Assembly: GCA_019244415.1 (NCBI GenBank)
Contig: JAFASN010000028.1
Span: forward strand, 1-64,000
Direction of reading: 5' to 3'
Length of the DNA: 64,000 bases
DNA from: Verrucomicrobiota bacterium
GTDB lineage: Bacteria > Verrucomicrobiota > Verrucomicrobiia > Chthoniobacterales > UBA10450
Both the position numbers and the translations under genes were made by a program. Positions within the stretch are counted from its first letter, which is position 1. Every line of letters begins with the position of its first letter. The notes below the pieces were generated by a model, which ran no database searches, had not been told where the DNA came from, and saw nothing but the letters and a program-made list of their open reading frames with translations. Positions 1 to 64,000 of this stretch are shown here, one piece after another.

Positions 1-3
1 TTC

Positions 4-1749
4 ATGAGCGGTGATCGCCGCCGCTGCACCATGGACGACCCACGCGTGGTGCAGGCGCTGGAATGGATGGTGCGCGTTTACGATTCGATCGGCGGCGCGG
101 GCAAAGTACTGGCATTCCAGGGCACGACCGAATCCGGCCAGCGCGCCGTTCCGCCGGGGGAGCTGGATCCGTTCGCGCAAGGTAAAGTGGCGATGAAGAT
201 CGACGGCTACTGGACCTTCCCGGAGGTACTGGCGCAGTTCGGCGAAAATGTGAATTACGCGCTTGCCGTCCCGCCGTTGCCGGCGCGTGAAGCGGCATCA
301 GGCAAGCGCGGCTTCAGCTGGGTGAGCGGCTGGTGTTACGCAATCCCATCCACGGCGCGGCACAAAGAAGCAGCGTGGGAATTGATCAAGTACATGTGCA
401 GCCAGCGCGCGCGGGAAATCATCGGCGAGAACGAGCGGCTGCGCCTCGAGAGCATGGGCCATGTTTATGTGCCGACGCAAAATGCAAACCGGCACATCAA
501 CGAGTGGCTTTACCAGAAGTACATAGCGTCGAATCCGGCGATCAGCGCGAAAATACGCGATGGCACAAAGTTATTGAACGACTTGCTCGAGACTTCGCCG
601 ATTCGGCCAGTCACGCCCGTTGGTCAGTTGCTTTTTAATGAACAACGCCGCGCGACCGATCAGGCGCTATTCCATAAGGCAACGCCACAAGCTGCGCTCG
701 ACGAAAGTACGCGCGTTGTGCAGCGCGCGCTCGATCACGTGCTGAGTCCTCCGCGCGGAATGGTGGTGCGGTGGAAATATCTGATCGGCGCGTACCTGGC
801 GCTGCTCGTGGCTAGTGCAACGCTAGTCGTTTCTCGTGCTCGTGCTCCTGATCGAACCGGCGAGCAGGAGCACGAGTCAATGCTGCGACGTGAATGGCTC
901 GCCGGCTGGTTTTTCGCGTCGCCGTGGCTGATCGGCTTCGTCGTCTTTATCGGCGGCCCGATTCTCTTTTCCGTCGTCGTTAGTTTTTGCGATTACGACA
1001 TTCTCAACCCGGCGCGCTTCGTCGGTTTCGCGAACTACCGCTGGATGTTTACTCACGACGCGCAGTTCTGGAAAGCGCTTGGTAACACCTGCTACATGAT
1101 CATCGGCATTCCGGTCGGTATGGCGCTGAGCCTTGGCATTGCCTTGTTGCTCAACCAGGAAATCCGCGGCATCGCGGTCTGGCGCACGATCTTTTATTTA
1201 CCGTCGATCGTCCCCCTTGTCGCCTCCAGCATTCTGTGGATTTGGGTTTTTAATCCGCAGATCGGTCTGCTGAACAACGTACTCAGCGCTTTCGGCATTC
1301 ACGGCCCGAACTGGCTCCAGGACGAACACACCAGCAAACCGGCGCTCATCCTGATGGGGCTTTGGAGCGCGGGCGGCGGCATGATCATCTGGCTGGCGGG
1401 GCTGAAAGGAATCAACGCGGCGTACTATGAAGTCGCCGCGCTCGATGGCGCGAACGTGTGGCAGCAATTTCGCTCGATCACCCTCCCGCTGCTTACGCCA
1501 TACATTTTCTTCAACCTGATCATGGGGCTAATCGCCACACTGCAAATCTTCACGCAAGCCTTCATCATGACGCAGGGCGGCCCGATCGATTCCACCCTGT
1601 TTTACGCGTACCACCTGTTCAATCAGGCGTTCCGTTTCCTGAACATGGGTTACGCCAGTGCGCTCGGCTGGCTGCTCTTCGTCGTGGTGTTTGCTTTGAC
1701 GTTGCTGCAACTGCGGCTGGCGCGCAGGTGGGTGCATTACGAGGAGTAG
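4..1749 (+). CDS. Sugar ABC transporter: solute-binding domain (C-terminal part) fused to MalF/UgpA-type permease; 5' truncated by window edge
   Basis: ORF 581 aa; N-terminal extracellular solute-binding protein sequence (PFAQGKVAMKIDGYWTFPEVL, WELIKYMCSQ), then permease with EAA-like loop YYEVAALDGANVWQQFRSITLPLL. Confidence 0.8.
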   Translation: MSGDRRRCTMDDPRVVQALEWMVRVYDSIGGAGKVLAFQGTTESGQRAVPPGELDPFAQGKVAMKIDGYWTFPEVLAQFGENVNYALAVPPLPAREAASGKRGFSWVSGWCYAIPSTARHKEAAWELIKYMCSQRAREIIGENERLRLESMGHVYVPTQNANRHINEWLYQKYIASNPAISAKIRDGTKLLNDLLETSPIRPVTPVGQLLFNEQRRATDQALFHKATPQAALDESTRVVQRALDHVLSPPRGMVVRWKYLIGAYLALLVASATLVVSRARAPDRTGEQEHESMLRREWLAGWFFASPWLIGFVVFIGGPILFSVVVSFCDYDILNPARFVGFANYRWMFTHDAQFWKALGNTCYMIIGIPVGMALSLGIALLLNQEIRGIAVWRTIFYLPSIVPLVASSILWIWVFNPQIGLLNNVLSAFGIHGPNWLQDEHTSKPALILMGLWSAGGGMIIWLAGLKGINAAYYEVAALDGANVWQQFRSITLPLLTPYIFFNLIMGLIATLQIFTQAFIMTQGGPIDSTLFYAYHLFNQAFRFLNMGYASALGWLLFVVVFALTLLQLRLARRWVHYEE

Positions 1750-1842
1750 TCATTCCGAGCGAAGTCGAGCAATCCCGCTGAAAACCTAAACCGCAGCCGC
1801 GACGGGATCCCTCGACTTCGCTGCGCTTCGCTCGGCGTGACA
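1750..1842. repeat. Inverted-repeat element, family B (about 93 bp)
   Basis: GTCATTCCGAGCGAAGTCGAGCAATCCCG...CGGGATCCCTCGACTTCGCTGCGCTTCGCTCGGCGTGAC. Confidence 0.85.
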
Positions 1843-1906
1843 TTGTTTTGCATTGCGCACGCGTGCATCACCCGTGCAGAATCAGCCTCCATTTCGATTA
1901 GAAATC

Positions 1907-3907
1907 ATGCACCGCGAACGCCGGATCGAGGAAAGACGACGCCCAGAGCTAACGATTCGTGGATTGATCGTCGGCGTAATCATCACGCTCGTATTCACTG
2001 CCGCGAACGTGTACTTCGGGTTCAAAGCCGGACTGACGTTTTCCACGTCCATTCCTGCCGCCGTGATTTCCATGGCAATCCTGCGCGGATTCAAAGACGC
2101 GACCGTGCAGGAAAACAACATCGTACAAACCGTCGCCTCCGCGGCGGGCACCCTTTCGTCCATCATCTTCGTTTTACCGGGACTGATCATGATCGGGTGG
2201 TGGACCGGCTTTCCTTTCTGGATCTCGTTCCTCATCTGCGCGCTCGGCGGCATTCTCGGCGTGATGTACTCAATCCCGCTGCGTCGCGCGCTGGTCACGA
2301 ATTCCGATTTGCCTTACCCGGAAGGCGTTGCCTGCGCTGAAGTACTCAAGGTCGGCAGCAGCGGCGATGTGACGGGCGGCTCGACCGTCGAGCACGGACG
2401 TGCAGGACTGCTCGCCGTCTTATGGGGATCGATCGTTTCCGCTGTTTTTGCGCTGATTGTCGCCACCCAGCTATTCGCCTCCGATGTTGCACAGACATTC
2501 CGATTCGGCAGGCGCGGCTCGGTCAGCGGCTACGATTTCTCGCTTTCGTTCGCGCTGCTCGCGATCGGTCACCTTTGCGGAATATCAGTCGGCATCGCCA
2601 TGCTCATCGGTGCAATCATCGGCTGGGGCTGGGGCGTGCCCCATTACTCCGCGCTGACCGGCGACCTCACCACGGCAGCGGCTGGAATTGCGCAAGCCAC
2701 GTGGAGTCACAAAGTGCGTTTCATTGGCGCCGGAACGATTGGCGTCGCAGCCATCTGGACGCTCGCCAAGTTGGTCAAGCCGGTCGTGGTCGGTCTCACC
2801 GGTGCCTTCGCCGCAAACCGCGCGCGCAAAGCGGGCAAAGCCCATACGCTTCCAATCACCGAGCGCGATATTCCCATCGGCATCGTTGGTCTGGTCACGC
2901 TCCTCTGCATGGTGCCGATCGCCTGGGTGCTCGGGTACTTCGCGAACACCAGCGGGCTCGGCGCGCATTTGCCTACGCTGATCATCGGCGGTGTGTTCTA
3001 TGTACTTTTGATGAGCTTCTTCGTTTCCGCGGTGTGCGGGTACATGGCCGGGCTGATCGGTTCGTCGAACAGCCCGCTTTCCGGCATTGGCATTCTTGTC
3101 GTCATCGGCGCGGCGCTGCTGCTCGTGGTGGGCGTAAAGCCGCATGTCGGCCCAGATGCGGGCAAAGCGTTGATGGCGTTCGCGCTTTTCACCACCGCCG
3201 TCATTTTCAACGTCGCCGCAATCGCGAACAACAATTTGCAGGACCTGAAGACGGGTCAGCTGGTGGACGCGACTCCGTGGAAACAGCAGGTCGCGCTCAT
3301 CATCGGAGTAATTGCCGGCGCGATTGTGATCCCGCCCGTACTCAATCTGGTAAACCAAGCCTACGGTTTTGTCGGTGCACCCAACGCCACGGCGCATTCA
3401 CTTCCGGCGCCGCAGGCGGGGCTAATCTCGTCTCTCGCCCAGGGCGTTATCGCGGCGAACATCGACTGGAGTCTCATCAATATGGGCGCGCTGATTGGTG
3501 TCGCCATCATCATCGTGGATGAAATCCTCGCCCGCGCGACGCGTCACATGCGCGTCCCGCCACTGGCTGTCGGGCTCGGCATTTATCTGCCCACGGCCAG
3601 TACGCTCATGATCGTGGTCGGCGCGATTGCCGGCTGGTTTTATGAGCGCGCCGCAGATCGAAGCCGCAAACCGGAAGCGGCCAAACAGCTTGGTGTGCTG
3701 CTCGCCTCGGGACTCATCGTCGGCGAAAGCATCATCGGCGTGGTGATTTCCGCGATCGTCGTTTTCTCCGGGAAACCCACGCCGCTTTCACTCGTCGGCC
3801 CGCGGTTTGAGACGGATGCCGTCATCATCGGCGGCATCGCCTTCGCCGTCATCGGTTTCGTACTCTACCGTTGGGTGCTGCGAATGGCGACGGCGCGAGT
3901 CAGCTGA
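1907..3907 (+). CDS. OPT family oligopeptide transporter
   Basis: Multi-TM ORF; TFSTSIPAAVISMAILRGF, SDLPYPEGVACAEVLKVG, GYMAGLIGSSNSPLSGIGI typical of OPT; start chosen at MHRERR. Confidence 0.85.
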   Translation: MHRERRIEERRRPELTIRGLIVGVIITLVFTAANVYFGFKAGLTFSTSIPAAVISMAILRGFKDATVQENNIVQTVASAAGTLSSIIFVLPGLIMIGWWTGFPFWISFLICALGGILGVMYSIPLRRALVTNSDLPYPEGVACAEVLKVGSSGDVTGGSTVEHGRAGLLAVLWGSIVSAVFALIVATQLFASDVAQTFRFGRRGSVSGYDFSLSFALLAIGHLCGISVGIAMLIGAIIGWGWGVPHYSALTGDLTTAAAGIAQATWSHKVRFIGAGTIGVAAIWTLAKLVKPVVVGLTGAFAANRARKAGKAHTLPITERDIPIGIVGLVTLLCMVPIAWVLGYFANTSGLGAHLPTLIIGGVFYVLLMSFFVSAVCGYMAGLIGSSNSPLSGIGILVVIGAALLLVVGVKPHVGPDAGKALMAFALFTTAVIFNVAAIANNNLQDLKTGQLVDATPWKQQVALIIGVIAGAIVIPPVLNLVNQAYGFVGAPNATAHSLPAPQAGLISSLAQGVIAANIDWSLINMGALIGVAIIIVDEILARATRHMRVPPLAVGLGIYLPTASTLMIVVGAIAGWFYERAADRSRKPEAAKQLGVLLASGLIVGESIIGVVISAIVVFSGKPTPLSLVGPRFETDAVIIGGIAFAVIGFVLYRWVLRMATARVS

Positions 3908-4000
3908 CCGCTTCGTTGCGTTTCGGCAACGAGAAATCACGCCCAACAGGTGCCGCATCTTTACGCCGCCCTTCGCCCCTTGGCCCGGGCGCGGGTTCTT

Positions 4001-4064
4001 CTGTAGGCCAACCATTCCTGGTTGGCGCGGTGATGCTCGGCAACGAGGAATTGTCGCCCTACAG
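4001..4064. repeat. Intergenic inverted-repeat element, family A (64 bp)
   Basis: CTGTAGGCCAACCATTCCTGGTTGGC...GGCAACGAGGAATTGTCGCCCTACAG; two hairpins plus outer CTGTAGG/CCTACAG. Confidence 0.8.
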
Positions 4065-4077
4065 CTGCCGGCTCTGG

Positions 4078-6522
4078 TCATTGCTTCAATCTCGCGGCCA
4101 GTTCGCCTTTGCCTTCACTGCGGTAAACCGCAGCCAGGTTTTTCTCGGCCATCGTCATCATGGCTGAATTCGGCGGCGAACATGCGGTCGCTTCTTCACG
4201 AGCCTCAAGCGCGAACTTCTCCGCCTCGGGCGAGCGTTGCTGCGCAAGCAGACACTCGCTCACAGTCACCTTAATTTCAGTCACCCCCGCATGATCTCGT
4301 GCGGCAATGTAACTCGGCAAGACTTCGCGCAGGTTGTTTTCCGCCTCGGCGAATTTACCCTCGCGAGCGAGAATTTCGCCTAGATCGCGTTGCGCTGCCG
4401 CCGCTGCCGCAGGCGCTGCGGGAACAATGCGTCGAGCGATCTCCAGCTCACGCCGGGCGACCTTCTCTGCTTCCGCCCATCTTTGTTGCACCGCCAGCAC
4501 AGCCGATTGCTGCTGGAGGTTGTACTCCATGTAGAAGTTATCTTCGCCCAGCGTTTGCCCGTAAATTTTTTCGCCTTCGCGAAGGTACTCGGTTGCCTGG
4601 GCGAAATTGCCTTTCGTGCGTTCGGCGAAACCGAGCACAGCAAGCGCGGCGCCCATTTCCCACCGAGGCTGGTCAGAGATTTGGTGAAATTGGGCGAGCG
4701 CATCTTTCAACATCGGCTCACCGCGGGGCACGTCGCCTGTCATCGCCAGCATGCCCCCGGTGTCCATCGTCGCCAGGGCGCGCACCGTCCGCCCGTGCTC
4801 ATCAGTGGGGTTGCGCACCAGACGGAGCGCTTCGTCCGATAGAGCCGCGGCTTTCTTGGTATCGCCGCGAAAGAATGTGTTCACGCTGAGACAATCCAGC
4901 GCAAACGCGAGATCGGCGACATCGAACCCCTTCGCTTTCGTTTGTTGCTGCGCGCGGTACCATGTAACTGCCGGCCCGAAGAAACGCTCCGCTTCATCGA
5001 GTTTCAGCTCGCGGTACTTAATAAGCCCAAGCTCGATCATCGTGTTCGCCGCCTCGCTGCTTTTGATTTCACCCGATTGCCGGTCGCCAGCCAGTGCCGC
5101 CCGCAACTGCTTCTCCGCCTCGACGTAATTGCCTTGCGAAGCGTAGCTGCTGCCGATCGTGCGCAGTACTTCCGCGCGCACGTCTGGCTGATGCGCCAGC
5201 TCGCGCTCAACCTGTGGAGCGATCTGGCCGAGCATTTCATTTACCGTCACATCGCGCCGCTGAGCGACAGGCGAGACTGATGTGAAGCTCTGGTTTGAAA
5301 ACGAGAGCATTCGTTGCAAAAACCGGCTGATCTCCTGTGCTTTGTTGCGCTCCTGTTGTGCCACGTCGCGCTGGCGGCGGGCGACGCCAGTTTCGTAAAG
5401 CGAAATGATTAGCGCACTAACGACTGAAAGTGCAACAACCAGAGCCGCTGCCGTCGCGACGCGATTGCGCGCGATGAATTTACCGGCGCGGTAGCGCAAG
5501 CTGTCCGGCCGCGCACGCACTGGGCGGCCGTCGAGATAACGCCCAAGGTCCTCGGAAAATTGCGCGACCGACGAATAGCGACGCTGCGCTTCCTGGTGCG
5601 TGGCTTTGTGAATGATCGTCACGAGATCGCCGAGCTTGCGACGCGGGGTTTCTGATGTCCCGTTCGGCTCCGCCACGACTTCGCGCAGCACGACCCCGAG
5701 GCTGTACACATCCGTGGCGGTGCTGATCATTTCGCCGCGGATTTGCTCCGGGCTGGCGTACTTCGGTGTCAGCACCTGCTGCTCGGCGATCGTTTGGCCG
5801 GACAGCTCTTCATCGCGCAACAATTTGGCGATGCCAAAGTCGAGCAGCTTCAACTCGCCCTCGCGTGTCACGAGCATGTTCGAGGGCTTAAGGTCGCGGT
5901 GCACGACGAGGCGCTGATGGGCATAACTCACCGCGGCGCTGACGTGGCGGAATAGCTCGAGCCGCTCGCGCGTGGTGAGCCCGCGCTGCGCGCAGTACTC
6001 GCTGATGATTTCCCCCTCGACGTACTCCATCACGAAGTACGACAACCCCTCCTCCGTTGTCCCGGCATCGAGCAAACGCGCGATGTTCGGATGCTCCAGC
6101 GACGCGAGAATCTCGCGTTCGCGCCGGAAACGCTGCTGGATCGCGTCCGTGTCCAGCCCGCGCTTGATCAACTTAATGGCGACGCGCTTGTGGAATTGCT
6201 TGTCGGCGCGTTCCGCTAGATAAACGACGCCAAGCCCCCCGCGGCCGATCTCGCGAATCGTCTGATATGCGCCGAAGCGCCGCCCCTCGAACTCGCTCGC
6301 GGCGAACACATGCGGCGCGATCGTCGCCACTGGCTTCGTCATGAATTCGCCGGCCTGCATATCGGCGTCGAGCAGTGATTCGAGTTCGGCGCGCAAGCTC
6401 GCGTCGCCTGCGCAAAGCTCATCCAGCCGGGCGCCACGTTTCTCCTCGGGCAAATCGGCGATCTCCTCGAAAACCGCTTTGATCCGGGTCCAGCGATCCG
6501 GGTCGAGTGAGCCGCGCATCAA
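4078..6522 (-). CDS. Serine/threonine protein kinase with TPR-rich C-terminal region
   Basis: IGRGGLGVVYLAER, HRDLKPSNMLV, LLDFGIAKLL kinase motifs; TM segment; TPR-like repeats. Confidence 0.9.
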   Translation of the reverse strand: MMRGSLDPDRWTRIKAVFEEIADLPEEKRGARLDELCAGDASLRAELESLLDADMQAGEFMTKPVATIAPHVFAASEFEGRRFGAYQTIREIGRGGLGVVYLAERADKQFHKRVAIKLIKRGLDTDAIQQRFRREREILASLEHPNIARLLDAGTTEEGLSYFVMEYVEGEIISEYCAQRGLTTRERLELFRHVSAAVSYAHQRLVVHRDLKPSNMLVTREGELKLLDFGIAKLLRDEELSGQTIAEQQVLTPKYASPEQIRGEMISTATDVYSLGVVLREVVAEPNGTSETPRRKLGDLVTIIHKATHQEAQRRYSSVAQFSEDLGRYLDGRPVRARPDSLRYRAGKFIARNRVATAAALVVALSVVSALIISLYETGVARRQRDVAQQERNKAQEISRFLQRMLSFSNQSFTSVSPVAQRRDVTVNEMLGQIAPQVERELAHQPDVRAEVLRTIGSSYASQGNYVEAEKQLRAALAGDRQSGEIKSSEAANTMIELGLIKYRELKLDEAERFFGPAVTWYRAQQQTKAKGFDVADLAFALDCLSVNTFFRGDTKKAAALSDEALRLVRNPTDEHGRTVRALATMDTGGMLAMTGDVPRGEPMLKDALAQFHQISDQPRWEMGAALAVLGFAERTKGNFAQATEYLREGEKIYGQTLGEDNFYMEYNLQQQSAVLAVQQRWAEAEKVARRELEIARRIVPAAPAAAAAAQRDLGEILAREGKFAEAENNLREVLPSYIAARDHAGVTEIKVTVSECLLAQQRSPEAEKFALEAREEATACSPPNSAMMTMAEKNLAAVYRSEGKGELAARLKQ

Positions 6523-8978
6523 TGATGGCCCAGGTTTGTCAGTTTGCCGGCGACAACGGCTCTGCCCGTTTCATTGGAAAACTCGACCAGCCGCTGTTCG
6601 GCTAATTTCGTGCGGGGATTGTCCGCGCCCTGGCTATGGCGCAAGCCTTCGTAGCTCGCGACCAGCAGCGGCTCCGCCTCGCCGTATCGTTTTTGTAGCG
6701 TGAGAAATTCGCCTAGCGCCCCTTGTGCCAGTGCGACCCAGAAATGCTCGTGCGGCAGCGTTGTTTCCCGGAGTATTAACGCGTCGCGCAAGAGCTTCTC
6801 GCCTTCAGCCACGTTCCCCGTTCTCGCCAGGCTGAGCCCCTCAATGTCGAGCGCCGTCGGGTAATTGTCGTAGTGGCTGCCAAAGTTCTGCTGGTAAATC
6901 GTTGACGCTTCACGGCTCGTGCGCAGCGCGTCTTCGTAGCGTCCTTGGGCGTAAAACGACGCCGCCTGATTGCGCAAGTTATCGCCGAGCCATAGTGACG
7001 TGGGCGCCACAAGGTCGCGCAACATCCCTTCGGCTCGGCGCAACGCCGCGTCAGCCGCAGCGTACTCGCCGTTTTCGGTCAGCAATCCGCCGAGTACAGT
7101 CAGCGCAAACGCCGTTTCATCTGCGTTGCTATCGAGCTGTTCCTTTTCGCGCACGGCTTCGCGCGCGGTACTCAGCGCTTCGGCAAACTTCCCTTCGTCC
7201 TGAAGCGTCAATGCCAGAGTACTGCGCGTCGTGGCGAGCTGGTGATGAAACGGCGCTTGTGTGACCGTTTTGACCGACAAGCTCTGCCGAAACAACCGTT
7301 CGGCTTCTGCCGAGTCGCCCTGAGTACGGCGCAAATAGGCAAAGTTATTCAACGCTTCAGCGTAATCTTCTGGCTCAACCTGGTTTTTGACACATTCCGC
7401 GCGCAGCTTCGGAATCACATTGCGAAACGCTGCTTCCGATTCCGTCAACTTGCCCTGAATGAAAAGCATGCCCGCCCGGTCAGCGGCCGCGAGAATTCGT
7501 TTCGGATGATTTGCGGGATAAAGTCGCTCTGCCATGGCAATCCACCTCTGCAAGTGCTGGTCTGCACGCGCGGCTTTGCCGTCTGCCGCATAGGCGCCTC
7601 CGATGACGCGTTCGAGATCGGCCCGCACCTCCGGCTCGTTGGCGAATTCATTTCCGTCAAGCCGCTTCGACGCCGAATCCAGCACCTCGCTCAGCGAGTT
7701 CGGCTGACCATGATGCAGTCGCCTGTTCAACGCCGGCGCGGCATCCGCCAGTGTTTCGGCAAGGAAGGAATTCACGCGCTGCGTTCTTTGCTTCTCCCGC
7801 TGCGCCAGGCGCGCTTCGCGTTCCGTCGCGATCAACCCAGCGACGAGGCTGAGGCCAACCAGCAACGTCGCCGCCACGGCAAAACGGTGCCGCCGAATGA
7901 ACTTGGCCGCTCGATAGCTGAACGCGTCGCCGCGCGCGAGTACAGGAAGTCCGCGCTGGTAACGCTCAATTTCGTCCGCCAGTTGCCGCGCGGACGAATA
8001 GCGGCGTTTCGGCTCCTCTTGGAGAGCTTTCGCGACAATATTGTCGAGATCCCCGCGAAGCGATTTCGAATTTGCCGCGACCGCGCTTGCCCTGACAAAG
8101 TCGCCGTGCGCCCCGCGCTTCGGTTTTTCACCCGTGAGCAGCTCGTGCAGCACAACGCCGAGCGCGTAAACGTCGCTTGCGGTAGTGATCGCTCCGCCGT
8201 GCAATTGCTCCGGGCTGGCGTACTCAGGCGTGAGCGGGCGCTGCTCGACCACCGTCTGGTCCCGAAGTTCGGCTTCATCTCCGAGCAGCTTTGCGATTCC
8301 AAAATCGAGCAGCTTTGGCTCGCCGTTCGCGTTCACCAGAATGTTCGACGGCTTTAGATCGCGATGGATTACGAGGTGTGTGTGCGCGTAACTCACCGCG
8401 TCGCACACGGTGCGAAAAAGCGTCAGGCGTTGTTGAATGTCGAGCTGGTGAGTAGCGCAGTACTCGGTGATGATTTCGCCCTGCACGTACTCCATCACAA
8501 AGTACGACAGGCCGTCTTGCGTCGTCCCGGCATCGAGCAGGCGCGCGATGTTCGGATGCTCGAGCGATGCGAGAATCTCGCGTTCGCGCCGGAAACGTTG
8601 CTGAATCGCGTCCGTATCAAGCCCGCGCTTGATCAGCTTAATGGCAACGCGTTTGTGAAATTGCTCGTCAGCGCGCTCGGCAAGATAAACGACGCCCAGC
8701 CCGCCGCGGCCGAGCTCGCCCGCTATTTCGTAGGCGCCGAGGCGATGTCCTTCCCACTCGCTCCCGGCGAGTAATCGCCGCGGTACTTTTCCGGCCGGCA
8801 CGGCCATGAACCCACTCGACGTCGCATCGGACGCGAGGAGCGATTCCACTTCAGCGCGGAGAGTTTCGTTACAACCGCAGAGTTGATCGAGCCGCGTGGG
8901 GCGTTCGTTCGCGGGAAGGTCCGCCGTCTCGACGAAGATTTCCTTGGCTCGCAGCCAATCCTCAGGCGCAAGCGCCAT
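6519..8978 (-). CDS. Serine/threonine protein kinase with TPR-rich C-terminal region (tandem paralog)
   Basis: Kinase motifs nearly identical to the neighbour; start MALAPEDWLRAKEIF; ATGA stop/start overlap with the next gene. Confidence 0.9.
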   Translation of the reverse strand: MALAPEDWLRAKEIFVETADLPANERPTRLDQLCGCNETLRAEVESLLASDATSSGFMAVPAGKVPRRLLAGSEWEGHRLGAYEIAGELGRGGLGVVYLAERADEQFHKRVAIKLIKRGLDTDAIQQRFRREREILASLEHPNIARLLDAGTTQDGLSYFVMEYVQGEIITEYCATHQLDIQQRLTLFRTVCDAVSYAHTHLVIHRDLKPSNILVNANGEPKLLDFGIAKLLGDEAELRDQTVVEQRPLTPEYASPEQLHGGAITTASDVYALGVVLHELLTGEKPKRGAHGDFVRASAVAANSKSLRGDLDNIVAKALQEEPKRRYSSARQLADEIERYQRGLPVLARGDAFSYRAAKFIRRHRFAVAATLLVGLSLVAGLIATEREARLAQREKQRTQRVNSFLAETLADAAPALNRRLHHGQPNSLSEVLDSASKRLDGNEFANEPEVRADLERVIGGAYAADGKAARADQHLQRWIAMAERLYPANHPKRILAAADRAGMLFIQGKLTESEAAFRNVIPKLRAECVKNQVEPEDYAEALNNFAYLRRTQGDSAEAERLFRQSLSVKTVTQAPFHHQLATTRSTLALTLQDEGKFAEALSTAREAVREKEQLDSNADETAFALTVLGGLLTENGEYAAADAALRRAEGMLRDLVAPTSLWLGDNLRNQAASFYAQGRYEDALRTSREASTIYQQNFGSHYDNYPTALDIEGLSLARTGNVAEGEKLLRDALILRETTLPHEHFWVALAQGALGEFLTLQKRYGEAEPLLVASYEGLRHSQGADNPRTKLAEQRLVEFSNETGRAVVAGKLTNLGHH

Positions 8979-9579
8979 GTGGCTCTCCGAAAATTTCGCG
9001 GCGCAGCCATGCGCGCGCGACACGCCACTCGCGCTTGATGGTGCGCGGCGAGATGTCGAGTACATGCGCAGTTTCCGCGACGGTAAGGCCGCCGAAGAAA
9101 CGCAGCTCGACGATTTGCGACTGCCGCGGATCGATCGCCGCCAGATCGCGCAACGCGTCATCCAGCGCCACCAAGTCAATGCTCTCCTCGCCGGCAAGCT
9201 CCATCTGGTCCTCAAGCACCAGTGTTTCGGCCGTGCCGCCGCGTTTCAGTGAGCGATGCGCGCGCGCATAATCCACCAGTACACGGCGCATGACTTGGGC
9301 CGCTACGCCGAGAAAATGCGCCCGGTTCTGCCAGCTCACGCGCGTTTCATCTACCAGCCGCACGTAGGCTTCGTGTACCAGCGCGGTCGCCTGGAGAGTG
9401 TGCCCGGCCCGCTCGCGTTCCAGATAGCGCCGTGCGATCGCTCTCAGCTCATCGTAAACAATCGCCGCAAGCTGCTCCGGCTGCGGCGTTCCCGCTAAGA
9501 GCAACTGGGTGACATTTTCCTGGGCGCTGGGGGAAATCATCTTGAGTACACGCCGAGCTTGGGATTCTACGTTCCACAC
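8962..9579 (-). CDS. ECF-like RNA polymerase sigma factor (Sig-70_X6/TIGR02999-like)
   Basis: YDELRAIARRYLERERAGHTLQATALVHEAYVRL and C-terminal HTH LTVAETAHVLDISPRTIKREWRVARAWLRRE; overlaps start of kinase gene. Confidence 0.9.
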   Translation of the reverse strand: MWNVESQARRVLKMISPSAQENVTQLLLAGTPQPEQLAAIVYDELRAIARRYLERERAGHTLQATALVHEAYVRLVDETRVSWQNRAHFLGVAAQVMRRVLVDYARAHRSLKRGGTAETLVLEDQMELAGEESIDLVALDDALRDLAAIDPRQSQIVELRFFGGLTVAETAHVLDISPRTIKREWRVARAWLRREIFGEPHGACA

Positions 9580-9720
9580 GGCAATTTTGGCAATCGAAAA
9601 CCGGCACTCCGGCTCCAGGTGCGTCTTAGCATGCGTCGCTTCCGCAGCGAAAAAGCACGAGATTCGCAGACTTCCTCTCTTCTAAGCCTCTCACCTCCCA
9701 CGTTTCGCCTTTCAACGTCC

Positions 9721-9785
9721 AGCTTTTCAGCATTCAAAAAAACTCTGGCCCACTTCTCGGCGCAATCTCGCTTTGTACTCATGAA
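9721..9785 (+). promoter_or_regulatory. Copy F of recurrent upstream element of surface-protein genes
   Basis: agcttttcagcattcaaaaaaactcTGGCCCACTTCTCGGCGCAATCTCGCTTTGTACTC. Confidence 0.5.
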
Positions 9786-9853
9786 CAGACACCATGCCTA
9801 AGAGCGGGCGTGCGCTGGGCTGGCGTGCGCCCGCGACGGAGGCCATACAACCT

Positions 9854-10618
9854 ATGAAACTACTCCCACTACTTATCCTCTCCGCCGCAGTGTACACATT
9901 GTCTGCGCGCGGAGACACATTCACCCTCGATCCCACGGCTAGCACTCTCACCGTCAGCGGCAACAACATCTACGTCGGGATGTTCGCCCCGCAGGGAGCA
10001 AATAGCCTGACGACCAGCTACTCTGGAACGATCGATGCGACCGTCACCGCCAACTCGATCACCTTCAATTCGGCTGCGCTCGCTGCCGCTGTCAGCGGAA
10101 ACTGGCAACCGGCGGCGGGCGGCGCTGCCGGCTCTGCGCCGGCTGATTACGGCATCACGTTCGCACCACCCTATACCGGTCTGGCATATGCTGCCATCCG
10201 CAATCTCGTGCTCGATCTAAGTTCAAATGCGATTCCGACAACCGCTGGCTCGTTCGACTCAACCCAAATTTCAATCGCCGCAAGTTCCGGCACGACCGAT
10301 TACACCGGGCCGCTCGGCAGTGGCAGCATCGATCTGACGAAGCTCGGCAGCGGACCGAACGGCGCCATGCCGGGAATTTTGACGATGGTCGGCGGAATCG
10401 AGACGCTGACGATTCCCATCTCTTTTTCGGAAACCCTTTCAGTTGTTGGGCCAAACGACACGACTGCGACGTTCACCGGCACCATGGTCGCCACCGAGAT
10501 GCTGCCCGTGCCGGAGCCAGGTAGCTGGGTGCTGATGCTCGGCGGCCTCGGAGCGCTGCTGCTGTTTCAGCGCACTCGCTTTCGTCGCGTTTTCGTGAAG
10601 GATTCGCTTCTTCTGTAG
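9854..10618 (+). CDS. PEP-CTERM sorting domain-containing secreted protein
   Basis: Signal peptide MKLLPLLILSAAVYTLSARG; C-terminus VPEPGSWVLMLGGLGALLLFQRTRFRR. Confidence 0.85.
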   Translation: MKLLPLLILSAAVYTLSARGDTFTLDPTASTLTVSGNNIYVGMFAPQGANSLTTSYSGTIDATVTANSITFNSAALAAAVSGNWQPAAGGAAGSAPADYGITFAPPYTGLAYAAIRNLVLDLSSNAIPTTAGSFDSTQISIAASSGTTDYTGPLGSGSIDLTKLGSGPNGAMPGILTMVGGIETLTIPISFSETLSVVGPNDTTATFTGTMVATEMLPVPEPGSWVLMLGGLGALLLFQRTRFRRVFVKDSLLL

Positions 10619-10676
10619 GCCGACCATTCCTGGTTGGCGGATTACGGTTCGGCAACGAGGAATCGTCGCCCTCCAG
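10613..10676. repeat. Intergenic inverted-repeat element, family A (64 bp, second copy)
   Basis: CTGTAGGCCGACCATTCCTGGTTGGCGGATTACGGTTCGGCAACGAGGAATCGTCGCCCTCCAG; same length and layout as 4001-4064. Confidence 0.8.
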
Positions 10677-10764
10677 ATATCTTTCTCATGTCTGGCTCGA
10701 ATGGAAATAAACTCAAAACTTTCACTCATTGCAGCGCCACGAAGTCCGTGCCGCTGCGGCGCCA

Positions 10765-10836
10765 GCTTTTCAGTTTTTCAGTTTTTTGAATTTTGCTTGG
10801 CCCCGTTTGGCCCGCCTTTCCGCGTTACTCCGGTGA
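10765..10836 (+). promoter_or_regulatory. Copy A of recurrent upstream element
   Basis: agcttttcagtttttcagttttttgaattttgcTTGGCCCCGTTTGGCCCGCCTTTCCGCGTTACTCC. Confidence 0.5.
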
Positions 10837-10912
10837 CCACGTGTCATGCCTTGCCCAAGCGCGCCGCTCCGGAACGGCGGGGCACAGTTGCCAAGACAAA
10901 CGTAAATTAAAT

Positions 10913-13102
10913 ATGAGAAGCATTGATTCTCAATCTTCGAAAAAAGAGGATTACGGCCATCGTACTCTTCCGTTCTCTGTTTCAGCTTCAGCGGTTCTTG
11001 TGGTAGTCGCGCTGCTGGCAATCGCTTCGGCCGTTCACGCGCAGACTTGGAATGGCGGCACCGGCAACTGGGGCACGGCGAGTAACTGGACGCCGAACAC
11101 CGTTCCAAACAGCAGCAGCGCCGTCGTCGAAATCGACGGCAAACCCACGGTGACTTCGGTGGTCAATGTGAATGGGGTCTTCACTGTCGGGACACTGACG
11201 GTCGATAGCGGCGACACATTGAACCTGGGACCGTCGCCCGGTGGGAATCTGACGATCGACACAAAACTAAACAACGCTGGCAGCATCCTGCTGAATACAC
11301 CCAACAATCAGACGTTAACTATTAACAACAGCAACATGGCCAACAGTGGCTCGATTACTATCGCGGACGCGCCGCCCACATCGAACGTTGGCAATGCTCT
11401 TATTGCGAATGGGAACGTGACGCTAAGCGGAGGAGGTACGATCTCGTTAGCCGGAACTGTTAACGATCCTTATTACAGCAGACTCGATTTTCGTAATGCA
11501 CCCGCAATTGAGGTAGCCACGTTCATCAACCAAAACAACACCATACAAGGTTCAGGTGTGATTGCTGTAAACTCCGTCTTCACGAATGACGCCGCTGGTG
11601 TCGTAAATGCGAACAAGAGCGGCTACCAGCTAATCATCTACCCGACCGGCAGCAACAGTCTTGTCAACATGGGGACGATGGAAGCTTCGAACGGGGGTAG
11701 CTTGGTAATCCGAGGAGATACCCAGCAGAACGTGAATAATGCAGGTGGCACGTTCCAGGCACTGAACGCTTCGCAGGTGATCTTGGATAATACAGTAGTG
11801 ACTGGAGGCACGTTGCAAACCAGCGGCACGGGAACTATTCGGCTTCAGGTCACAGCTCTCGATAACGTAACCAACACCGGAAGCGTGGTTGTGGAACTTG
11901 GTGCGCCGAACCTCTCGGGCGAAGGATCGACGCTGTATGATACAATCACAAACAGCGGCTCAATTTCGATCGGCTCGACTGGCCGGTTGTATTCGCAAGG
12001 TGCGACGCTGGATGGCAGCGGGACCGTGTCGCTCACGGACAACGCGGCATTATTGCAAGGCACGCTGACGAACCTCAACAACACCATTCAAGGTTTCGGC
12101 ACGATCAATCAGGCGACACTAACCAATGGCTCGGCGGGCGTGATTGACGCAAACAGTTCGGGGAACACGCTAATAATTGCGCCAAGCTCCAGCAGCACCG
12201 GTTTCACCAACAACGGCCTGACCCGCGCTTCGAATGGCGGCATCCTTTCGATCACGAACAGCGGGCCGACGACGAACAACGGCACCTTTCTCGCCACCGG
12301 CGGCGGGACGATCAACATAGCATCCGGCGCGCTCACGAATTACTCGAGTACAACGCAGACGTTGACCGGCGGCACGTATAACGTGGAGGCCAATTCGACC
12401 TTGTCGCTCGGCGGGGGCAGCATCGTTACCAACGACGCGAACGTGTCGCTCAGCGGCGCGAACAGCACCTTTAACGAGATCAACGCGCTGGCCAACAACC
12501 AGGGCAGCTTCGCCATTTCCAATGGCCGAAACTTCACGACTGCTGGCGCGCTCTCGAACTCAGGCACAGTAGCGATCGGCTCGGGGACAACGCTCACAGT
12601 CAGCGGCGGCAATACCTTCACGCAATCAAGCACAGGCACACTCACCGGCGCAGGCACGTTGAGCGCGGCGAACAGCACAATCGATGGCACCGTTGCGCCC
12701 GGTGACAACGGGCCCGGCACACTCCACGTCACTGGCAACTTCAGCCTCCTCTCGAGCGCGCATCTCTCTTTCGAACTGGGCACGCCGGTGGTCGGGCCTA
12801 ACGATCAGATTGATGTCACCGGTAATCTCACGCTCGCCGGCACGCTCGATGTCAAGGCCCTTGCCGGCTTTGGGCCCGGTACTTACGACCTCATTAACTA
12901 CACCGGCACATTGAACAACAACGGCCTGAGCATCGGGATGTTCCCCGCCGGCTACACGGGCACGATCATCACCACCGTTCCCGGCCAGGTGGACCTGCTC
13001 GTCACGCCAGCAGTCGTTCCTGAGCAAGGGACGTGGGCGCTGATGTTGGGCGGCATCGGCGTGCTCGCCGCCTTCCACCGCAGGCGTACTCGCAAGATTT
13101 AG
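10913..13102 (+). CDS. PEP-CTERM autotransporter-repeat-like secreted protein
   Basis: Signal peptide region, WNGGTGNWGTASNWTPNTVP N-terminal motif, Gly/Asn/Thr-rich beta repeats, C-terminus VPEQGTWALMLGGIGVLAAFHRRRTRKI. Confidence 0.8.
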   Translation: MRSIDSQSSKKEDYGHRTLPFSVSASAVLVVVALLAIASAVHAQTWNGGTGNWGTASNWTPNTVPNSSSAVVEIDGKPTVTSVVNVNGVFTVGTLTVDSGDTLNLGPSPGGNLTIDTKLNNAGSILLNTPNNQTLTINNSNMANSGSITIADAPPTSNVGNALIANGNVTLSGGGTISLAGTVNDPYYSRLDFRNAPAIEVATFINQNNTIQGSGVIAVNSVFTNDAAGVVNANKSGYQLIIYPTGSNSLVNMGTMEASNGGSLVIRGDTQQNVNNAGGTFQALNASQVILDNTVVTGGTLQTSGTGTIRLQVTALDNVTNTGSVVVELGAPNLSGEGSTLYDTITNSGSISIGSTGRLYSQGATLDGSGTVSLTDNAALLQGTLTNLNNTIQGFGTINQATLTNGSAGVIDANSSGNTLIIAPSSSSTGFTNNGLTRASNGGILSITNSGPTTNNGTFLATGGGTINIASGALTNYSSTTQTLTGGTYNVEANSTLSLGGGSIVTNDANVSLSGANSTFNEINALANNQGSFAISNGRNFTTAGALSNSGTVAIGSGTTLTVSGGNTFTQSSTGTLTGAGTLSAANSTIDGTVAPGDNGPGTLHVTGNFSLLSSAHLSFELGTPVVGPNDQIDVTGNLTLAGTLDVKALAGFGPGTYDLINYTGTLNNNGLSIGMFPAGYTGTIITTVPGQVDLLVTPAVVPEQGTWALMLGGIGVLAAFHRRRTRKI

Positions 13103-13278
13103 ACAGCAATCATCCGGGGTTCTGGCTCTAGGACAGTTGGTGTTAACCGGCTCCCGCGCCGGTTCGGGCATGGTACTAAGCACGGTAAATACCGTTGGAC
13201 GCACAAAGGCCTGATATACTCCCAAAGTAGTATTCGCGGCGCCGTTACACGACACGATCACGGCTAAATCGGTCAACG

Positions 13279-13677
13279 ATCAGGTTTGATGATCGACGCA
13301 TCATGTTTGATCCCTCGACCATCATGTTTGATCCCTCGACCATCATGTTTGATCCCTCGACCATCATGTTTGATCCCTCGAGTATCATGTTTGATCCCTC
13401 GAGTATCATGTTTGATCCCTCGAGCATCATGTTTGATCCCTCGGGCATCATGTTTGATCCCTGGAGCATCATGTTTGATCCCTCGAGCATCATGTTTGAT
13501 CCTCCGAGCATCATGTTGGATCCTCCGAGCATCATGTTGGATCCTCCGAGCATCATGTTGGATCCTCCGAGCATCATGTTGGATCCTCCGAGTATCATGT
13601 TGAATCGCTGGAGTATCATGTTGGATCCCTCGAGCATCAGGTTGAATCCGCCTTTCATCAGCTTGGATGAGCCTAGG
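13279..13677. repeat. 21-bp tandem repeat (minisatellite), about 19 units
   Basis: Unit ATCATGTTTGATCCCTCGAGC drifting to ATCATGTTGGATCCTCCGAGC; every unit exactly 21 bp, degenerate at both ends. Confidence 0.95.
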
Positions 13678-13849
13678 CGTGAATCAGAATGCCAGTCGTC
13701 TTACGCGCAGAGAACGGTAGCGAATTACGGCTCTCTTGATTCAACAGCAATCAGTTTACCGGGAATTTCAACGCTTGCGCGACGAAGTCCTGTGACTTTA
13801 AACCCGAATGGCACCCCCTTCAGTCACCCTGAGCGGCGTAACAAGCGAT

Positions 13850-14103
13850 CCATCAGCGGGGCCATGGGCGTGCTCATGGGCGCCGGGACCGGTCGTACTT
13901 CGGTAAGCTCGGCCGACATCTCGTTTGTCAAAGCGCACTCGGGCATCGCTGCCCAGCCGCGTAATATCGGGAGCATCCGCGCCGATGTGACCGCCGATGG
14001 GGTAGTCAACAGCGCCGACATTTCCCTAACCAAAAGCAAGAGCGGAACGGCAATTACCGGCGGGACAAAGACGCTTCACAGATCCCCTGAATCAATCGGG
14101 TAA
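13850..14103 (+). pseudogene. Orphan dockerin-like C-terminal module, apparent remnant
   Basis: AMGVLMGAGTGRTSVSSADISFVKAHSGIAAQPRNIGSIRADVTADGVVNSADISLTKSKSG matches C-termini of the two downstream genes but lacks the preceding domain. Confidence 0.6.
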
Positions 14104-14120
14104 ATTCGCCTGATTCGCGG

Positions 14121-14185
14121 GGCAAAAAAAACGAAAAAACTTTGGCCCGGTTTTCATGCCGTTCTCGCGTTAGCCGTACAAACAC
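14121..14185 (+). promoter_or_regulatory. Copy E of recurrent upstream element
   Basis: ggcaaaaaaaacgaaaaaacTTTGGCCCGGTTTTCATGCCGTTCTCGCGTTAGCCGTAC. Confidence 0.5.
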
Positions 14186-14215
14186 CCGAATTCCGTACCG
14201 GAGGCAAAAGAAACC

Positions 14216-16654
14216 ATGAAGACAATGCAGCAGTTACCCAAACCGCCATTCCACTCGACAGAACGGACGGTTATCCCGCTTGAGCCGATGCCGATCGCCA
14301 GATCGACGAAAGCCGCTCGACGGAAGCGACTACTTCTTGCGTTAGGCGTTAGTCTGCTGCTCGCAGGAACTTTGCAGGCTCAAAGTTATACCTATGTCGG
14401 CCCAAACGGAGGAAACTGGAGCAACGCCGCGTATTGGAGTCCGGCCGGAATCCCAAACAGCACTACCGCGGATGTGACGATTCAGCAGCAGGGTCAGGGT
14501 ATCCTCCTTCCGGCCCTAAGCTCGATATTACCGTCCAGCTCCACAACCTAACGCTGACAAACCAGGCCGTCATCACCGCATCGGCAACCCAGCCATACAA
14601 TAATCTCACAGTACTCGGCGAGACGACGGATGATTATACGCATGTCGGAGGCGTGATAAGCAATTCGGGAGGAGTCTTTTCTCTCGGCTTTTTCGTGAAT
14701 GATCCAGACTGCCCCTGCTGGCTCGACCTTCCCATGGCGGTGAGTAATGGAGGAGTCACTCAGTGGAGCGGCGCTGATTTGTACCGCATAAGCAATTATC
14801 TTTACATGTCGGGTCCGAACTCCCGGCTCCAGCGGCAGGAGGACGGGTTCAACGCCTTAACGCACCTGTCGGAAACCCTCGGCACGCTTGTGTTCGTCAA
14901 CGGCTACAACTTCACGACGGTGAATGACATTCCACCAGGCGGCGGAGCGGGCAGTGACGGAAGCTTTGGAGTCAACGGCTATAGCGGCCTTCTTCAGATA
15001 GGACAAGCAAGCGACACGAACCCGACGACCTTCACAGTCGTTGGTAATCTCACCAACTTCGACGCAAGCACGAAGACCCTAAACGGCAATTACATAATCG
15101 ATGGGAGAGGTAGGACGGCGACGCTGCGTTTCAGCAATGCGAACGTTCAGGTGCTGAACAACGCCAATCTGGCTCTTTACGGCGACTGGCACATCACTGA
15201 TCTCAATGGCAACGATGCGATGGGGACGCTTGCGACGGTGCAAAATGGCTCGCAGTTCTCCTCGCCCAATGGTCAGACAATCACGCCGAATGGCGGCACG
15301 TTTCTCAACGATAGTTCGAGCCACATCATTCTGAACGACGCCCACGTCACGATCAACGGCAACTACCATCTCACCAACAACGGCCAGCTAACGGTCTCGC
15401 ATCCGAGCAGCGGCAGCACCACTTCCAATTTATATCTCGGCGGTGCGTTAACCGCAGACCACGGAGCGAAGATGGACATGGGCGGCCAGCCAGGCGTGAA
15501 CACCGATTACACCGGCACCGTTCTTACGGTTCAAAACGGTATCGTTTACAGCAATAGTGCCGCACTCACCGGTGTCGGGACCCGTCTACGCGCAACTCTC
15601 TTTTATCAGTGGTTCAGTACTTCAGCCCGGCGAAACGGGCGCCGCGCCCACAACGCAGAGTGTTGCGAAGGCGAAGAGCACGCCTCGCAAATCCGCGGCG
15701 GGCGTGGCGGCTGCGACTACCACTAACTCCGCCGGCGAGCTCATTGTTCAAGGCGCGCTCTCGCTCGATAACACCGCAACGACGCGAATCTTCATCGGCG
15801 GCACCACGGCCGGCAGCGGCTTTTCGCAGATTGCGCAACATGGGACATCGAGTGTCGCGCTAAACGGCACGCTTGACGTCTCCTTCACTAACGGCTTCCA
15901 GAATACCATCCGAAACTCCGACACCTTCAACATCCTCACGTCCAATAACACGGTTACCGGCGCGTTCTCGAACGTCGCGAGCGGTAATCGCGTGACGACA
16001 TCCGACGGGATTGGGAGTTTCCTCGTTACGTACGCCGGCCAGAAGACGGTCATACTGAGCGATTTTCTACCGTCCGTTAGCGTCTCCAGCGTCGTCTCCC
16101 GTCAAAGCCCGAAGAACGTGAACCTGGACATCCCGCTCAATCTCACGGGCAACTACACAATTGAATGCCGCAGGGGCGGCCCAGCGCCCGGCGGAACTTA
16201 CCAGGTGGTGTTTACCTTTGCTTACCCGCTCACGAACGCGCCCGCCACCAGCGCAACCGGCACATACACCAGTACCGCCAGCAGCTTCGGCGCTGATCAG
16301 ACGACTTGGGTGGTAAATCTAGCGGGCGTGACAAATGAGCAGGTGCTCGGCATCACGCTCAGCAACGTAAACGATACGCAGAACGAGCACAGCGATTCCA
16401 TCGCGGTGCAAATGGGAATTCTCATCGGCGATGCCACCGGTGGGCGGGACGCCAACGGCAACCCTGTAGTCAGTTCAGCCGATGTCTCCTTTGTCAAGGC
16501 GCACTCGGGCAAAGCCGCAACACCGGGCGATCTCGGCACCATCCGCGCCGATGTCACCGCCGACGGGGTGGTCAACAGCGCCGACGTTTCGCTGACGAAG
16601 AGCAAGAGCGGAACCGGAATCACCAGCGGGACGGGCGCGCCGGTGCATCGGTAA
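14216..16654 (+). pseudogene. Autotransporter-like/dockerin secreted protein interrupted by two compensating frameshifts
   Basis: ORFs 14216-14551, 14434-15726 and 15557-16654 together read as one protein; first and third share a frame; C-terminal dockerin-like module. Confidence 0.65.
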
Positions 16655-16789
16655 AGAACTCGCGGCGGAGCAATTAGCAGTTTTGTTTAACGCCCCGAGG
16701 TCGCTAGAGAGCCCCAGTTCGCGGAATCCCTTCTCCGAACTTTGTCACTCTTACCTTCCCACTGTCAGCGTTTCAGGATTTCAGCCTTT

Positions 16790-16870
16790 CAGTTGTTGAG
16801 CCTTTCAGCGTTTCAGTTTTTCACTTTTTTAAAAAATGTTGGCCCCGTTTGGCCGCACATCTCGCGTCCG
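16790..16870 (+). promoter_or_regulatory. Copy B of recurrent upstream element
   Basis: cctttcagcgtttcagtttttcacttttttaaaaaatgTTGGCCCCGTTTGGCCGCACATCTCGCGTCC. Confidence 0.5.
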
Positions 16871-16916
16871 CTTTATGAAGCATCAATCCCTGTACCGGAG
16901 ACAAAAAGACCAAACC

Positions 16917-18875
16917 ATGAAAACGATCCAGCTACTATTCGCTCGCAAATCATCTCTATTTCGGACCGCCCTCGCTCTTCCCGTGGCATTGGTACTCGCC
17001 TGCGCTGCTCACGGCGCGACCATCACCGTGCAAAGTACCGCTGATTCCGGCGGCACATGTCCCGGCTCGAATTGCACGCTGCGACAGGCGATGGCGGTGG
17101 CAAACAGCGGCGATACCATCAACTTTAGCTTCTCGCCTTCCGATCCGGGTTGCAGGGGTGGCGGGCTCGTCTGCACCATCACGCTCACCACTGGCGAGAT
17201 TTCGCTCGATAATAAGAGCCTCACCATCCAAGGACCCGCGGCGAGCGCAGTGACCGTCAGTGGCGATAACAACTCGCGCATTTTCCACGTGGGCGAAAAC
17301 TCGGGCGGTCCAGGGTCGACTTTCACAGTTTCGAACCTGACGCTCACGCACGGCAACTCAGCGACCGCCAGCGATAATCATGAGGGAGGCGCAATTAAAC
17401 AAACTGCCTATTACAACGTCATCCTCAATAATTGCGTGTTGACGAATAACAGCGCGGCGGGCCCGGGCGGCGCAATCGCCAATATTTTCTCGGGGACGCA
17501 GATCAACAATTGCGTGATCTCGAATAACCAGGGCAGCAGCGGCGGCGGAATCTATGCCAACAGCGGCCTCACAATTACCAACAGCACCATCTCCGGCAAT
17601 CAAACAACGGATCCTACTTACGGGGACGGCGGCGGTATCTTATCTGAATCGACAGCGACCATCAGCAATAGTACTATCTCGGGGAATACTTGCGGCGCCG
17701 GCGGACCCGGCGGGATCGACGCGAACAATGGCAGTTCGATCCTGACACTTACCAATTCGACTGTCTCCGGCAACCAAAGCAACAAGGGCACCGGTGGAAT
17801 CAATGTGGGAGGTAGCGGCGCGCTGATCAGCGGCTGCACCATTGCAAACAACACCGGCACCAAAACGGCGTTGAGCGGAGGCGGCAATTCTCCTGGAGGT
17901 GTCTACACCGGGAATACCACCAACTTCCCAACCATCCAGAACACCATCATCGCCAAGAATAGCACCGTCAGCGACCCTGGTAGCTACTCGGATGTCTCCG
18001 GCACGTTCATATCCAACGGTTACAACTTCATCGGCGACGCGGACGGCTCGACCAGCTTCAACCAGAGTACCGACCAGACCGGAACGACATCGAGTCCGAA
18101 GGATCCGCTGCTCGGCGCGTTGCAAGACAATGGCGGCACAACGACTTTGCGGGACGGTACTCACCTATTTACCATGGCACTCTCTTCCACCAGTGCGTGC
18201 GTGGACAAGGGGAATAGCTTCGGCCTGACGACCGATGAGCGCGGCTACAAGCGGCCGGTCGTGGTGACTTCGGGAACCCATCCCGGCGACGGCGCGGACA
18301 TCGGCGCGTATGAGCTGCAAATCCCGGTCACCGTCAGCTCGGTTGTCTCACGCAAAAACCCGAATGGGGTGAGCCTCGATATCCCGCTCTCGTTGACCAG
18401 CACGGTGATTGAATGCCGCAGGGGCGGCGGTACTCAGGCTTACGAAGTGGTGTTTACCTTCGCCAACGCGCTCACAGATGTGCCCGGCGTTACCGTGCAG
18501 GGAACCTATAGCAGCTCCGTCCCTAGCTCTCCCAATCCGAGTACTCTCGTCGTGGACCTCACCGGCGTAGCAAACGAGCAGGATCTCACCATTACGCTCA
18601 CGAACGTGACGGATAGCGCGGGTGAAGAGAGCGATTCCATCAGCGTGACCATGGGCGTGCTCATCGGCGCTGCGATCGGTCGCTCGCCGGTCAGCTCGGC
18701 CGACATCTCGTTTGTCAAAGCGCACTCGGGCATGGCTGCTCAGCCGGGAAACATCGGGAGCATCCGTGCCGACGTCACCGCCGACGGGGTGGTCAACAGC
18801 GCCGACATTTCGCTGACGAAGAGCCAGAGCGGAGCCGGAATTACCACCGGGACAGGGGCGCCGGTGCGTCGGTAA
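16917..18875 (+). CDS. Right-handed beta-helix (CSLREA-like) secreted protein with dockerin-like C-terminus
   Basis: TVQSTADSGGTCPGSNCTLRQAMAVANSGDTINF; NSTISGN-type repeats; RADVTADGVVNSADISLTKSQSG C-terminus. Confidence 0.8.
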   Translation: MKTIQLLFARKSSLFRTALALPVALVLACAAHGATITVQSTADSGGTCPGSNCTLRQAMAVANSGDTINFSFSPSDPGCRGGGLVCTITLTTGEISLDNKSLTIQGPAASAVTVSGDNNSRIFHVGENSGGPGSTFTVSNLTLTHGNSATASDNHEGGAIKQTAYYNVILNNCVLTNNSAAGPGGAIANIFSGTQINNCVISNNQGSSGGGIYANSGLTITNSTISGNQTTDPTYGDGGGILSESTATISNSTISGNTCGAGGPGGIDANNGSSILTLTNSTVSGNQSNKGTGGINVGGSGALISGCTIANNTGTKTALSGGGNSPGGVYTGNTTNFPTIQNTIIAKNSTVSDPGSYSDVSGTFISNGYNFIGDADGSTSFNQSTDQTGTTSSPKDPLLGALQDNGGTTTLRDGTHLFTMALSSTSACVDKGNSFGLTTDERGYKRPVVVTSGTHPGDGADIGAYELQIPVTVSSVVSRKNPNGVSLDIPLSLTSTVIECRRGGGTQAYEVVFTFANALTDVPGVTVQGTYSSSVPSSPNPSTLVVDLTGVANEQDLTITLTNVTDSAGEESDSISVTMGVLIGAAIGRSPVSSADISFVKAHSGMAAQPGNIGSIRADVTADGVVNSADISLTKSQSGAGITTGTGAPVRR

Positions 18876-19440
18876 AGAACTCTCGGTCCAGCAACAAGAA
18901 ATTGTATTTACCGCACACGGCCTCCCGCTGCTGCAGAAGCCGAGGTCGCGGAGTTCGCGATACACCTTAGCGAGCGTGAAAAATTCCTACATCTTCCGTC
19001 ACATGGGCAACGGCGTTGCGTTGGGGAAAAAATTAAAGAAATTCGATGCGCCCGTACGGCGGCGGTTTCGGGAACGAACTCCCAGGTATCGTCCATGAAG
19101 CCGGCGTGATTTTGTCCTCCGAAGAGGATGATGTGGCCTAACGAATCCCGCTCACCGTGCAGCGCGTTCGCTTTCGCCACACTTAGGAAAGAGTTAGATC
19201 AGGAACCCAGGAAAAGAGGTCTGAATTCCTCGCTTTCTGGCTACGGAATTTCTTCCTGCGTTCGTCATTGTTTGCAGCGCTGGCGCATCGGACCGACGCG
19301 AAGAGCGGAATGGGTGCGCCGTGGTCGCCTTCCAGCGTAGCGGGGGCCGTCGCCGTACTCAGGCAAAACAGTTGAATTAGGAAGGCAGGAATGAAGGTCT
19401 GCACTGGCTGCATTCAGCATTTCCGCGTTCCGCTTTTCAG

Positions 19441-19500
19441 CTTTTTGAAATTTCGTCTGGCCCCGTTTACCGGCCGTTTGCGCGTTTGTACTTAGAGGTG
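19441..19500 (+). promoter_or_regulatory. Copy C of recurrent upstream element
   Basis: ctttttgaaatttcgtcTGGCCCCGTTTACCGGCCGTTTGCGCGTTTGTACTTAGAGGTG. Confidence 0.55.
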
Positions 19501-19507
19501 AAATGTC

Positions 19508-22078
19508 ATGTCTAAGTACCGACTTGTTGCGAGTCTATCGTTCGTTTTTTACCTGACGCTCCCGCTTTTTGCGGCAACCGATACCTGGACCGGGGCGGGT
19601 AATGGCAACTGGAGCGACCCGAACGACTGGAGCAATGGCGTTCCTGGCTCGTACTCTTACCCCTACCTGATTTTCGACGCGACCGGCTCACAAGCACATG
19701 GGAGCTACGTTGACGGTACCTTCTCGGCGGAGACGCTTACCTTCGCCAGCGGTGCGCCAGCCTACACGATCACGATAGACGCAATCGGCACGCTTAATAT
19801 CGGCACAGGAATCGTCAATAACTCCAGCCAGACGCAAACATTCGCAGTGAATGGTCAGATGGCGTTCCTTGCCGGCGCATCGGCCGGCAATGCGATGCTG
19901 AACACGTTGAGCGGCACTGGAAGCACTGGCGGCACAGTGGGTTTCTACGGCAACTCTTTTGGCAACGCCACCGCGGCGAATGCCACTATCACGAACCAGG
20001 GGACAAGCGTGAGCGGAGATAGCGGCGGCACCACGACTTTCAACCAAGGCGCGACCGCAGGGAACGCCACGATCACGAGTAATGGGACAGGTCTTGGCGC
20101 GGGCTCAGGAAGCACGACATTCCAAGACAATTCCACCGCTGGAAACGCGACCCTCATCAACAACGGCGGTATAACGAATTTCGAAAGCGCCTCGACGGCG
20201 GCGAACGCCCACATCACCAACAATGCCGGCGGCTATACCATATTCAGCGGTACCTCAAGCGCGGCGTCAGCCACGATCAGCGGAGCTGGCGACACGCTTT
20301 TCGGCGGCAATTCCACCGCAGGTACTGCCACGATCAACGGCAGCGCAGGCAGCTATATCGAGTTCACCGCTGGTGCCAGTGCCGCCAGCGCGAACATTAC
20401 TGCAACTGGCACCGGCGCGAGTATCAACTTCCACAATGGCGGAACCGCTGGGAATGCAACTCTCACGGCAAACAGCGGCGCCACGATGATGTTCGCCAAT
20501 GGCACTGACGGCGGTACCGCTCGGGCCCTCGTCAACGCCGGCGCCACTTTCGACGTCAGTTACCAATCTCCCAGCATGAGCATCGGCTCGATCGAAGGGG
20601 CCGGAACGTTCGAGCTCGGCGGCACGCAGCTCACCGTGGGCAGCAACAACCTGAGTACCACGGTTTCCGGCGTTATCCAGGATCAGGGATCTAATACATT
20701 CGCTGCGGGCGGCAGCATCGTGAAAGTCGGCACTGGCACGCTGACCTTGAGCGGAAACAACACCTACACCGGCGGCACCATTGTCAATGTGGGCGGTCTT
20801 CAGGTAGGCGACGGCACCCATCCGGCAGCGCTGGTTGCCGGAACGGTGACCGACAGCAATGGAAGCACGTTCACTTACCCCGGCATCAACGCGATCACGC
20901 TCAACAACAATGCCACCGTTAATGTCATGGCGAACGCAACTGTGACCGGCGGCCACGGTGGCGCTGTCTATAACACAACGCAAGGTGGCGTCGGCGGAAC
21001 GGCAGTCGTGGTAACCGGCGCGGGCGCGTTGACGAACCATGGCACGCTCGTTGGCGGCACCGGCGGCGCTTCCGACAGCGGCCCAGATATCGGAACGGTG
21101 TATGGTCCCGGCGGTGTAGCGGTGGACTTTAAGCAGAGCAACACCTTCACCAACGCAGGCACAATCACCGGCGGCACGGGCGGGGGCAATGGAGGCACTG
21201 GCGTACTGATGGAAGCTGGCGGTTCGCTCACCAACGCCGGCACGATCAACGGCGGCACGGGTGGGACTGGCACTGCGTTCGCTCCAAACGGCGGCACAGC
21301 AGTCTCGCTTACCGCCGGCGGTTCAGTGATCAATTCGGGGACGATCGCGGGCGGAGGCTCCGCCGCAGGCGGGGCGAGCGGCAGTGGCGTAATGATCAGC
21401 GGCGGGTCCGGTACATTGGAGAACGACAAAGGCGGCTCGATTCAGGGCGGCGTCTCCATGGGCAACTACGCCAACAACGTGACCCTCCAGATCGGTAGCT
21501 CGATTACTGGCGACCTCAACATGGGTAACAGTACCGCATCCGCTCTTACCCTCACCGATAATGGCACCGGCGGCAGCCAGACGTACTCGAGCGCCGTTAC
21601 GGGAATGACGACGTTCAACGGCGCGCTCACCAAAAGCGGTCGCGGTACGTGGAATATCGACCAGGCGATGAGCTACAGCGGCGGCACTACGATCGCCGGC
21701 GGCACCCTCATCTCTTCCCACGACGGCGCACTTGGCACTGGTAACGTGAGCCTGCTTTCCGGTAACAACATCCAACTGACACTGCAAGGCGGCGTGACAA
21801 ATCAGTACATCGCCAGCACTGCATCGCTCTCCTTTAACACGAACAACAAAATCAACCTCAACTATGTAGGAGCCGACCAGATCGCCGCGCTCATTCTCAA
21901 CGGGCAATCTTTAGGACCGGGCATTTATAACAGCATCGATTTACCCGGCGAACTCACCGGCACGGGCGACCTGCTCGTCGTGCCGGAGCCATCCACCTGG
22001 GCGCTGATGCTTGGCGGCATCGGCGTACTGATCGCTTTTCAGCGCGCTCGCGTTCGCCGCGGTTTAGGAAAGCACTAG
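19508..22078 (+). CDS. PEP-CTERM autotransporter-repeat-like secreted protein
   Basis: Signal peptide MSKYRLVASLSFVFYLTLPLFA; LTKSGRGTWNI, GGTTIAGGTL repeats; C-terminus VPEPSTWALMLGGIGVLIAFQRARVRRGLGKH. Confidence 0.85.
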   Translation: MSKYRLVASLSFVFYLTLPLFAATDTWTGAGNGNWSDPNDWSNGVPGSYSYPYLIFDATGSQAHGSYVDGTFSAETLTFASGAPAYTITIDAIGTLNIGTGIVNNSSQTQTFAVNGQMAFLAGASAGNAMLNTLSGTGSTGGTVGFYGNSFGNATAANATITNQGTSVSGDSGGTTTFNQGATAGNATITSNGTGLGAGSGSTTFQDNSTAGNATLINNGGITNFESASTAANAHITNNAGGYTIFSGTSSAASATISGAGDTLFGGNSTAGTATINGSAGSYIEFTAGASAASANITATGTGASINFHNGGTAGNATLTANSGATMMFANGTDGGTARALVNAGATFDVSYQSPSMSIGSIEGAGTFELGGTQLTVGSNNLSTTVSGVIQDQGSNTFAAGGSIVKVGTGTLTLSGNNTYTGGTIVNVGGLQVGDGTHPAALVAGTVTDSNGSTFTYPGINAITLNNNATVNVMANATVTGGHGGAVYNTTQGGVGGTAVVVTGAGALTNHGTLVGGTGGASDSGPDIGTVYGPGGVAVDFKQSNTFTNAGTITGGTGGGNGGTGVLMEAGGSLTNAGTINGGTGGTGTAFAPNGGTAVSLTAGGSVINSGTIAGGGSAAGGASGSGVMISGGSGTLENDKGGSIQGGVSMGNYANNVTLQIGSSITGDLNMGNSTASALTLTDNGTGGSQTYSSAVTGMTTFNGALTKSGRGTWNIDQAMSYSGGTTIAGGTLISSHDGALGTGNVSLLSGNNIQLTLQGGVTNQYIASTASLSFNTNNKINLNYVGADQIAALILNGQSLGPGIYNSIDLPGELTGTGDLLVVPEPSTWALMLGGIGVLIAFQRARVRRGLGKH

Positions 22079-22094
22079 AAAAGATCTGAATTAG

Positions 22095-22144
22095 GAAACC
22101 AGGAACCCAGGAAAAGAGTTTGGAATTCCTGGCTTTCTGGCTTC
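22095..22144. repeat. 3' hairpin element shared by PEP-CTERM genes (copy 1)
   Basis: GAAACCAGGAACCCAGGAA-(12 nt)-TTCCTGGCTTTCTGGCTTC; 16/19 paired stem. Confidence 0.75.
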
Positions 22145-22200
22145 GGAATTGCGTCCTGCTTTCCTGCCTTCGTTATTCTTTTCTGCGCTGGCGCATCTGA

Positions 22201-22275
22201 GCTTCGCCGCTTCAGCTCTTCAAAAGAAGTTTGGCCCCGTTTACCGGCCGTTTTCGCGTTCGTACTTAGAGGTGA
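22201..22275 (+). promoter_or_regulatory. Copy D of recurrent upstream element
   Basis: ttcagctcttcaaaagaagtTTGGCCCCGTTTACCGGCCGTTTTCGCGTTCGTACTTAGAGG, near-identical to copy C. Confidence 0.55.
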
Positions 22276-22281
22276 AATGTC

Positions 22282-22408
22282 ATGTCTAAGTACCGACTTG
22301 CTGCGGGTCTCTCGTTCGTCTTTTCCGTGTGCGCTCGTGCTCGGCGGCATCGGCATACCGATTGCTTTTGCACGCGGGCGCGCGGCCAGAAACTCGAGAG
22401 TGAGATGA
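22282..22408 (+). pseudogene. Collapsed PEP-CTERM gene: signal-peptide start joined to a PEP-CTERM tail remnant
   Basis: MSKYRLAAGLSFVFS start, then in another frame ALVLGGIGIPIAFARGRAARNSRVR-stop; its TGA overlaps the next ATG. Confidence 0.65.
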
Positions 22409-23934
22409 AACAGCTCTCAGGATTACTTGTTCGCCGGGGAGCGGGCATCATTGCCGCCCTGGCGTTGGCGCCTGCTCTTCACGCGCAGGATCTCACAGTC
22501 GATAGCACGAACGGCAACAGCCCCTACACAGTTACCGCCGATGCCACCTACAATTATGGCTACATCGGCAACACCAGCACCGGAGAACTCGACCAGTCGG
22601 CTTTTACGTTAAGCTTCTACGACAACGTTTATGTCGGCTACGGCACCGGTAGCACTGGCACTTACAATCTCAGTGGCACCGGAAATCTTACGGCCAACTC
22701 GTACTTGTACGTCGGCTACAGTGGCACTGGCGTGTTTAATCAGACCGGCGGGACGAACACGGTCTCGTATGGATTGGACATCGGATACAATAAGCTCGGT
22801 CAAGGCACCTACACCTTAAGCGGAGGTACGCTGGATTGCGACTATGCAACGTATGGCGAGATAATTGGCGATAGTGGGACTGGCACAATCATCCAGAACG
22901 GCGGCGCAAATTCAACGCTCAACTCGTTCGTAATCGGCAATAGTATAGGTGGCAGCGGCAGTTACACCTTAAACAGCGGCACACTGAGCGCGTCCAGCTA
23001 TTCGGGCGAATATATCGGCGAAAGCGGCACCGGCGTTTTCACCCAGAACGGCGGGACCAACACTGCTGGCAGTGGCTCAAACGAACAGTACGGAATCTCG
23101 TTAGGCGATCAGACCGGCAGCAGCGGCACCTACAATCTCAACGGCGGCACGCTGCTGACCTCTTCGGTGTACGGATATAGCGGCACATCGACATTCAACT
23201 TCAACGGCGGCACGCTCAAGGCGAGTGCGAGCGACCTGAGTACGCAATATCCATTCATGACTGGCGTAACGACGGTAAACGTCCAGTCAGGCGGCGCCAA
23301 GATTGATACGAACGGCTACGGTATCACCATCGCTCAGAATCTACTGCACGATCCGACCAGTGGGGTGACTGACGGCGGGCTAACGAAGACCGGTGCAGGC
23401 GGGCTCGCACTCACGGGTAACAATACTTACAATGGCGGAACGTTTCTCCTGCAGGGCTCTCTCACGTTGACGGGTCACAATACCAATCCCGGTGGCACGT
23501 TTCTCTCCAACGTCAGCGGCTATGAAAGCGATCTTACCGCACAGGGAGACGGCGCGCTCGGCACCGGAAACGTGACCTTTCTCAGCGGCACGAATATTCA
23601 CCTGGTTCTCACTGGGGGCGTTACTAACCAATATATAGCCGCCACAGCTACCCTCTCTTTGCATTCCACCGGCAATTACATCAATACGGACAACGGTCTC
23701 TCTAATCCTCTTCCTGATAGTATCCGCGCGTTGATCGTGAATGGGGTCTATCAGCCAGCCGGCACGTACGGGTCATCAAGCACGAGCGCCGAATTCGTCG
23801 TGCCTTGGATGACGGGCGACCTGGAATTCCTCGTCGTGCCTGAGCCATCTACTTGGGCACTTGTGCTCGGGGGCGTGGGAACCCTGATGGTTTTTCAGCG
23901 CGGACGCATTCGGCGCGGTTTAGGAAAGCACTAG
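22405..23934 (+). CDS. PEP-CTERM autotransporter-repeat-like secreted protein
   Basis: Signal peptide MKQLSGLLVRRGAGIIAALALAPALHAQ; YVGYSGTGVFNQTGGTN repeats; VPEPSTWALVLGGVGTLMVFQRGRIRRGLGKH. Confidence 0.85.
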   Translation: MKQLSGLLVRRGAGIIAALALAPALHAQDLTVDSTNGNSPYTVTADATYNYGYIGNTSTGELDQSAFTLSFYDNVYVGYGTGSTGTYNLSGTGNLTANSYLYVGYSGTGVFNQTGGTNTVSYGLDIGYNKLGQGTYTLSGGTLDCDYATYGEIIGDSGTGTIIQNGGANSTLNSFVIGNSIGGSGSYTLNSGTLSASSYSGEYIGESGTGVFTQNGGTNTAGSGSNEQYGISLGDQTGSSGTYNLNGGTLLTSSVYGYSGTSTFNFNGGTLKASASDLSTQYPFMTGVTTVNVQSGGAKIDTNGYGITIAQNLLHDPTSGVTDGGLTKTGAGGLALTGNNTYNGGTFLLQGSLTLTGHNTNPGGTFLSNVSGYESDLTAQGDGALGTGNVTFLSGTNIHLVLTGGVTNQYIAATATLSLHSTGNYINTDNGLSNPLPDSIRALIVNGVYQPAGTYGSSSTSAEFVVPWMTGDLEFLVVPEPSTWALVLGGVGTLMVFQRGRIRRGLGKH

Positions 23935-23950
23935 AAAAGATCTGAATTAG

Positions 23951-24000
23951 GAAACCAGGAACCCAGGAAAAGAGTTTGGAATTCCTGGCTTTCTGGCTTC
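23951..24000. repeat. 3' hairpin element shared by PEP-CTERM genes (copy 2)
   Basis: Identical to 22095-22144 including flanking taggaaagcactagaaaagatctgaattag. Confidence 0.75.
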
Positions 24001-24066
24001 CAAATTCTCTCCTGCTTTCCTGAATCAGTTCTGCTGTTTGCGGTTCCATTAGAGTATCCTTTGATC

Positions 24067-24576
24067 ATGAAAACAACGATCAGATTCGCCGCTGGTTTGC
24101 TCGCTCTCGCCTTTGCCGCTGCCGACCAAATTGCCGGGCAAACGAACAATTCATCATCGCTGGCCGGCTCATGGCAGCTCGTGTTCACACCCACGGGTCC
24201 AGCGAGTGCGGCAATTGTGCCAATCCACGCCCTCGCCACCTTTACCTCCGATGGCAGCACGATAGAAACAGATGCTGCGGAAACGGTGCCGCTGCATGCT
24301 GATGGCATGAGCATTTACGGAACGCCTGGCCATGGAATCTGGCAGCCCGCACCGGCCGTTGGCACTCTTTTCATCCAATTCATTAATCTCCGCATCAATG
24401 AGAACCAAAGCCTTTACGCTACGCGGACTGTTACCATCTCCGGCGCGCTTGATTCCACAGGCAACGAGTTCAGCGGTAACTTCGCTGCGGAAACGCGCGA
24501 CCCGGCAGGACACGTGATCAGCACCAAATCTGGCACCGTAACCGGCCACCGCATTCCTCATCCATTACTTCCGTAG
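24067..24576 (+). CDS. Hypothetical secreted protein
   Basis: ORF with signal peptide MKTTIRFAAGLLALAFAAADQIAGQ. Confidence 0.6.
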   Translation: MKTTIRFAAGLLALAFAAADQIAGQTNNSSSLAGSWQLVFTPTGPASAAIVPIHALATFTSDGSTIETDAAETVPLHADGMSIYGTPGHGIWQPAPAVGTLFIQFINLRINENQSLYATRTVTISGALDSTGNEFSGNFAAETRDPAGHVISTKSGTVTGHRIPHPLLP

Positions 24577-25149
24577 CACCTCAAACACCCCGAGACTACG
24601 AAACTAAGCTCAACTTATTGTCACAGCTGGCACGTTCGCGACGACGACCGGTAATAGTACGGCGTATCGGCTAAGATTCTGCCTTCCTGACGCAACTCTT
24701 CGCTCACTCCGGCGAAAGCGCGTGTGCTGATCCCGAGCAGAGCAGCCTCGTAGGAAATTGCGCAGAACAAACGTGCCGTATCGCTCTAGAAGTTCAGTAG
24801 TTTGCGACTTGGCAAAAGATGCTGAAACGACAGCCAATCCGGAGCAGCAGAGGAATGAGGTTCTCGCCCGGAATTGAAGCAAACTCCCGCCGAAATTAAA
24901 CTTGTCTGGTACTCAACTATCTCCCCGAGTACAAGGACAGGCTACCCTGCTGTCCTCGCACCGTGAGTTACGATGTGCACTAGCCGGGTCGCTGTAGCCA
25001 TTCCGCCTGCGGCGAACGCAGGAAGAGGCGTTGCCAGCCGCGCGTCGGCCACTAGCCGACGTCTACAATGCATTTCGCGCAACGGTACCGTTCGCGATGA
25101 TCCAAGCGCGACGCTATGCAAAATTCCAGTTTCCGGCAATCAGGTCTGG

Positions 25150-25212
25150 AATTTTCGAAAAATTTGTGACCCGATTTCCGAGCAGTTTTTCGCATTTGTA
25201 CATTGGGACCAC
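25150..25212 (+). promoter_or_regulatory. Copy G (divergent) of recurrent upstream element
   Basis: attttcgaaaaatttgTGACCCGATTTCCGAGCAGTTTTTCGCATTTGTACAT. Confidence 0.4.
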
Positions 25213-25216
25213 AACT

Positions 25217-25876
25217 ATGACCACGAAACTTCTCACTGTAATAACAGCCCTGTGCCTCGGTTCGAGCGCCATCTCGGAAGGCGCACAGCTCATCGTCAAC
25301 GGCAATTTTGAAGCAGGCAACACCGGCTTCAGCAGTGCCTACACCTACGGAAACAATAACCCGCCTCAGACTTACACCATCGGGAATAACCCAGCCACCG
25401 CGCCCGGCCATTATGGCGACTGGGCCTCCTTCGGCGATCACACCACCGGCTCTGGGCTCATGATGATCATCAATGGAGGCACTGATGCGACCGCGCCTTT
25501 TTGGTCCCAAACGGTGAATCTTACGGCTGGTCAAACGTATTCGTATTCCTTTTGGGGAGCGGCCATACAGAGTGGCAGCGGCGCTGACGTCCAGCTTTAC
25601 GTCAGCGGCACCGCGCGAGGCTCGGCTCTGCTCTTGAATGGCTCAGCCGGCGCCTGGCAGCGGGACAGCGGCACCTTCCGCGCGACGAGTAGCGGCAGCG
25701 TGACGCTCAGGCTTGTGGACCTCAACACCAACGTCGCTCAGAACGACTTTACCATCGACGATATCAGCTTGACCGGCGGGCAGCACAGCGTGCCCGAATC
25801 CGGAGCAGGTTACGCATTGCTGGTCATGGGGTTGATTCCGGTAGAGTTCTTGCGGCGGAGATTGGCTCAGGGCTAA
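25217..25876 (+). CDS. Secreted protein with VPESG-type C-terminal sorting tail
   Basis: Signal peptide; LIVNGNFEAGNTGFSSAY; C-terminus VPESGAGYALLVMGLIPVEFLRRRLAQG. Confidence 0.7.
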   Translation: MTTKLLTVITALCLGSSAISEGAQLIVNGNFEAGNTGFSSAYTYGNNNPPQTYTIGNNPATAPGHYGDWASFGDHTTGSGLMMIINGGTDATAPFWSQTVNLTAGQTYSYSFWGAAIQSGSGADVQLYVSGTARGSALLLNGSAGAWQRDSGTFRATSSGSVTLRLVDLNTNVAQNDFTIDDISLTGGQHSVPESGAGYALLVMGLIPVEFLRRRLAQG

Positions 25877-26023
25877 ACAACAGAATCTGATCAGCCAGAG
25901 CGCCGGCAAGCTATTCCTTTCAGCCGCCGGCGGCTTCGACGCTTGACGAATGCCAGCGCCAGGTTGCGAACTGGTGCCGCCCTATCTGTCGCTACGGGTG
26001 GTATGCGTCGAGGTCGAGAGCCG

Positions 26024-26551
26024 TTACCCGCGCGATGAAGAGTACTGCTCCATGCCGAGCAGCGCTGTGAGCGAGAGCAGAAGCAGCGTGAGGGTTGCGC
26101 CCGTGTCCGGCACCTTCGCGCTGCCATCCCCATCATCATCGAATCGGATCGAGATCGGCTTGTTGTCGCGGAGGTCAGTATTGACGTTTCGGATCAGCGT
26201 GTGGTCATGGACAGGCGAGCCGAAGTTGCCGGATATCTCGCTGAACACAAACAAGGTGGTCGTGCCGGCTGGAAAAAACTGCACTACGTTCTCAAGACCG
26301 CTGTTGCCCGGTTCGAGCCAGGGGTAACCCGCGCCGCGAGTCGCCCCGCCGAAGGGAAATCCCAGGTCGATGATCCAGCTATCCGGTCCCAGATCGGTGA
26401 TCCTGATCCCGCTGCTCGATCCGTCATATGTGACGGTGAGATTCGCCGACGAATTCTCCGTGAGAACTAATTGGTGAGCGTGAAGCCGAGACAGAGCAAG
26501 TAAGCTTATCACCAAAAGTCCGATTGTTTTTATCATTGAACGCGACGGCAT
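26024..26551 (-). CDS. Secreted protein with VPDSG-CTERM-like tail
   Basis: Signal peptide; C-terminus KVPDTGATLTLLLLSLTALLGMEQYSSSRG. Confidence 0.7.
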   Translation of the reverse strand: MPSRSMIKTIGLLVISLLALSRLHAHQLVLTENSSANLTVTYDGSSSGIRITDLGPDSWIIDLGFPFGGATRGAGYPWLEPGNSGLENVVQFFPAGTTTLFVFSEISGNFGSPVHDHTLIRNVNTDLRDNKPISIRFDDDGDGSAKVPDTGATLTLLLLSLTALLGMEQYSSSRG

Positions 26552-26570
26552 CGAAGTACGAGCGGAGATT

Positions 26571-27134
26571 TCATGGAGTTACAGGAGTCAATCGTCTCAT
26601 TGCAGAACAAAGCATGATGCGGGAAATGCCGCTGAAAATCAGACTGATGCCGACCAAAGTTCCGATAACCCAAACCGAACTTGAAGGCCAATGAAACCAG
26701 ATAAGTCCTCCGAGAATGAGTGTGATGATACCGTCGAGCAGAACCCAGCCGGCATTCGAAGTAGTGCGAATGTTAAAGTACAGAATAATCTCGAACACTC
26801 CCTCGATCACCAGAAAGATGCCGAGTACGAGCGTGAGTGAAAGCACTCCTAGCAGCGGGTGAATTAGCATATAAATAGCGACGAAGCCGTAAAGCAAAGC
26901 GAGAAGTATCTGCCAAAGCACGGCGCCAGCGTGTCCGGCTTGAAAGGCATAAATCAGATGCCAGAGCGCGCTGAAAAGAATCAACCAGCCGAGCAGGATG
27001 ACCAGCCCGATCGAGGAAGCAAGCGGCATCGCGATTGCCAATATGCCGCAAATCAACATCAAAACTCCCCACAAGATCGACCAGCCAGTGGCTTTCCTGG
27101 TCGTGGCAGCAGTAGTAGCACTTCCTGAGTTCAT
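26571..27134 (-). CDS. HdeD family membrane protein
   Basis: Six-TM ORF; GWSILWGVLMLICGILAIAMPLAS...LLDGIITLILGGLIWFHWPSSSVWVIGTLVGI. Confidence 0.8.
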   Translation of the reverse strand: MNSGSATTAATTRKATGWSILWGVLMLICGILAIAMPLASSIGLVILLGWLILFSALWHLIYAFQAGHAGAVLWQILLALLYGFVAIYMLIHPLLGVLSLTLVLGIFLVIEGVFEIILYFNIRTTSNAGWVLLDGIITLILGGLIWFHWPSSSVWVIGTLVGISLIFSGISRIMLCSAMRRLTPVTP

Positions 27135-27410
27135 AATGCGCGCTCCTCCTTTGTTAATTCGTAACATATTGCGCAAAACGGCTTTAATTTGGCCAGCGTC
27201 TTTTTCGCCCGTCGCGTTCACGCGAGAAACGCGGAATCGCAGGCAAGCCCGGCGGCGACATTACGGCAGGTTCCCCGAATTCGCGTGATCGCCTCGCGAT
27301 GGCCCACGCGACTCTGGCGCGTCGTGCGTTCCCGTGTCAGACGAAGCGGGGCGCTCCTCCTTTTTGTCTCGACAACCTCTTGAGTACGATCTCGCAACTA
27401 CGGCAGAGCA

Positions 27411-27737
27411 ATGTACACTCACAGCTCTGAAGTTAGACGATACGGAGAGCAACTGAATGGCCACACTTTGAGCTTCGACAGCCACGATGACTTTGCGAAA
27501 CGGAAACGCGTCGAAGCCGCGAAGTTTACACCAGTTGATGGCTCGTTAGGGGCGCCGGTGCGTGCGGAGTCTTCGCAGCAAGGTTCTGCTGAGTCCACCG
27601 TCAGGGAACCGACTGAAGCTGATATCGATCTGACGTTGATGGGATCTTTCCCAGCCAGCGATCCACCCTCGTGGACACTTGGCATCCCTCGTGAGCACGA
27701 TCGCTTGATCAGCCACGAGGCTGCGCCACAAGAGTAA
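27411..27737 (+). CDS. Small hypothetical protein with [10 protein letters not shown] motif
   Basis: ORF 108 aa; [21 protein letters not shown]. Confidence 0.55.
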
Positions 27738-27786
27738 GCCTGCGAAGCTAGTTTCCTGGCTGTCTCTGCTGCGCTATTGCTCAGCA

Positions 27787-29547
27787 ATGCACGAGATTTC
27801 GCTCATCACGACGCTCGCGCTTGCGCTCGGCGCCGCGCTACTCTGCGGGTTGGCAGCGAAGCGGTTCGGACTTTCACCTATTGTAGGTTATCTGCTCGCG
27901 GGCGTTTTGGTCGGCCCGTACACACCGGGACTTTCCGGTGATACAAAGATCGCCTCTGAGCTAGCAGAATTAGGTGTCATTCTGCTGATGTTCGGCGTGG
28001 GATTGCATTTCAGTTTAAAGGAACTACTTGCGGTTCGTTCTATCGCAGTCCCCGGCGCCATAGGGCAGAGTACCGCAGCAACGCTCGCCTGCACACTGCT
28101 GGCAGTGGCGTGCGGCTGGACATGGCAAACCGGCTTGATTCTTGGGATCGCGGTTTCCGTGGCGAGTACAGTCGTGTTACTGCGCGCTCTGCTTGATCAC
28201 GGCGGAGTTGATACACCGGAGGGCCATGCCGCCGTCGGCTGGCTTATCGTCGAGGATATCATCACCGTTCTGGTGCTCGTACTTTTGCCGCCGCTCGCAG
28301 GCAAAGGCGGTGCCCCTACGAACATCTGGCAAACCACGGGCGTGGCGATGTTGAAGCTGATTGTATTGACCTCCATGGTTCTACTGGCGGGTTCGCGGTT
28401 TGTCCCGTGGGTACTTTTGCGCATCGCACGATTGCGCTCGCGGGAACTCTTTACCCTTTCGGTGGTCGTCATGGCGATCTGCGTCGCCACAGTTTCCTAT
28501 GTTGTCTTTGGCGCTTCCATGGCGCTGGGCGCATTTCTCGGCGGGATGGTGGTGGGACAATCAACCGTCAGCGAGGAAGCCGGCGCCGATATTCTGCCGA
28601 TGCGGAACATCTTCGCCGTCCTCTTCTTCGTGTCAGTAGGAATGCTCTTTGATTATCGCACTCTCCTCCAGTCTCCAGCCCTGATGGCGGGAGTACTTGT
28701 CATCATCCTGCTGGTCAAGCCATTCGCGGCGCTGATCATTGTGATCTTTACCGGGCATTCATTAAGAACGGCGCTTACGGTTGCGGGAGGCCTGGCGCAG
28801 ATCGGCGAATTCTCGTTCATCGTCGGCGACATGGCGAGCTCGCTCGGGCTAATGCCTGCTAACGGCAACAATATTCTCGTCGCTGGCGCGATTGTCTCCA
28901 TCAGCCTGAACCCATTTATCTTCCGGCGGACACTTGCTCTTCAACCGGTACTTGAGAGGTGGAGCTGGCTCGCGAAACGTCGCGCAGCCCACACGCAAAA
29001 GCTCGAAGCGCACGTGAACGCGGTGAAGCACAAGGAAGATCCTGGAGCCATCGTGGTCGGCTACGGACCAGTTGGAAAGACGGTAACGCGCCTTCTGGAG
29101 GAGTTCTCTATCAAGCCCGTAATTGTCGACATGAACATCGACGCCGTCCTGGAGCTGCAACGGCGAGGAAAGCAGGCCCTGTTTGGCGATGCCCGGCGCG
29201 CGGACATTCTTCGGGTCGCGCGAATCGATGCCGCTGCCTATCTCATTGTCACCATGCCACAGGCAGAAGTTAGTCTGCGCATCATCCAGACGGCGCGTGA
29301 GATCGCACCGGCGATTCGAGTGATGACGCGGGCTGAGTACATCGATCAAGCCGAGGAGTTTCGCGATGCCGGCGCCGCGATTGTCAGATATGATGAAACG
29401 GAATCGGCCGCGGCTCTGGCCGAAGCGTTACTTCGCGACATTGATGTGCCGCCAGATCGGATCAATGCGCTAGTGAGCAGCATTCGAAATGAGCTCTCGC
29501 CACGGCGCAGGCGCAAGGCTGGCGAAGAGACTGACCCAAGCGATTGA
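27787..29547 (+). CDS. CPA2-family monovalent cation:proton antiporter with TrkA-N domain (Kef/YbaL-like)
   Basis: FGLSPIVGYLLAGVLVGPYTPG; GGLAQIGEFSFIVG; C-terminal IVVGYGPVGKTVTRLLEE. Confidence 0.9.
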   Translation: MHEISLITTLALALGAALLCGLAAKRFGLSPIVGYLLAGVLVGPYTPGLSGDTKIASELAELGVILLMFGVGLHFSLKELLAVRSIAVPGAIGQSTAATLACTLLAVACGWTWQTGLILGIAVSVASTVVLLRALLDHGGVDTPEGHAAVGWLIVEDIITVLVLVLLPPLAGKGGAPTNIWQTTGVAMLKLIVLTSMVLLAGSRFVPWVLLRIARLRSRELFTLSVVVMAICVATVSYVVFGASMALGAFLGGMVVGQSTVSEEAGADILPMRNIFAVLFFVSVGMLFDYRTLLQSPALMAGVLVIILLVKPFAALIIVIFTGHSLRTALTVAGGLAQIGEFSFIVGDMASSLGLMPANGNNILVAGAIVSISLNPFIFRRTLALQPVLERWSWLAKRRAAHTQKLEAHVNAVKHKEDPGAIVVGYGPVGKTVTRLLEEFSIKPVIVDMNIDAVLELQRRGKQALFGDARRADILRVARIDAAAYLIVTMPQAEVSLRIIQTAREIAPAIRVMTRAEYIDQAEEFRDAGAAIVRYDETESAAALAEALLRDIDVPPDRINALVSSIRNELSPRRRRKAGEETDPSD

Positions 29548-29586
29548 GTTGTGTTCGCCGCGCGAAATTCCGTGTAACACACGCCC

Positions 29587-29925
29587 ATGAGAAAAACGAT
29601 CTTCCCCATCCTCGTCACGATCGCATTTAGCGCGCTGGGTGTACTGGGCGACTACTTTCTCAAGCTCTCAAGCGCGCGCGAGCAGCCACTGCGCTCCCGC
29701 GCGTTTTACATTGGTTTTGCCGTATATGCTTCAACAGCTTTCGGCTGGGTGTTCGTGATGCGGCATCTGAAGTTGGCCACCATTGGCGTTGTCTACTCAG
29801 TCTCGCTCGTACTGCTTCTCACTGCGATCGGCGTCGTACTTTTCAAAGAGTCACTGAACCCCTATGAATTAGCGGGGATCATTCTGGCCGTTAGCTCGCT
29901 TGTTCTTCTCGTGCGCTTCGCCTGA
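29587..29925 (+). CDS. Small multidrug resistance/EamA-like transporter
   Basis: Four-TM ORF 112 aa; ATIGVVYSVSLVLLLTAIGVVLFKESLNPYELAGIILA. Confidence 0.65.
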   Translation: MRKTIFPILVTIAFSALGVLGDYFLKLSSAREQPLRSRAFYIGFAVYASTAFGWVFVMRHLKLATIGVVYSVSLVLLLTAIGVVLFKESLNPYELAGIILAVSSLVLLVRFA

Positions 29926-30463
29926 AATGTTCTCGGACGTTCGCTCGTTCGGAACAACCACAACCTGCTAAGCGCCAAGCCAGTGCAACTAAGCTTTGCC
30001 CCTGCGATAAAATCCGGCCGCAACATCGTCACGCGGGACGCCATAGCACTACCTTTAACATCGCGCCGCCACGCCGCTTCGCCGTCCGTCAGGACAAATT
30101 GAATGTGTCATCCGCTACGAACAATGAGCGACGATAGTTTGTTACGATTTACCGTGTTCCTCCGAACGTCGTTGGGGCGAGCCGAGGATCGCGCTTCGCC
30201 TTTACCGGTGCGAGACTTACCGCAGGCGGTGGCGCGGCGTTAGTTGATTAGAGTGAAATGGCGAGGCAAAAGCCAGCCGTACAGGATCGCCATGAACCGA
30301 CGAAGCCCAAAACAGCATGGGCCGACGAGGACGATCGCATCAGGAAGTAGTGGTGAGACGAGCGAGCGGCAAGTACAACGGCAGACGCGCCGGCGAGAGC
30401 AGGCACGGCGTAAAGCTCCGCTCGTAGCACGCTCGGGGCTTCCCCGCAAGAAGCCGGATTTTG

Positions 30464-31168
30464 TTAATCGTCGCCCCGGATGAAATCGGCGAAGTTGCGC
30501 CGGACGCGCTTAAACGTTTCTTGCGCGTTGTCGCGGGCGCGGTAAAACATCTCCCGGGCGCGTGCTACGATCGGATTGTTGCTCCCGCCAGTCTCATCAT
30601 CCTGGACATTGCCCTCGCGCTGATCCTCGACGACTTCGTCACGCGGCAATCCCTGGAACATTCCTTCGGTGCGTGTGACTGTCCCCCTGTTCGCCCCGAT
30701 GTAAATAGTACCGAGCGAATGGTGATTCTGGTTCTGCAATGTCACCACCCAGGTCGGATTCCCGCGGTCGTCCGTTCGCAACGTGTAATTCACCAGCGCA
30801 AACGGCACGTGAGAGGTATCGGCCGTTTTGCTCGCCACCTCGTAAGCGCCGCTCGAATCGAGATTCAATTTTGACGTGTCGATTGTTGCCGCGCGTTCGC
30901 TCCCGGCCAGAGACCCTGAGTACGGCCCCTGCTTCGTCACCCGGCCGTCAGTGACGAAGATCTCACGCATCCCGCGTGACTCCGAGATGAGAATACGCCA
31001 GGTTCGCGGCTGAGGATTTCCATCCACGCCTACGACGGAAATGATGCGGTCCACCACATTACGGTCGAGCTGATTACCAACGACGCGCAGGGCGTCGTAC
31101 GCCGTGGGGTTGTTTTGCGCGAATGCCGCCGCGGTCGAGAGCAGCAGCGCAACGAGAACATTTCGCAT
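30464..31168 (-). CDS. Hypothetical secreted protein
   Basis: Signal peptide MRNVLVALLLSTAAAFAQ; single long ORF. Confidence 0.6.
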   Translation of the reverse strand: MRNVLVALLLSTAAAFAQNNPTAYDALRVVGNQLDRNVVDRIISVVGVDGNPQPRTWRILISESRGMREIFVTDGRVTKQGPYSGSLAGSERAATIDTSKLNLDSSGAYEVASKTADTSHVPFALVNYTLRTDDRGNPTWVVTLQNQNHHSLGTIYIGANRGTVTRTEGMFQGLPRDEVVEDQREGNVQDDETGGSNNPIVARAREMFYRARDNAQETFKRVRRNFADFIRGDD

Positions 31169-31388
31169 GAGCGAAATTGAAGCGCGCTTTGACCTGATGT
31201 CCAGCGTTGCGCCGAAGATCAGCGGTTCGAACCTGTAATTGGAAGGGCGTGATAGTAGCCGGGAACGAATTCCCAAACGCCTAATCCGATTCCGTGGTGT
31301 AGGAGACAATCCCTCCACCGCCTTTCGCGCTCAGGCGAAACGAACATCGCGAGGATGTCTCGCGATCTGCTCTGCATCAGGCCTGTAC

Positions 31389-31895
31389 TTAGTGCGTGTT
31401 AGCTGCCCGACGCGCAATATCCCGGGCAAGCTCACCCGAGGCACGGTCAGTCAGGGCATCGACACCCACCGGCGCACCGTTTGCATTCGCTTCGACCCAT
31501 TGGCCGCCTAGATGCGAGCCTGTATCGCTCGCAACCCAGACATAGTGCTTTGCCATCGGTCGGCCGCCCCGCAGGTCGAAATCGATTCGGGCGTTCGCCG
31601 GCGTGACTCTCACCGAGACAAACGTCTTTATCGCTCCGCCGCTGACAACACTTATGCGGTAGAGCCCAGGCTTCAGACCCGAGGCGGAATAGTTTCCTCG
31701 AGAACTCACGGGAACTGCTGTTGCTACGTTTGCATCTTTTGAATCAAAATGAACCTGAGCACCCGTGAGAGGATGACCATCTGTGCCGCGGATATTGCCT
31801 TCGATCCGCGCTCCCTGAACTGACGTGATCCCGCAGAACAGCGCAGCTGCGCTGGCGAGACAGCTAACTGCAATACATTTGTAGATCATAGTCAA
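31389..31895 (-). CDS. Carboxypeptidase-regulatory-like domain secreted protein
   Basis: Signal peptide; IEGNIRGTDGHPLTGAQVHFDS...GNYSASGLKPGLYRISVVSGG. Confidence 0.65.
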   Translation of the reverse strand: MTMIYKCIAVSCLASAAALFCGITSVQGARIEGNIRGTDGHPLTGAQVHFDSKDANVATAVPVSSRGNYSASGLKPGLYRISVVSGGAIKTFVSVRVTPANARIDFDLRGGRPMAKHYVWVASDTGSHLGGQWVEANANGAPVGVDALTDRASGELARDIARRAANTH

Positions 31896-32044
31896 ACGTT
31901 ACCAAAGCAGGTGCTATCGACAAGTAATTTACTTCGTGCGGCGAGCAGCTCAACGATGGCCGCCAGAGTGCCTGGCACTCATCCGCACGCGAGAGTACGG
32001 CGTGCGCGCGGCACGGAGCCCGGCTGCGGCTGTACTAAACAGCA

Positions 32045-32074
32045 GCGGCCGGGCCCATTTAGGAGCCCGGCCGC
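32045..32074 (-). terminator. Strong GC hairpin downstream of TonB receptor gene
   Basis: GCGGCCGGGC-ccatttagga-GCCCGGCCGC perfect 10-bp stem. Confidence 0.65.
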
Positions 32075-32098
32075 GCATTAATTCAGCTATCAGTGCTA

Positions 32099-35000
32099 TT
32101 AGAAGCGCTTCTTGAGCTGGACGTACCAGAATCGACCACGGACGTCAGCCAGCGATTCGTCGTAGTTGTTTTCGAATGCGCCAGCAACGAACGGCGGATC
32201 GGAGTCAAAGACATTCTGCATGCCCAAGCTAAGCGTTGTCCCGTTCATCCATGAGCGCCAGCCGCACTCGCTGTAGGACGCGGTGCTCACAGGCATCACG
32301 TTCTTGTCCTTGCCATCCTTCGTCCTTACGTTCTTGCCTCCGTCCTTCGAGTACCCGGCCACCTGCTGCTCGGGCTGTGGCGTCGGCGCATTAAAGGTGT
32401 AGGAGCCGATCAGGTCCAGCGTTGTCCATTCGCGCACCTTGCGGATCGCAGTAGACATATCGTCATTGTACTGGCCGGTGTAGTGCACAATGGCTCCGGT
32501 ATCAAAACCGTTAAGCATGCTGCTGCTCGGACCGTGATAGAACACGCTGCCGTAAGCACGCAGGCGCGGCAGTGACCCCGAGAAGGTGAATGAACTCGGA
32601 TTGAACTTTCCAGCAAGGTTGAAGGTCTTTCCGCCGGGTACGGGAGTGAAGTCATACCGGCTCAGATAGGTGCCGTTGGCCGTAAGGGTCAGCTGGCCCA
32701 CATCGGGACCACCAAAGTTCGTTAAGTCCAGGATGTACACACTCTCGAAGTCGAGACCGTTGAGGATGACGCGCGAGACGTTCAACAGCGGATCGATCAC
32801 CAGTCGAATGTCACGCGTCGTTGGGTCACGTTGCACAAACGTCGGAAATACGGACTCATGCTCTACGATAAACTGCGCTCCTAAAGTCGCCGCCACGCTA
32901 CGCAGGTCAATATTCCACCAGTCAGCGCTTAATGTTAGACCCTTGAGCCAGCGGGGACTATAAACGGCACCGGCAGTCCATTCGTAAGCCGTTTCTGGCT
33001 TTAGATTGGGGTTGCCATTTAGAACCTCCTCGATCTGGATTCCCTTTTGACCAGTACCGACGGGTGGCGCCACGTCATTGATTTGCGGAAAGTTTTGCAC
33101 ACCAGCCGGCGAAATTTCAGCAAGCGTCGGGGCGTGGAACGTCTCACTGTACGTAGCCCGGAAGGTCAGCTCGTTATCGAACGGCTGCCACCGCACTTCG
33201 AACCGGGGCTTCTGCGCATCGAACTGCGAATGCCCCTGCGGCACAGCAACTGTGGAAGAGGTGTTCTGACTGTACCATTCTTCCCGCTCAGCTGCGCTGA
33301 ACTCCAGGCTGTAGGCGCCGGGGAAATTCCAAGTCGGACTGGTGATCGGAATTCGTACCTCCTGATACACACCCCACACATCCCGGTTCTCCTTGGAGGC
33401 TTCCAAGTCAGTCGCTCCAATGGTGTTGAACGTGGTGTTCAACGAATCGGGATCGCTCCTGAAGCGCTCACCACGATGATCTATGCCAACGGCGAAACCA
33501 ACGGGTCCGGCGGGCAGATTGAACACATCGCCGTTCAGCTGGAAGTACTCCAGTGGCAACTCGAAATCGGTAGACGCATGCAACGTAACGAACACTGCAG
33601 CGGCGGCGGCTTTTGTCTGCGGCCCGCGGGTAAACGGATCAAAGGCCGTCAGCGGATTGGTGTCTAGCAGCGCGTCACGCAGACCGGGCTGGCTGACCAC
33701 GTTGCGTGACTGGACTTCTTCCTCATCACGTGAATAGCGGAAACCCAGTTCCCAGTTCCAGTTCTTGAAGTAATCGCCAAACTCACCGAGTGAGCCCTTC
33801 AGCCCGCCGTCAAAGAGCATGTCCTGCTTTGTGATTGGCGAAAAGCGTACGCCCTGAAGTATAGAGCGATAACGCACGCCTGTTGTCACTGGAACCGGGC
33901 CCCCTGGCGTTTGCACGGTGGCGTCGGCCACGGTAAATGGGTTGAACGGGTTAGTGATCGGAACACTAATGCCCGAAGTACTGAACCCAGTAAGACTACC
34001 CGCAGTACGGAATGGATCTGGGGTAAATGGAGTCGGCGCCAAAGCCGCTTCAAAGTACGAACGTGAATACTTGAAATCAGCAAACACCGTCAGGTACTTG
34101 TCGCAGAGGTCGCGGTCAAACGAACCGTAGAAGGTCTGCCGGTTGGACGCTGGAATGGCTGGCGTCTGCGCGGCGAAGTTGTAGCGGAACAGGTTATCGT
34201 CAAGAGCAATCGCTGAAGCCGGGACGTACTGTGGATCATTGGCGACGTTCGTAGCGGAATGTGGCGTGGGCGCGATCAAATTCGGATTCAGCCACATCCC
34301 GTCCACGCGACCAGGAAGATTTGAGCTGCGCTTATCGACACCGCCAAATCGCGTTGCATTCGCGTTCGAGGTCAGGTCGCGGTCCGCGCTGTAAATGGCC
34401 GCGCGGTCATAAGCATCCGCGAACACAACGATGTTGGTCTTGTCATCGCCCATACCGGCCATGATCCAGCCTTCCATTTCCCGCGCGTCGTTGGACGCGC
34501 CGAGGTTGGTGTCACCGAAGGTCCCACCAATTTCCAGCCCGCGGAATTGATGACGCAAAAATACGTTGAACACACCCGCCACTGCGTCGGCACCGTAAAT
34601 GGCCGATGCGCCTTCCTTCAGAATGTCGATGTGATCAATCAGCGGGAATGGAATCAGGTTCAGGTCAGGGTCAGCCACGCGTTTGCCGTCAACCAACGTC
34701 AGAGTTTCCTTGGGCAACAAGCCACGCAGGTTAACCAACACGCTTCCGTCACCGCCGTTGGCGATGTTCTGGTTCGTGGTGGAACCGGCTTCCTGGGGCA
34801 AACGGTTAAGCAGGTCCGTCTGGTTTACGACACCGAGCTTCTGGACGTCTTCAGCTCGATACGTGTCCACCGGGTTGGGTCCAACTTCTTCCGCAGTGGG
34901 AATGTTTGAACCGGTCACGATGACGCGCTCGGCCGTGGCTTCGGTGCCGGCGTTCGCCGGGGCACCAGCAGCGGCGGCCGGTTCAGGCGCGACCGCGGCA

Positions 35001-35158
35001 TTGGGCTGGCCTTGTGCGGCGGCGCCTCCCGTAGCTCTGCCACCGGGCGTGGCTTCGGGATTTTGCGCAAATGCGTTCGTTACAAAAAAGAGCGCCGTGC
35101 TTCCCGCGAGGGCAAGACGCAAGCTCTTTTGAACAATATTCACAGGTTGTTTCTCCAT
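32099..35158 (-). CDS. TonB-dependent receptor
   Basis: Plug domain (ERVIVTGSNIPTAEEVGPNPVDTYRAEDVQKLG; VNLRGLLPKETLTLVDGKRV), C-terminal FWYVQLKKRF. Confidence 0.9.
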   Translation of the reverse strand: MEKQPVNIVQKSLRLALAGSTALFFVTNAFAQNPEATPGGRATGGAAAQGQPNAAVAPEPAAAAGAPANAGTEATAERVIVTGSNIPTAEEVGPNPVDTYRAEDVQKLGVVNQTDLLNRLPQEAGSTTNQNIANGGDGSVLVNLRGLLPKETLTLVDGKRVADPDLNLIPFPLIDHIDILKEGASAIYGADAVAGVFNVFLRHQFRGLEIGGTFGDTNLGASNDAREMEGWIMAGMGDDKTNIVVFADAYDRAAIYSADRDLTSNANATRFGGVDKRSSNLPGRVDGMWLNPNLIAPTPHSATNVANDPQYVPASAIALDDNLFRYNFAAQTPAIPASNRQTFYGSFDRDLCDKYLTVFADFKYSRSYFEAALAPTPFTPDPFRTAGSLTGFSTSGISVPITNPFNPFTVADATVQTPGGPVPVTTGVRYRSILQGVRFSPITKQDMLFDGGLKGSLGEFGDYFKNWNWELGFRYSRDEEEVQSRNVVSQPGLRDALLDTNPLTAFDPFTRGPQTKAAAAAVFVTLHASTDFELPLEYFQLNGDVFNLPAGPVGFAVGIDHRGERFRSDPDSLNTTFNTIGATDLEASKENRDVWGVYQEVRIPITSPTWNFPGAYSLEFSAAEREEWYSQNTSSTVAVPQGHSQFDAQKPRFEVRWQPFDNELTFRATYSETFHAPTLAEISPAGVQNFPQINDVAPPVGTGQKGIQIEEVLNGNPNLKPETAYEWTAGAVYSPRWLKGLTLSADWWNIDLRSVAATLGAQFIVEHESVFPTFVQRDPTTRDIRLVIDPLLNVSRVILNGLDFESVYILDLTNFGGPDVGQLTLTANGTYLSRYDFTPVPGGKTFNLAGKFNPSSFTFSGSLPRLRAYGSVFYHGPSSSMLNGFDTGAIVHYTGQYNDDMSTAIRKVREWTTLDLIGSYTFNAPTPQPEQQVAGYSKDGGKNVRTKDGKDKNVMPVSTASYSECGWRSWMNGTTLSLGMQNVFDSDPPFVAGAFENNYDESLADVRGRFWYVQLKKRF

Positions 35159-35403
35159 GGATTGGTTAGGTTTGGGCTCAGGCATTACCAACATTTAAAA
35201 GCGTGACAAGTTTTTTTTTCACTTTTTTTCAATTTTTTTTTGAACGGACGACTCCCGCCGCCTGTCACCCTTCGGTTCGAATGTAGCAGGTTGCTCGCCA
35301 TCTCGACGAGAAAGGCGCGCTCGAGATTTGGCGCTCGATTGCACAGGGCGACCCTGCCGCCTGAGTACGGGAGAGTGAAAGCGAAATCCTCGCCAGTGAT
35401 CGG

Positions 35404-36099
35404 TTACAAGCGAAGGCCGTTGCGGAAAAAAATTCTTTCCCGCTCGATCTCGGCCCCACGTTGGAGGAAGAGATCGCGCACTTGTCTTGTGTAGAATTTT
35501 CCTCCGGTGTTTGGGTTCAGCGCGAAATAAATTTTGCCGCTGGGCGCGAGATGCCGCTGAAGATCACGCAGGAAAAAGTCCCATTCGGGCACATCCCACG
35601 GCCGGTCACCAGCATCGACGTTAAACGCGACGGAGAACGCAGTGATCCAGTCAAACTGCTGATCAAACGTGGGCAATGGCTCGCGCGGCTTGATCCTCCA
35701 GATAATGCGCTGCACGCCGAATAGCTGCGTTAATTCGCCGTAAAGCGGCACGCGATCGGTATCCAGACCCAACGCGTCATGGCCGAGGCTCTGGAGCAGA
35801 AGGAGAAAAAATCCGCCGCCGCATCCGAGGTCTAAAACGCGCTGCGGGGGAGCGCGGTGGAGCTGCAGATCCTGCACGCATTCGCGGCTGAGGCGCAGCC
35901 AGCGATCCACATCCGCATATTTGGAATAGCCTGCGGTCGAGCGAGCGTAGCGTTCCTGGATTTCACGGAGCTTCCGCTGGTCAATGCCGGCGCGTGCCCT
36001 GGCGAGCGACATTGGGCGGATGCGACGTTGCGCTCGGCGCCAGGCGCGATGCCATGTGAGCGGCTCGGCGATTTTTGCAAGTTTACGGCCTGACTTCAT
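35404..36099 (-). CDS. Class I SAM-dependent methyltransferase
   Basis: RVLDLGCGGGFFLLLLQSLGHDALGLDTD motif I. Confidence 0.8.
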   Translation of the reverse strand: MKSGRKLAKIAEPLTWHRAWRRAQRRIRPMSLARARAGIDQRKLREIQERYARSTAGYSKYADVDRWLRLSRECVQDLQLHRAPPQRVLDLGCGGGFFLLLLQSLGHDALGLDTDRVPLYGELTQLFGVQRIIWRIKPREPLPTFDQQFDWITAFSVAFNVDAGDRPWDVPEWDFFLRDLQRHLAPSGKIYFALNPNTGGKFYTRQVRDLFLQRGAEIERERIFFRNGLRL

Positions 36100-36203
36100 T
36101 AGGGGCAGCTAAACCGGCAAGGCTGGTGAATTAATGTGCATTCGGCAATGAAGGAAACACTGCACCTCCATCGAACAGGACGAGCAAGGTGGCGATAGCG
36201 CGT

Positions 36204-36297
36204 GTCACCCCGAGCGAAGTCGAGGGATCGGGTGGCGGGACGCGCCGGTAACTTCTGCGGGATTCTTCGACTGCGCTGCGCTTCGCTCAGAATGACG
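36204..36297. repeat. Inverted-repeat element, family B (about 94 bp)
   Basis: GTCACCCCGAGCGAAGTCGAGGGATC...GGGATTCTTCGACTGCGCTGCGCTTCGCTCAGAATGAC. Confidence 0.85.
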
Positions 36298-36457
36298 GAG
36301 CGTTGTGAGCGGCTGCGCAAAGAAATGGGCGTGAGCACGAGTGCGAGTATGAGCACGAGCACGAGTACGAGTACGAGTACGAGGGCGGCAGCGCCGCGCG
36401 CTTTTGCTTGACCCTGAATTGAAGCGGGCGGCTCTTAGCGAAGCGAAACGCGCCGCC

Positions 36458-37717
36458 ATGATCGAGCCGCACCTTTTCATGCTTCTGCCGTTTGTGGTGA
36501 TGCTGCTGTGCATTGCCTTGCTGCCGCTCATCCTTCAGCATCATTGGGAGCGGTACTATCACTGGGTCGCAATTCTCCTCGCAGCTATTCCGGTCGGGTA
36601 CTACGCGCTTGTCTTAAAGCAACCCCGCAGGCTGCTGCACGAGGCCGGTGATTATTTCAGCTTCATCGCACTCATCGGCTCGCTGTTTGTCGTTACCGGC
36701 GGGATTCACATCGCGGTTCGCGGTCACGCGCGCGCGCTCAAGAATTCACTATTTTTGTTACTCGGCGGCGTACTGGCAAACGTTCTTGGCACGACCGGCG
36801 CCTCAATACTACTCATCCGGCCATGGCTTCGCTTGAACCGCGGGCGGTACCGCGCCCTGCACACCGCCTTTTTTATTTTCATCATCGGAAACGTCGGCGG
36901 AGCGTTGACTCCACTCGGGCCGCCCTTGCTGCTTGGCTATTTGAAAGGCGTGCCGTTTTGGTGGCCGGCGATCCATTGTCTCAAGCCGTGGCTGGTCGCG
37001 ATGGTTTCGCTGCTCGCAATCTTCTACCTTCTCGACACGATTACTTCGCGTGGTGAAAGGCAGATCGCCTGCGAATCAGAAGACGATGACGCCGAGCTGA
37101 CGGGAATACAGGGCCGGCGGAATCTATGGTTCCTCGGGATTATTCTGCTCGCGGTGTTTGTCGAACATCCACCGTTTTTGCGCGAAATTCTCATGCTGAC
37201 TGCCGCGGGAGCGTCGTACTATTTCACGCCGAGATCGCTGCACCAACTGAACTCATTCTCGTTTCGCCCGATCCAGGAAGTCGCGTGGCTTTTTCTCGGC
37301 ATCTTCGCCACCATGGTGCCGGTGATGGATTACATGCAGGCACATGCGGCGCAGATTCCGATCGGCAACGCGGCGCAATATTTCTGGATCACGGGCGGTC
37401 TTTCCAGCGTGCTGGATAACGCGCCGACGTACCTCACCTTCGTTGCCACTGCGCTGGGGCGACACGGCTTCAGCATCGAGAATCCGGCGCAGGTGGGTCA
37501 GTTCATCGCGCGCGAGCCGCTCACGCTCTCGGCAATCTCAATGGGAGCGGTGATTTTCGGCGCGCTCACCTACATCGGGAATGGTCCGAATTTCCTGGTG
37601 AAATCCATCGTGCAGCAATCCCGACATGCGGCGCCTGGTTTCTTTGGTTACCTGGCGTATTCCGTGCCGGTGTTTGCGCCAGTACTTGGGCTCGTGTGGC
37701 TTCTGGTTTTCCGCTGA
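36458..37717 (+). CDS. Sodium:proton antiporter (NhaD/citrate-transporter-like)
   Basis: FVVTGGIHIAVRG, LANVLGTTGASILLIRPWL, GNVGGALTPLGPPLLLGYLKGVPF, SSVLDNAPTYLTF. Confidence 0.85.
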   Translation: MIEPHLFMLLPFVVMLLCIALLPLILQHHWERYYHWVAILLAAIPVGYYALVLKQPRRLLHEAGDYFSFIALIGSLFVVTGGIHIAVRGHARALKNSLFLLLGGVLANVLGTTGASILLIRPWLRLNRGRYRALHTAFFIFIIGNVGGALTPLGPPLLLGYLKGVPFWWPAIHCLKPWLVAMVSLLAIFYLLDTITSRGERQIACESEDDDAELTGIQGRRNLWFLGIILLAVFVEHPPFLREILMLTAAGASYYFTPRSLHQLNSFSFRPIQEVAWLFLGIFATMVPVMDYMQAHAAQIPIGNAAQYFWITGGLSSVLDNAPTYLTFVATALGRHGFSIENPAQVGQFIAREPLTLSAISMGAVIFGALTYIGNGPNFLVKSIVQQSRHAAPGFFGYLAYSVPVFAPVLGLVWLLVFR

Positions 37718-37719
37718 AA

Positions 37720-38319
37720 ATGTTTACCGGGCTCATCGAAGAAACCGGCCAGGTACTCTGGATTCGCGCGACCGAGCAAGGTACGCAATTGCAGATCGCC
37801 GCGCCGGGTATGTCGCGTTCAGCACATACCGGCGAAAGCATCGCGGTGAATGGCTGCTGCCTGACGGTCAGCGCGCATCGGCGGGAATATCTCACGTTCG
37901 ATCTGCTCGGCGAAACAGTTGCGCGCACGAACCTTGGCGGGCTGCGCCGCGAAAACGTCGTTAATCTCGAGCGCGCGCTCGCCGCTGAGGCGCGCCTCGG
38001 CGGACATTTTGTGCAAGGTCACGTGGACTGTGCGGCCGCGATTATTGGCTTCGATGAAACGCCACAGGGTTTCCGCCTCGAGATCGCTCTGCCACAGGAG
38101 TACGCACGCTACATCGCCGAAAAAGGCTCCGTCGCGGTAAACGGCATCAGCCTTACTGTTGCCCAGGTAAATCCTGCGAGTTTCGTCTGCTGGATCATCC
38201 CGCATACGCGCAATGTCACGAACTTGAAGCACGCGAAGGCCGGCGATTTGTTGAATCTCGAGTTCGATATTTTGGCTAAGTACGTGGAACGGCTGCTGCG
38301 CTGTAGCGGCGGTCTGTGA
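37720..38319 (+). CDS. ribE: Riboflavin synthase alpha subunit
   Basis: MFTGLIEETGQV; GESIAVNGCCLTV; GHFVQGHVDC; SVAVNGISLTV. Confidence 0.95.
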   Translation: MFTGLIEETGQVLWIRATEQGTQLQIAAPGMSRSAHTGESIAVNGCCLTVSAHRREYLTFDLLGETVARTNLGGLRRENVVNLERALAAEARLGGHFVQGHVDCAAAIIGFDETPQGFRLEIALPQEYARYIAEKGSVAVNGISLTVAQVNPASFVCWIIPHTRNVTNLKHAKAGDLLNLEFDILAKYVERLLRCSGGL

Positions 38320-38370
38320 CCGCCGTGTTTCGGAGCTACAACAATCGGCGGTCGTAGACCGCCGCTACAG
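38301..38370. repeat. 70-bp inverted-repeat element between convergent genes
   Basis: CTGTAGCGGCGGTCT...AGACCGCCGCTACAG perfect 15-bp outer arms plus inner hairpins. Confidence 0.85.
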
Positions 38371-38374
38371 GATC

Positions 38375-39766
38375 TTACCTGGCGCCGAGGCCGGAGAGTA
38401 CAGCTGGAATTGTTCGCACCAGAATTTTTAGATCGAGCCCTAACGACCAGCGGTCAATGTAATCGAGATCAAGCCGGACCCAGTCGCGGAAATCTTTTAC
38501 TTGATTGCGCCCGCTGATTTGCCAGAGGCAGGTCAGCCCTGGTTTCACGCTGAGCCGCCGGCGTTGCGCCGAATTTTCGAACCGTTCCACTTCGTAGATC
38601 GGCAGCGGCCGCGGACCGACGAGACTCATGTCGCCCGAAAGTACATTTAATAACTGCGGCAGTTCATCCATGCTCGTTCGGCGCAACCATCGCCCGACCG
38701 GAGTGACGCGCGGATCATCGGCGACTTTGAACACGGGGCCGCTCATCTGGTTGAACGGCTCCAGCTCGGCTTTGCGCATCTCGGCATCGTTGCGCATCGA
38801 GCGAAATTTCAGCATGACAAATGGCTTACCGAAGCGGCCGGCGCGCTTCTGGCGAAAAATAACCGGCCCGGGCGAAGTGATGCGGATGGCAAGCGCGATG
38901 AGCAGCATCGGGATGGCGAAGATGAGCAGGAGAATAAAGGCGCAGATTCGGTCGATCGTTGCCTTCACCATTAGCGCCCACGAAACTTCCGGCGTGGAAC
39001 GAAACACGAGCATCGGTCTGCCGGCGAAAGCGTCGAAGTCGGGCTTGGCGATGGAGGTTTGAATGAAATCTGCCACCAGCCACGCCGGCACACCCTCGAT
39101 CTCACAGGCGCCGACTGCCTGTTCGACCTTGTTCATTTGTGTGTGACCCGCCGCGAAAATGACACGCGAAACCGCGTACCGGTGCATCGCTTCCACCAAA
39201 TCACTGATCGGCGCCTGGCTGATATCGATGCGGGCGGCAACCTCGAGCAGTGTCTTTTGTTCCCCGGTAAACGTCCGCTCGAGCGCGGCAACGTCTTCGG
39301 GCGTACCCGCCAGGAGCACAGGTTCGCGCATTTCGCCGCGCCGCACTCGCCCGCGGACATACGACGCGATGATTTGTTCCTTCAACAGGAGCGCGATGGC
39401 GGCGATGACGATGAAAAGCAGCGCCACGGTTCGACTGAGCAGCGGGAGGCGCAGAAAAATGACGCAGGCACTGACGATCACGCTCAGCCCGATCATCGCG
39501 CGCATGATCTGCACAAAGGAGCGCCAGACGCTTTTGTTCAGCGGAGATTGGTAGAACCCCTGTAAATCGAGCAGGATGGGCCCAAACGGCATGATCACGA
39601 TAAAGAGCCACTGGTAGTTTGAGAACGCATCGGGGAACTCCGGCAGGTGAAACCAAACAGTCCCGAAAAGCCGCAGCAGGTAGGCGACGTAGAGCGCGAC
39701 CGCCAGCAGAAACGCATCGATCAACTGCTGGAGTTGCGTGTTTAGTTCCTGTTTACGCGCGAGCAT
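38375..39766 (-). CDS. Exopolysaccharide polyprenyl glycosylphosphotransferase (sugar transferase)
   Basis: PVIFRQKRAGRFGKPFVMLKFRSM, RRTSMDELPQLLNVLSGDMSLVGPRPLP, VKPGLTCLWQISGRN. Confidence 0.95.
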   Translation of the reverse strand: MLARKQELNTQLQQLIDAFLLAVALYVAYLLRLFGTVWFHLPEFPDAFSNYQWLFIVIMPFGPILLDLQGFYQSPLNKSVWRSFVQIMRAMIGLSVIVSACVIFLRLPLLSRTVALLFIVIAAIALLLKEQIIASYVRGRVRRGEMREPVLLAGTPEDVAALERTFTGEQKTLLEVAARIDISQAPISDLVEAMHRYAVSRVIFAAGHTQMNKVEQAVGACEIEGVPAWLVADFIQTSIAKPDFDAFAGRPMLVFRSTPEVSWALMVKATIDRICAFILLLIFAIPMLLIALAIRITSPGPVIFRQKRAGRFGKPFVMLKFRSMRNDAEMRKAELEPFNQMSGPVFKVADDPRVTPVGRWLRRTSMDELPQLLNVLSGDMSLVGPRPLPIYEVERFENSAQRRRLSVKPGLTCLWQISGRNQVKDFRDWVRLDLDYIDRWSLGLDLKILVRTIPAVLSGLGAR

Positions 39767-39783
39767 CAGGGGGATTATAGAAT

Positions 39784-40521
39784 ATGGGTACTAGTCACGG
39801 GATCAAAATTCCTCAATCGACCGGACACTCTTCTCCCGCGATCAGGTTCGTTGGAGTCATCGCTTCGATGGACGAACTGCGCGTGGCGCTGAGTACCAGC
39901 GCGCCTGCCAAACGCCGCGGCGCGCCAGACTTGTTCGAGCTGCGGCTGGATCATCTGCCCAAACTCGAGCCGAAACAGGTTCACAAACTGCGGCGTCCAC
40001 TCATCATCACTGCCCGGCATCCGACCGAGGGTGGCCGTACTTTGGCTGTGCCCCGGCGCGATCTGCTCCTGAAATGGCTGCCGCACGCGCAATTCATCGA
40101 TCTCGAATTGCGCTCCCTGCGTGAACTGCGCGACGTCTGGGATGAAGCGGGTCGTCTTCACCGGAAGCGTATCTGTTCTGTTCACCATGTGAATCGCACG
40201 CCACCGCATCGTCTTCTCCGAAAGCAATTTCAGCGCGCGACAGCAGCCGGCGCCGATATTTTTAAGCTCGTGACCCGCGCCGACGCTCCTCGCGACCTGG
40301 CGACGCTTCTGGGATTTCTCACCGCGGCGAAGCGACCTTGCTGTGTCATGGCCATTGGCCCGTTCGGTTTGATCTCGCGTCTGGTTTTTCCGGAATGCGG
40401 CTCCGTGCTCGTCTATGGCGCGATTGAACACGCGCTTTATCCCGGGCAACCGACAGTCGCTGAAGTACGCCGGCTTGGCGTTTTGCTACGCGAGAACGAA
40501 CCGCGACGCGCGAAACTCTAG
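39784..40521 (+). CDS. aroD: Type I 3-dehydroquinate dehydratase
   Basis: DLFELRLDHLP, PLIITARHPTEGG, GADIFKLVTRA, CVMAIGPFGLISRLVFPECGS. Confidence 0.85.
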   Translation: MGTSHGIKIPQSTGHSSPAIRFVGVIASMDELRVALSTSAPAKRRGAPDLFELRLDHLPKLEPKQVHKLRRPLIITARHPTEGGRTLAVPRRDLLLKWLPHAQFIDLELRSLRELRDVWDEAGRLHRKRICSVHHVNRTPPHRLLRKQFQRATAAGADIFKLVTRADAPRDLATLLGFLTAAKRPCCVMAIGPFGLISRLVFPECGSVLVYGAIEHALYPGQPTVAEVRRLGVLLRENEPRRAKL

Positions 40522-40558
40522 GGGATGCCGTGGCGCAAATGCTGCAAGGAGCAAATTG

Positions 40559-41188
40559 ATGGAAGAGGTCGCGATTTTGCCCGAACAAGCCCCTGTCATG
40601 CCGTTGCCGGGCGCGCTTCTTTTTCCGCACGCGTTGTTGCCACTACACATCTTCGAGCCGCGCTATCGTGAGATGCTTGAGTACGCGCTGGCACGTGAAC
40701 GGATGTTTTGCATCGCACTTCTCCGGCCACAGCCTAAGGAGTGGCACAATGACCACGATTTTTTCGACGTGGCCACGATTGGCCTCATCCGCGCCTGCGT
40801 AGGCCGGAGTGACGGCACATCGAACTTGATTCTCCAGGGGCTTCAGCGGGTGAGTTTCACCAGTTTCGCGCAGCTGGATCCATTTCCCGTTGCCGAGTTT
40901 GAGACGCTGCAATCGGAGACCGAAACAACGGTCGAGACTGAAGCGCTCGGCTCGAAAGTACTTGAGCTTTATGGGCGGTTTCGAACCATGGGCCGGAAAT
41001 TGCCGGCCAAGATTGATAAGTACGTCACGGGCATGACCGATCTCGCCATGCTGGCAGACCTCATGGCCTCGACCTTCATCGTCGATCCACTCCGGCGGCA
41101 GCAAATTCTGGAAGAGCTGGACCTGAATAACCGGCTGCGTCTCGTCATTCAGTACTTACGCGAGGAAAGCGGCACGGCCGCGGCGTGA
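40559..41188 (+). CDS. Lon protease N-terminal (substrate-binding) domain protein
   Basis: PVMPLPGALLFPHALLPLHIFEPRYREMLEYAL. Confidence 0.9.
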   Translation: MEEVAILPEQAPVMPLPGALLFPHALLPLHIFEPRYREMLEYALARERMFCIALLRPQPKEWHNDHDFFDVATIGLIRACVGRSDGTSNLILQGLQRVSFTSFAQLDPFPVAEFETLQSETETTVETEALGSKVLELYGRFRTMGRKLPAKIDKYVTGMTDLAMLADLMASTFIVDPLRRQQILEELDLNNRLRLVIQYLREESGTAAA

Positions 41189-41227
41189 GCTGAGAGGTGT
41201 TCTGTATGCTGACTCACCTATCACTCC

Positions 41228-42364
41228 TCATCTCGCTATCCTTGTAAACTCATCCATTAAGTACCGGTCCGTCATTCCCGCGATGTAATCGCAAACGGCG
41301 CGTTCCAGACCTTCGGCCTCGATCCGCCCGGCTGCGCCTGCCCCGAGCCGCTCCGGCTCGCGCACGTACGCGGCAAATACCTCGCGCAACATCTCGCACG
41401 CGCGCCGGTTCACCTCCGCCACGTGCGGATGGTGATAGACATTGGCGTAGAGAAATTTCCGCAGCTCGTGATTAGCGGCGCTGAGTTCGTCGCTGTACTT
41501 GATTAGCTTTGCCGAACCGGAAGACCCGGGCTGACGTAGATTCGCGGCACTTGTTCCAATCACATCGCGCACGGCGCGATCGATGATCTGGCGGATGATC
41601 AGCTTGTGCAGCACCGGTTCGGGCACTGCCGAATACTTCGCCCGCACGGTCGCTGCACTTTGTTTCCAAACAGCAACGTCCTCCAGTTGCTCGAAGCTAA
41701 GAATCTCGAAATCGAGCGCGTCATCCAGGTCGTGACTATAGTACGTGATCTCGTCGGCGAGGTCGGCGACCTGCGCTTCGAGCGTGGTGCATGCCTCAGG
41801 GTTGCGTTCCTCGGCCCCTTCCACGCTGGAACCTCGCGCCTCATCTCCCTCATGCTTCATCAAACCGGCGCGCAGCTCCGCGGTCAGATTCAGCCCGGGA
41901 AAATCCGGATACGGGTTCTCCAGCAGCTCGACCACGCGCAAACTCTGCCGGTTGTGCTCGAAGCCGCCATGCTCGCGCATGCACTCGGCCAGCATTTCTT
42001 CGCCGGAATGCCCAAACGGCGCGTGTCCCAGATCGTGGGCCAGCGCAATCGCTTCCGCCAGGTCTTCGTTCAGCCGCAGCGCGCGCGCGATCGTGCGACT
42101 GATCGATGCCACTTCGATGGTGTGCGTGAGGCGCGTGCGCAGATGGTCGCCCGTGCCATTAAGAAAAACCTGCGTCTTGTACTCAAGCCGGCGAAACGCG
42201 CGCGAGTGGATAATTCGTGCCCGATCGCGCTGGAAATCGGTGCGGAATTCATGCTTCGGTTCCGCAAACTTCCGGCCGCGTGATTCGCCTGATTTCTGCC
42301 CGTACGGCGCCAGCATGCGCGCCTCGTCCGCTTCCATTTGCTCGCGAGTCTTCCAAGGTGTCAC
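41228..42364 (-). CDS. dgt: Deoxyguanosinetriphosphate triphosphohydrolase family protein
   Basis: RIIHSRAFRRLEYKTQVF, RTRLTHTIEVASISRTIAR, ALAHDLGHAPFGHSGEE (HD motif). Confidence 0.95.
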   Translation of the reverse strand: MTPWKTREQMEADEARMLAPYGQKSGESRGRKFAEPKHEFRTDFQRDRARIIHSRAFRRLEYKTQVFLNGTGDHLRTRLTHTIEVASISRTIARALRLNEDLAEAIALAHDLGHAPFGHSGEEMLAECMREHGGFEHNRQSLRVVELLENPYPDFPGLNLTAELRAGLMKHEGDEARGSSVEGAEERNPEACTTLEAQVADLADEITYYSHDLDDALDFEILSFEQLEDVAVWKQSAATVRAKYSAVPEPVLHKLIIRQIIDRAVRDVIGTSAANLRQPGSSGSAKLIKYSDELSAANHELRKFLYANVYHHPHVAEVNRRACEMLREVFAAYVREPERLGAGAAGRIEAEGLERAVCDYIAGMTDRYLMDEFTRIAR

Positions 42365-42417
42365 CCGTTAATTATCTGCTGCCGGTCACGCTTGCGCACC
42401 TGTAGTTTGTCGCCGGA

Positions 42418-43974
42418 GTGAAACGATCAACCTGGCTGCATTTTGCGCGCGCTGTGGCGCCTACGGCAGCGTTAATCCTTTCCATGCTGCCAATCTTGCG
42501 CGCCGGTTTTCCGATGGGCCATGACTGGATTTTCGAGCTGGTGCGACTTGCTGAATTCCGTCACGCCGCGGAATCAGGGCAACTGCCGCCATTCTGGGCG
42601 CCGGATCTCTACGGCGGATTCGGCTCACCCATTTTTCTGTTTTATCCCCCGCTTTACCTGACTGTGGCGAGCGTACTCGGAGGGTGGGCCAGCGTCGTGG
42701 CTGGCGCGGCCGCGGCATTGTTGCTCTTTAGCCTGCTTGGCGCCGTACTCACCTGGCATTTTCTTCGCCGCGTCGCGAACACTTCGGCAGCACGGCTCGG
42801 CGTAATTTTCCTCACCCTGCAACCGTACTTTTTAGCGGACAAACTCATCCGCAATGCCAACGCGGAGTTTGCCGCGCTCGCAATTGTGCCCGGACTTCTA
42901 CTGGGCGTCACAATCACCAACCGTAAAGCGGCGTTTTGGTGGACGGCGTTATCCCTCGCCGGCATCATTCTCGCGCACAACCTCACGGCAATGCTGGTAC
43001 TGCCGTTTGCGCTCGTTATCGGCATCCTGGTTCACCGCAATTTTTCCGCGCTGCTCCCGATTGTAGCCGGCATTATGGCTGCCCTGGCGCTGACTGCGTT
43101 TTTCTGGATTCCCGCCCTGCATTTTCTGCCGCTCGTCCGCTCGGCCGATCTGGTCACCGGCAAATTCGATTTTCACGCGCAGTTCCCGGCGCTCCGTTCG
43201 TTCGTCTGGCCCGGCGAATTTTACTCCTCCGGATGTCTCACGCTGCCGTTCCTGCTGGCGCTGCTTTTTGCGCCAGTGCGCGACGCGCGTTTGCGCCGCA
43301 TCGTTCGCGTCTTTGGCTTAGCGAGCGGCCTGTTGCTGTTGCTGATGTTGCCCGCGAGCGGATTTGTTTGGGAACACGTTCCGTTTCTACGCTTCGCACA
43401 GTTCCCGTGGCGGCTGAACGGGCCGTTGGCAGTGCTACTTTCATGCGGCGCAGCTATCGCGATCTCGCAACTCTCGAGTTCGGTGAAATGGTGGTCAGTC
43501 GATCTTCTCTGTCTCGCGCTGGCAGCAGCCAACGCCATTCCGGTTTTCCACGCTTATCAGCCGCTCCCACCCGAACTGCGCAGCGAGGCAGCCGAATTCC
43601 TCACGCCCGCTGGAATTCAGGAGCGCCGTCTGCGTGCCACAGTTTACGATGAGTACCTGCCGGCCATTGCCGGTCCTGCCGTGATTCATGCCGATAGCCA
43701 CACGAAAGTCTTCAGAAAATGGGCGTTCCCCGTCTGGCGCGGCGAAACTGAAGGCCACGAAGTACCGGCAGAAAATTGCTCCGGCCTGGTCTGCGTGCAG
43801 ACGGCGCGAGCGGGCGCCCCGGCATCGCTTGTACTTACGAAGCCCTCCCTGCGCCAGTACTGCGAAACCGCGAGCGTTTTCAGCGGCCTGCTGCTGCTTG
43901 GCCTGGTCGCACTGCAAACGGCTCGCCGCCAGCGTTCCCGACCGCGACTCGTTAGTCGCTACCGGTCGAGCTAA
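42418..43974 (+). CDS. Multi-TM membrane protein (PTPS-related/GT-C-like)
   Basis: GHDWIFELVRLAEFRHAAESGQLPPFWAPDLYGGFGSPIFLFYPPLYL. Confidence 0.7.
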   Translation: MKRSTWLHFARAVAPTAALILSMLPILRAGFPMGHDWIFELVRLAEFRHAAESGQLPPFWAPDLYGGFGSPIFLFYPPLYLTVASVLGGWASVVAGAAAALLLFSLLGAVLTWHFLRRVANTSAARLGVIFLTLQPYFLADKLIRNANAEFAALAIVPGLLLGVTITNRKAAFWWTALSLAGIILAHNLTAMLVLPFALVIGILVHRNFSALLPIVAGIMAALALTAFFWIPALHFLPLVRSADLVTGKFDFHAQFPALRSFVWPGEFYSSGCLTLPFLLALLFAPVRDARLRRIVRVFGLASGLLLLLMLPASGFVWEHVPFLRFAQFPWRLNGPLAVLLSCGAAIAISQLSSSVKWWSVDLLCLALAAANAIPVFHAYQPLPPELRSEAAEFLTPAGIQERRLRATVYDEYLPAIAGPAVIHADSHTKVFRKWAFPVWRGETEGHEVPAENCSGLVCVQTARAGAPASLVLTKPSLRQYCETASVFSGLLLLGLVALQTARRQRSRPRLVSRYRSS

Positions 43975-44275
43975 GGTCGCGTCGCAGCTTCCGCTTCTCC
44001 GCGCGCGATTGCGCTCGCACCATCAGGAGATCAAACGCCGCCAGCAGCAACGCCGTCACCGTCAACCACGCGCAGGCCAGCCAGAAAATGACGAAGTACC
44101 ATGGATGCTCCCGCGGATTGATCTCCACGAATGTGCTCCCCGCAAATGCGATCAACATCGCCCCAAGCAGCGTAATAAACATCGTCCACCGCCGCGTCCT
44201 TTGATCCCGAATGAGGCCGCGCGCCGCATGCGCGGCAAACGAGCCGAGGCGCAGCTTCTTTTCCACCGGCGCCAC
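43952..44275 (-). CDS. Small two-TM hypothetical membrane protein
   Basis: ORF 107 aa with two hydrophobic segments. Confidence 0.55.
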   Translation of the reverse strand: MAPVEKKLRLGSFAAHAARGLIRDQRTRRWTMFITLLGAMLIAFAGSTFVEINPREHPWYFVIFWLACAWLTVTALLLAAFDLLMVRAQSRAEKRKLRRDLSSTGSD

Positions 44276-44459
44276 TGTGCATCTCGCACAGGCTCACGCA
44301 ATGCCCGTTTGCAAACAAGATCTGGGACCTACGAGGTGCATCACGTCGCTATGCTGGACTTGTTCTTATCGTGATTTATACCGGCTGGCGAAAGCTTTGC
44401 CATGGGCATTTGGCCGTGGGGCTTCGCGCCGCTCCGCCGCGCAGCCATCCCCGTAGCGA

Positions 44460-45890
44460 TCAAACGAGCAGCAACGCCGGATTTTCGAGTAAATGGCGCA
44501 GCTCTTTTAAATATTGCGCGCCGAGCGCGCCGTCGATGACGCGGTGATCGCAGCTCATCCAAATGCTCATGCGATGCCCGGCAACGATGGCATCGCAATT
44601 GTCGATCACTGGTACTTTGCGGATGGCGCCAATGGCGAGAATGAATCCCTGCGGCGGATTGATGATGGCGGTGAAGGCATCGATGCCCATGCCACCCAAA
44701 TTAGACACGGTGAAGCTGCCGCCCTGGAATTCCTCCGGTTTCATTCGTTTGTTGCGCGCGCGCATGGTCAAGTCTTTCGCTGCCGTACTCAGCTCGCGCA
44801 GCGATTTGGTCTGCGCGGCGCGCACGACCGGCGTGAGCAACCCGTCTTCAATCGCCACCGCAATTCCGAGATCGATCTCGGCAAATTGCACGATGCTCTC
44901 GCCCTCAAACGAGGCGTTTACCTTCGGTACTTTCTGCGCCGCCATGACGGCAGCTTTCATGACAAAATCGTTCACGGTGATTTTCGCCGTATCGGATTCT
45001 TCACCGGCGGCTTTTAACTCCGCGCGCGCCGCCATCAGCGGTCCGGCATCAATATCGATGTTGAGATAAAAGTGCGGGACCGGTGCTTTGCTTTGGGTCA
45101 GCCGCTCGGCAATGCCGCGGCGCATCCCGGAAAGCTGAGTACGGAGCGCGCCCTTGGGCGCTGCTGCCGCATCGGCGGTACTCGGCGCCTTGGGCGCCTG
45201 ATGTGACGGAGCAGCTTGTACTTTTCGGCCCGGAACAGCGGGTTTCTCGCTGCGATCTTGCATCGCTCGGCGCACATCGTTCTCCGTGATACGGCCGTCG
45301 GGACCTGTGCCATTGATGCTGCCAAGATCGAGCCCGAGTTGCCCGGCCAAGCGGCGAGCTACCGGCGACGCTTTCACGCGCACTCCTTCATCGGTATCGG
45401 GAGCATCTGGCTTGCCTTCTTCAGCTCGCGAACGAGACGCTTGCCCGTCCGATTTTGATCCGGGCTGCGGCGTTTCCTTTTGCTTCGCCTGAGCGGGAGC
45501 GGCCTTTCCTGTTTCGGCGGCGAGTTCTGCGGGCTGCTGTTCCTCGCCCTCCTCGATCTCGCACGGTTCCTGTTCGTCTTCCTGTCTGGCTGCCCTCGCC
45601 TCTTCTCCGCCCTTCTTTGGTGTTTTCTGTTGCTCGCGACCCGCCGTCGCCTCGCCGTTTTCGCCGATGAACGCAATCTTTTGCCCGACTTCGACCTTGC
45701 CTCCTTCGGGAACAAAAATCTCCGTTAACGTCCCCTCCTCCGGCGACTCCCATTCCATGGTCGCCTTGTCGGTCTCGATCTCGGCCAGCACTTCGCCGGA
45801 CGAAACTTTCTCGCCCTTTTTCTTCTTCCACGCGACCAGAGTGCCCTCCGTCATGGTGTCGCTGAGTTTTGGCATTTGGATTTCAGGCAT
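44460..45890 (-). CDS. pdhC: Pyruvate dehydrogenase E2 (dihydrolipoamide acetyltransferase)
   Basis: Lipoyl domain ETDKATMEWESPEEG; E3-binding VKASPVARRLAGQLGLDL; catalytic SCDHRVIDGALGAQYL. Confidence 0.95.
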   Translation of the reverse strand: MPEIQMPKLSDTMTEGTLVAWKKKKGEKVSSGEVLAEIETDKATMEWESPEEGTLTEIFVPEGGKVEVGQKIAFIGENGEATAGREQQKTPKKGGEEARAARQEDEQEPCEIEEGEEQQPAELAAETGKAAPAQAKQKETPQPGSKSDGQASRSRAEEGKPDAPDTDEGVRVKASPVARRLAGQLGLDLGSINGTGPDGRITENDVRRAMQDRSEKPAVPGRKVQAAPSHQAPKAPSTADAAAAPKGALRTQLSGMRRGIAERLTQSKAPVPHFYLNIDIDAGPLMAARAELKAAGEESDTAKITVNDFVMKAAVMAAQKVPKVNASFEGESIVQFAEIDLGIAVAIEDGLLTPVVRAAQTKSLRELSTAAKDLTMRARNKRMKPEEFQGGSFTVSNLGGMGIDAFTAIINPPQGFILAIGAIRKVPVIDNCDAIVAGHRMSIWMSCDHRVIDGALGAQYLKELRHLLENPALLLV

Positions 45891-45898
45891 ATTCGGGG

Positions 45899-45992
45899 GT
45901 CATTCTGAGCGAAGCGCAGCGGAGCCGAAGAATCCCGTGGCGTTGCCCTTCAGTTACAATCGCGGGATCCCTCGACTTCGCTCGGGATGACG
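45899..45992. repeat. Inverted-repeat element, family B (about 94 bp), inside pdh operon
   Basis: GTCATTCTGAGCGAAGCGCAGCGGAGCCGAAGAATCCCG...CGGGATCCCTCGACTTCGCTCGGGATGAC. Confidence 0.85.
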
Positions 45993-45994
45993 GC

Positions 45995-46984
45995 TCACGC
46001 ATAACAAACCTTCTTCACCGCAGCGACGAGCTTCTCCGCATTCGGCAGTACAGCATGCTCGAGTCGTTCGTTGTAAGGCATGGGAACGTCCTCCTGCGAG
46101 ACACGCGCGACCGGTGCATCCAGTTCATCGAAAATGTTCTTTTGGATGCGATAACAGATTTCCGCGCCCACTCCGCAGTATGGGCGGTCCTGCTCGGCAA
46201 CAACAACGCGGTGCGTCTTCGCCACCGATTTGTAAATCGCTTCTTCGTCCAGCGGTTTAATCGAGCGCAGATCCAGCACTTCGGCGCTGATATTCTCCTC
46301 CTCCAGTTGCTCCGCCACTCTGAGCGCGAGCGGTACTGTTTGCGCGTAGCAGACGATCGTCACATCCGAGCCTTCGCGTTTCACTTCCGCTTTCCCTAAG
46401 GGAATCAGCAACTCCACATGGGGCGGCTCGATCATGCCTTTCGAGCTGTAGAGTAACTCTGATTCAAGTACCAGCACCGGGTTATTGTCGCGCACAGCCG
46501 TCTTGAGCAGACCTTTGGCATCGCGCGGTGTTGCCGGGGTACAGATTTTCAATCCCGGCACATTGGCGTACAAACATTCCGTAGCGTGCGAATGCGTGGC
46601 ACCGAGTTGATGCGCTGGGCCGTTCGGTCCGCGGAACACAATCGGGATATTGAACTGACCGCCGCTCATGGTGAGCATGTTCGGCGCGTTATTCACCACC
46701 TGGTCGAATGCCACTAACGAGAAGCTGAACGTCATGAATTCGATGATCGGGCGCAGTCCGACCATGGCCGCGCCGACGCCGAGTCCGGCAAAACCGTTCT
46801 CGGAAATGGGCGTATCGATGATCCGCTTTGGTCCGAAGCGCTCCAGCAAACCTTGGGAAACTTTGTAGGCGCCGTTGTACTCAGCGACTTCTTCGCCCAT
46901 GAGGAAGACGTTGGGATCGCGCGCGAGTTCTTCCGCAAGCGCCTCGTTGAGCGCCTGGCGATAAGTAATTTCGCGCATGTTCAT
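45995..46984 (-). CDS. pdhB: Pyruvate dehydrogenase E1 beta
   Basis: REITYRQALNEALAEELARDPNVFLMGEEVAEYNGAYKVSQGL. Confidence 0.95.
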   Translation of the reverse strand: MNMREITYRQALNEALAEELARDPNVFLMGEEVAEYNGAYKVSQGLLERFGPKRIIDTPISENGFAGLGVGAAMVGLRPIIEFMTFSFSLVAFDQVVNNAPNMLTMSGGQFNIPIVFRGPNGPAHQLGATHSHATECLYANVPGLKICTPATPRDAKGLLKTAVRDNNPVLVLESELLYSSKGMIEPPHVELLIPLGKAEVKREGSDVTIVCYAQTVPLALRVAEQLEEENISAEVLDLRSIKPLDEEAIYKSVAKTHRVVVAEQDRPYCGVGAEICYRIQKNIFDELDAPVARVSQEDVPMPYNERLEHAVLPNAEKLVAAVKKVCYA

Positions 46985-46993
46985 GACAAAACG

Positions 46994-47051
46994 TGGGGCG
47001 AGTTTCCAACTTGCCTTCGATGACACACGCAACTTGGAAAGTTGCGCCACA
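46994..47051. repeat. Inverted-repeat element, family D, between pdhA and pdhB
   Basis: GTGGGGCGAGTTTCCAACTTGC...GCAACTTGGAAAGTTGCGCCAC; 18/22 paired. Confidence 0.75.
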
Positions 47052-47053
47052 TT

Positions 47054-48019
47054 TCACGGCGCGTACGTGTAGTCATACAGCTTCGCGAGCGGCGGCTCGT
47101 TGCTTTCCTCGGCGAATTTGACGCTGTCCAGCGCGGCGCGTTTCGCTTCCTTGTCCAGCTCATCGAATTTCTCGTTCGTTAATGTCCCTTCGCGGGTGAG
47201 CTGCGCGCGCAACCGCGTGATCGGGTCATCCAGGCGGTACTTTTCCAGTTGCTCCTTCGTGCGATAACTCGCCGGGTCGGACATGGAATGGCCGCGATAC
47301 CGATAGGTGCGCGCTTCCACAAATGCGGGATGCGGCTCCTTGCGCACCGACGCGATCACCTCTGCCAGTTTGTCGCGCACGGCGCGGAAGTTCATTCCAT
47401 CGACGATGCACGCCGGAATGTCATAACCTTCGGCGCGTTGAATGATCTGCTTGAGCGAAGTTGAGCGCTCGACCGAAGTACCCATGGCGAAGAGGTTGTT
47501 CTCACAAATGAAAATCACGGGCAGCTTGTAAAGCGCGGCCAGGTTCAGTGCCTCATGAAACGCGCCCTGGTTGATTGCGCCATCACCGAAAAAACAAAGC
47601 GTGACGCGGTCTTCGTTGCGGTACTTGCAGGCGAACGCCAGCCCGCAGGCCAGTGGCACATGCGCGCCGACGATGGCGTGACCGCCGTACATGTGGTGTT
47701 CCTTATCGAAAAAATGCATCGACCCGCCGAGACCGCGGGAGCAGCCGGTGTCTTTGCCGAAAAGTTCGGCCATGCAGGCGTTGGCCGACGTTCCGCGCGC
47801 CAGCGCGTGCGCGTGGTCGCGGTACGCGGTGATGATGTAATCATCGCGCCGCGTGGCGGCGATGGCGCCAGCGACCACCGCTTCCTGCCCAATGTAAAGG
47901 TGGCAAAAGCCGCCGATTTTCTGGGACTGATACTGCTGGCTGGCGCGCTCCTCGAAACGCCGGATCAGCAACATCAGCCAGAGCATCTCGACTTCGTCGC
48001 GCTCCTCCGGCGGCTGCAT
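47054..48019 (-). CDS. pdhA: Pyruvate dehydrogenase E1 alpha
   Basis: GGSMHFFDKEHHMYGGHAIVGAHVPLACG; FFGDGAINQGAFHEALNLAALYKLPVIFICENN. Confidence 0.95.
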   Translation of the reverse strand: MQPPEERDEVEMLWLMLLIRRFEERASQQYQSQKIGGFCHLYIGQEAVVAGAIAATRRDDYIITAYRDHAHALARGTSANACMAELFGKDTGCSRGLGGSMHFFDKEHHMYGGHAIVGAHVPLACGLAFACKYRNEDRVTLCFFGDGAINQGAFHEALNLAALYKLPVIFICENNLFAMGTSVERSTSLKQIIQRAEGYDIPACIVDGMNFRAVRDKLAEVIASVRKEPHPAFVEARTYRYRGHSMSDPASYRTKEQLEKYRLDDPITRLRAQLTREGTLTNEKFDELDKEAKRAALDSVKFAEESNEPPLAKLYDYTYAP

Positions 48020-48024
48020 TGAAT

Positions 48025-48606
48025 TCAGTGCGCGCGGGCGAGACCGAGGCGGCGGGCGCGCGGCGATTCAGCTCGCATGAGCAATACGAAAATGGCGCTG
48101 AAGATCAGGTCGCTCACGAGTGAGTTACGGAAGAACATCCAGGTTGGCGTGGCCCCGTATTGCGGCAGACCGACGGTGAGCGCCTGGATCAGTCCGGCGA
48201 AGCTCTTCACGTAACCGGGATCAGTTGCCCATGAGAACGCGTTGGTGATCACGTAAAACAATGTTGAACCTGCCAGTGACGCCGGCAGCATCGTTTTGAG
48301 CGATGCGCGATTTTGCAGCGACCAGCCAATGCCGCCGACGAGGGCGAGCGCAATGTAGCGAGCAAAGACGTGCCAGCTGAAAAATGACGCCTGGTAGATG
48401 GCGTCCAGAATTAGGTCCGAAAGAAACAGCGTGACCAGCGGAAGGCTTAACTTGAACGCGCGCGGCAAGTACGCCGCGCAACAAAGCGCAATGGCCGCGA
48501 GAGGCGCGAAATTCGAGAGCCACATGGCCGCGCCGGAATGAATGAGCAGACCCGCCGCGACTCGATACGCGACAACGCAAAGTACGAACAAAATTGCCGG
48601 AAACAT
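48025..48606 (-). CDS. DUF6580-like membrane protein
   Basis: Multi-TM ORF; NFAPLAAIALCCAAYLPRAFKLSLPLVTLFLSDL. Confidence 0.6.
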   Translation of the reverse strand: MFPAILFVLCVVAYRVAAGLLIHSGAAMWLSNFAPLAAIALCCAAYLPRAFKLSLPLVTLFLSDLILDAIYQASFFSWHVFARYIALALVGGIGWSLQNRASLKTMLPASLAGSTLFYVITNAFSWATDPGYVKSFAGLIQALTVGLPQYGATPTWMFFRNSLVSDLIFSAIFVLLMRAESPRARRLGLARAH

Positions 48607-48810
48607 GGGAAAGCAAGTTTATCGTTCCTGCGCCAGATGCAACGCGCAATTCCAAGTCGCTGTAATCCCACGCGAGAGGAGGGAGTTGCGCCGGCGAACT
48701 GAATTCGTGGAGCCGCTTGCCTTCTGTAGCCGTTCGCCTGTGGCAAGCGTTTGCTCAAGACGCGCCGCACGGGCGACTACAGAGCCCGACAACTCCGGTC
48801 GGGATGACGA

Positions 48811-49038
48811 TTACTTTGCCAATAGCGCTTTACGTCGATTCGCCGCGTTGCGGTGAATGATTCCGCGCTTGGCCGCTTTATCGATGGCGGAAATTAGCGC
48901 AGTTCTATCCGCGGGCTGCGCGTCTGCGGCGCTGGCGCGCTTGCTCAAAGTACGAAGCCGGGAAAGTACGCTGCGGTTGCGCAAGGCACGGCGCTCGGTC
49001 TGGCGGGCGCGTTTGGCGGCGGATTTAGTGTTAGCCAT
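48811..49038 (-). CDS. rpsT: 30S ribosomal protein S20
   Basis: MANTKSAAKRARQTERRALRNRSVLSRLRT...IIHRNAANRRKALLAK. Confidence 0.95.
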   Translation of the reverse strand: MANTKSAAKRARQTERRALRNRSVLSRLRTLSKRASAADAQPADRTALISAIDKAAKRGIIHRNAANRRKALLAK

Positions 49039-49144
49039 AGCGTGGGGCGTGGACGCTGCTGCGGCGCGCCCGTTTTGTCAAACGAGCAACGCTTTGCCTT
49101 CGGTCCGGCGGCGGCGATCGGAGCGCTAGTTCTAGCCTGCGTCG

Positions 49145-49873
49145 TTAGCTGTTGTTGCGTGCGAGACGCAGGGCAGAGGCGCTCTTCGGCAGCGGCTTCG
49201 CTTTCTGCGAGCCGGCGATTGCATTCGGGCGGCCTTTTTCCACCGGTTGATCCGGGGCCTGGAAGCGATAAATCACCTTCGCTTTGGCCACATTCGGCAT
49301 CTTATCGGCAATGACACGCACGACTGAGCCTAACGGCAGCTGGCTGTAGAGATCGATCACGTCCTTCGATTTCATGCGAATGCAGCCGTAGCTCGCCGGA
49401 GTACCGATGGTCCGTTCTTCCGCGGTGCCGTGGATGTAGATGCAGCGGCTGAATGCATGGGCGGTGGAAGCCTCAAGCCCGCGGAGCCAGATGATGCGAC
49501 TAACGATAGGATCCCGGCCGGGAGCATTCGGCTGGAGGATCTCGCCGGTGAAGCGCCGATTATGGAAAACAGCCCCAGGCGGTGCGTGATCGCCGATTTT
49601 CTGCGCGACAGCCATGGCCCCGATGGGCGTGGCCATGGCACCCCGATTATCGCCCAGGCCGAATTTCGAAGTGGAAACCGGGTAAGTGGCCACCTCGTAA
49701 CCATTCTGGAGAAGCATGAGCTTCTGATCGCGAATGCTAATGATGACACTCGGAATGACGACGGGCTGCGCGGTCTGTGCCTGCTGCGGAGCAGGCTGTG
49801 AACTGGCCTGCTGCCCTGCGCGTGCAGAGGCCACTGCCAGTATCGCAGTGAAACAGAGCGCTATGCGGAGCAT
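49145..49873 (-). CDS. L,D-transpeptidase (YkuD family)
   Basis: CIYIHGTAEERTIGTPASYGCIRMKSKDVIDLY (HGT...S.GCIRM). Confidence 0.9.
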   Translation of the reverse strand: MLRIALCFTAILAVASARAGQQASSQPAPQQAQTAQPVVIPSVIISIRDQKLMLLQNGYEVATYPVSTSKFGLGDNRGAMATPIGAMAVAQKIGDHAPPGAVFHNRRFTGEILQPNAPGRDPIVSRIIWLRGLEASTAHAFSRCIYIHGTAEERTIGTPASYGCIRMKSKDVIDLYSQLPLGSVVRVIADKMPNVAKAKVIYRFQAPDQPVEKGRPNAIAGSQKAKPLPKSASALRLARNNS

Positions 49874-49881
49874 GGGAAACT

Positions 49882-51375
49882 TCAGGCCGGCAAAGCTGCC
49901 GGCGCACGCGAACTGTTCCAGCTGAATTTTGGAAGCCATTGCGCGAATGAGCTGAGGGAAACGTAAAGGAAGCCGAATTGAAACATCAGCAAGAATGGGA
50001 CCGAAAGAAACTGGTGATTACGGAAAGCATAAAAAACAAAGTACGTAAAGTAAATCGCAAAAAAGAGCTCCGCCAGCGGCAGCAATGATTTCAGCGGCAT
50101 GTACCGGCAATTGCGCCACGGTTGTGCTTTGCGCTCGATCCCGTACTTCGGCGTGCGCGCAAAATCCGATTTGTGATTAAACATGGCCTCGAGCACCGCT
50201 CGCGCATTGTTCAGCGAAAGTCCCACGCCCAGGCCGAGCAGGCATGGCAGCAACATGATCTCTCGCATCCAGGTGCGCGGATTTAATTCCCGCTGAGCGC
50301 AGATGTAGAAAATGGCGACGGAAACCGAAGCAGTGAAAAAAATCGGCACATCTATTAAGAGCGTGCGCATCCAGCCCGACTGCGGGCCACCAGTCGATGG
50401 ATGCAAAAGTACGACGAGGCAGGCCAGGAGCAGGTAAGCGAAATTCGACATCAGGTGCCCCGTCGCTTCCATCTTTATAGGTAGCGGCAGTTTGCTGCGC
50501 CAGATGAGCGGCAGCAGCTTTTTGCAGGTCTGGATCGAGCCTTTCGTCCAACGATGCTGCTGCGACTTGAAGCCGTTCATATCAACCGGCAGTTCCGCTG
50601 GTGTGACGACATCGGGCAGAAAGATGAATTTCCAGCCGGCAAGTTGCGCGCGATAGCTGAGATCGAGGTCCTCAGTGAGGGTGTCATGCTGCCAGCCGCC
50701 TGCTTGCTCGATACAAGATTTGCGCCAGAGGCCGGCGGTGCCGTTGAAATTGAAGAAGCGGCCGCTGCGCGAGCGCGCCGTCTGTTCTAATAGCAAATGA
50801 CCATCGAGGAACATCGCCTGCACACGAGTGAGCAATGAATAGCCGCGGTTCAAATGTCCCCACCGTGTCTGGATCATGCCGATCTTCGGGTCAGTGAAAA
50901 AGTCGACTGTATGGCGCAAGAGATGAGCTGGCGGAACGAAATCCGCATCGAGAATGCAGACAAACTCGCCGCGCGCACTGGCCAACCCGCGCTCGAGCGC
51001 GCCAGCTTTAAACCCGGTGCGATCTACGCGATGGATAAGCTCGACGTCGAAGCCGCGCCGGCGCAATTTTTCCGAGTACCGCGCCGTGATCTCACGTGTC
51101 TCGTCGGTGGAATCATCCAGCACCTGGATTTGCAGGCGGTCCTGCGGATAATCGAGTTCACTGACGGAACGGAGCAATCGCTCAGCAACATAGACTTCGT
51201 TAAAGATGGGCAGCTGAACGGTGACTACCGGCAACTCTTCGAAGCGTCCAGCCGGCACCGGCACGCGCTTCCTGTTCTTAAGAAACAGGTAAATAATGAA
51301 ATAACGGTGAATGCCGTAAGCCGAGAGGCCAAACAGCACGCTCAAGTAACAAAATGTCCAGATGAGTGAAGCCAT
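49882..51375 (-). CDS. Family 2 glycosyltransferase (cellulose synthase-like)
   Basis: PVVTVQLPIFNEVYVAERLL; VCILDADFVPP; TLTEDLDLSYRAQLAGW; QQHRWTKGSIQ. Confidence 0.95.
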   Translation of the reverse strand: MASLIWTFCYLSVLFGLSAYGIHRYFIIYLFLKNRKRVPVPAGRFEELPVVTVQLPIFNEVYVAERLLRSVSELDYPQDRLQIQVLDDSTDETREITARYSEKLRRRGFDVELIHRVDRTGFKAGALERGLASARGEFVCILDADFVPPAHLLRHTVDFFTDPKIGMIQTRWGHLNRGYSLLTRVQAMFLDGHLLLEQTARSRSGRFFNFNGTAGLWRKSCIEQAGGWQHDTLTEDLDLSYRAQLAGWKFIFLPDVVTPAELPVDMNGFKSQQHRWTKGSIQTCKKLLPLIWRSKLPLPIKMEATGHLMSNFAYLLLACLVVLLHPSTGGPQSGWMRTLLIDVPIFFTASVSVAIFYICAQRELNPRTWMREIMLLPCLLGLGVGLSLNNARAVLEAMFNHKSDFARTPKYGIERKAQPWRNCRYMPLKSLLPLAELFFAIYFTYFVFYAFRNHQFLSVPFLLMFQFGFLYVSLSSFAQWLPKFSWNSSRAPAALPA

Positions 51376-51621
51376 GCCTCTGCATCACGGCACAACGCCG
51401 CGCTGCCGCCTGCAAGGGCGACATGATGCCGCTTCTCCCAGTGCCGTCAAATCAAAAAATGCCCCGCGCCGTCGCGCAAGCCGCTTGAAATTAGCGCCCG
51501 GAGTACATTTCACGGGCCTTGCCTCGAACGATTTTTGCTATGTAAATGGCATGCGCTCATCCGCCGGACCCCTTTGTTCTCGGCGCGGAGCGTGGCAGCT
51601 TATGTGTTAAAATAATCTGTC

Positions 51622-54186
51622 ATGGCGAACGCCTTCGTTGTCCCCCCACCTGCTACTCGCAGCGTTGCTCCGCCCGAAGAGGGTACCGGGCGCGCGCCCG
51701 CGTCGCGTGCTGCCAGCAAAGTACAGCGCCGGCGCAGTCTGGAGCGATTCGACATCGTCTTCACCGTGCTGCTCGCGGGTTGGGCGCCATCCATCCTCAT
51801 GCTTCTGGTCTCCCACACCACCCTGCAACAGACACTCGAATCGAAAATCCTGCGCGACCGGCAGACCTTCGTGCAGCTGATCGGCCATCTGGTGGACGAC
51901 GACCTGGCGCGCACGGCCAATGTCGTGGCGTACTATCAAACGCTTCCTGACATGGAACGCATCTTCAGCGCGCCAAACGCGAGTACTCTGGCGCAGCAAT
52001 GGATCGCGGAGAAGCTTTTCTCGTATCCGCGCATCGACGGGATGTTTCTGGCTGGCGCTGATGGGAAGTTGCTCGCGAGTCTGCCCGCAACTCCAGACCT
52101 GGTGGGCCAACCGTTTCACCCCGAGCAATGGAAAGACGGCGCCGATACACATACCGGCGCGTTTGTTTCCCCTGTCACGCCGCGCCCGGTCGATGGTCGA
52201 ATGGCGACCGCGATTGTCGGAGCTGTACGCACCCGTGATGGGCGCACCGTCGGTTACATCGGGGCGTCAATTTTGATCGAGCGCATCGGGCGGCGTCTTT
52301 CCACGATTTCCTTTGCTGATCGCGCCGTGTGCCAGATCATCGACCAGAACGGTTTCCCTCTCTTCACTTCTGATCTGAAACCGAACATCAAACCGGCCCG
52401 TGGGCCGGAAGCGCGGCTGATTGCCGAGATGCAGCGCGAGCAAAGCGGGAATCTCACGCGTGATGGCACGGTTAACTCCTTTGATCCACTCGACACCGCC
52501 AAGTGGCTCGCCGTAGTACACCAGCCGGAAGAGGTGGCGTACGCATCGGTGCGCGACCTGATTAGCAAAATTACCGTGCCTGCCGTCTGGCTGATCATCG
52601 GTACCGCTGTGGCCGCCTTGCTCGCCGGCCGGTTTTATCGCCGGCAATCCGAGGCTGCATTGCGCATCGAGCGCGAGGTCACGTTCAATGAAAAAATTCT
52701 GGCAAACATGCCCATTGGGATCGCCCTAGTGGACCCCGAGTCGCGCCGATTTTTGCACGTGAATGAGGCCTTCGAGCAAATCGCCACCCAGCTGGGGCAA
52801 CTTCCGCCCGGCGTGGACATCGGCGTCGCCACCTACGAGCAGATCAAAATCGCGCCACCGGAGGTGATCGAGAACGTACTCGCCACCGGGGCGCCGTTCC
52901 AGATGACTGAGCAGCCGTTTACCGACGGGAGCGGAGCAACCCGTTTCCTCAATGTGAATCTTCTGCGCCTGCTCGATTCGAAGCAGCACATCCAGGGCGT
53001 ACTTTATCTCGTCGAAGAAAAGACGCGCGATATGACGTTGCGCAACGAGCTGCTGAGCGCGAACGCCGCCAAAGATCAATTTCTCGCGCTCCTCTCCCAC
53101 GAGCTGCGCAATCCGCTGTCCCCTGTCATCGCCATGGTGGCCGAGCTCGACACGCACGTTGATTCGCACGAAATGCGGCAAGCGCTCGATGTCATCCGGC
53201 GCAACGTGGAGCTCGAGGCGCGGCTGATCGACGACCTGCTCGATATCACCCGCATCTCGAAGGGAAAACTTAAGCTCAGCCTCGAACCAGTCAGCGTTCA
53301 CAACGTCCTGCAACGCGCACTCGAGATTTGCCGCGACGACATCGCCCATAAAGCCTTGCGCGTGGATCTCCAGCTCGATGCGCGCGAGCATTTTGTCCAT
53401 GGCGACCCGGCGCGTTTGCAGCAGGTGTTTTGGAACCTGGTGAAAAACAGTGTGAAGTTCACCCCTGAAGGTGGGCGCATTACGCTCGCCACACTCAATC
53501 CGCAGCCGGGCCAGATCGAGATTCGCACCATGGACACCGGCATAGGCATTGAGCCGGAAAAGGTCAGCAAAATCTTCAACGCCTTCGAGCAGGGGCAAAG
53601 CTCGATTACCCGCAGGTTCGGCGGACTCGGTCTCGGTCTCGCCATTTCCAAAGCGATGGTACTCGCACATGGTGGCACGATCTCCGCCTTCAGCGCCGGA
53701 AAAGATCGTGGGGCCACGTTCACCATTCGTCTTGCCACAATCGCCGCGCCGGTGCGCCTGGATGAACTGGAACTGCAACCCGACGGACGCCGTCACGATA
53801 AAGCGCCGGCGCGCCACGCCCGGTCACCACGGTTACTCGTCGTCGATGATCACCCGGACACCTGCACGGGCATGAAAATGATCCTGGAGCGGCGCGGCTA
53901 CGAAATCACTGTGGCGCATACCGCTGACCAAGCGTCCGAAAAAGCTCGAGCGCAGAATTTCGATCTGCTCATCAGTGACATCGGTCTGCCGGATCGCAGC
54001 GGGTACGATCTGATGCAGGAATTACAGGGGCGCGGGTTGCGTGGAATTGCCTTGAGCGGGTTCGGCATGGAAAGCGATATCAACCGGGCGCGCGCCTCGG
54101 GATTTTCGGAACACCTGACGAAGCCGATAAATTTCGAGCGGCTCGAGCAGGTGATCCAGCAACTGCTTGGGGCAGATTCGCGCTAA
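51622..54186 (+). CDS. Hybrid sensor histidine kinase/response regulator
   Basis: HisKA FLALLSHELRNPLSPV, HATPase NLVKNSVKFTPEGG / GLGLGLAISK, REC LLVVDDHPDTCTGMK. Confidence 0.95.
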   Translation: MANAFVVPPPATRSVAPPEEGTGRAPASRAASKVQRRRSLERFDIVFTVLLAGWAPSILMLLVSHTTLQQTLESKILRDRQTFVQLIGHLVDDDLARTANVVAYYQTLPDMERIFSAPNASTLAQQWIAEKLFSYPRIDGMFLAGADGKLLASLPATPDLVGQPFHPEQWKDGADTHTGAFVSPVTPRPVDGRMATAIVGAVRTRDGRTVGYIGASILIERIGRRLSTISFADRAVCQIIDQNGFPLFTSDLKPNIKPARGPEARLIAEMQREQSGNLTRDGTVNSFDPLDTAKWLAVVHQPEEVAYASVRDLISKITVPAVWLIIGTAVAALLAGRFYRRQSEAALRIEREVTFNEKILANMPIGIALVDPESRRFLHVNEAFEQIATQLGQLPPGVDIGVATYEQIKIAPPEVIENVLATGAPFQMTEQPFTDGSGATRFLNVNLLRLLDSKQHIQGVLYLVEEKTRDMTLRNELLSANAAKDQFLALLSHELRNPLSPVIAMVAELDTHVDSHEMRQALDVIRRNVELEARLIDDLLDITRISKGKLKLSLEPVSVHNVLQRALEICRDDIAHKALRVDLQLDAREHFVHGDPARLQQVFWNLVKNSVKFTPEGGRITLATLNPQPGQIEIRTMDTGIGIEPEKVSKIFNAFEQGQSSITRRFGGLGLGLAISKAMVLAHGGTISAFSAGKDRGATFTIRLATIAAPVRLDELELQPDGRRHDKAPARHARSPRLLVVDDHPDTCTGMKMILERRGYEITVAHTADQASEKARAQNFDLLISDIGLPDRSGYDLMQELQGRGLRGIALSGFGMESDINRARASGFSEHLTKPINFERLEQVIQQLLGADSR

Positions 54187-54218
54187 AACAATCGCCTGAG
54201 CCGCGCTGCATTCGCGCC

Positions 54219-54241
54219 CTGAGTACAGCCGCCGTACTCAG
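54219..54241. repeat. Inverted repeat CTGAGTAC-AGCCGCC-GTACTCAG between convergent genes
   Basis: Perfect 8-bp arms read directly. Confidence 0.85.
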
Positions 54242-54284
54242 TGTACGGCTAAGCGCACGGCGGGGCGAAAGTACAGCCCTCGCC

Positions 54285-54665
54285 TCACACTGCTTCGTCG
54301 TCGTCGTCGCTGTTTTCGCTCCTCGTCACCGTCGCTGCCGCCGTTTTTCGTTCAGAGGCGTCCTTTAGCTCGCGCGTCAATTTCTCCACACGCTGCCGCA
54401 TGATTTTTCCGGGTTTAAATTTCACCGTTGCACGCGACGGAATCTCGAAGCTGCTCCCCGGCTCGTTAGGGTTGCGGCCCACTCGGGGTTTCGTCAGGCG
54501 CGGCTGGAAAACGCCAAAGTTGCGCAGCTCTACGGCGACGTTGTTGGCGAGGCTGTCAGTGATGTGATCGAGGGTGCGCTGGACGACGTCAAAGACCTGG
54601 TGCTGCACCATCCCGGTCTGGTTGCTGATGGCGACGACGATGTCGCGTTTGGTTAACTTCGCCAT
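54285..54665 (-). CDS. HU/IHF-family DNA-binding protein with extended acidic C-tail
   Basis: MAKLTKRDIVVAISNQTGM; ELRNFGVFQPRLTKPRVGRNPNEPGSSFEIPSRATVKFKPGK. Confidence 0.9.
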   Translation of the reverse strand: MAKLTKRDIVVAISNQTGMVQHQVFDVVQRTLDHITDSLANNVAVELRNFGVFQPRLTKPRVGRNPNEPGSSFEIPSRATVKFKPGKIMRQRVEKLTRELKDASERKTAAATVTRSENSDDDDEAV

Positions 54666-54784
54666 ACCAAGAACGGAATCGCAACGGCCGCGCGCTTTGC
54701 GTGGGCGAACCGAGAGTACAGGCACGCTTTTTCGGCCGTTTTTTAAGAGCCGGGCGGGCGATCTAGCTGTTTGGCGCCACCGAC

Positions 54785-55216
54785 TTACGCACTAAGCGGC
54801 CGGCGCAAGATTACAGAAAGGCAATAAGTAAAAATGTTCTGCTCCGCCAGCGCTCTCCGGCGCGATTTCATCTGGCCCTGCGCCACACCGAGTTTGGTGA
54901 AAATGGCGTTCCACTCCATCTCGAGCCGTCGCCCATCCTCAGGCGAAAGTTCCCGCACCACTCGCATGGATGAGCCGCGGTTTAGCACATTCATCGCGCG
55001 CGACGAAAGCTCGTGCACCAGGCTCAGCTCTTCCAACGCGTGCTGCGTTTCCTGGAGCAAGTTTCCTCGTACTACGGTAAACTCACGCTCCTGCTCGACC
55101 GAAATGATCGGCTTGGCTTTGTCCAGCGCGTAGCTCATCAGCTCGTGCAGCTTCCGCCAATTATCGAGCTGCAATCGTAGCAGCCGCAGGTTGGAATCGA
55201 CCAGCTTGTCTCTCAT
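54785..55216 (-). CDS. Hypothetical protein
   Basis: ORF 143 aa overlapping upstream DUF4388 gene by ATGA-type overlap. Confidence 0.5.
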   Translation of the reverse strand: MRDKLVDSNLRLLRLQLDNWRKLHELMSYALDKAKPIISVEQEREFTVVRGNLLQETQHALEELSLVHELSSRAMNVLNRGSSMRVVRELSPEDGRRLEMEWNAIFTKLGVAQGQMKSRRRALAEQNIFTYCLSVILRRPLSA

Positions 55217-55956
55217 CGCTGCGGTCTCACCGTCGCCACCTCGACCGTTTCGTCCAGCTTCTGCAAATTATCGATTAGCAGGTGCGCCCACGGTCGATCC
55301 ACGGTCTGCGCCTGGCTGATGATTCCTTCCTCGAAGTAAAAACGGCCCTGCCGCCAGCGGAAAATCTCCGCCACCGCCGCCTCGCCTTCTAGTGTTCCGT
55401 AGCACGCATGCCTGATTGCCCCGTGATGAAGGTAAATCTCGCTACCCCCGCGCCCCGACTTAAAGGCGAACCGGCCGGTGCGCTGTCCCAGACAAGCCAT
55501 CTGTAAAATCTCCGCCGCCGAGAACTGGTTCAGGTTTCCGATGAGCGAATGGCATGGATCGATCCCTTCGGCCGCTGCCGCCGCGGCGTGACCCTCCGTA
55601 CTTTTGAAGAAGCGAGTAATTTCCTTCCGCAAGCGACGCGTTCCTGCTGCCCCATTCACCAGCGCGACCTGCTGCTGCGAAGCTTCCCGCGACATCTGTG
55701 CTGAGGGTGGCTCCCACGGAGCGCAAAGAATTTGCAGCGAAGGAAAATGCTGCCGCGCGAGAGTCGCTGTTTCCATCGAGGGCACCCCTTCGCTTTCCAC
55801 GATGAAGGCGTCAAAGTGCTCCTCCATCAGGATGGCAACCGCTTCATGAACAGACCGGGTAACACGCGTTTCGATCGCGGCAAACGCATCGAGCACGCCG
55901 AGCAGGCGATCCTCAAACACCGGATCGTCATTGAGTACAAGAACGCGAGTTTGCAC
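55213..55956 (-). CDS. DUF4388 (PATAN-like) domain protein
   Basis: GNLNQFSAAEILQMACLGQRTGRFAFKSGRGGSEIYLHHGAIRHA. Confidence 0.75.
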   Translation of the reverse strand: MQTRVLVLNDDPVFEDRLLGVLDAFAAIETRVTRSVHEAVAILMEEHFDAFIVESEGVPSMETATLARQHFPSLQILCAPWEPPSAQMSREASQQQVALVNGAAGTRRLRKEITRFFKSTEGHAAAAAAEGIDPCHSLIGNLNQFSAAEILQMACLGQRTGRFAFKSGRGGSEIYLHHGAIRHACYGTLEGEAAVAEIFRWRQGRFYFEEGIISQAQTVDRPWAHLLIDNLQKLDETVEVATVRPQR

Positions 55957-56127
55957 GGGCGGAATGACGGTTATAAGAGCAGGAATCCTGCCCCGGAGCG
56001 CCGAACTTCACTGTAGCCGGAGAATGTCCCCGCTTCCGCGAATCCCGCAGCCGTACACTTTGCGCTTCCTGTAGGCTCAACCATCCCTTGTTCGCGAGGT
56101 TACCAGCTCTACCGGCGTGACGCCTGG

Positions 56128-57072
56128 CTACCGCCACTCCTTGCGCGGCGCTGGCGGCGCGAAATGCTCCGGCGCGATTTCATGCGCCGTCCGGAAATGT
56201 ACTTTGGCAATTTCCTCGAGCATCTCCGGACCATGCTTCTCCACGATCTCGCGCGCTGCCTCTTTGATCGGCGCCGATACGCCGCGCCCGAGCTTTACCC
56301 CGAGCTGCCTGCTCTTGCGCTCCAGCCAGTCGATGAACGCTTCGCGCGCCATGATTGACGCCGCCGCCACCGCAACGTCCGACTCCGCTTTCGTGCGCTG
56401 CTCGATCCTGATCGCTCGCCCATGCCGCAGCAGCGCGTTCTCAATCACGCGGGCATCAGCAAATTGGTCCGACAGCGACCGCGGGCAATCCGGCACGCGC
56501 TCGAGCAGATTTTCAATCACCCGCGCGTGTCCCCACCCGAGAAGCTTGTTCAGGTTCCCGAATTTCGCATAGAGCTGGTTGTAACGCGCCGGCCCGATCG
56601 TCACCACATCGATGCGGCCGGCAGCGCGTTGCCGGATCTCCTTCGCCAGCTCGCGAATCCGCGCATCCGAGCTGATCCTTTTGCTGTCCTGCACTCCGGC
56701 ATCGAGGAACGCCCGCGCCGTCTCACGATTCACAAACACGCCCGCGATCACCAGCGGCCCGAAGAAATCGCCCTTCCCGCTTTCGTCCACACCGAAGTGC
56801 GGCTCGAACATTTCCGGCGAATGCACTTCCTCGTATCCCAGCCGCGCTTCCCCGAGGACATTTGGCTCCAGCTCGAACTTCACGAAATCTTCCACCCCGC
56901 GTCCCTGCACCAGCACCTTCGGTCCCTTCTCATAAACGGCCACACTCAGCTTCTCTTTTTGCGCGAAAAAAATCGTGTACGGCCTCTCTGAAAAGTCGAA
57001 ACCGCGCTCCTGCAAAAGCCTTTGCAAAGTTTGCGCCTGAGCGGGCGACAACCGGGCGGTGAAACTATTCAC
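56128..57072 (-). CDS. rnhC: Ribonuclease HIII
   Basis: FGVDESGKGDFFGPLVIAGVFV; SVDSKRI-like VQDSKRISSD; N-terminal TBP-like domain. Confidence 0.9.
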   Translation of the reverse strand: MNSFTARLSPAQAQTLQRLLQERGFDFSERPYTIFFAQKEKLSVAVYEKGPKVLVQGRGVEDFVKFELEPNVLGEARLGYEEVHSPEMFEPHFGVDESGKGDFFGPLVIAGVFVNRETARAFLDAGVQDSKRISSDARIRELAKEIRQRAAGRIDVVTIGPARYNQLYAKFGNLNKLLGWGHARVIENLLERVPDCPRSLSDQFADARVIENALLRHGRAIRIEQRTKAESDVAVAAASIMAREAFIDWLERKSRQLGVKLGRGVSAPIKEAAREIVEKHGPEMLEEIAKVHFRTAHEIAPEHFAPPAPRKEWR

Positions 57073-57553
57073 GCTCTACCATATAGGCGCACGGCTTCTG
57101 GACACACGGCAATTTCCCTGAATTTCGATCGCGATGAATTCAGGAGGCCGGAGTTAACCCGCCATCGCGGGAGCGTAGCATGTTGAGCGAAGCCAAACAT
57201 CTCGCGAGCTGTGTTTCATTGTACTGTGGGGTAACGAGAAACAAGCGGCACCTGTAGGGCAACGATTCCTCGTTGCCGGGCCGGTGCTTTGCCGGCACGC
57301 CAATGCACCAACGCGAGTGGATGGTTCGCCTACAGGGACGGGGGCCGGCACGTGCAGGGCAACTCGCGTTCGAGCCGATACCTCACCAACCAGGAATGGT
57401 TGGCCTACAGGAAACGCGCGGCGCCTGGTTAGCCACGTGACTTCTCACAAGCATGCACAAACCGCGCGAGTACGACCCAACACGAACCACGCGTAATCGG
57501 ATCACCCAGGAAGATTCACCAACCTGCAAATCGTCTTGCGATCGTTTAGAAGC

Positions 57554-57569
57554 TTGTATAATCTTACAA
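57554..57569. promoter_or_regulatory. Putative operator TTGTA-N6-TACAA overlapping a consensus -10 TATAAT
   Basis: TTGCGA-N15-TATAAT, palindrome TTGTATAATCTTACAA just upstream of the ArsR-type gene. Confidence 0.5.
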
Positions 57570-57572
57570 AAA

Positions 57573-57863
57573 TTGAACCTTCTTTTTAAAGCGCTTCGCG
57601 ATCCTACCCGGCGCCAGATCCTTGAAAAGCTGAAGAAACGCGATCTCAGCGCCGGAGAAATCGCCGCGTACTTTGATATGACGGCCCCCAGCATCTCCCA
57701 CCACCTGGACCTGCTGAAACAGGCGCAACTCGTCTCAACACGAAAACAAGGCCAGTTCGTCATTTACTCGCTGGAAACCACTGTGCTGGATGAAAGCCTC
57801 GGCTGGATTCTTGATCTCATCGCGAAGGACAAGACAAATGCAAAGAAAACGAAACATCGCTGA
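57573..57863 (+). CDS. ArsR/SdpR-family transcriptional regulator (probable TTG start)
   Basis: LFKALRDPTRRQILEKLKKRDLSAGEIAAYFDMTAPSISHHLDLLKQAQLV. Confidence 0.85.
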   Translation: MNLLFKALRDPTRRQILEKLKKRDLSAGEIAAYFDMTAPSISHHLDLLKQAQLVSTRKQGQFVIYSLETTVLDESLGWILDLIAKDKTNAKKTKHR

Positions 57864-58491
57864 AGCCCTCCTCCTTCTCCTGCCGTTCCTTATTATTGCG
57901 CTCGCCTGGAAACGATTGCCGCCCATGATCCCGATGCACTGGAACATTCGTGGGCAAGTCGATCGTTGGGATTCCAAACCGTTCGCCTTTCTGCTGCCCG
58001 CGCTCGCCATCGCGCTAAACGCGTTTCTGCGCGCGATCCCGCTTTTTGACCCGAAACTGCGGCGCAAGGCGGACGCATTCGGGCCAATCGCGCTCTCTAG
58101 AATCCGGCTCGCTCTTACCGTCCTGTTTGTTGTTCTCTCCTTGGTTCAGCTTGCTGCGGCACTCAATTATCCGATCGGCACCGGGAGAGTTGTCATCACT
58201 TGCGCACTTCTGCTGCTCGCCGCGCTTGGCAATTTCCTCGGCAATCTTCGGCCGAATTATTTTGCCGGGATTCGTACTCCGTGGACATTGGAAAGCGGCG
58301 AGACCTGGCGAGTCACACATCGGCTTGGCGCAAAACTTATCGTTTTCGGATCGTTAGGGCTCTTAGTCGTGCAATTCATTGTTGATCCTCGTACTTTTGG
58401 CGCGCTAACGCTGCTCGCGATCATCGCTCTTGTGATCTGGAGTTTCGTTTATTCGTGGCGCCATTTCACCCGGCACGTGGAACGCAGCTGA
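57838..58491 (+). CDS. SdpI family membrane protein (DUF1648)
   Basis: LPPMIPMHWNIRGQVDRWDSK; GNFLGNLRPNYFAGIRTPWTLESGETWRVTHRLG. Confidence 0.85.
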   Translation: MQRKRNIAEALLLLLPFLIIALAWKRLPPMIPMHWNIRGQVDRWDSKPFAFLLPALAIALNAFLRAIPLFDPKLRRKADAFGPIALSRIRLALTVLFVVLSLVQLAAALNYPIGTGRVVITCALLLLAALGNFLGNLRPNYFAGIRTPWTLESGETWRVTHRLGAKLIVFGSLGLLVVQFIVDPRTFGALTLLAIIALVIWSFVYSWRHFTRHVERS

Positions 58492-59535
58492 GTGCGCGGC
58501 ATAGTACCAATCCGGAATCGACTCCTGCGCTGGTTCGCGGTTCACGGGCGCGATCTCCCATGGCGCCGCAGGCGCGATCCCTATGCGGTGCTCGTGTCGG
58601 AGATCATGTTGCAACAGACAACGGTGGCGACAGTGATCCCGCGGTTCGAAGCCTGGATGCACCGCTTTCCGACATTGCAGTCACTGGCAAAGGCCGAAGA
58701 GTCCGAAGTACTGCACGCGTGGCAGGGACTTGGGTACTATGCCCGCGCACGCAACCTGCGCCGCTGCGCGCAGCTAACGCGAGCTCTGCCACGCGATCCG
58801 CTTCAACTCCGCGGCCTGCCGGGCATCGGCCGTTACACCGCAAACGCCATCAGCATTTTCGCGTTCGATCAGCCGTTGCCGCTCGTTGAAGCAAACGGTG
58901 CGCGCGTACTCAGCCGGGTTTTCAACATCCGCGCAGCGATCGATTCGACGGCTGGTCAGCAGCAGCTATGGAGTGCTTCCGCGCAACTCGTGCCAAAAAG
59001 CTATGCGCGGGATTTTCATAACGCCTTGATGGATTTGGGTGCGCTCGTCTGCACACCGCGGAAACCTCACTGCGGCATTTGCCCGATTCGGAAATTTTGT
59101 CGCGCGCCCAATCCGCATCTGCTTCCGGTGAAACGCCGCCGGCCAGATCTCGTTAGCCTGATTGAGCCGCACGCTTTTATCACCCGCCGTACTTCTGTGC
59201 TTCTGTCGCAATGCCAGAGGCGCTGGCGTGGAATGTGGATGCTCCCTCGCGCGAGAGTACAGCGAGGCGAGCCAATCTACACCGCTTCTTTTCCGTTTAC
59301 TCATCACCGTATCATGCTTCGGGTTTTCGAGCGGCCGGTGAGATCACCGGGACCGCACGAACATTGGTTTTGCTTCAGCGACGTGACTTCAATCCCGATG
59401 CCTACCCCGCACCGCCGCGCGATCGAACGTTGCGTGCGCGACCTCCGGCAACGAAGATGCGCGCGTGAGATCGATGACCGGCTATGGCCGCGGCGAAGCG
59501 GAATGCGACGGCGGCAAAGTGAGCGTCGAGCTTAG
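58492..59535 (+). CDS. mutY: A/G-specific adenine glycosylase
   Basis: DLPWRRRRDPYAVLVSEIMLQQTTVATVIPRF; LRGLPGIGRYTANAI; C-4xCys CTPRKPHCGICPIRKFC. Confidence 0.95.
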   Translation: MRGIVPIRNRLLRWFAVHGRDLPWRRRRDPYAVLVSEIMLQQTTVATVIPRFEAWMHRFPTLQSLAKAEESEVLHAWQGLGYYARARNLRRCAQLTRALPRDPLQLRGLPGIGRYTANAISIFAFDQPLPLVEANGARVLSRVFNIRAAIDSTAGQQQLWSASAQLVPKSYARDFHNALMDLGALVCTPRKPHCGICPIRKFCRAPNPHLLPVKRRRPDLVSLIEPHAFITRRTSVLLSQCQRRWRGMWMLPRARVQRGEPIYTASFPFTHHRIMLRVFERPVRSPGPHEHWFCFSDVTSIPMPTPHRRAIERCVRDLRQRRCAREIDDRLWPRRSGMRRRQSERRA

Positions 59536-60343
59536 TACGGTAAACCGGCGCCAGAGCGAGATCGTGATGACATTGCCGCGCGACTTTTCCGAGCTCGACG
59601 TGCGCATCCGTCAAGCCATCAACGCCCGAGTAGCTCGCGGCCGCATCAACGTTCTCGTCGCGCTACATCAGGGCCCGAACGGCGCACGAACGCTCGCGCT
59701 CGATGTCGCGCTCGCTCGCTCCTACCACGAGGCCATGCGCAGCTTGCAGAAGGAGCTTGGCGCGCCGGGCGAGATCACCATCGATACAATCCTGCAGGCG
59801 CCCGGCGTGATGCGCGCGCCGGAAGAAACCGTTGCCTCACCGGATCGCGCCTGGACGGCAGTGGAGAAGGCGCTGAGTGAAGCGCTGAGCGAGCTGATCA
59901 AAATGCGCGAGCGCGAAGGCAGGCATTTGGCGAGGGACTTGATTCATCGGCTTAAGGCGATTCGCCAGCTCCTGAAAGAAATTCGCACGCTGCATCCTGC
60001 CGTGGTGAAACGTTTTCGCGCCTCTGTCATCGAACGCATTCAAAGTACCGGTCTGCCGGTCGCCGAAAATGATGAGCGGCTCGCGCGCGAGATTTTCCTC
60101 TTCGCCGATCGCTCCGATATTTCCGAAGAACTGACGCGCATCGAAAGTCATCTCGCGCAATTTGCCCACCATCTGCGCAGTGACGAGCCGATCGGCCGCG
60201 CGCTCGAGTTTATCGTGCAGGAAATTTTTCGTGAGTTGAACACGCTGGGCGCGAAAGCTAACGACGTCGAAATCTCGCAGCGGGTGCTGGCGTGCAAAAC
60301 TGCGCTGGAGAAAATTCGCGAGCAGGTGCAGAACCTTGAATAA
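59465..60343 (+). CDS. yicC: YicC family endoribonuclease
   Basis: MRSMTGYGRGEAE...ELSTVNRRQSEIVMTLPRDFSELDVRIRQ; REILFREL-type C-terminus FIVQEIFRELNTLGAKAND. Confidence 0.9.
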   Translation: MRSMTGYGRGEAECDGGKVSVELSTVNRRQSEIVMTLPRDFSELDVRIRQAINARVARGRINVLVALHQGPNGARTLALDVALARSYHEAMRSLQKELGAPGEITIDTILQAPGVMRAPEETVASPDRAWTAVEKALSEALSELIKMREREGRHLARDLIHRLKAIRQLLKEIRTLHPAVVKRFRASVIERIQSTGLPVAENDERLAREIFLFADRSDISEELTRIESHLAQFAHHLRSDEPIGRALEFIVQEIFRELNTLGAKANDVEISQRVLACKTALEKIREQVQNLE

Positions 60344-60947
60344 GAAAATCTCGCGATTCGGGATTTTGTTCGTTGTCTCCGCGCCTTCCGGCGCAGGCAA
60401 AACCACTCTGTGCACGGCGCTCCGGCAAACGCCGGATTTCGTGTACTCCGTGTCGTGCACCACGCGTACGCCGCGAGCCGGCGAAATTGATGGCAAAGAT
60501 TACTGGTTCATTTCCGAAGATAAATTTGCGCAACGGATTTCCGCCGGTGACTTCCTCGAGCACGCGCAAGTGCACGAGCATTTCTACGGCACGCTGCGCG
60601 CCCCCGTGGTTGAGAACCTTCGCGCTGGCATCGATGTACTCGTTGATATCGATACCCAGGGCGCGGCGGCGATTCGGAATTGCGGCGATGAGTTCATCGC
60701 GCGGGCATTGAGCGATGTCTTCATCATGCCGCCTGACCTCGAGGAATTACGCCGGCGTTTAATGAAGCGCGGCACGGAGACAGCAGTGCAAATCGAAACG
60801 CGCCTGCAAACGGCCGCGCGCGAAATGCAACTCTGGTGCGATTACCGCTACACCATCATCAGCAAATCGGTGGAGGAAGATTTGCTGAAGTTCCGCCAGA
60901 TCATGGGCGCGGAACGAATTCTAAGCCGACGATTGATTCTGCACTGA
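60336..60947 (+). CDS. gmk: Guanylate kinase
   Basis: LFVVSAPSGAGKTTLCTAL; SVSCTTRTPRAGEIDGKDYWF; VDIDTQGA. Confidence 0.95.
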   Translation: MNKKISRFGILFVVSAPSGAGKTTLCTALRQTPDFVYSVSCTTRTPRAGEIDGKDYWFISEDKFAQRISAGDFLEHAQVHEHFYGTLRAPVVENLRAGIDVLVDIDTQGAAAIRNCGDEFIARALSDVFIMPPDLEELRRRLMKRGTETAVQIETRLQTAAREMQLWCDYRYTIISKSVEEDLLKFRQIMGAERILSRRLILH

Positions 60948-61068
60948 AGCCCATGTGTCCTCCTGAACAAAGCGAACGTCCACGAGCGTCTTGCGTGTTT
61001 TGCGACACACATCGCGGGGCGGCGGCCTCCAGGATGACAGAGCAAGTGAATGCGAATAGCTTTGCACG

Positions 61069-61650
61069 ATGCCCGTAGATCGAAAATTAAGGAACGATAA
61101 ATCCGTCGTGCTCGGGATCACCGGTTCCATCGCGGCGTACAAGGCAGCGGAACTCGCGAGTTTGTTCGTGAAACAGAAGTACCAGGTCTTCGTCGTCATG
61201 ACGCATGACGCGACCGAATTCATCACGCCGCTCACGCTGCAAACGCTTTCCAAAAATCCGGTGACAACCAGCTTCTACGACGAAAAAGAGAATTGGCGGC
61301 CGGGTCACATTGCGCTCGCCGACGCGGCAAATCTGCTCGTCATCGCACCGGCGACCGCGCATGTCATCGCCGAGCTTGCGCACGGACTCGCCGATCATCC
61401 GCTTACCGCTATCGCCCTCGCCACGCGGGCGCCCATTCTCATCGCGCCGGCGATGAACGGCAAAATGTGGGAGCACCCTGCCACGCAGGAAAATGTGGAG
61501 AAACTAAAATCGCGCGGCGTGGAGTTTATCGGGCCGGACGCGGGCATGCTGGCCTGCGGTTACGAAGGCGTGGGGCGCTTGTGGAAGGTGGAGGACATCG
61601 CGTTTCGCGCGGAATTCCTCCTTCGCCAGCACGACCGGCTGATTGCGTGA
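61069..61650 (+). CDS. coaC: Phosphopantothenoylcysteine decarboxylase-type flavoprotein (CoaC)
   Basis: VVLGITGSIAAYKAAELASL; PAMNGKMWEHPATQENVEKL. Confidence 0.9.
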   Translation: MPVDRKLRNDKSVVLGITGSIAAYKAAELASLFVKQKYQVFVVMTHDATEFITPLTLQTLSKNPVTTSFYDEKENWRPGHIALADAANLLVIAPATAHVIAELAHGLADHPLTAIALATRAPILIAPAMNGKMWEHPATQENVEKLKSRGVEFIGPDAGMLACGYEGVGRLWKVEDIAFRAEFLLRQHDRLIA

Positions 61651-61726
61651 CCGGGACGATTCACCGCGACGAAGGCAGAGATCGCGCACGGTCCGGGCGA
61701 TAAATTGGTTTCGCGAAACTGCGCAA

Positions 61727-62392
61727 ATGAAGTTCGTCGTCACCGCCGGCCCGACACGCGAGCCGATCGATCCCGTTCGGTACTTAAGCAATCGTTCATC
61801 CGGAAAAATGGGCTACGCCATTGCAGAGGCGGCGTTTGAGGAACGACACGAGGTGGTCTTGATTTCGGGACCGGTTTGTTTGCCGCCGCCGCCGCTGAAT
61901 CTGCTGCGCGTGAGTACGAGCGATGAAATGTTCGATGCAGTACACGCCGCGGTGCGGGATTGCGATGTGCTGGTGATGTGCGCCGCCGTCGCGGACTACA
62001 AGCCGGCACAGGTCACCACCTCGAAAATGAAAAAGCGCGACGAGAAGTTCTCGCTCGAGCTAGTACCGGCGCGCGACATTCTCCAGTCGCTTCCGCGCGA
62101 TCGCGATTTTTTCGTTGCTGGATTTGCAGCGGAGACGAACGACATCGAGCGAAACGCGCGCGAAAAACTGCGGCATAAAAATTGCAACATGATCATCGCG
62201 AATGACGTCAGCGATTCAGCCATCGGAATGGAAAGCGACAATAACGCGGTCACGATTTTCTTTGAGTACGGCGCGCCGAAATCGATTGCATGCGCGCCGA
62301 AGAACGTGATCGCGCGTCAGTTGGTGAAAATAATTTGCGAAACGGCGCAAAAAACTTTTGACAAAAAAAATCTGCGGATGAATGACTCGTGA
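61727..62392 (+). CDS. coaB: Phosphopantothenate-cysteine ligase (CoaB)
   Basis: VVTAGPTREPIDPVRYLSNRSSGKMGYAIAEAA. Confidence 0.9.
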   Translation: MKFVVTAGPTREPIDPVRYLSNRSSGKMGYAIAEAAFEERHEVVLISGPVCLPPPPLNLLRVSTSDEMFDAVHAAVRDCDVLVMCAAVADYKPAQVTTSKMKKRDEKFSLELVPARDILQSLPRDRDFFVAGFAAETNDIERNAREKLRHKNCNMIIANDVSDSAIGMESDNNAVTIFFEYGAPKSIACAPKNVIARQLVKIICETAQKTFDKKNLRMNDS

Positions 62393-62460
62393 ACGTGAAG
62401 TGCGTTTTCAAAAATCTTCACAGACCCGCCGCAATTGCGGATGGAAAGGGGGGATAGTCG

Positions 62461-62535
62461 ATGCCAGCGAAGAAATCAAAGAAGGCTCCCGCCAAAAAGA
62501 AAGCCGCTAAGAAAAGCAGCAGCAAAAAACGCTAA
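62461..62535 (+). CDS. 24-aa Lys/Ala-rich basic mini-protein
   Basis: Preceded by aaagggggg; translates MPAKKSKKAPAKKKAAKKSSSKKR; followed by a clear terminator. Confidence 0.6.
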   Translation: MPAKKSKKAPAKKKAAKKSSSKKR

Positions 62536-62586
62536 AGCGTAGCGGTTGTTTAACGCCCCGAATTCCGGGGTCAAACCCAACTCAAC

Positions 62587-62626
62587 CCGGGAGGAGGATG
62601 CAAGTTCTCCTCCCGGTCTTTTTTTG
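62587..62626 (+). terminator. Rho-independent terminator
   Basis: CCGGGAGGAG-gatgcaagtt-CTCCTCCCGG followed by tcttttttt. Confidence 0.9.
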
Positions 62627-62667
62627 GTTGAGAGGTTGAGGAGTTGAGCAGTTGAGAGGAAAAGTCA

Positions 62668-63453
62668 TTGAGCGATCTGCTTTCAACCTCTCAACCTCTC
62701 AACTCCTTGAAGCATTACCTTGACGCCGCCATCAACGCCGCGCGCGCTGCCGGCGAGATGGTGCGCAATGATTTCGCCAAACCACAGCGCGTCAACGCGA
62801 GTACGCCTCACGACGTGAAGCTCGAGATCGATGTGCGCTCGCAGGATCTCATCACCAAAATGCTGCTCGACGAATTCTCACAGCACGCGCTCTATGGCGA
62901 AGAAGGAATTGTCGGCGATCAGGCAAGTGAGTTCCAGTGGGTCGTCGATCCGCTCGACGGCACGGTGAACTATTTCTATCGCATCCCGCACTTCTGCGTC
63001 TCGATCGCGCTGCGCTTCAAAGGCGAGATCATCGTCGGCGTCATCTATGACCCGATGCGCGATGAACTTTGGATGGCACAAAAAGGGACGAAACCGAAGC
63101 TGAACGAGCAGGAGATTCGTGTGAGCGAGCACGCCGATATCGCCGAAGCCGTCGTGTCCGTCGGGTTGTCGAAGAGCGCGGAAACGATCGCGCTCGGTCT
63201 GCCCGTGCTCGATGACATGGTGCATCGCGCCCGCAAATGCCGGCTGCTCGGCAGCGCCGCGCTCGATATGGCATACGTGGCGTGCGGGCGCTTCGACGCT
63301 TACATCGAGCAGGGCATCAGCCTCTGGGACATCGCCGCCGGCTGGATTCTGATCGAAACAGCGGGAGGCAACGTCGAAGTACAACCCCGCACTGACCTGC
63401 CGGGCCGCTACAGCGTCGTCGCGACAAACGGCGTACTTGATTTGAAATTGTGA
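62668..63453 (+). CDS. suhB: Inositol monophosphatase family protein
   Basis: YGEEG, WVVDPLDGTVNYFYRIPHFCVSIAL, WDIAAGWILIETAGG. Confidence 0.9.
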   Translation: MSDLLSTSQPLNSLKHYLDAAINAARAAGEMVRNDFAKPQRVNASTPHDVKLEIDVRSQDLITKMLLDEFSQHALYGEEGIVGDQASEFQWVVDPLDGTVNYFYRIPHFCVSIALRFKGEIIVGVIYDPMRDELWMAQKGTKPKLNEQEIRVSEHADIAEAVVSVGLSKSAETIALGLPVLDDMVHRARKCRLLGSAALDMAYVACGRFDAYIEQGISLWDIAAGWILIETAGGNVEVQPRTDLPGRYSVVATNGVLDLKL

Positions 63454-63962
63454 GCGCGGTCCGGTGCGGCATCGGCTACGACGCGCATCGCCTGGTGAGC
63501 GGGCGTCCATTGATTCTCGGCGGCGTGGAAATTACCTTCGACCGCGGGCTCGAAGGTCACTCTGATGCTGACGTGCTGGCACACGCAATCGCCGATGCCA
63601 TTCTGGGGGCGCTCGGCGAAGGCGACATCGGCAAACATTTTCCGAATACGGACGAACGTATTCGCGGCATCAGCAGCATCGAAATTCTGCGACACGTCGC
63701 GACGGTCGTGGCGAAAAAGAATGCGCGCGTGGTGAATGTGGACGCGACGCTGCTGGCGGAAGCGCCGAAGATTGCGCCGCACATTTCGGCGATGCGCGAA
63801 CGAATCAGTCAAGCGCTTCACGTCGGGACGAACGCGATCAGCATTAAAGCGACAACGAACGAAGGACTCGGCGCAATCGGCCGCGGCGAAGGCATGGCCG
63901 CGATTGCGGTGGCGAGCGCGGAACTGCCGTCATCCCGAGCGCCAGTCGAGGGATCCCGCTGA
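63450..63962 (+). CDS. ispF: 2-C-methyl-D-erythritol 2,4-cyclodiphosphate synthase
   Basis: GIGYDAHRLVSGRPLILGGVEITFDRGLEGHSDADVLAHAIADAILGA. Confidence 0.95.
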   Translation: MSAVRCGIGYDAHRLVSGRPLILGGVEITFDRGLEGHSDADVLAHAIADAILGALGEGDIGKHFPNTDERIRGISSIEILRHVATVVAKKNARVVNVDATLLAEAPKIAPHISAMRERISQALHVGTNAISIKATTNEGLGAIGRGEGMAAIAVASAELPSSRAPVEGSR

Positions 63963-64000
63963 AGTTAGCTTAACGTTTTCGCCCGCTGATTCCTCGGCTA

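Follow-up and report, generated by a model that had tools for sequence, protein, structure and literature searches.

A bipartite upstream block on seven neighbouring surface-protein genes of a Verrucomicrobiota bacterium: probable promoters of an adjacent, kinase-linked ECF sigma factor

Seven neighbouring genes for secreted surface proteins in a bacterium of the Verrucomicrobiota (Chthoniobacterales, UBA10450; assembly GCA_019244415.1) encode diverse products, and a similar block of DNA precedes each of them. What is this block, and what reads it? The window analysed here is the whole stretch of 64,000 nucleotides from contig JAFASN010000028.1 (positions 1 to 64,000). The original prediction had placed seven copies of the block upstream of surface genes, and all seven were located, on the plus strand, in front of the following genes.

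9854..10618, plus strand: gene F, PEP-CTERM protein (profile search)
10913..13102, plus strand: gene A, large secreted protein with the PEP-CTERM tail VPEQGTWALMLGG (profile search)
14216..16654, plus strand: gene E, dockerin-type secreted protein, broken by frameshifts in the assembly
16917..18875, plus strand: gene B, beta-helix / choice-of-anchor Q protein with a dockerin end
19508..22078, plus strand: gene C, PATR-repeat PEP-CTERM protein
22282..23934, plus strand: gene D, PEP-CTERM repeat protein, true start probably ATG 22405
25217..25876, plus strand: gene G, choice-of-anchor C type protein with a VPESG tail

The seven blocks are one bipartite promoter common to these seven genes. Their positions are as follows.

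9727..9784, plus strand: promoter copy F, -35 TGGCCC at 9746-9751 and -10 CGCTTT at 9769-9774, in the gap divergent from an ECF sigma factor gene, P0001 (matrix; site kept in P0001 orthologues)
10779..10836, plus strand: promoter copy A, TGG at 10798 (matrix and genome scan)
14124..14181, plus strand: promoter copy E, TGG at 14143 (matrix and genome scan)
16821..16878, plus strand: promoter copy B, TGG at 16840 (matrix and genome scan)
19439..19496, plus strand: promoter copy C, TGG at 19458 (matrix and genome scan)
22213..22270, plus strand: promoter copy D, TGG at 22232 (matrix and genome scan), partly duplicated with C
25148..25205, plus strand: promoter copy G, TGA at 25167 (matrix and genome scan), the most diverged copy

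When the seven copies are aligned, the core of the block consists of an A/T tract of about 14 nt, a -35 box TGGCCC, a spacer of 16 to 18 nt and a -10 box CGCKTT, which is often followed by nGTAC. Copies F, A, E, B, C and D align without gaps on the TGG box and have spacers of 16 to 17 nt. Copy G deviates, with TGACCC as its -35 box and a spacer of 18 nt, one base longer. The spacer sequence between the boxes is not conserved, and the arrangement of two boxes approximately 16 to 18 nt apart, with a variable spacer and 5' of gene starts, is that of an ECF-type promoter. The expectation that otherwise diverse genes carry a common dedicated promoter has held up. The distance to the start codon, formerly given as 10 to 90 bp from the end of the block, is corrected to 21 to 86 nt counted from the -10 box. 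A repeat, (CTTTTCAG)n, that had been included in the common signal does not belong to it, being exact in some copies only, hardly more frequent than by chance (6 matches versus 2 expected) and missing in relatives.

A two-block weight matrix built from the seven window copies scored these sites at 37 to 47 bits, compared with a maximum of 12 bits when ten shuffled windows were scored; in a leave-one-out analysis, every copy ranked at or near the top among 128,000 positions. One minus-strand match of the matrix within gene C (20172, 23 bits) was discarded, as it has no TGGCC box.

The distribution of the block was followed through the 3.15-Mb draft assembly (134 contigs) with R1, a sequence-only model of the seven window copies. 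Its calibration is rough, and the scan scored a first-look candidate subset, so that weak copies may be missed. The seven window copies ranked first (E = 2.8e-17 to 4e-11 each), followed by two further strong sites: one on contig C126 (E 1.7e-7), upstream of a gene for a secreted beta-helix protein, and one on contig C130 (E 6e-7), with no clear gene downstream. No other site in the 3.15 Mb had E < 0.1. The genome contains 29 PEP-CTERM matches at E < 0.01, four of them in the cluster of the window, and the genome-wide scan detected no block at the approximately 25 PEP-CTERM genes outside this cluster. The suggestion that the signal marks PEP-CTERM and dockerin genes in general is not supported. 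The block is not a general PEP-CTERM signal; it is specific to the locus in the window.

Several similar copies near each other could also point to a mobile or repeated DNA element, or to an RNA leader element. However, all copies in the window are oriented towards a gene start, only the two strong copies described above lie outside the cluster, and the block showed neither a conserved RNA structure nor, with zero matches, any Rfam family. Such an element is a most improbable explanation. Likewise, a block that begins with TGGC and lies upstream of PEP-CTERM genes recalls the proteobacterial cis-regulatory site of these genes, a sigma-54 promoter within the PrsR/PrsK/PrsT system (Haft et al. 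2006, PMC1569441) that has also been described for pepA and RpoN1 (PMC9850573). Both are upstream signals shared by diverse single-gene PEP-CTERM transcription units. However, the window block has a -35/-10 layout whereas the proteobacterial site has a -24/-12 layout; none of the seven copies has GC ten bases after GG, and the strict -24/-12 pattern had no match in the window. The proteobacterial site is found at most PEP-CTERM genes of a genome, whereas the block is confined to a local array and the other 25 or so PEP-CTERM genes do without it. There is hardly any chance that the block is a sigma-54 promoter of a PrsK/PrsR regulon. The same conclusion had been drawn earlier from a GG-to-GC spacing of about 12 nt; the conclusion was correct, but the spacing figure is meaningless.

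A candidate reader of the promoter is encoded next to copy F. The original prediction was right to postulate a common signal, but it overlooked an ECF sigma factor/kinase operon that is divergent from this copy.

8962..9540, minus strand: P0001, ECF sigma factor of the TIGR02999/PF07638 type with QATA in region 2.2 (Thr52), proposed promoter reader; likely start ATG 9540, 192 aa
6519..8978, minus strand: P0002, transmembrane Ser/Thr protein kinase with TPR repeats, overlapping the end of the sigma gene
4078..6519, minus strand: P0003, second Ser/Thr protein kinase, also TPR-containing and with a membrane segment

P0001 heads the operon, with the two Ser/Thr kinase genes directly downstream and copy F in its divergent gap. 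It matches TIGR02999 (1.6e-62, above the cut-off) and PF07638 (5e-51) and shows the ECF family trait of having sigma2 and sigma4 only. In region 2.2 it carries QATA in place of the acidic DAED, and an alignment to 6dxo places the AED of a canonical factor at the QATA position. The Thr of this QxTA motif is kept in 118 of 125 P0001 homologues, and a kinase gene lies downstream of the sigma gene in 92 of 111. Judged by QATA, the kinase neighbour and the two profiles, P0001 is probably an ECF43-type factor, with the proviso that TIGR02999 may be broader than ECF43. In ECF43-type factors, DAED is replaced by a motif of consensus QTTA with a conserved Thr. In the ECF43 pairs EcfP/PknT of Vibrio parahaemolyticus and EcfK/PknS of Xanthomonas citri, the adjacent kinase has been shown to phosphorylate the corresponding Thr, and the phosphorylated residue has been proposed to restore the negative charge for RNA polymerase binding (PMC8999054, PMC13147305). 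For EcfK, this Thr is not an absolute requirement (PMC13147305).

If the promoter belongs to P0001, it should accompany P0001-like factors elsewhere. Homologues came from two sources, 83 genomes of the bacterium's own family and a collection of named MAGs belonging to Spartobacteria/Chthoniobacterales and, in many cases, to Acidobacteriota, and yielded a set of 125 nonredundant sigma loci with upstream sequence. The matrix used for their divergent gaps was trained on the own-genome copies except F, which places these gaps outside the training set, and was applied at a threshold of 15 bits. All eight nearest P0001 homologues (in order of tblastn score) have the motif in their divergent gap, in addition to copy F. 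Among loci whose sigma factor is at least 60% identical to P0001 (own locus counted), 10 of 15 have it there, versus 5 of 110 others. In the gaps it points away from the sigma gene; neither the opposite strand nor the sequence downstream of this gene gave a score above 15 bits in any of the 125 loci. The short pattern TGGCC[CGT] alone is unspecific, occurring in 27 of 114 loci outside the clade, and only the full two-box motif discriminates. When the motif label was mapped on a likelihood tree built from the sigma factors, 6 changes were required, compared with 14.4 for shuffled labels (0/500 as low). Within the family, R1 matches (E <= 0.01) occur in 9 of the 10 genomes that encode a close P0001 homologue, versus 3 of 72 that do not (Fisher p = 7e-9). 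This co-occurrence test uses R1 alone because the training of a second model, R2, included some of the tested loci, and the R2 presence/absence table, though striking, was set aside. The best R1 matches of the relatives lie mostly about 100 to 290 bp from the sigma gene, in divergent orientation, and several more distant ones, in G028, G029 and G032, are upstream of secreted-protein genes. The promoter motif goes with the P0001-like sigma clade. This association may also be compatible with a different regulator encoded in the same conserved neighbourhood.

The conservation also bears on the possibility that the blocks are leftovers of recent whole-gene duplication with no regulatory meaning, a form of which, segmental duplication of the whole genes, had been named from the outset as the finding that would overturn the shared signal. 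Genes C and D are indeed alike in their flanks and gene starts. However, among the 21 pairs of copies, flank similarity beyond the block is clear for C/D alone; E/B is marginal and the other pairs show no clear similarity. The block is also kept in other genera, at 55 to 66% sigma-factor identity. Duplication accounts for the C/D pair only and is extremely unlikely as an explanation of the whole set.

Other sigma clades have other -35 elements in the divergent gap. TGTCCGTTT occupies the -35 position in 7 of 8 members of its clade and in 0 of 117 loci elsewhere; the corresponding counts are 12/12 and 1/113 for TGGCGGGTT, 6/6 and 2/119 for TTTGAGCC and 3/6 and 0/119 for GATCACTTTGATC, in all cases with patterns chosen after sequence inspection and in related clade members, so that p-values overstate independence. 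The TGTCCGTTT clade includes three factors of the bacterium's own genome (C108, C23 and C79), in whose gaps TGTCCGTTT takes the place of TGGCCC and a similar -10 box comes after it. Its members are well diverged, with end branches of about 0.6 in three paralogues, and retention of a common box by mere recent ancestry is therefore unlikely. Such clade-wise -35 elements are the pattern that would be expected of cognate sigma/promoter pairs. The 10-mer ATGTCCGTTT by itself is weakly informative (0 to 13 matches per genome; 10 in the own genome versus 3 for the control) and becomes informative only within divergent gaps. Across the 125 loci, sigma-region-4 distance and -35 distance were significantly but weakly correlated (Mantel test, rho 0.086, p 0.009), the weakness being due in part to noisy automatic site calling, while the spacer comparison gave rho -0.008 (p 0.62). 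An EM motif over all 125 gaps (A-tract plus CCGCTTT) was not used as evidence, as its downstream control was confounded by conserved coding sequence.

The block could alternatively be an activator or repressor site, or an UP-like enhancer, that works with the housekeeping sigma-70 polymerase and is no ECF promoter. The length of the core, about 50 nt, and its extended A/T tract would suit such a site. However, the two boxes at 16 to 18 nt with an unconserved spacer resemble -35/-10 elements, the distance from the -10 box to the start codon is normal, and the motif follows sigma-factor clades. Inspection of the copies by eye, unscored, revealed no separate conserved TATAAT-like box. This explanation is unlikely, though less remote than those considered above.

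P0001 likely binds the seven promoters. Its region 2.2 has no acidic DAED residues for contact with RNA polymerase, and it would most likely be silent until one of the kinases (6519-8978 or 4078-6519) senses an extracellular signal and phosphorylates Thr52 (numbered from ATG 9540) in QATA. RNA polymerase with P0001 would then read TGGCCC and CGCKTT, 16 to 18 nt apart, with the A/T-rich, UP-like tract just upstream, and would transcribe each of the seven surface-protein genes. The ancestral layout would have been a single sigma/kinase operon with a single secreted-protein gene diverging from it, represented here by copy F, from which the promoter would have spread in this genome to six more tandem surface genes and at least one distant gene. 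The architecture of the block, its locus specificity, its association with the sigma clade and the QATA motif are directly established. We consider it highly probable, taking the account as a whole, that the blocks are promoters of the kinase-linked ECF sigma factor at 8962-9540 that spread over the surface-gene array. Kinase control of P0001, by analogy with EcfP and EcfK, is fairly probable.

The P0001 locus resembles EcfP/PknT and EcfK/PknS in that the sigma gene lies beside a Hanks-type kinase gene and DAED is replaced by a Q-x-T-A type motif, and resembles EcfK, at its T6SS locus, in that target genes can adjoin the sigma gene. Unlike in these systems, the predicted targets are surface proteins of the PEP-CTERM/dockerin type, the target gene lies in divergent orientation and has a recognisable putative cognate promoter repeated over a gene array, and the host lineage of the family is Verrucomicrobiota/Acidobacteriota, with Thr phosphorylation predicted by analogy. 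The promoter is bipartite with 16- to 18-nt spacing and a sigma-specific -35 box, as are ECF-type promoters generally, but differs from others in its particular boxes, TGGCCC and CGCKTT; no published promoter motif for the P0001 sigma clade was found in the literature searched. Where proteobacteria use sigma-54 and a two-component system, the window locus has an ECF sigma factor and Ser/Thr kinases.

In 2006, the discoverers of PEP-CTERM noted that regulators and DNA motifs beyond the proteobacterial sigma-54 class were still to be found (PMC1569441). The locus supplies a concrete, testable candidate for this gap, with sigma factor, kinases, promoter sequence and target genes together, in a setting of mostly uncultured soil lineages with little regulatory biology. 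Moreover, the matches of sigma clade to -35 box offer ready candidate cognate pairs with which to study how kinase-gated sigma factors recognise their promoters.

The same sigma-factor/kinase/surface-gene layout appears to recur in other soil bacteria, each lineage with its own promoter code. The bacterium itself has six TIGR02999-type sigma factors; a PEP-CTERM gene lies divergent to three of their genes (C60, C108 and C23), and C24 has a gene with a VPDAG-type tail in this position. We lean towards the view that kinase-linked ECF sigma factors of Verrucomicrobiota and Acidobacteriota are widespread surface-protein switches, with a -35 code of their own per clade in the secreted-gene gap, several insulated kinase-sigma-surface modules per genome (here at least C60, C108, C23 and C24) and growth of modules by promoter spread over tandem arrays. 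If true, these modules would play outside the proteobacteria the part that the sigma-54 PEP-CTERM regulon plays within them.

A simple hydropathy rule for secretion assigned a signal-peptide-like start to 70 of the 98 ORFs lying divergent from a sigma gene (71%), versus 187 of 596 ORFs that came from the same loci and served as controls (31%; p = 1e-13). At two loci, L152 and L166, each of two or three secreted-protein genes in a row has its own copy of the motif, an arrangement that is a small version of the array in the window.

The gene behind promoter copy D in the window probably does not begin at the first open frame downstream of that promoter. The first ~40 codons behind promoter D (22282-22405) are a remnant start resembling that of gene C, the surface-protein gene behind promoter copy C, and are fused to an out-of-frame PEP-CTERM-like tail (GGIGIPIAFARGRAARNSRVR, frame 2). 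This structure looks like an internal deletion following duplication of gene C. The ATG at 22405 is the probable start of the true gene D, which encodes a signal peptide of its own. Gene E (14216-16654), behind promoter copy E, is spread across three frames (14216-14551, ~14434-15726 and 15557-16654), and these breaks may reflect either a pseudogene or assembly indels. The shared promoter was absent from the region 5' of the window ORF at 13303-14103. This ORF begins with 21-bp tandem repeats (ATCATGTTTGATCCCTCGAGC; 17 copies, 13279-13643), translated as (MFDPSSI)n, and ends in a dockerin-like domain.

Further matches to the shared promoter were found in the same genome (G000) and in the related genome G012, as follows.

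G000, contig C130, 3480-3526: promoter match L045, strong (E = 6e-7)
G000, contig C111, 8186-8231: promoter match L046, weaker (E = 2.7e-4 with R2, a model trained on some of the loci used in the co-occurrence test; 0.2 with R1, the model from the seven window copies)
G012, contig C1, 72383-72442: promoter match L016, good (E = 5.7e-6)

No clear protein gene lies downstream of L045 on its own strand, and this locus is possibly a small RNA, a small protein or a relic. Immediately downstream of L046 is a gene for a FecR-like secreted protein, a possible additional member of the regulon. The match in G012 precedes a small protein (101 aa) of unknown kind and does not adjoin a sigma gene.

In two Spartobacteria MAGs, the ECF sigma factor and Ser/Thr kinase genes are separated by a small gene (MNANARELILKEEVYAVVGGAIEVLNVRGHGLHEKIYENCL...), located as follows.

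L152, 6668-7126: small inserted gene, sigma-kinase interval
L166, 6555-7064: small inserted gene, sigma-kinase interval
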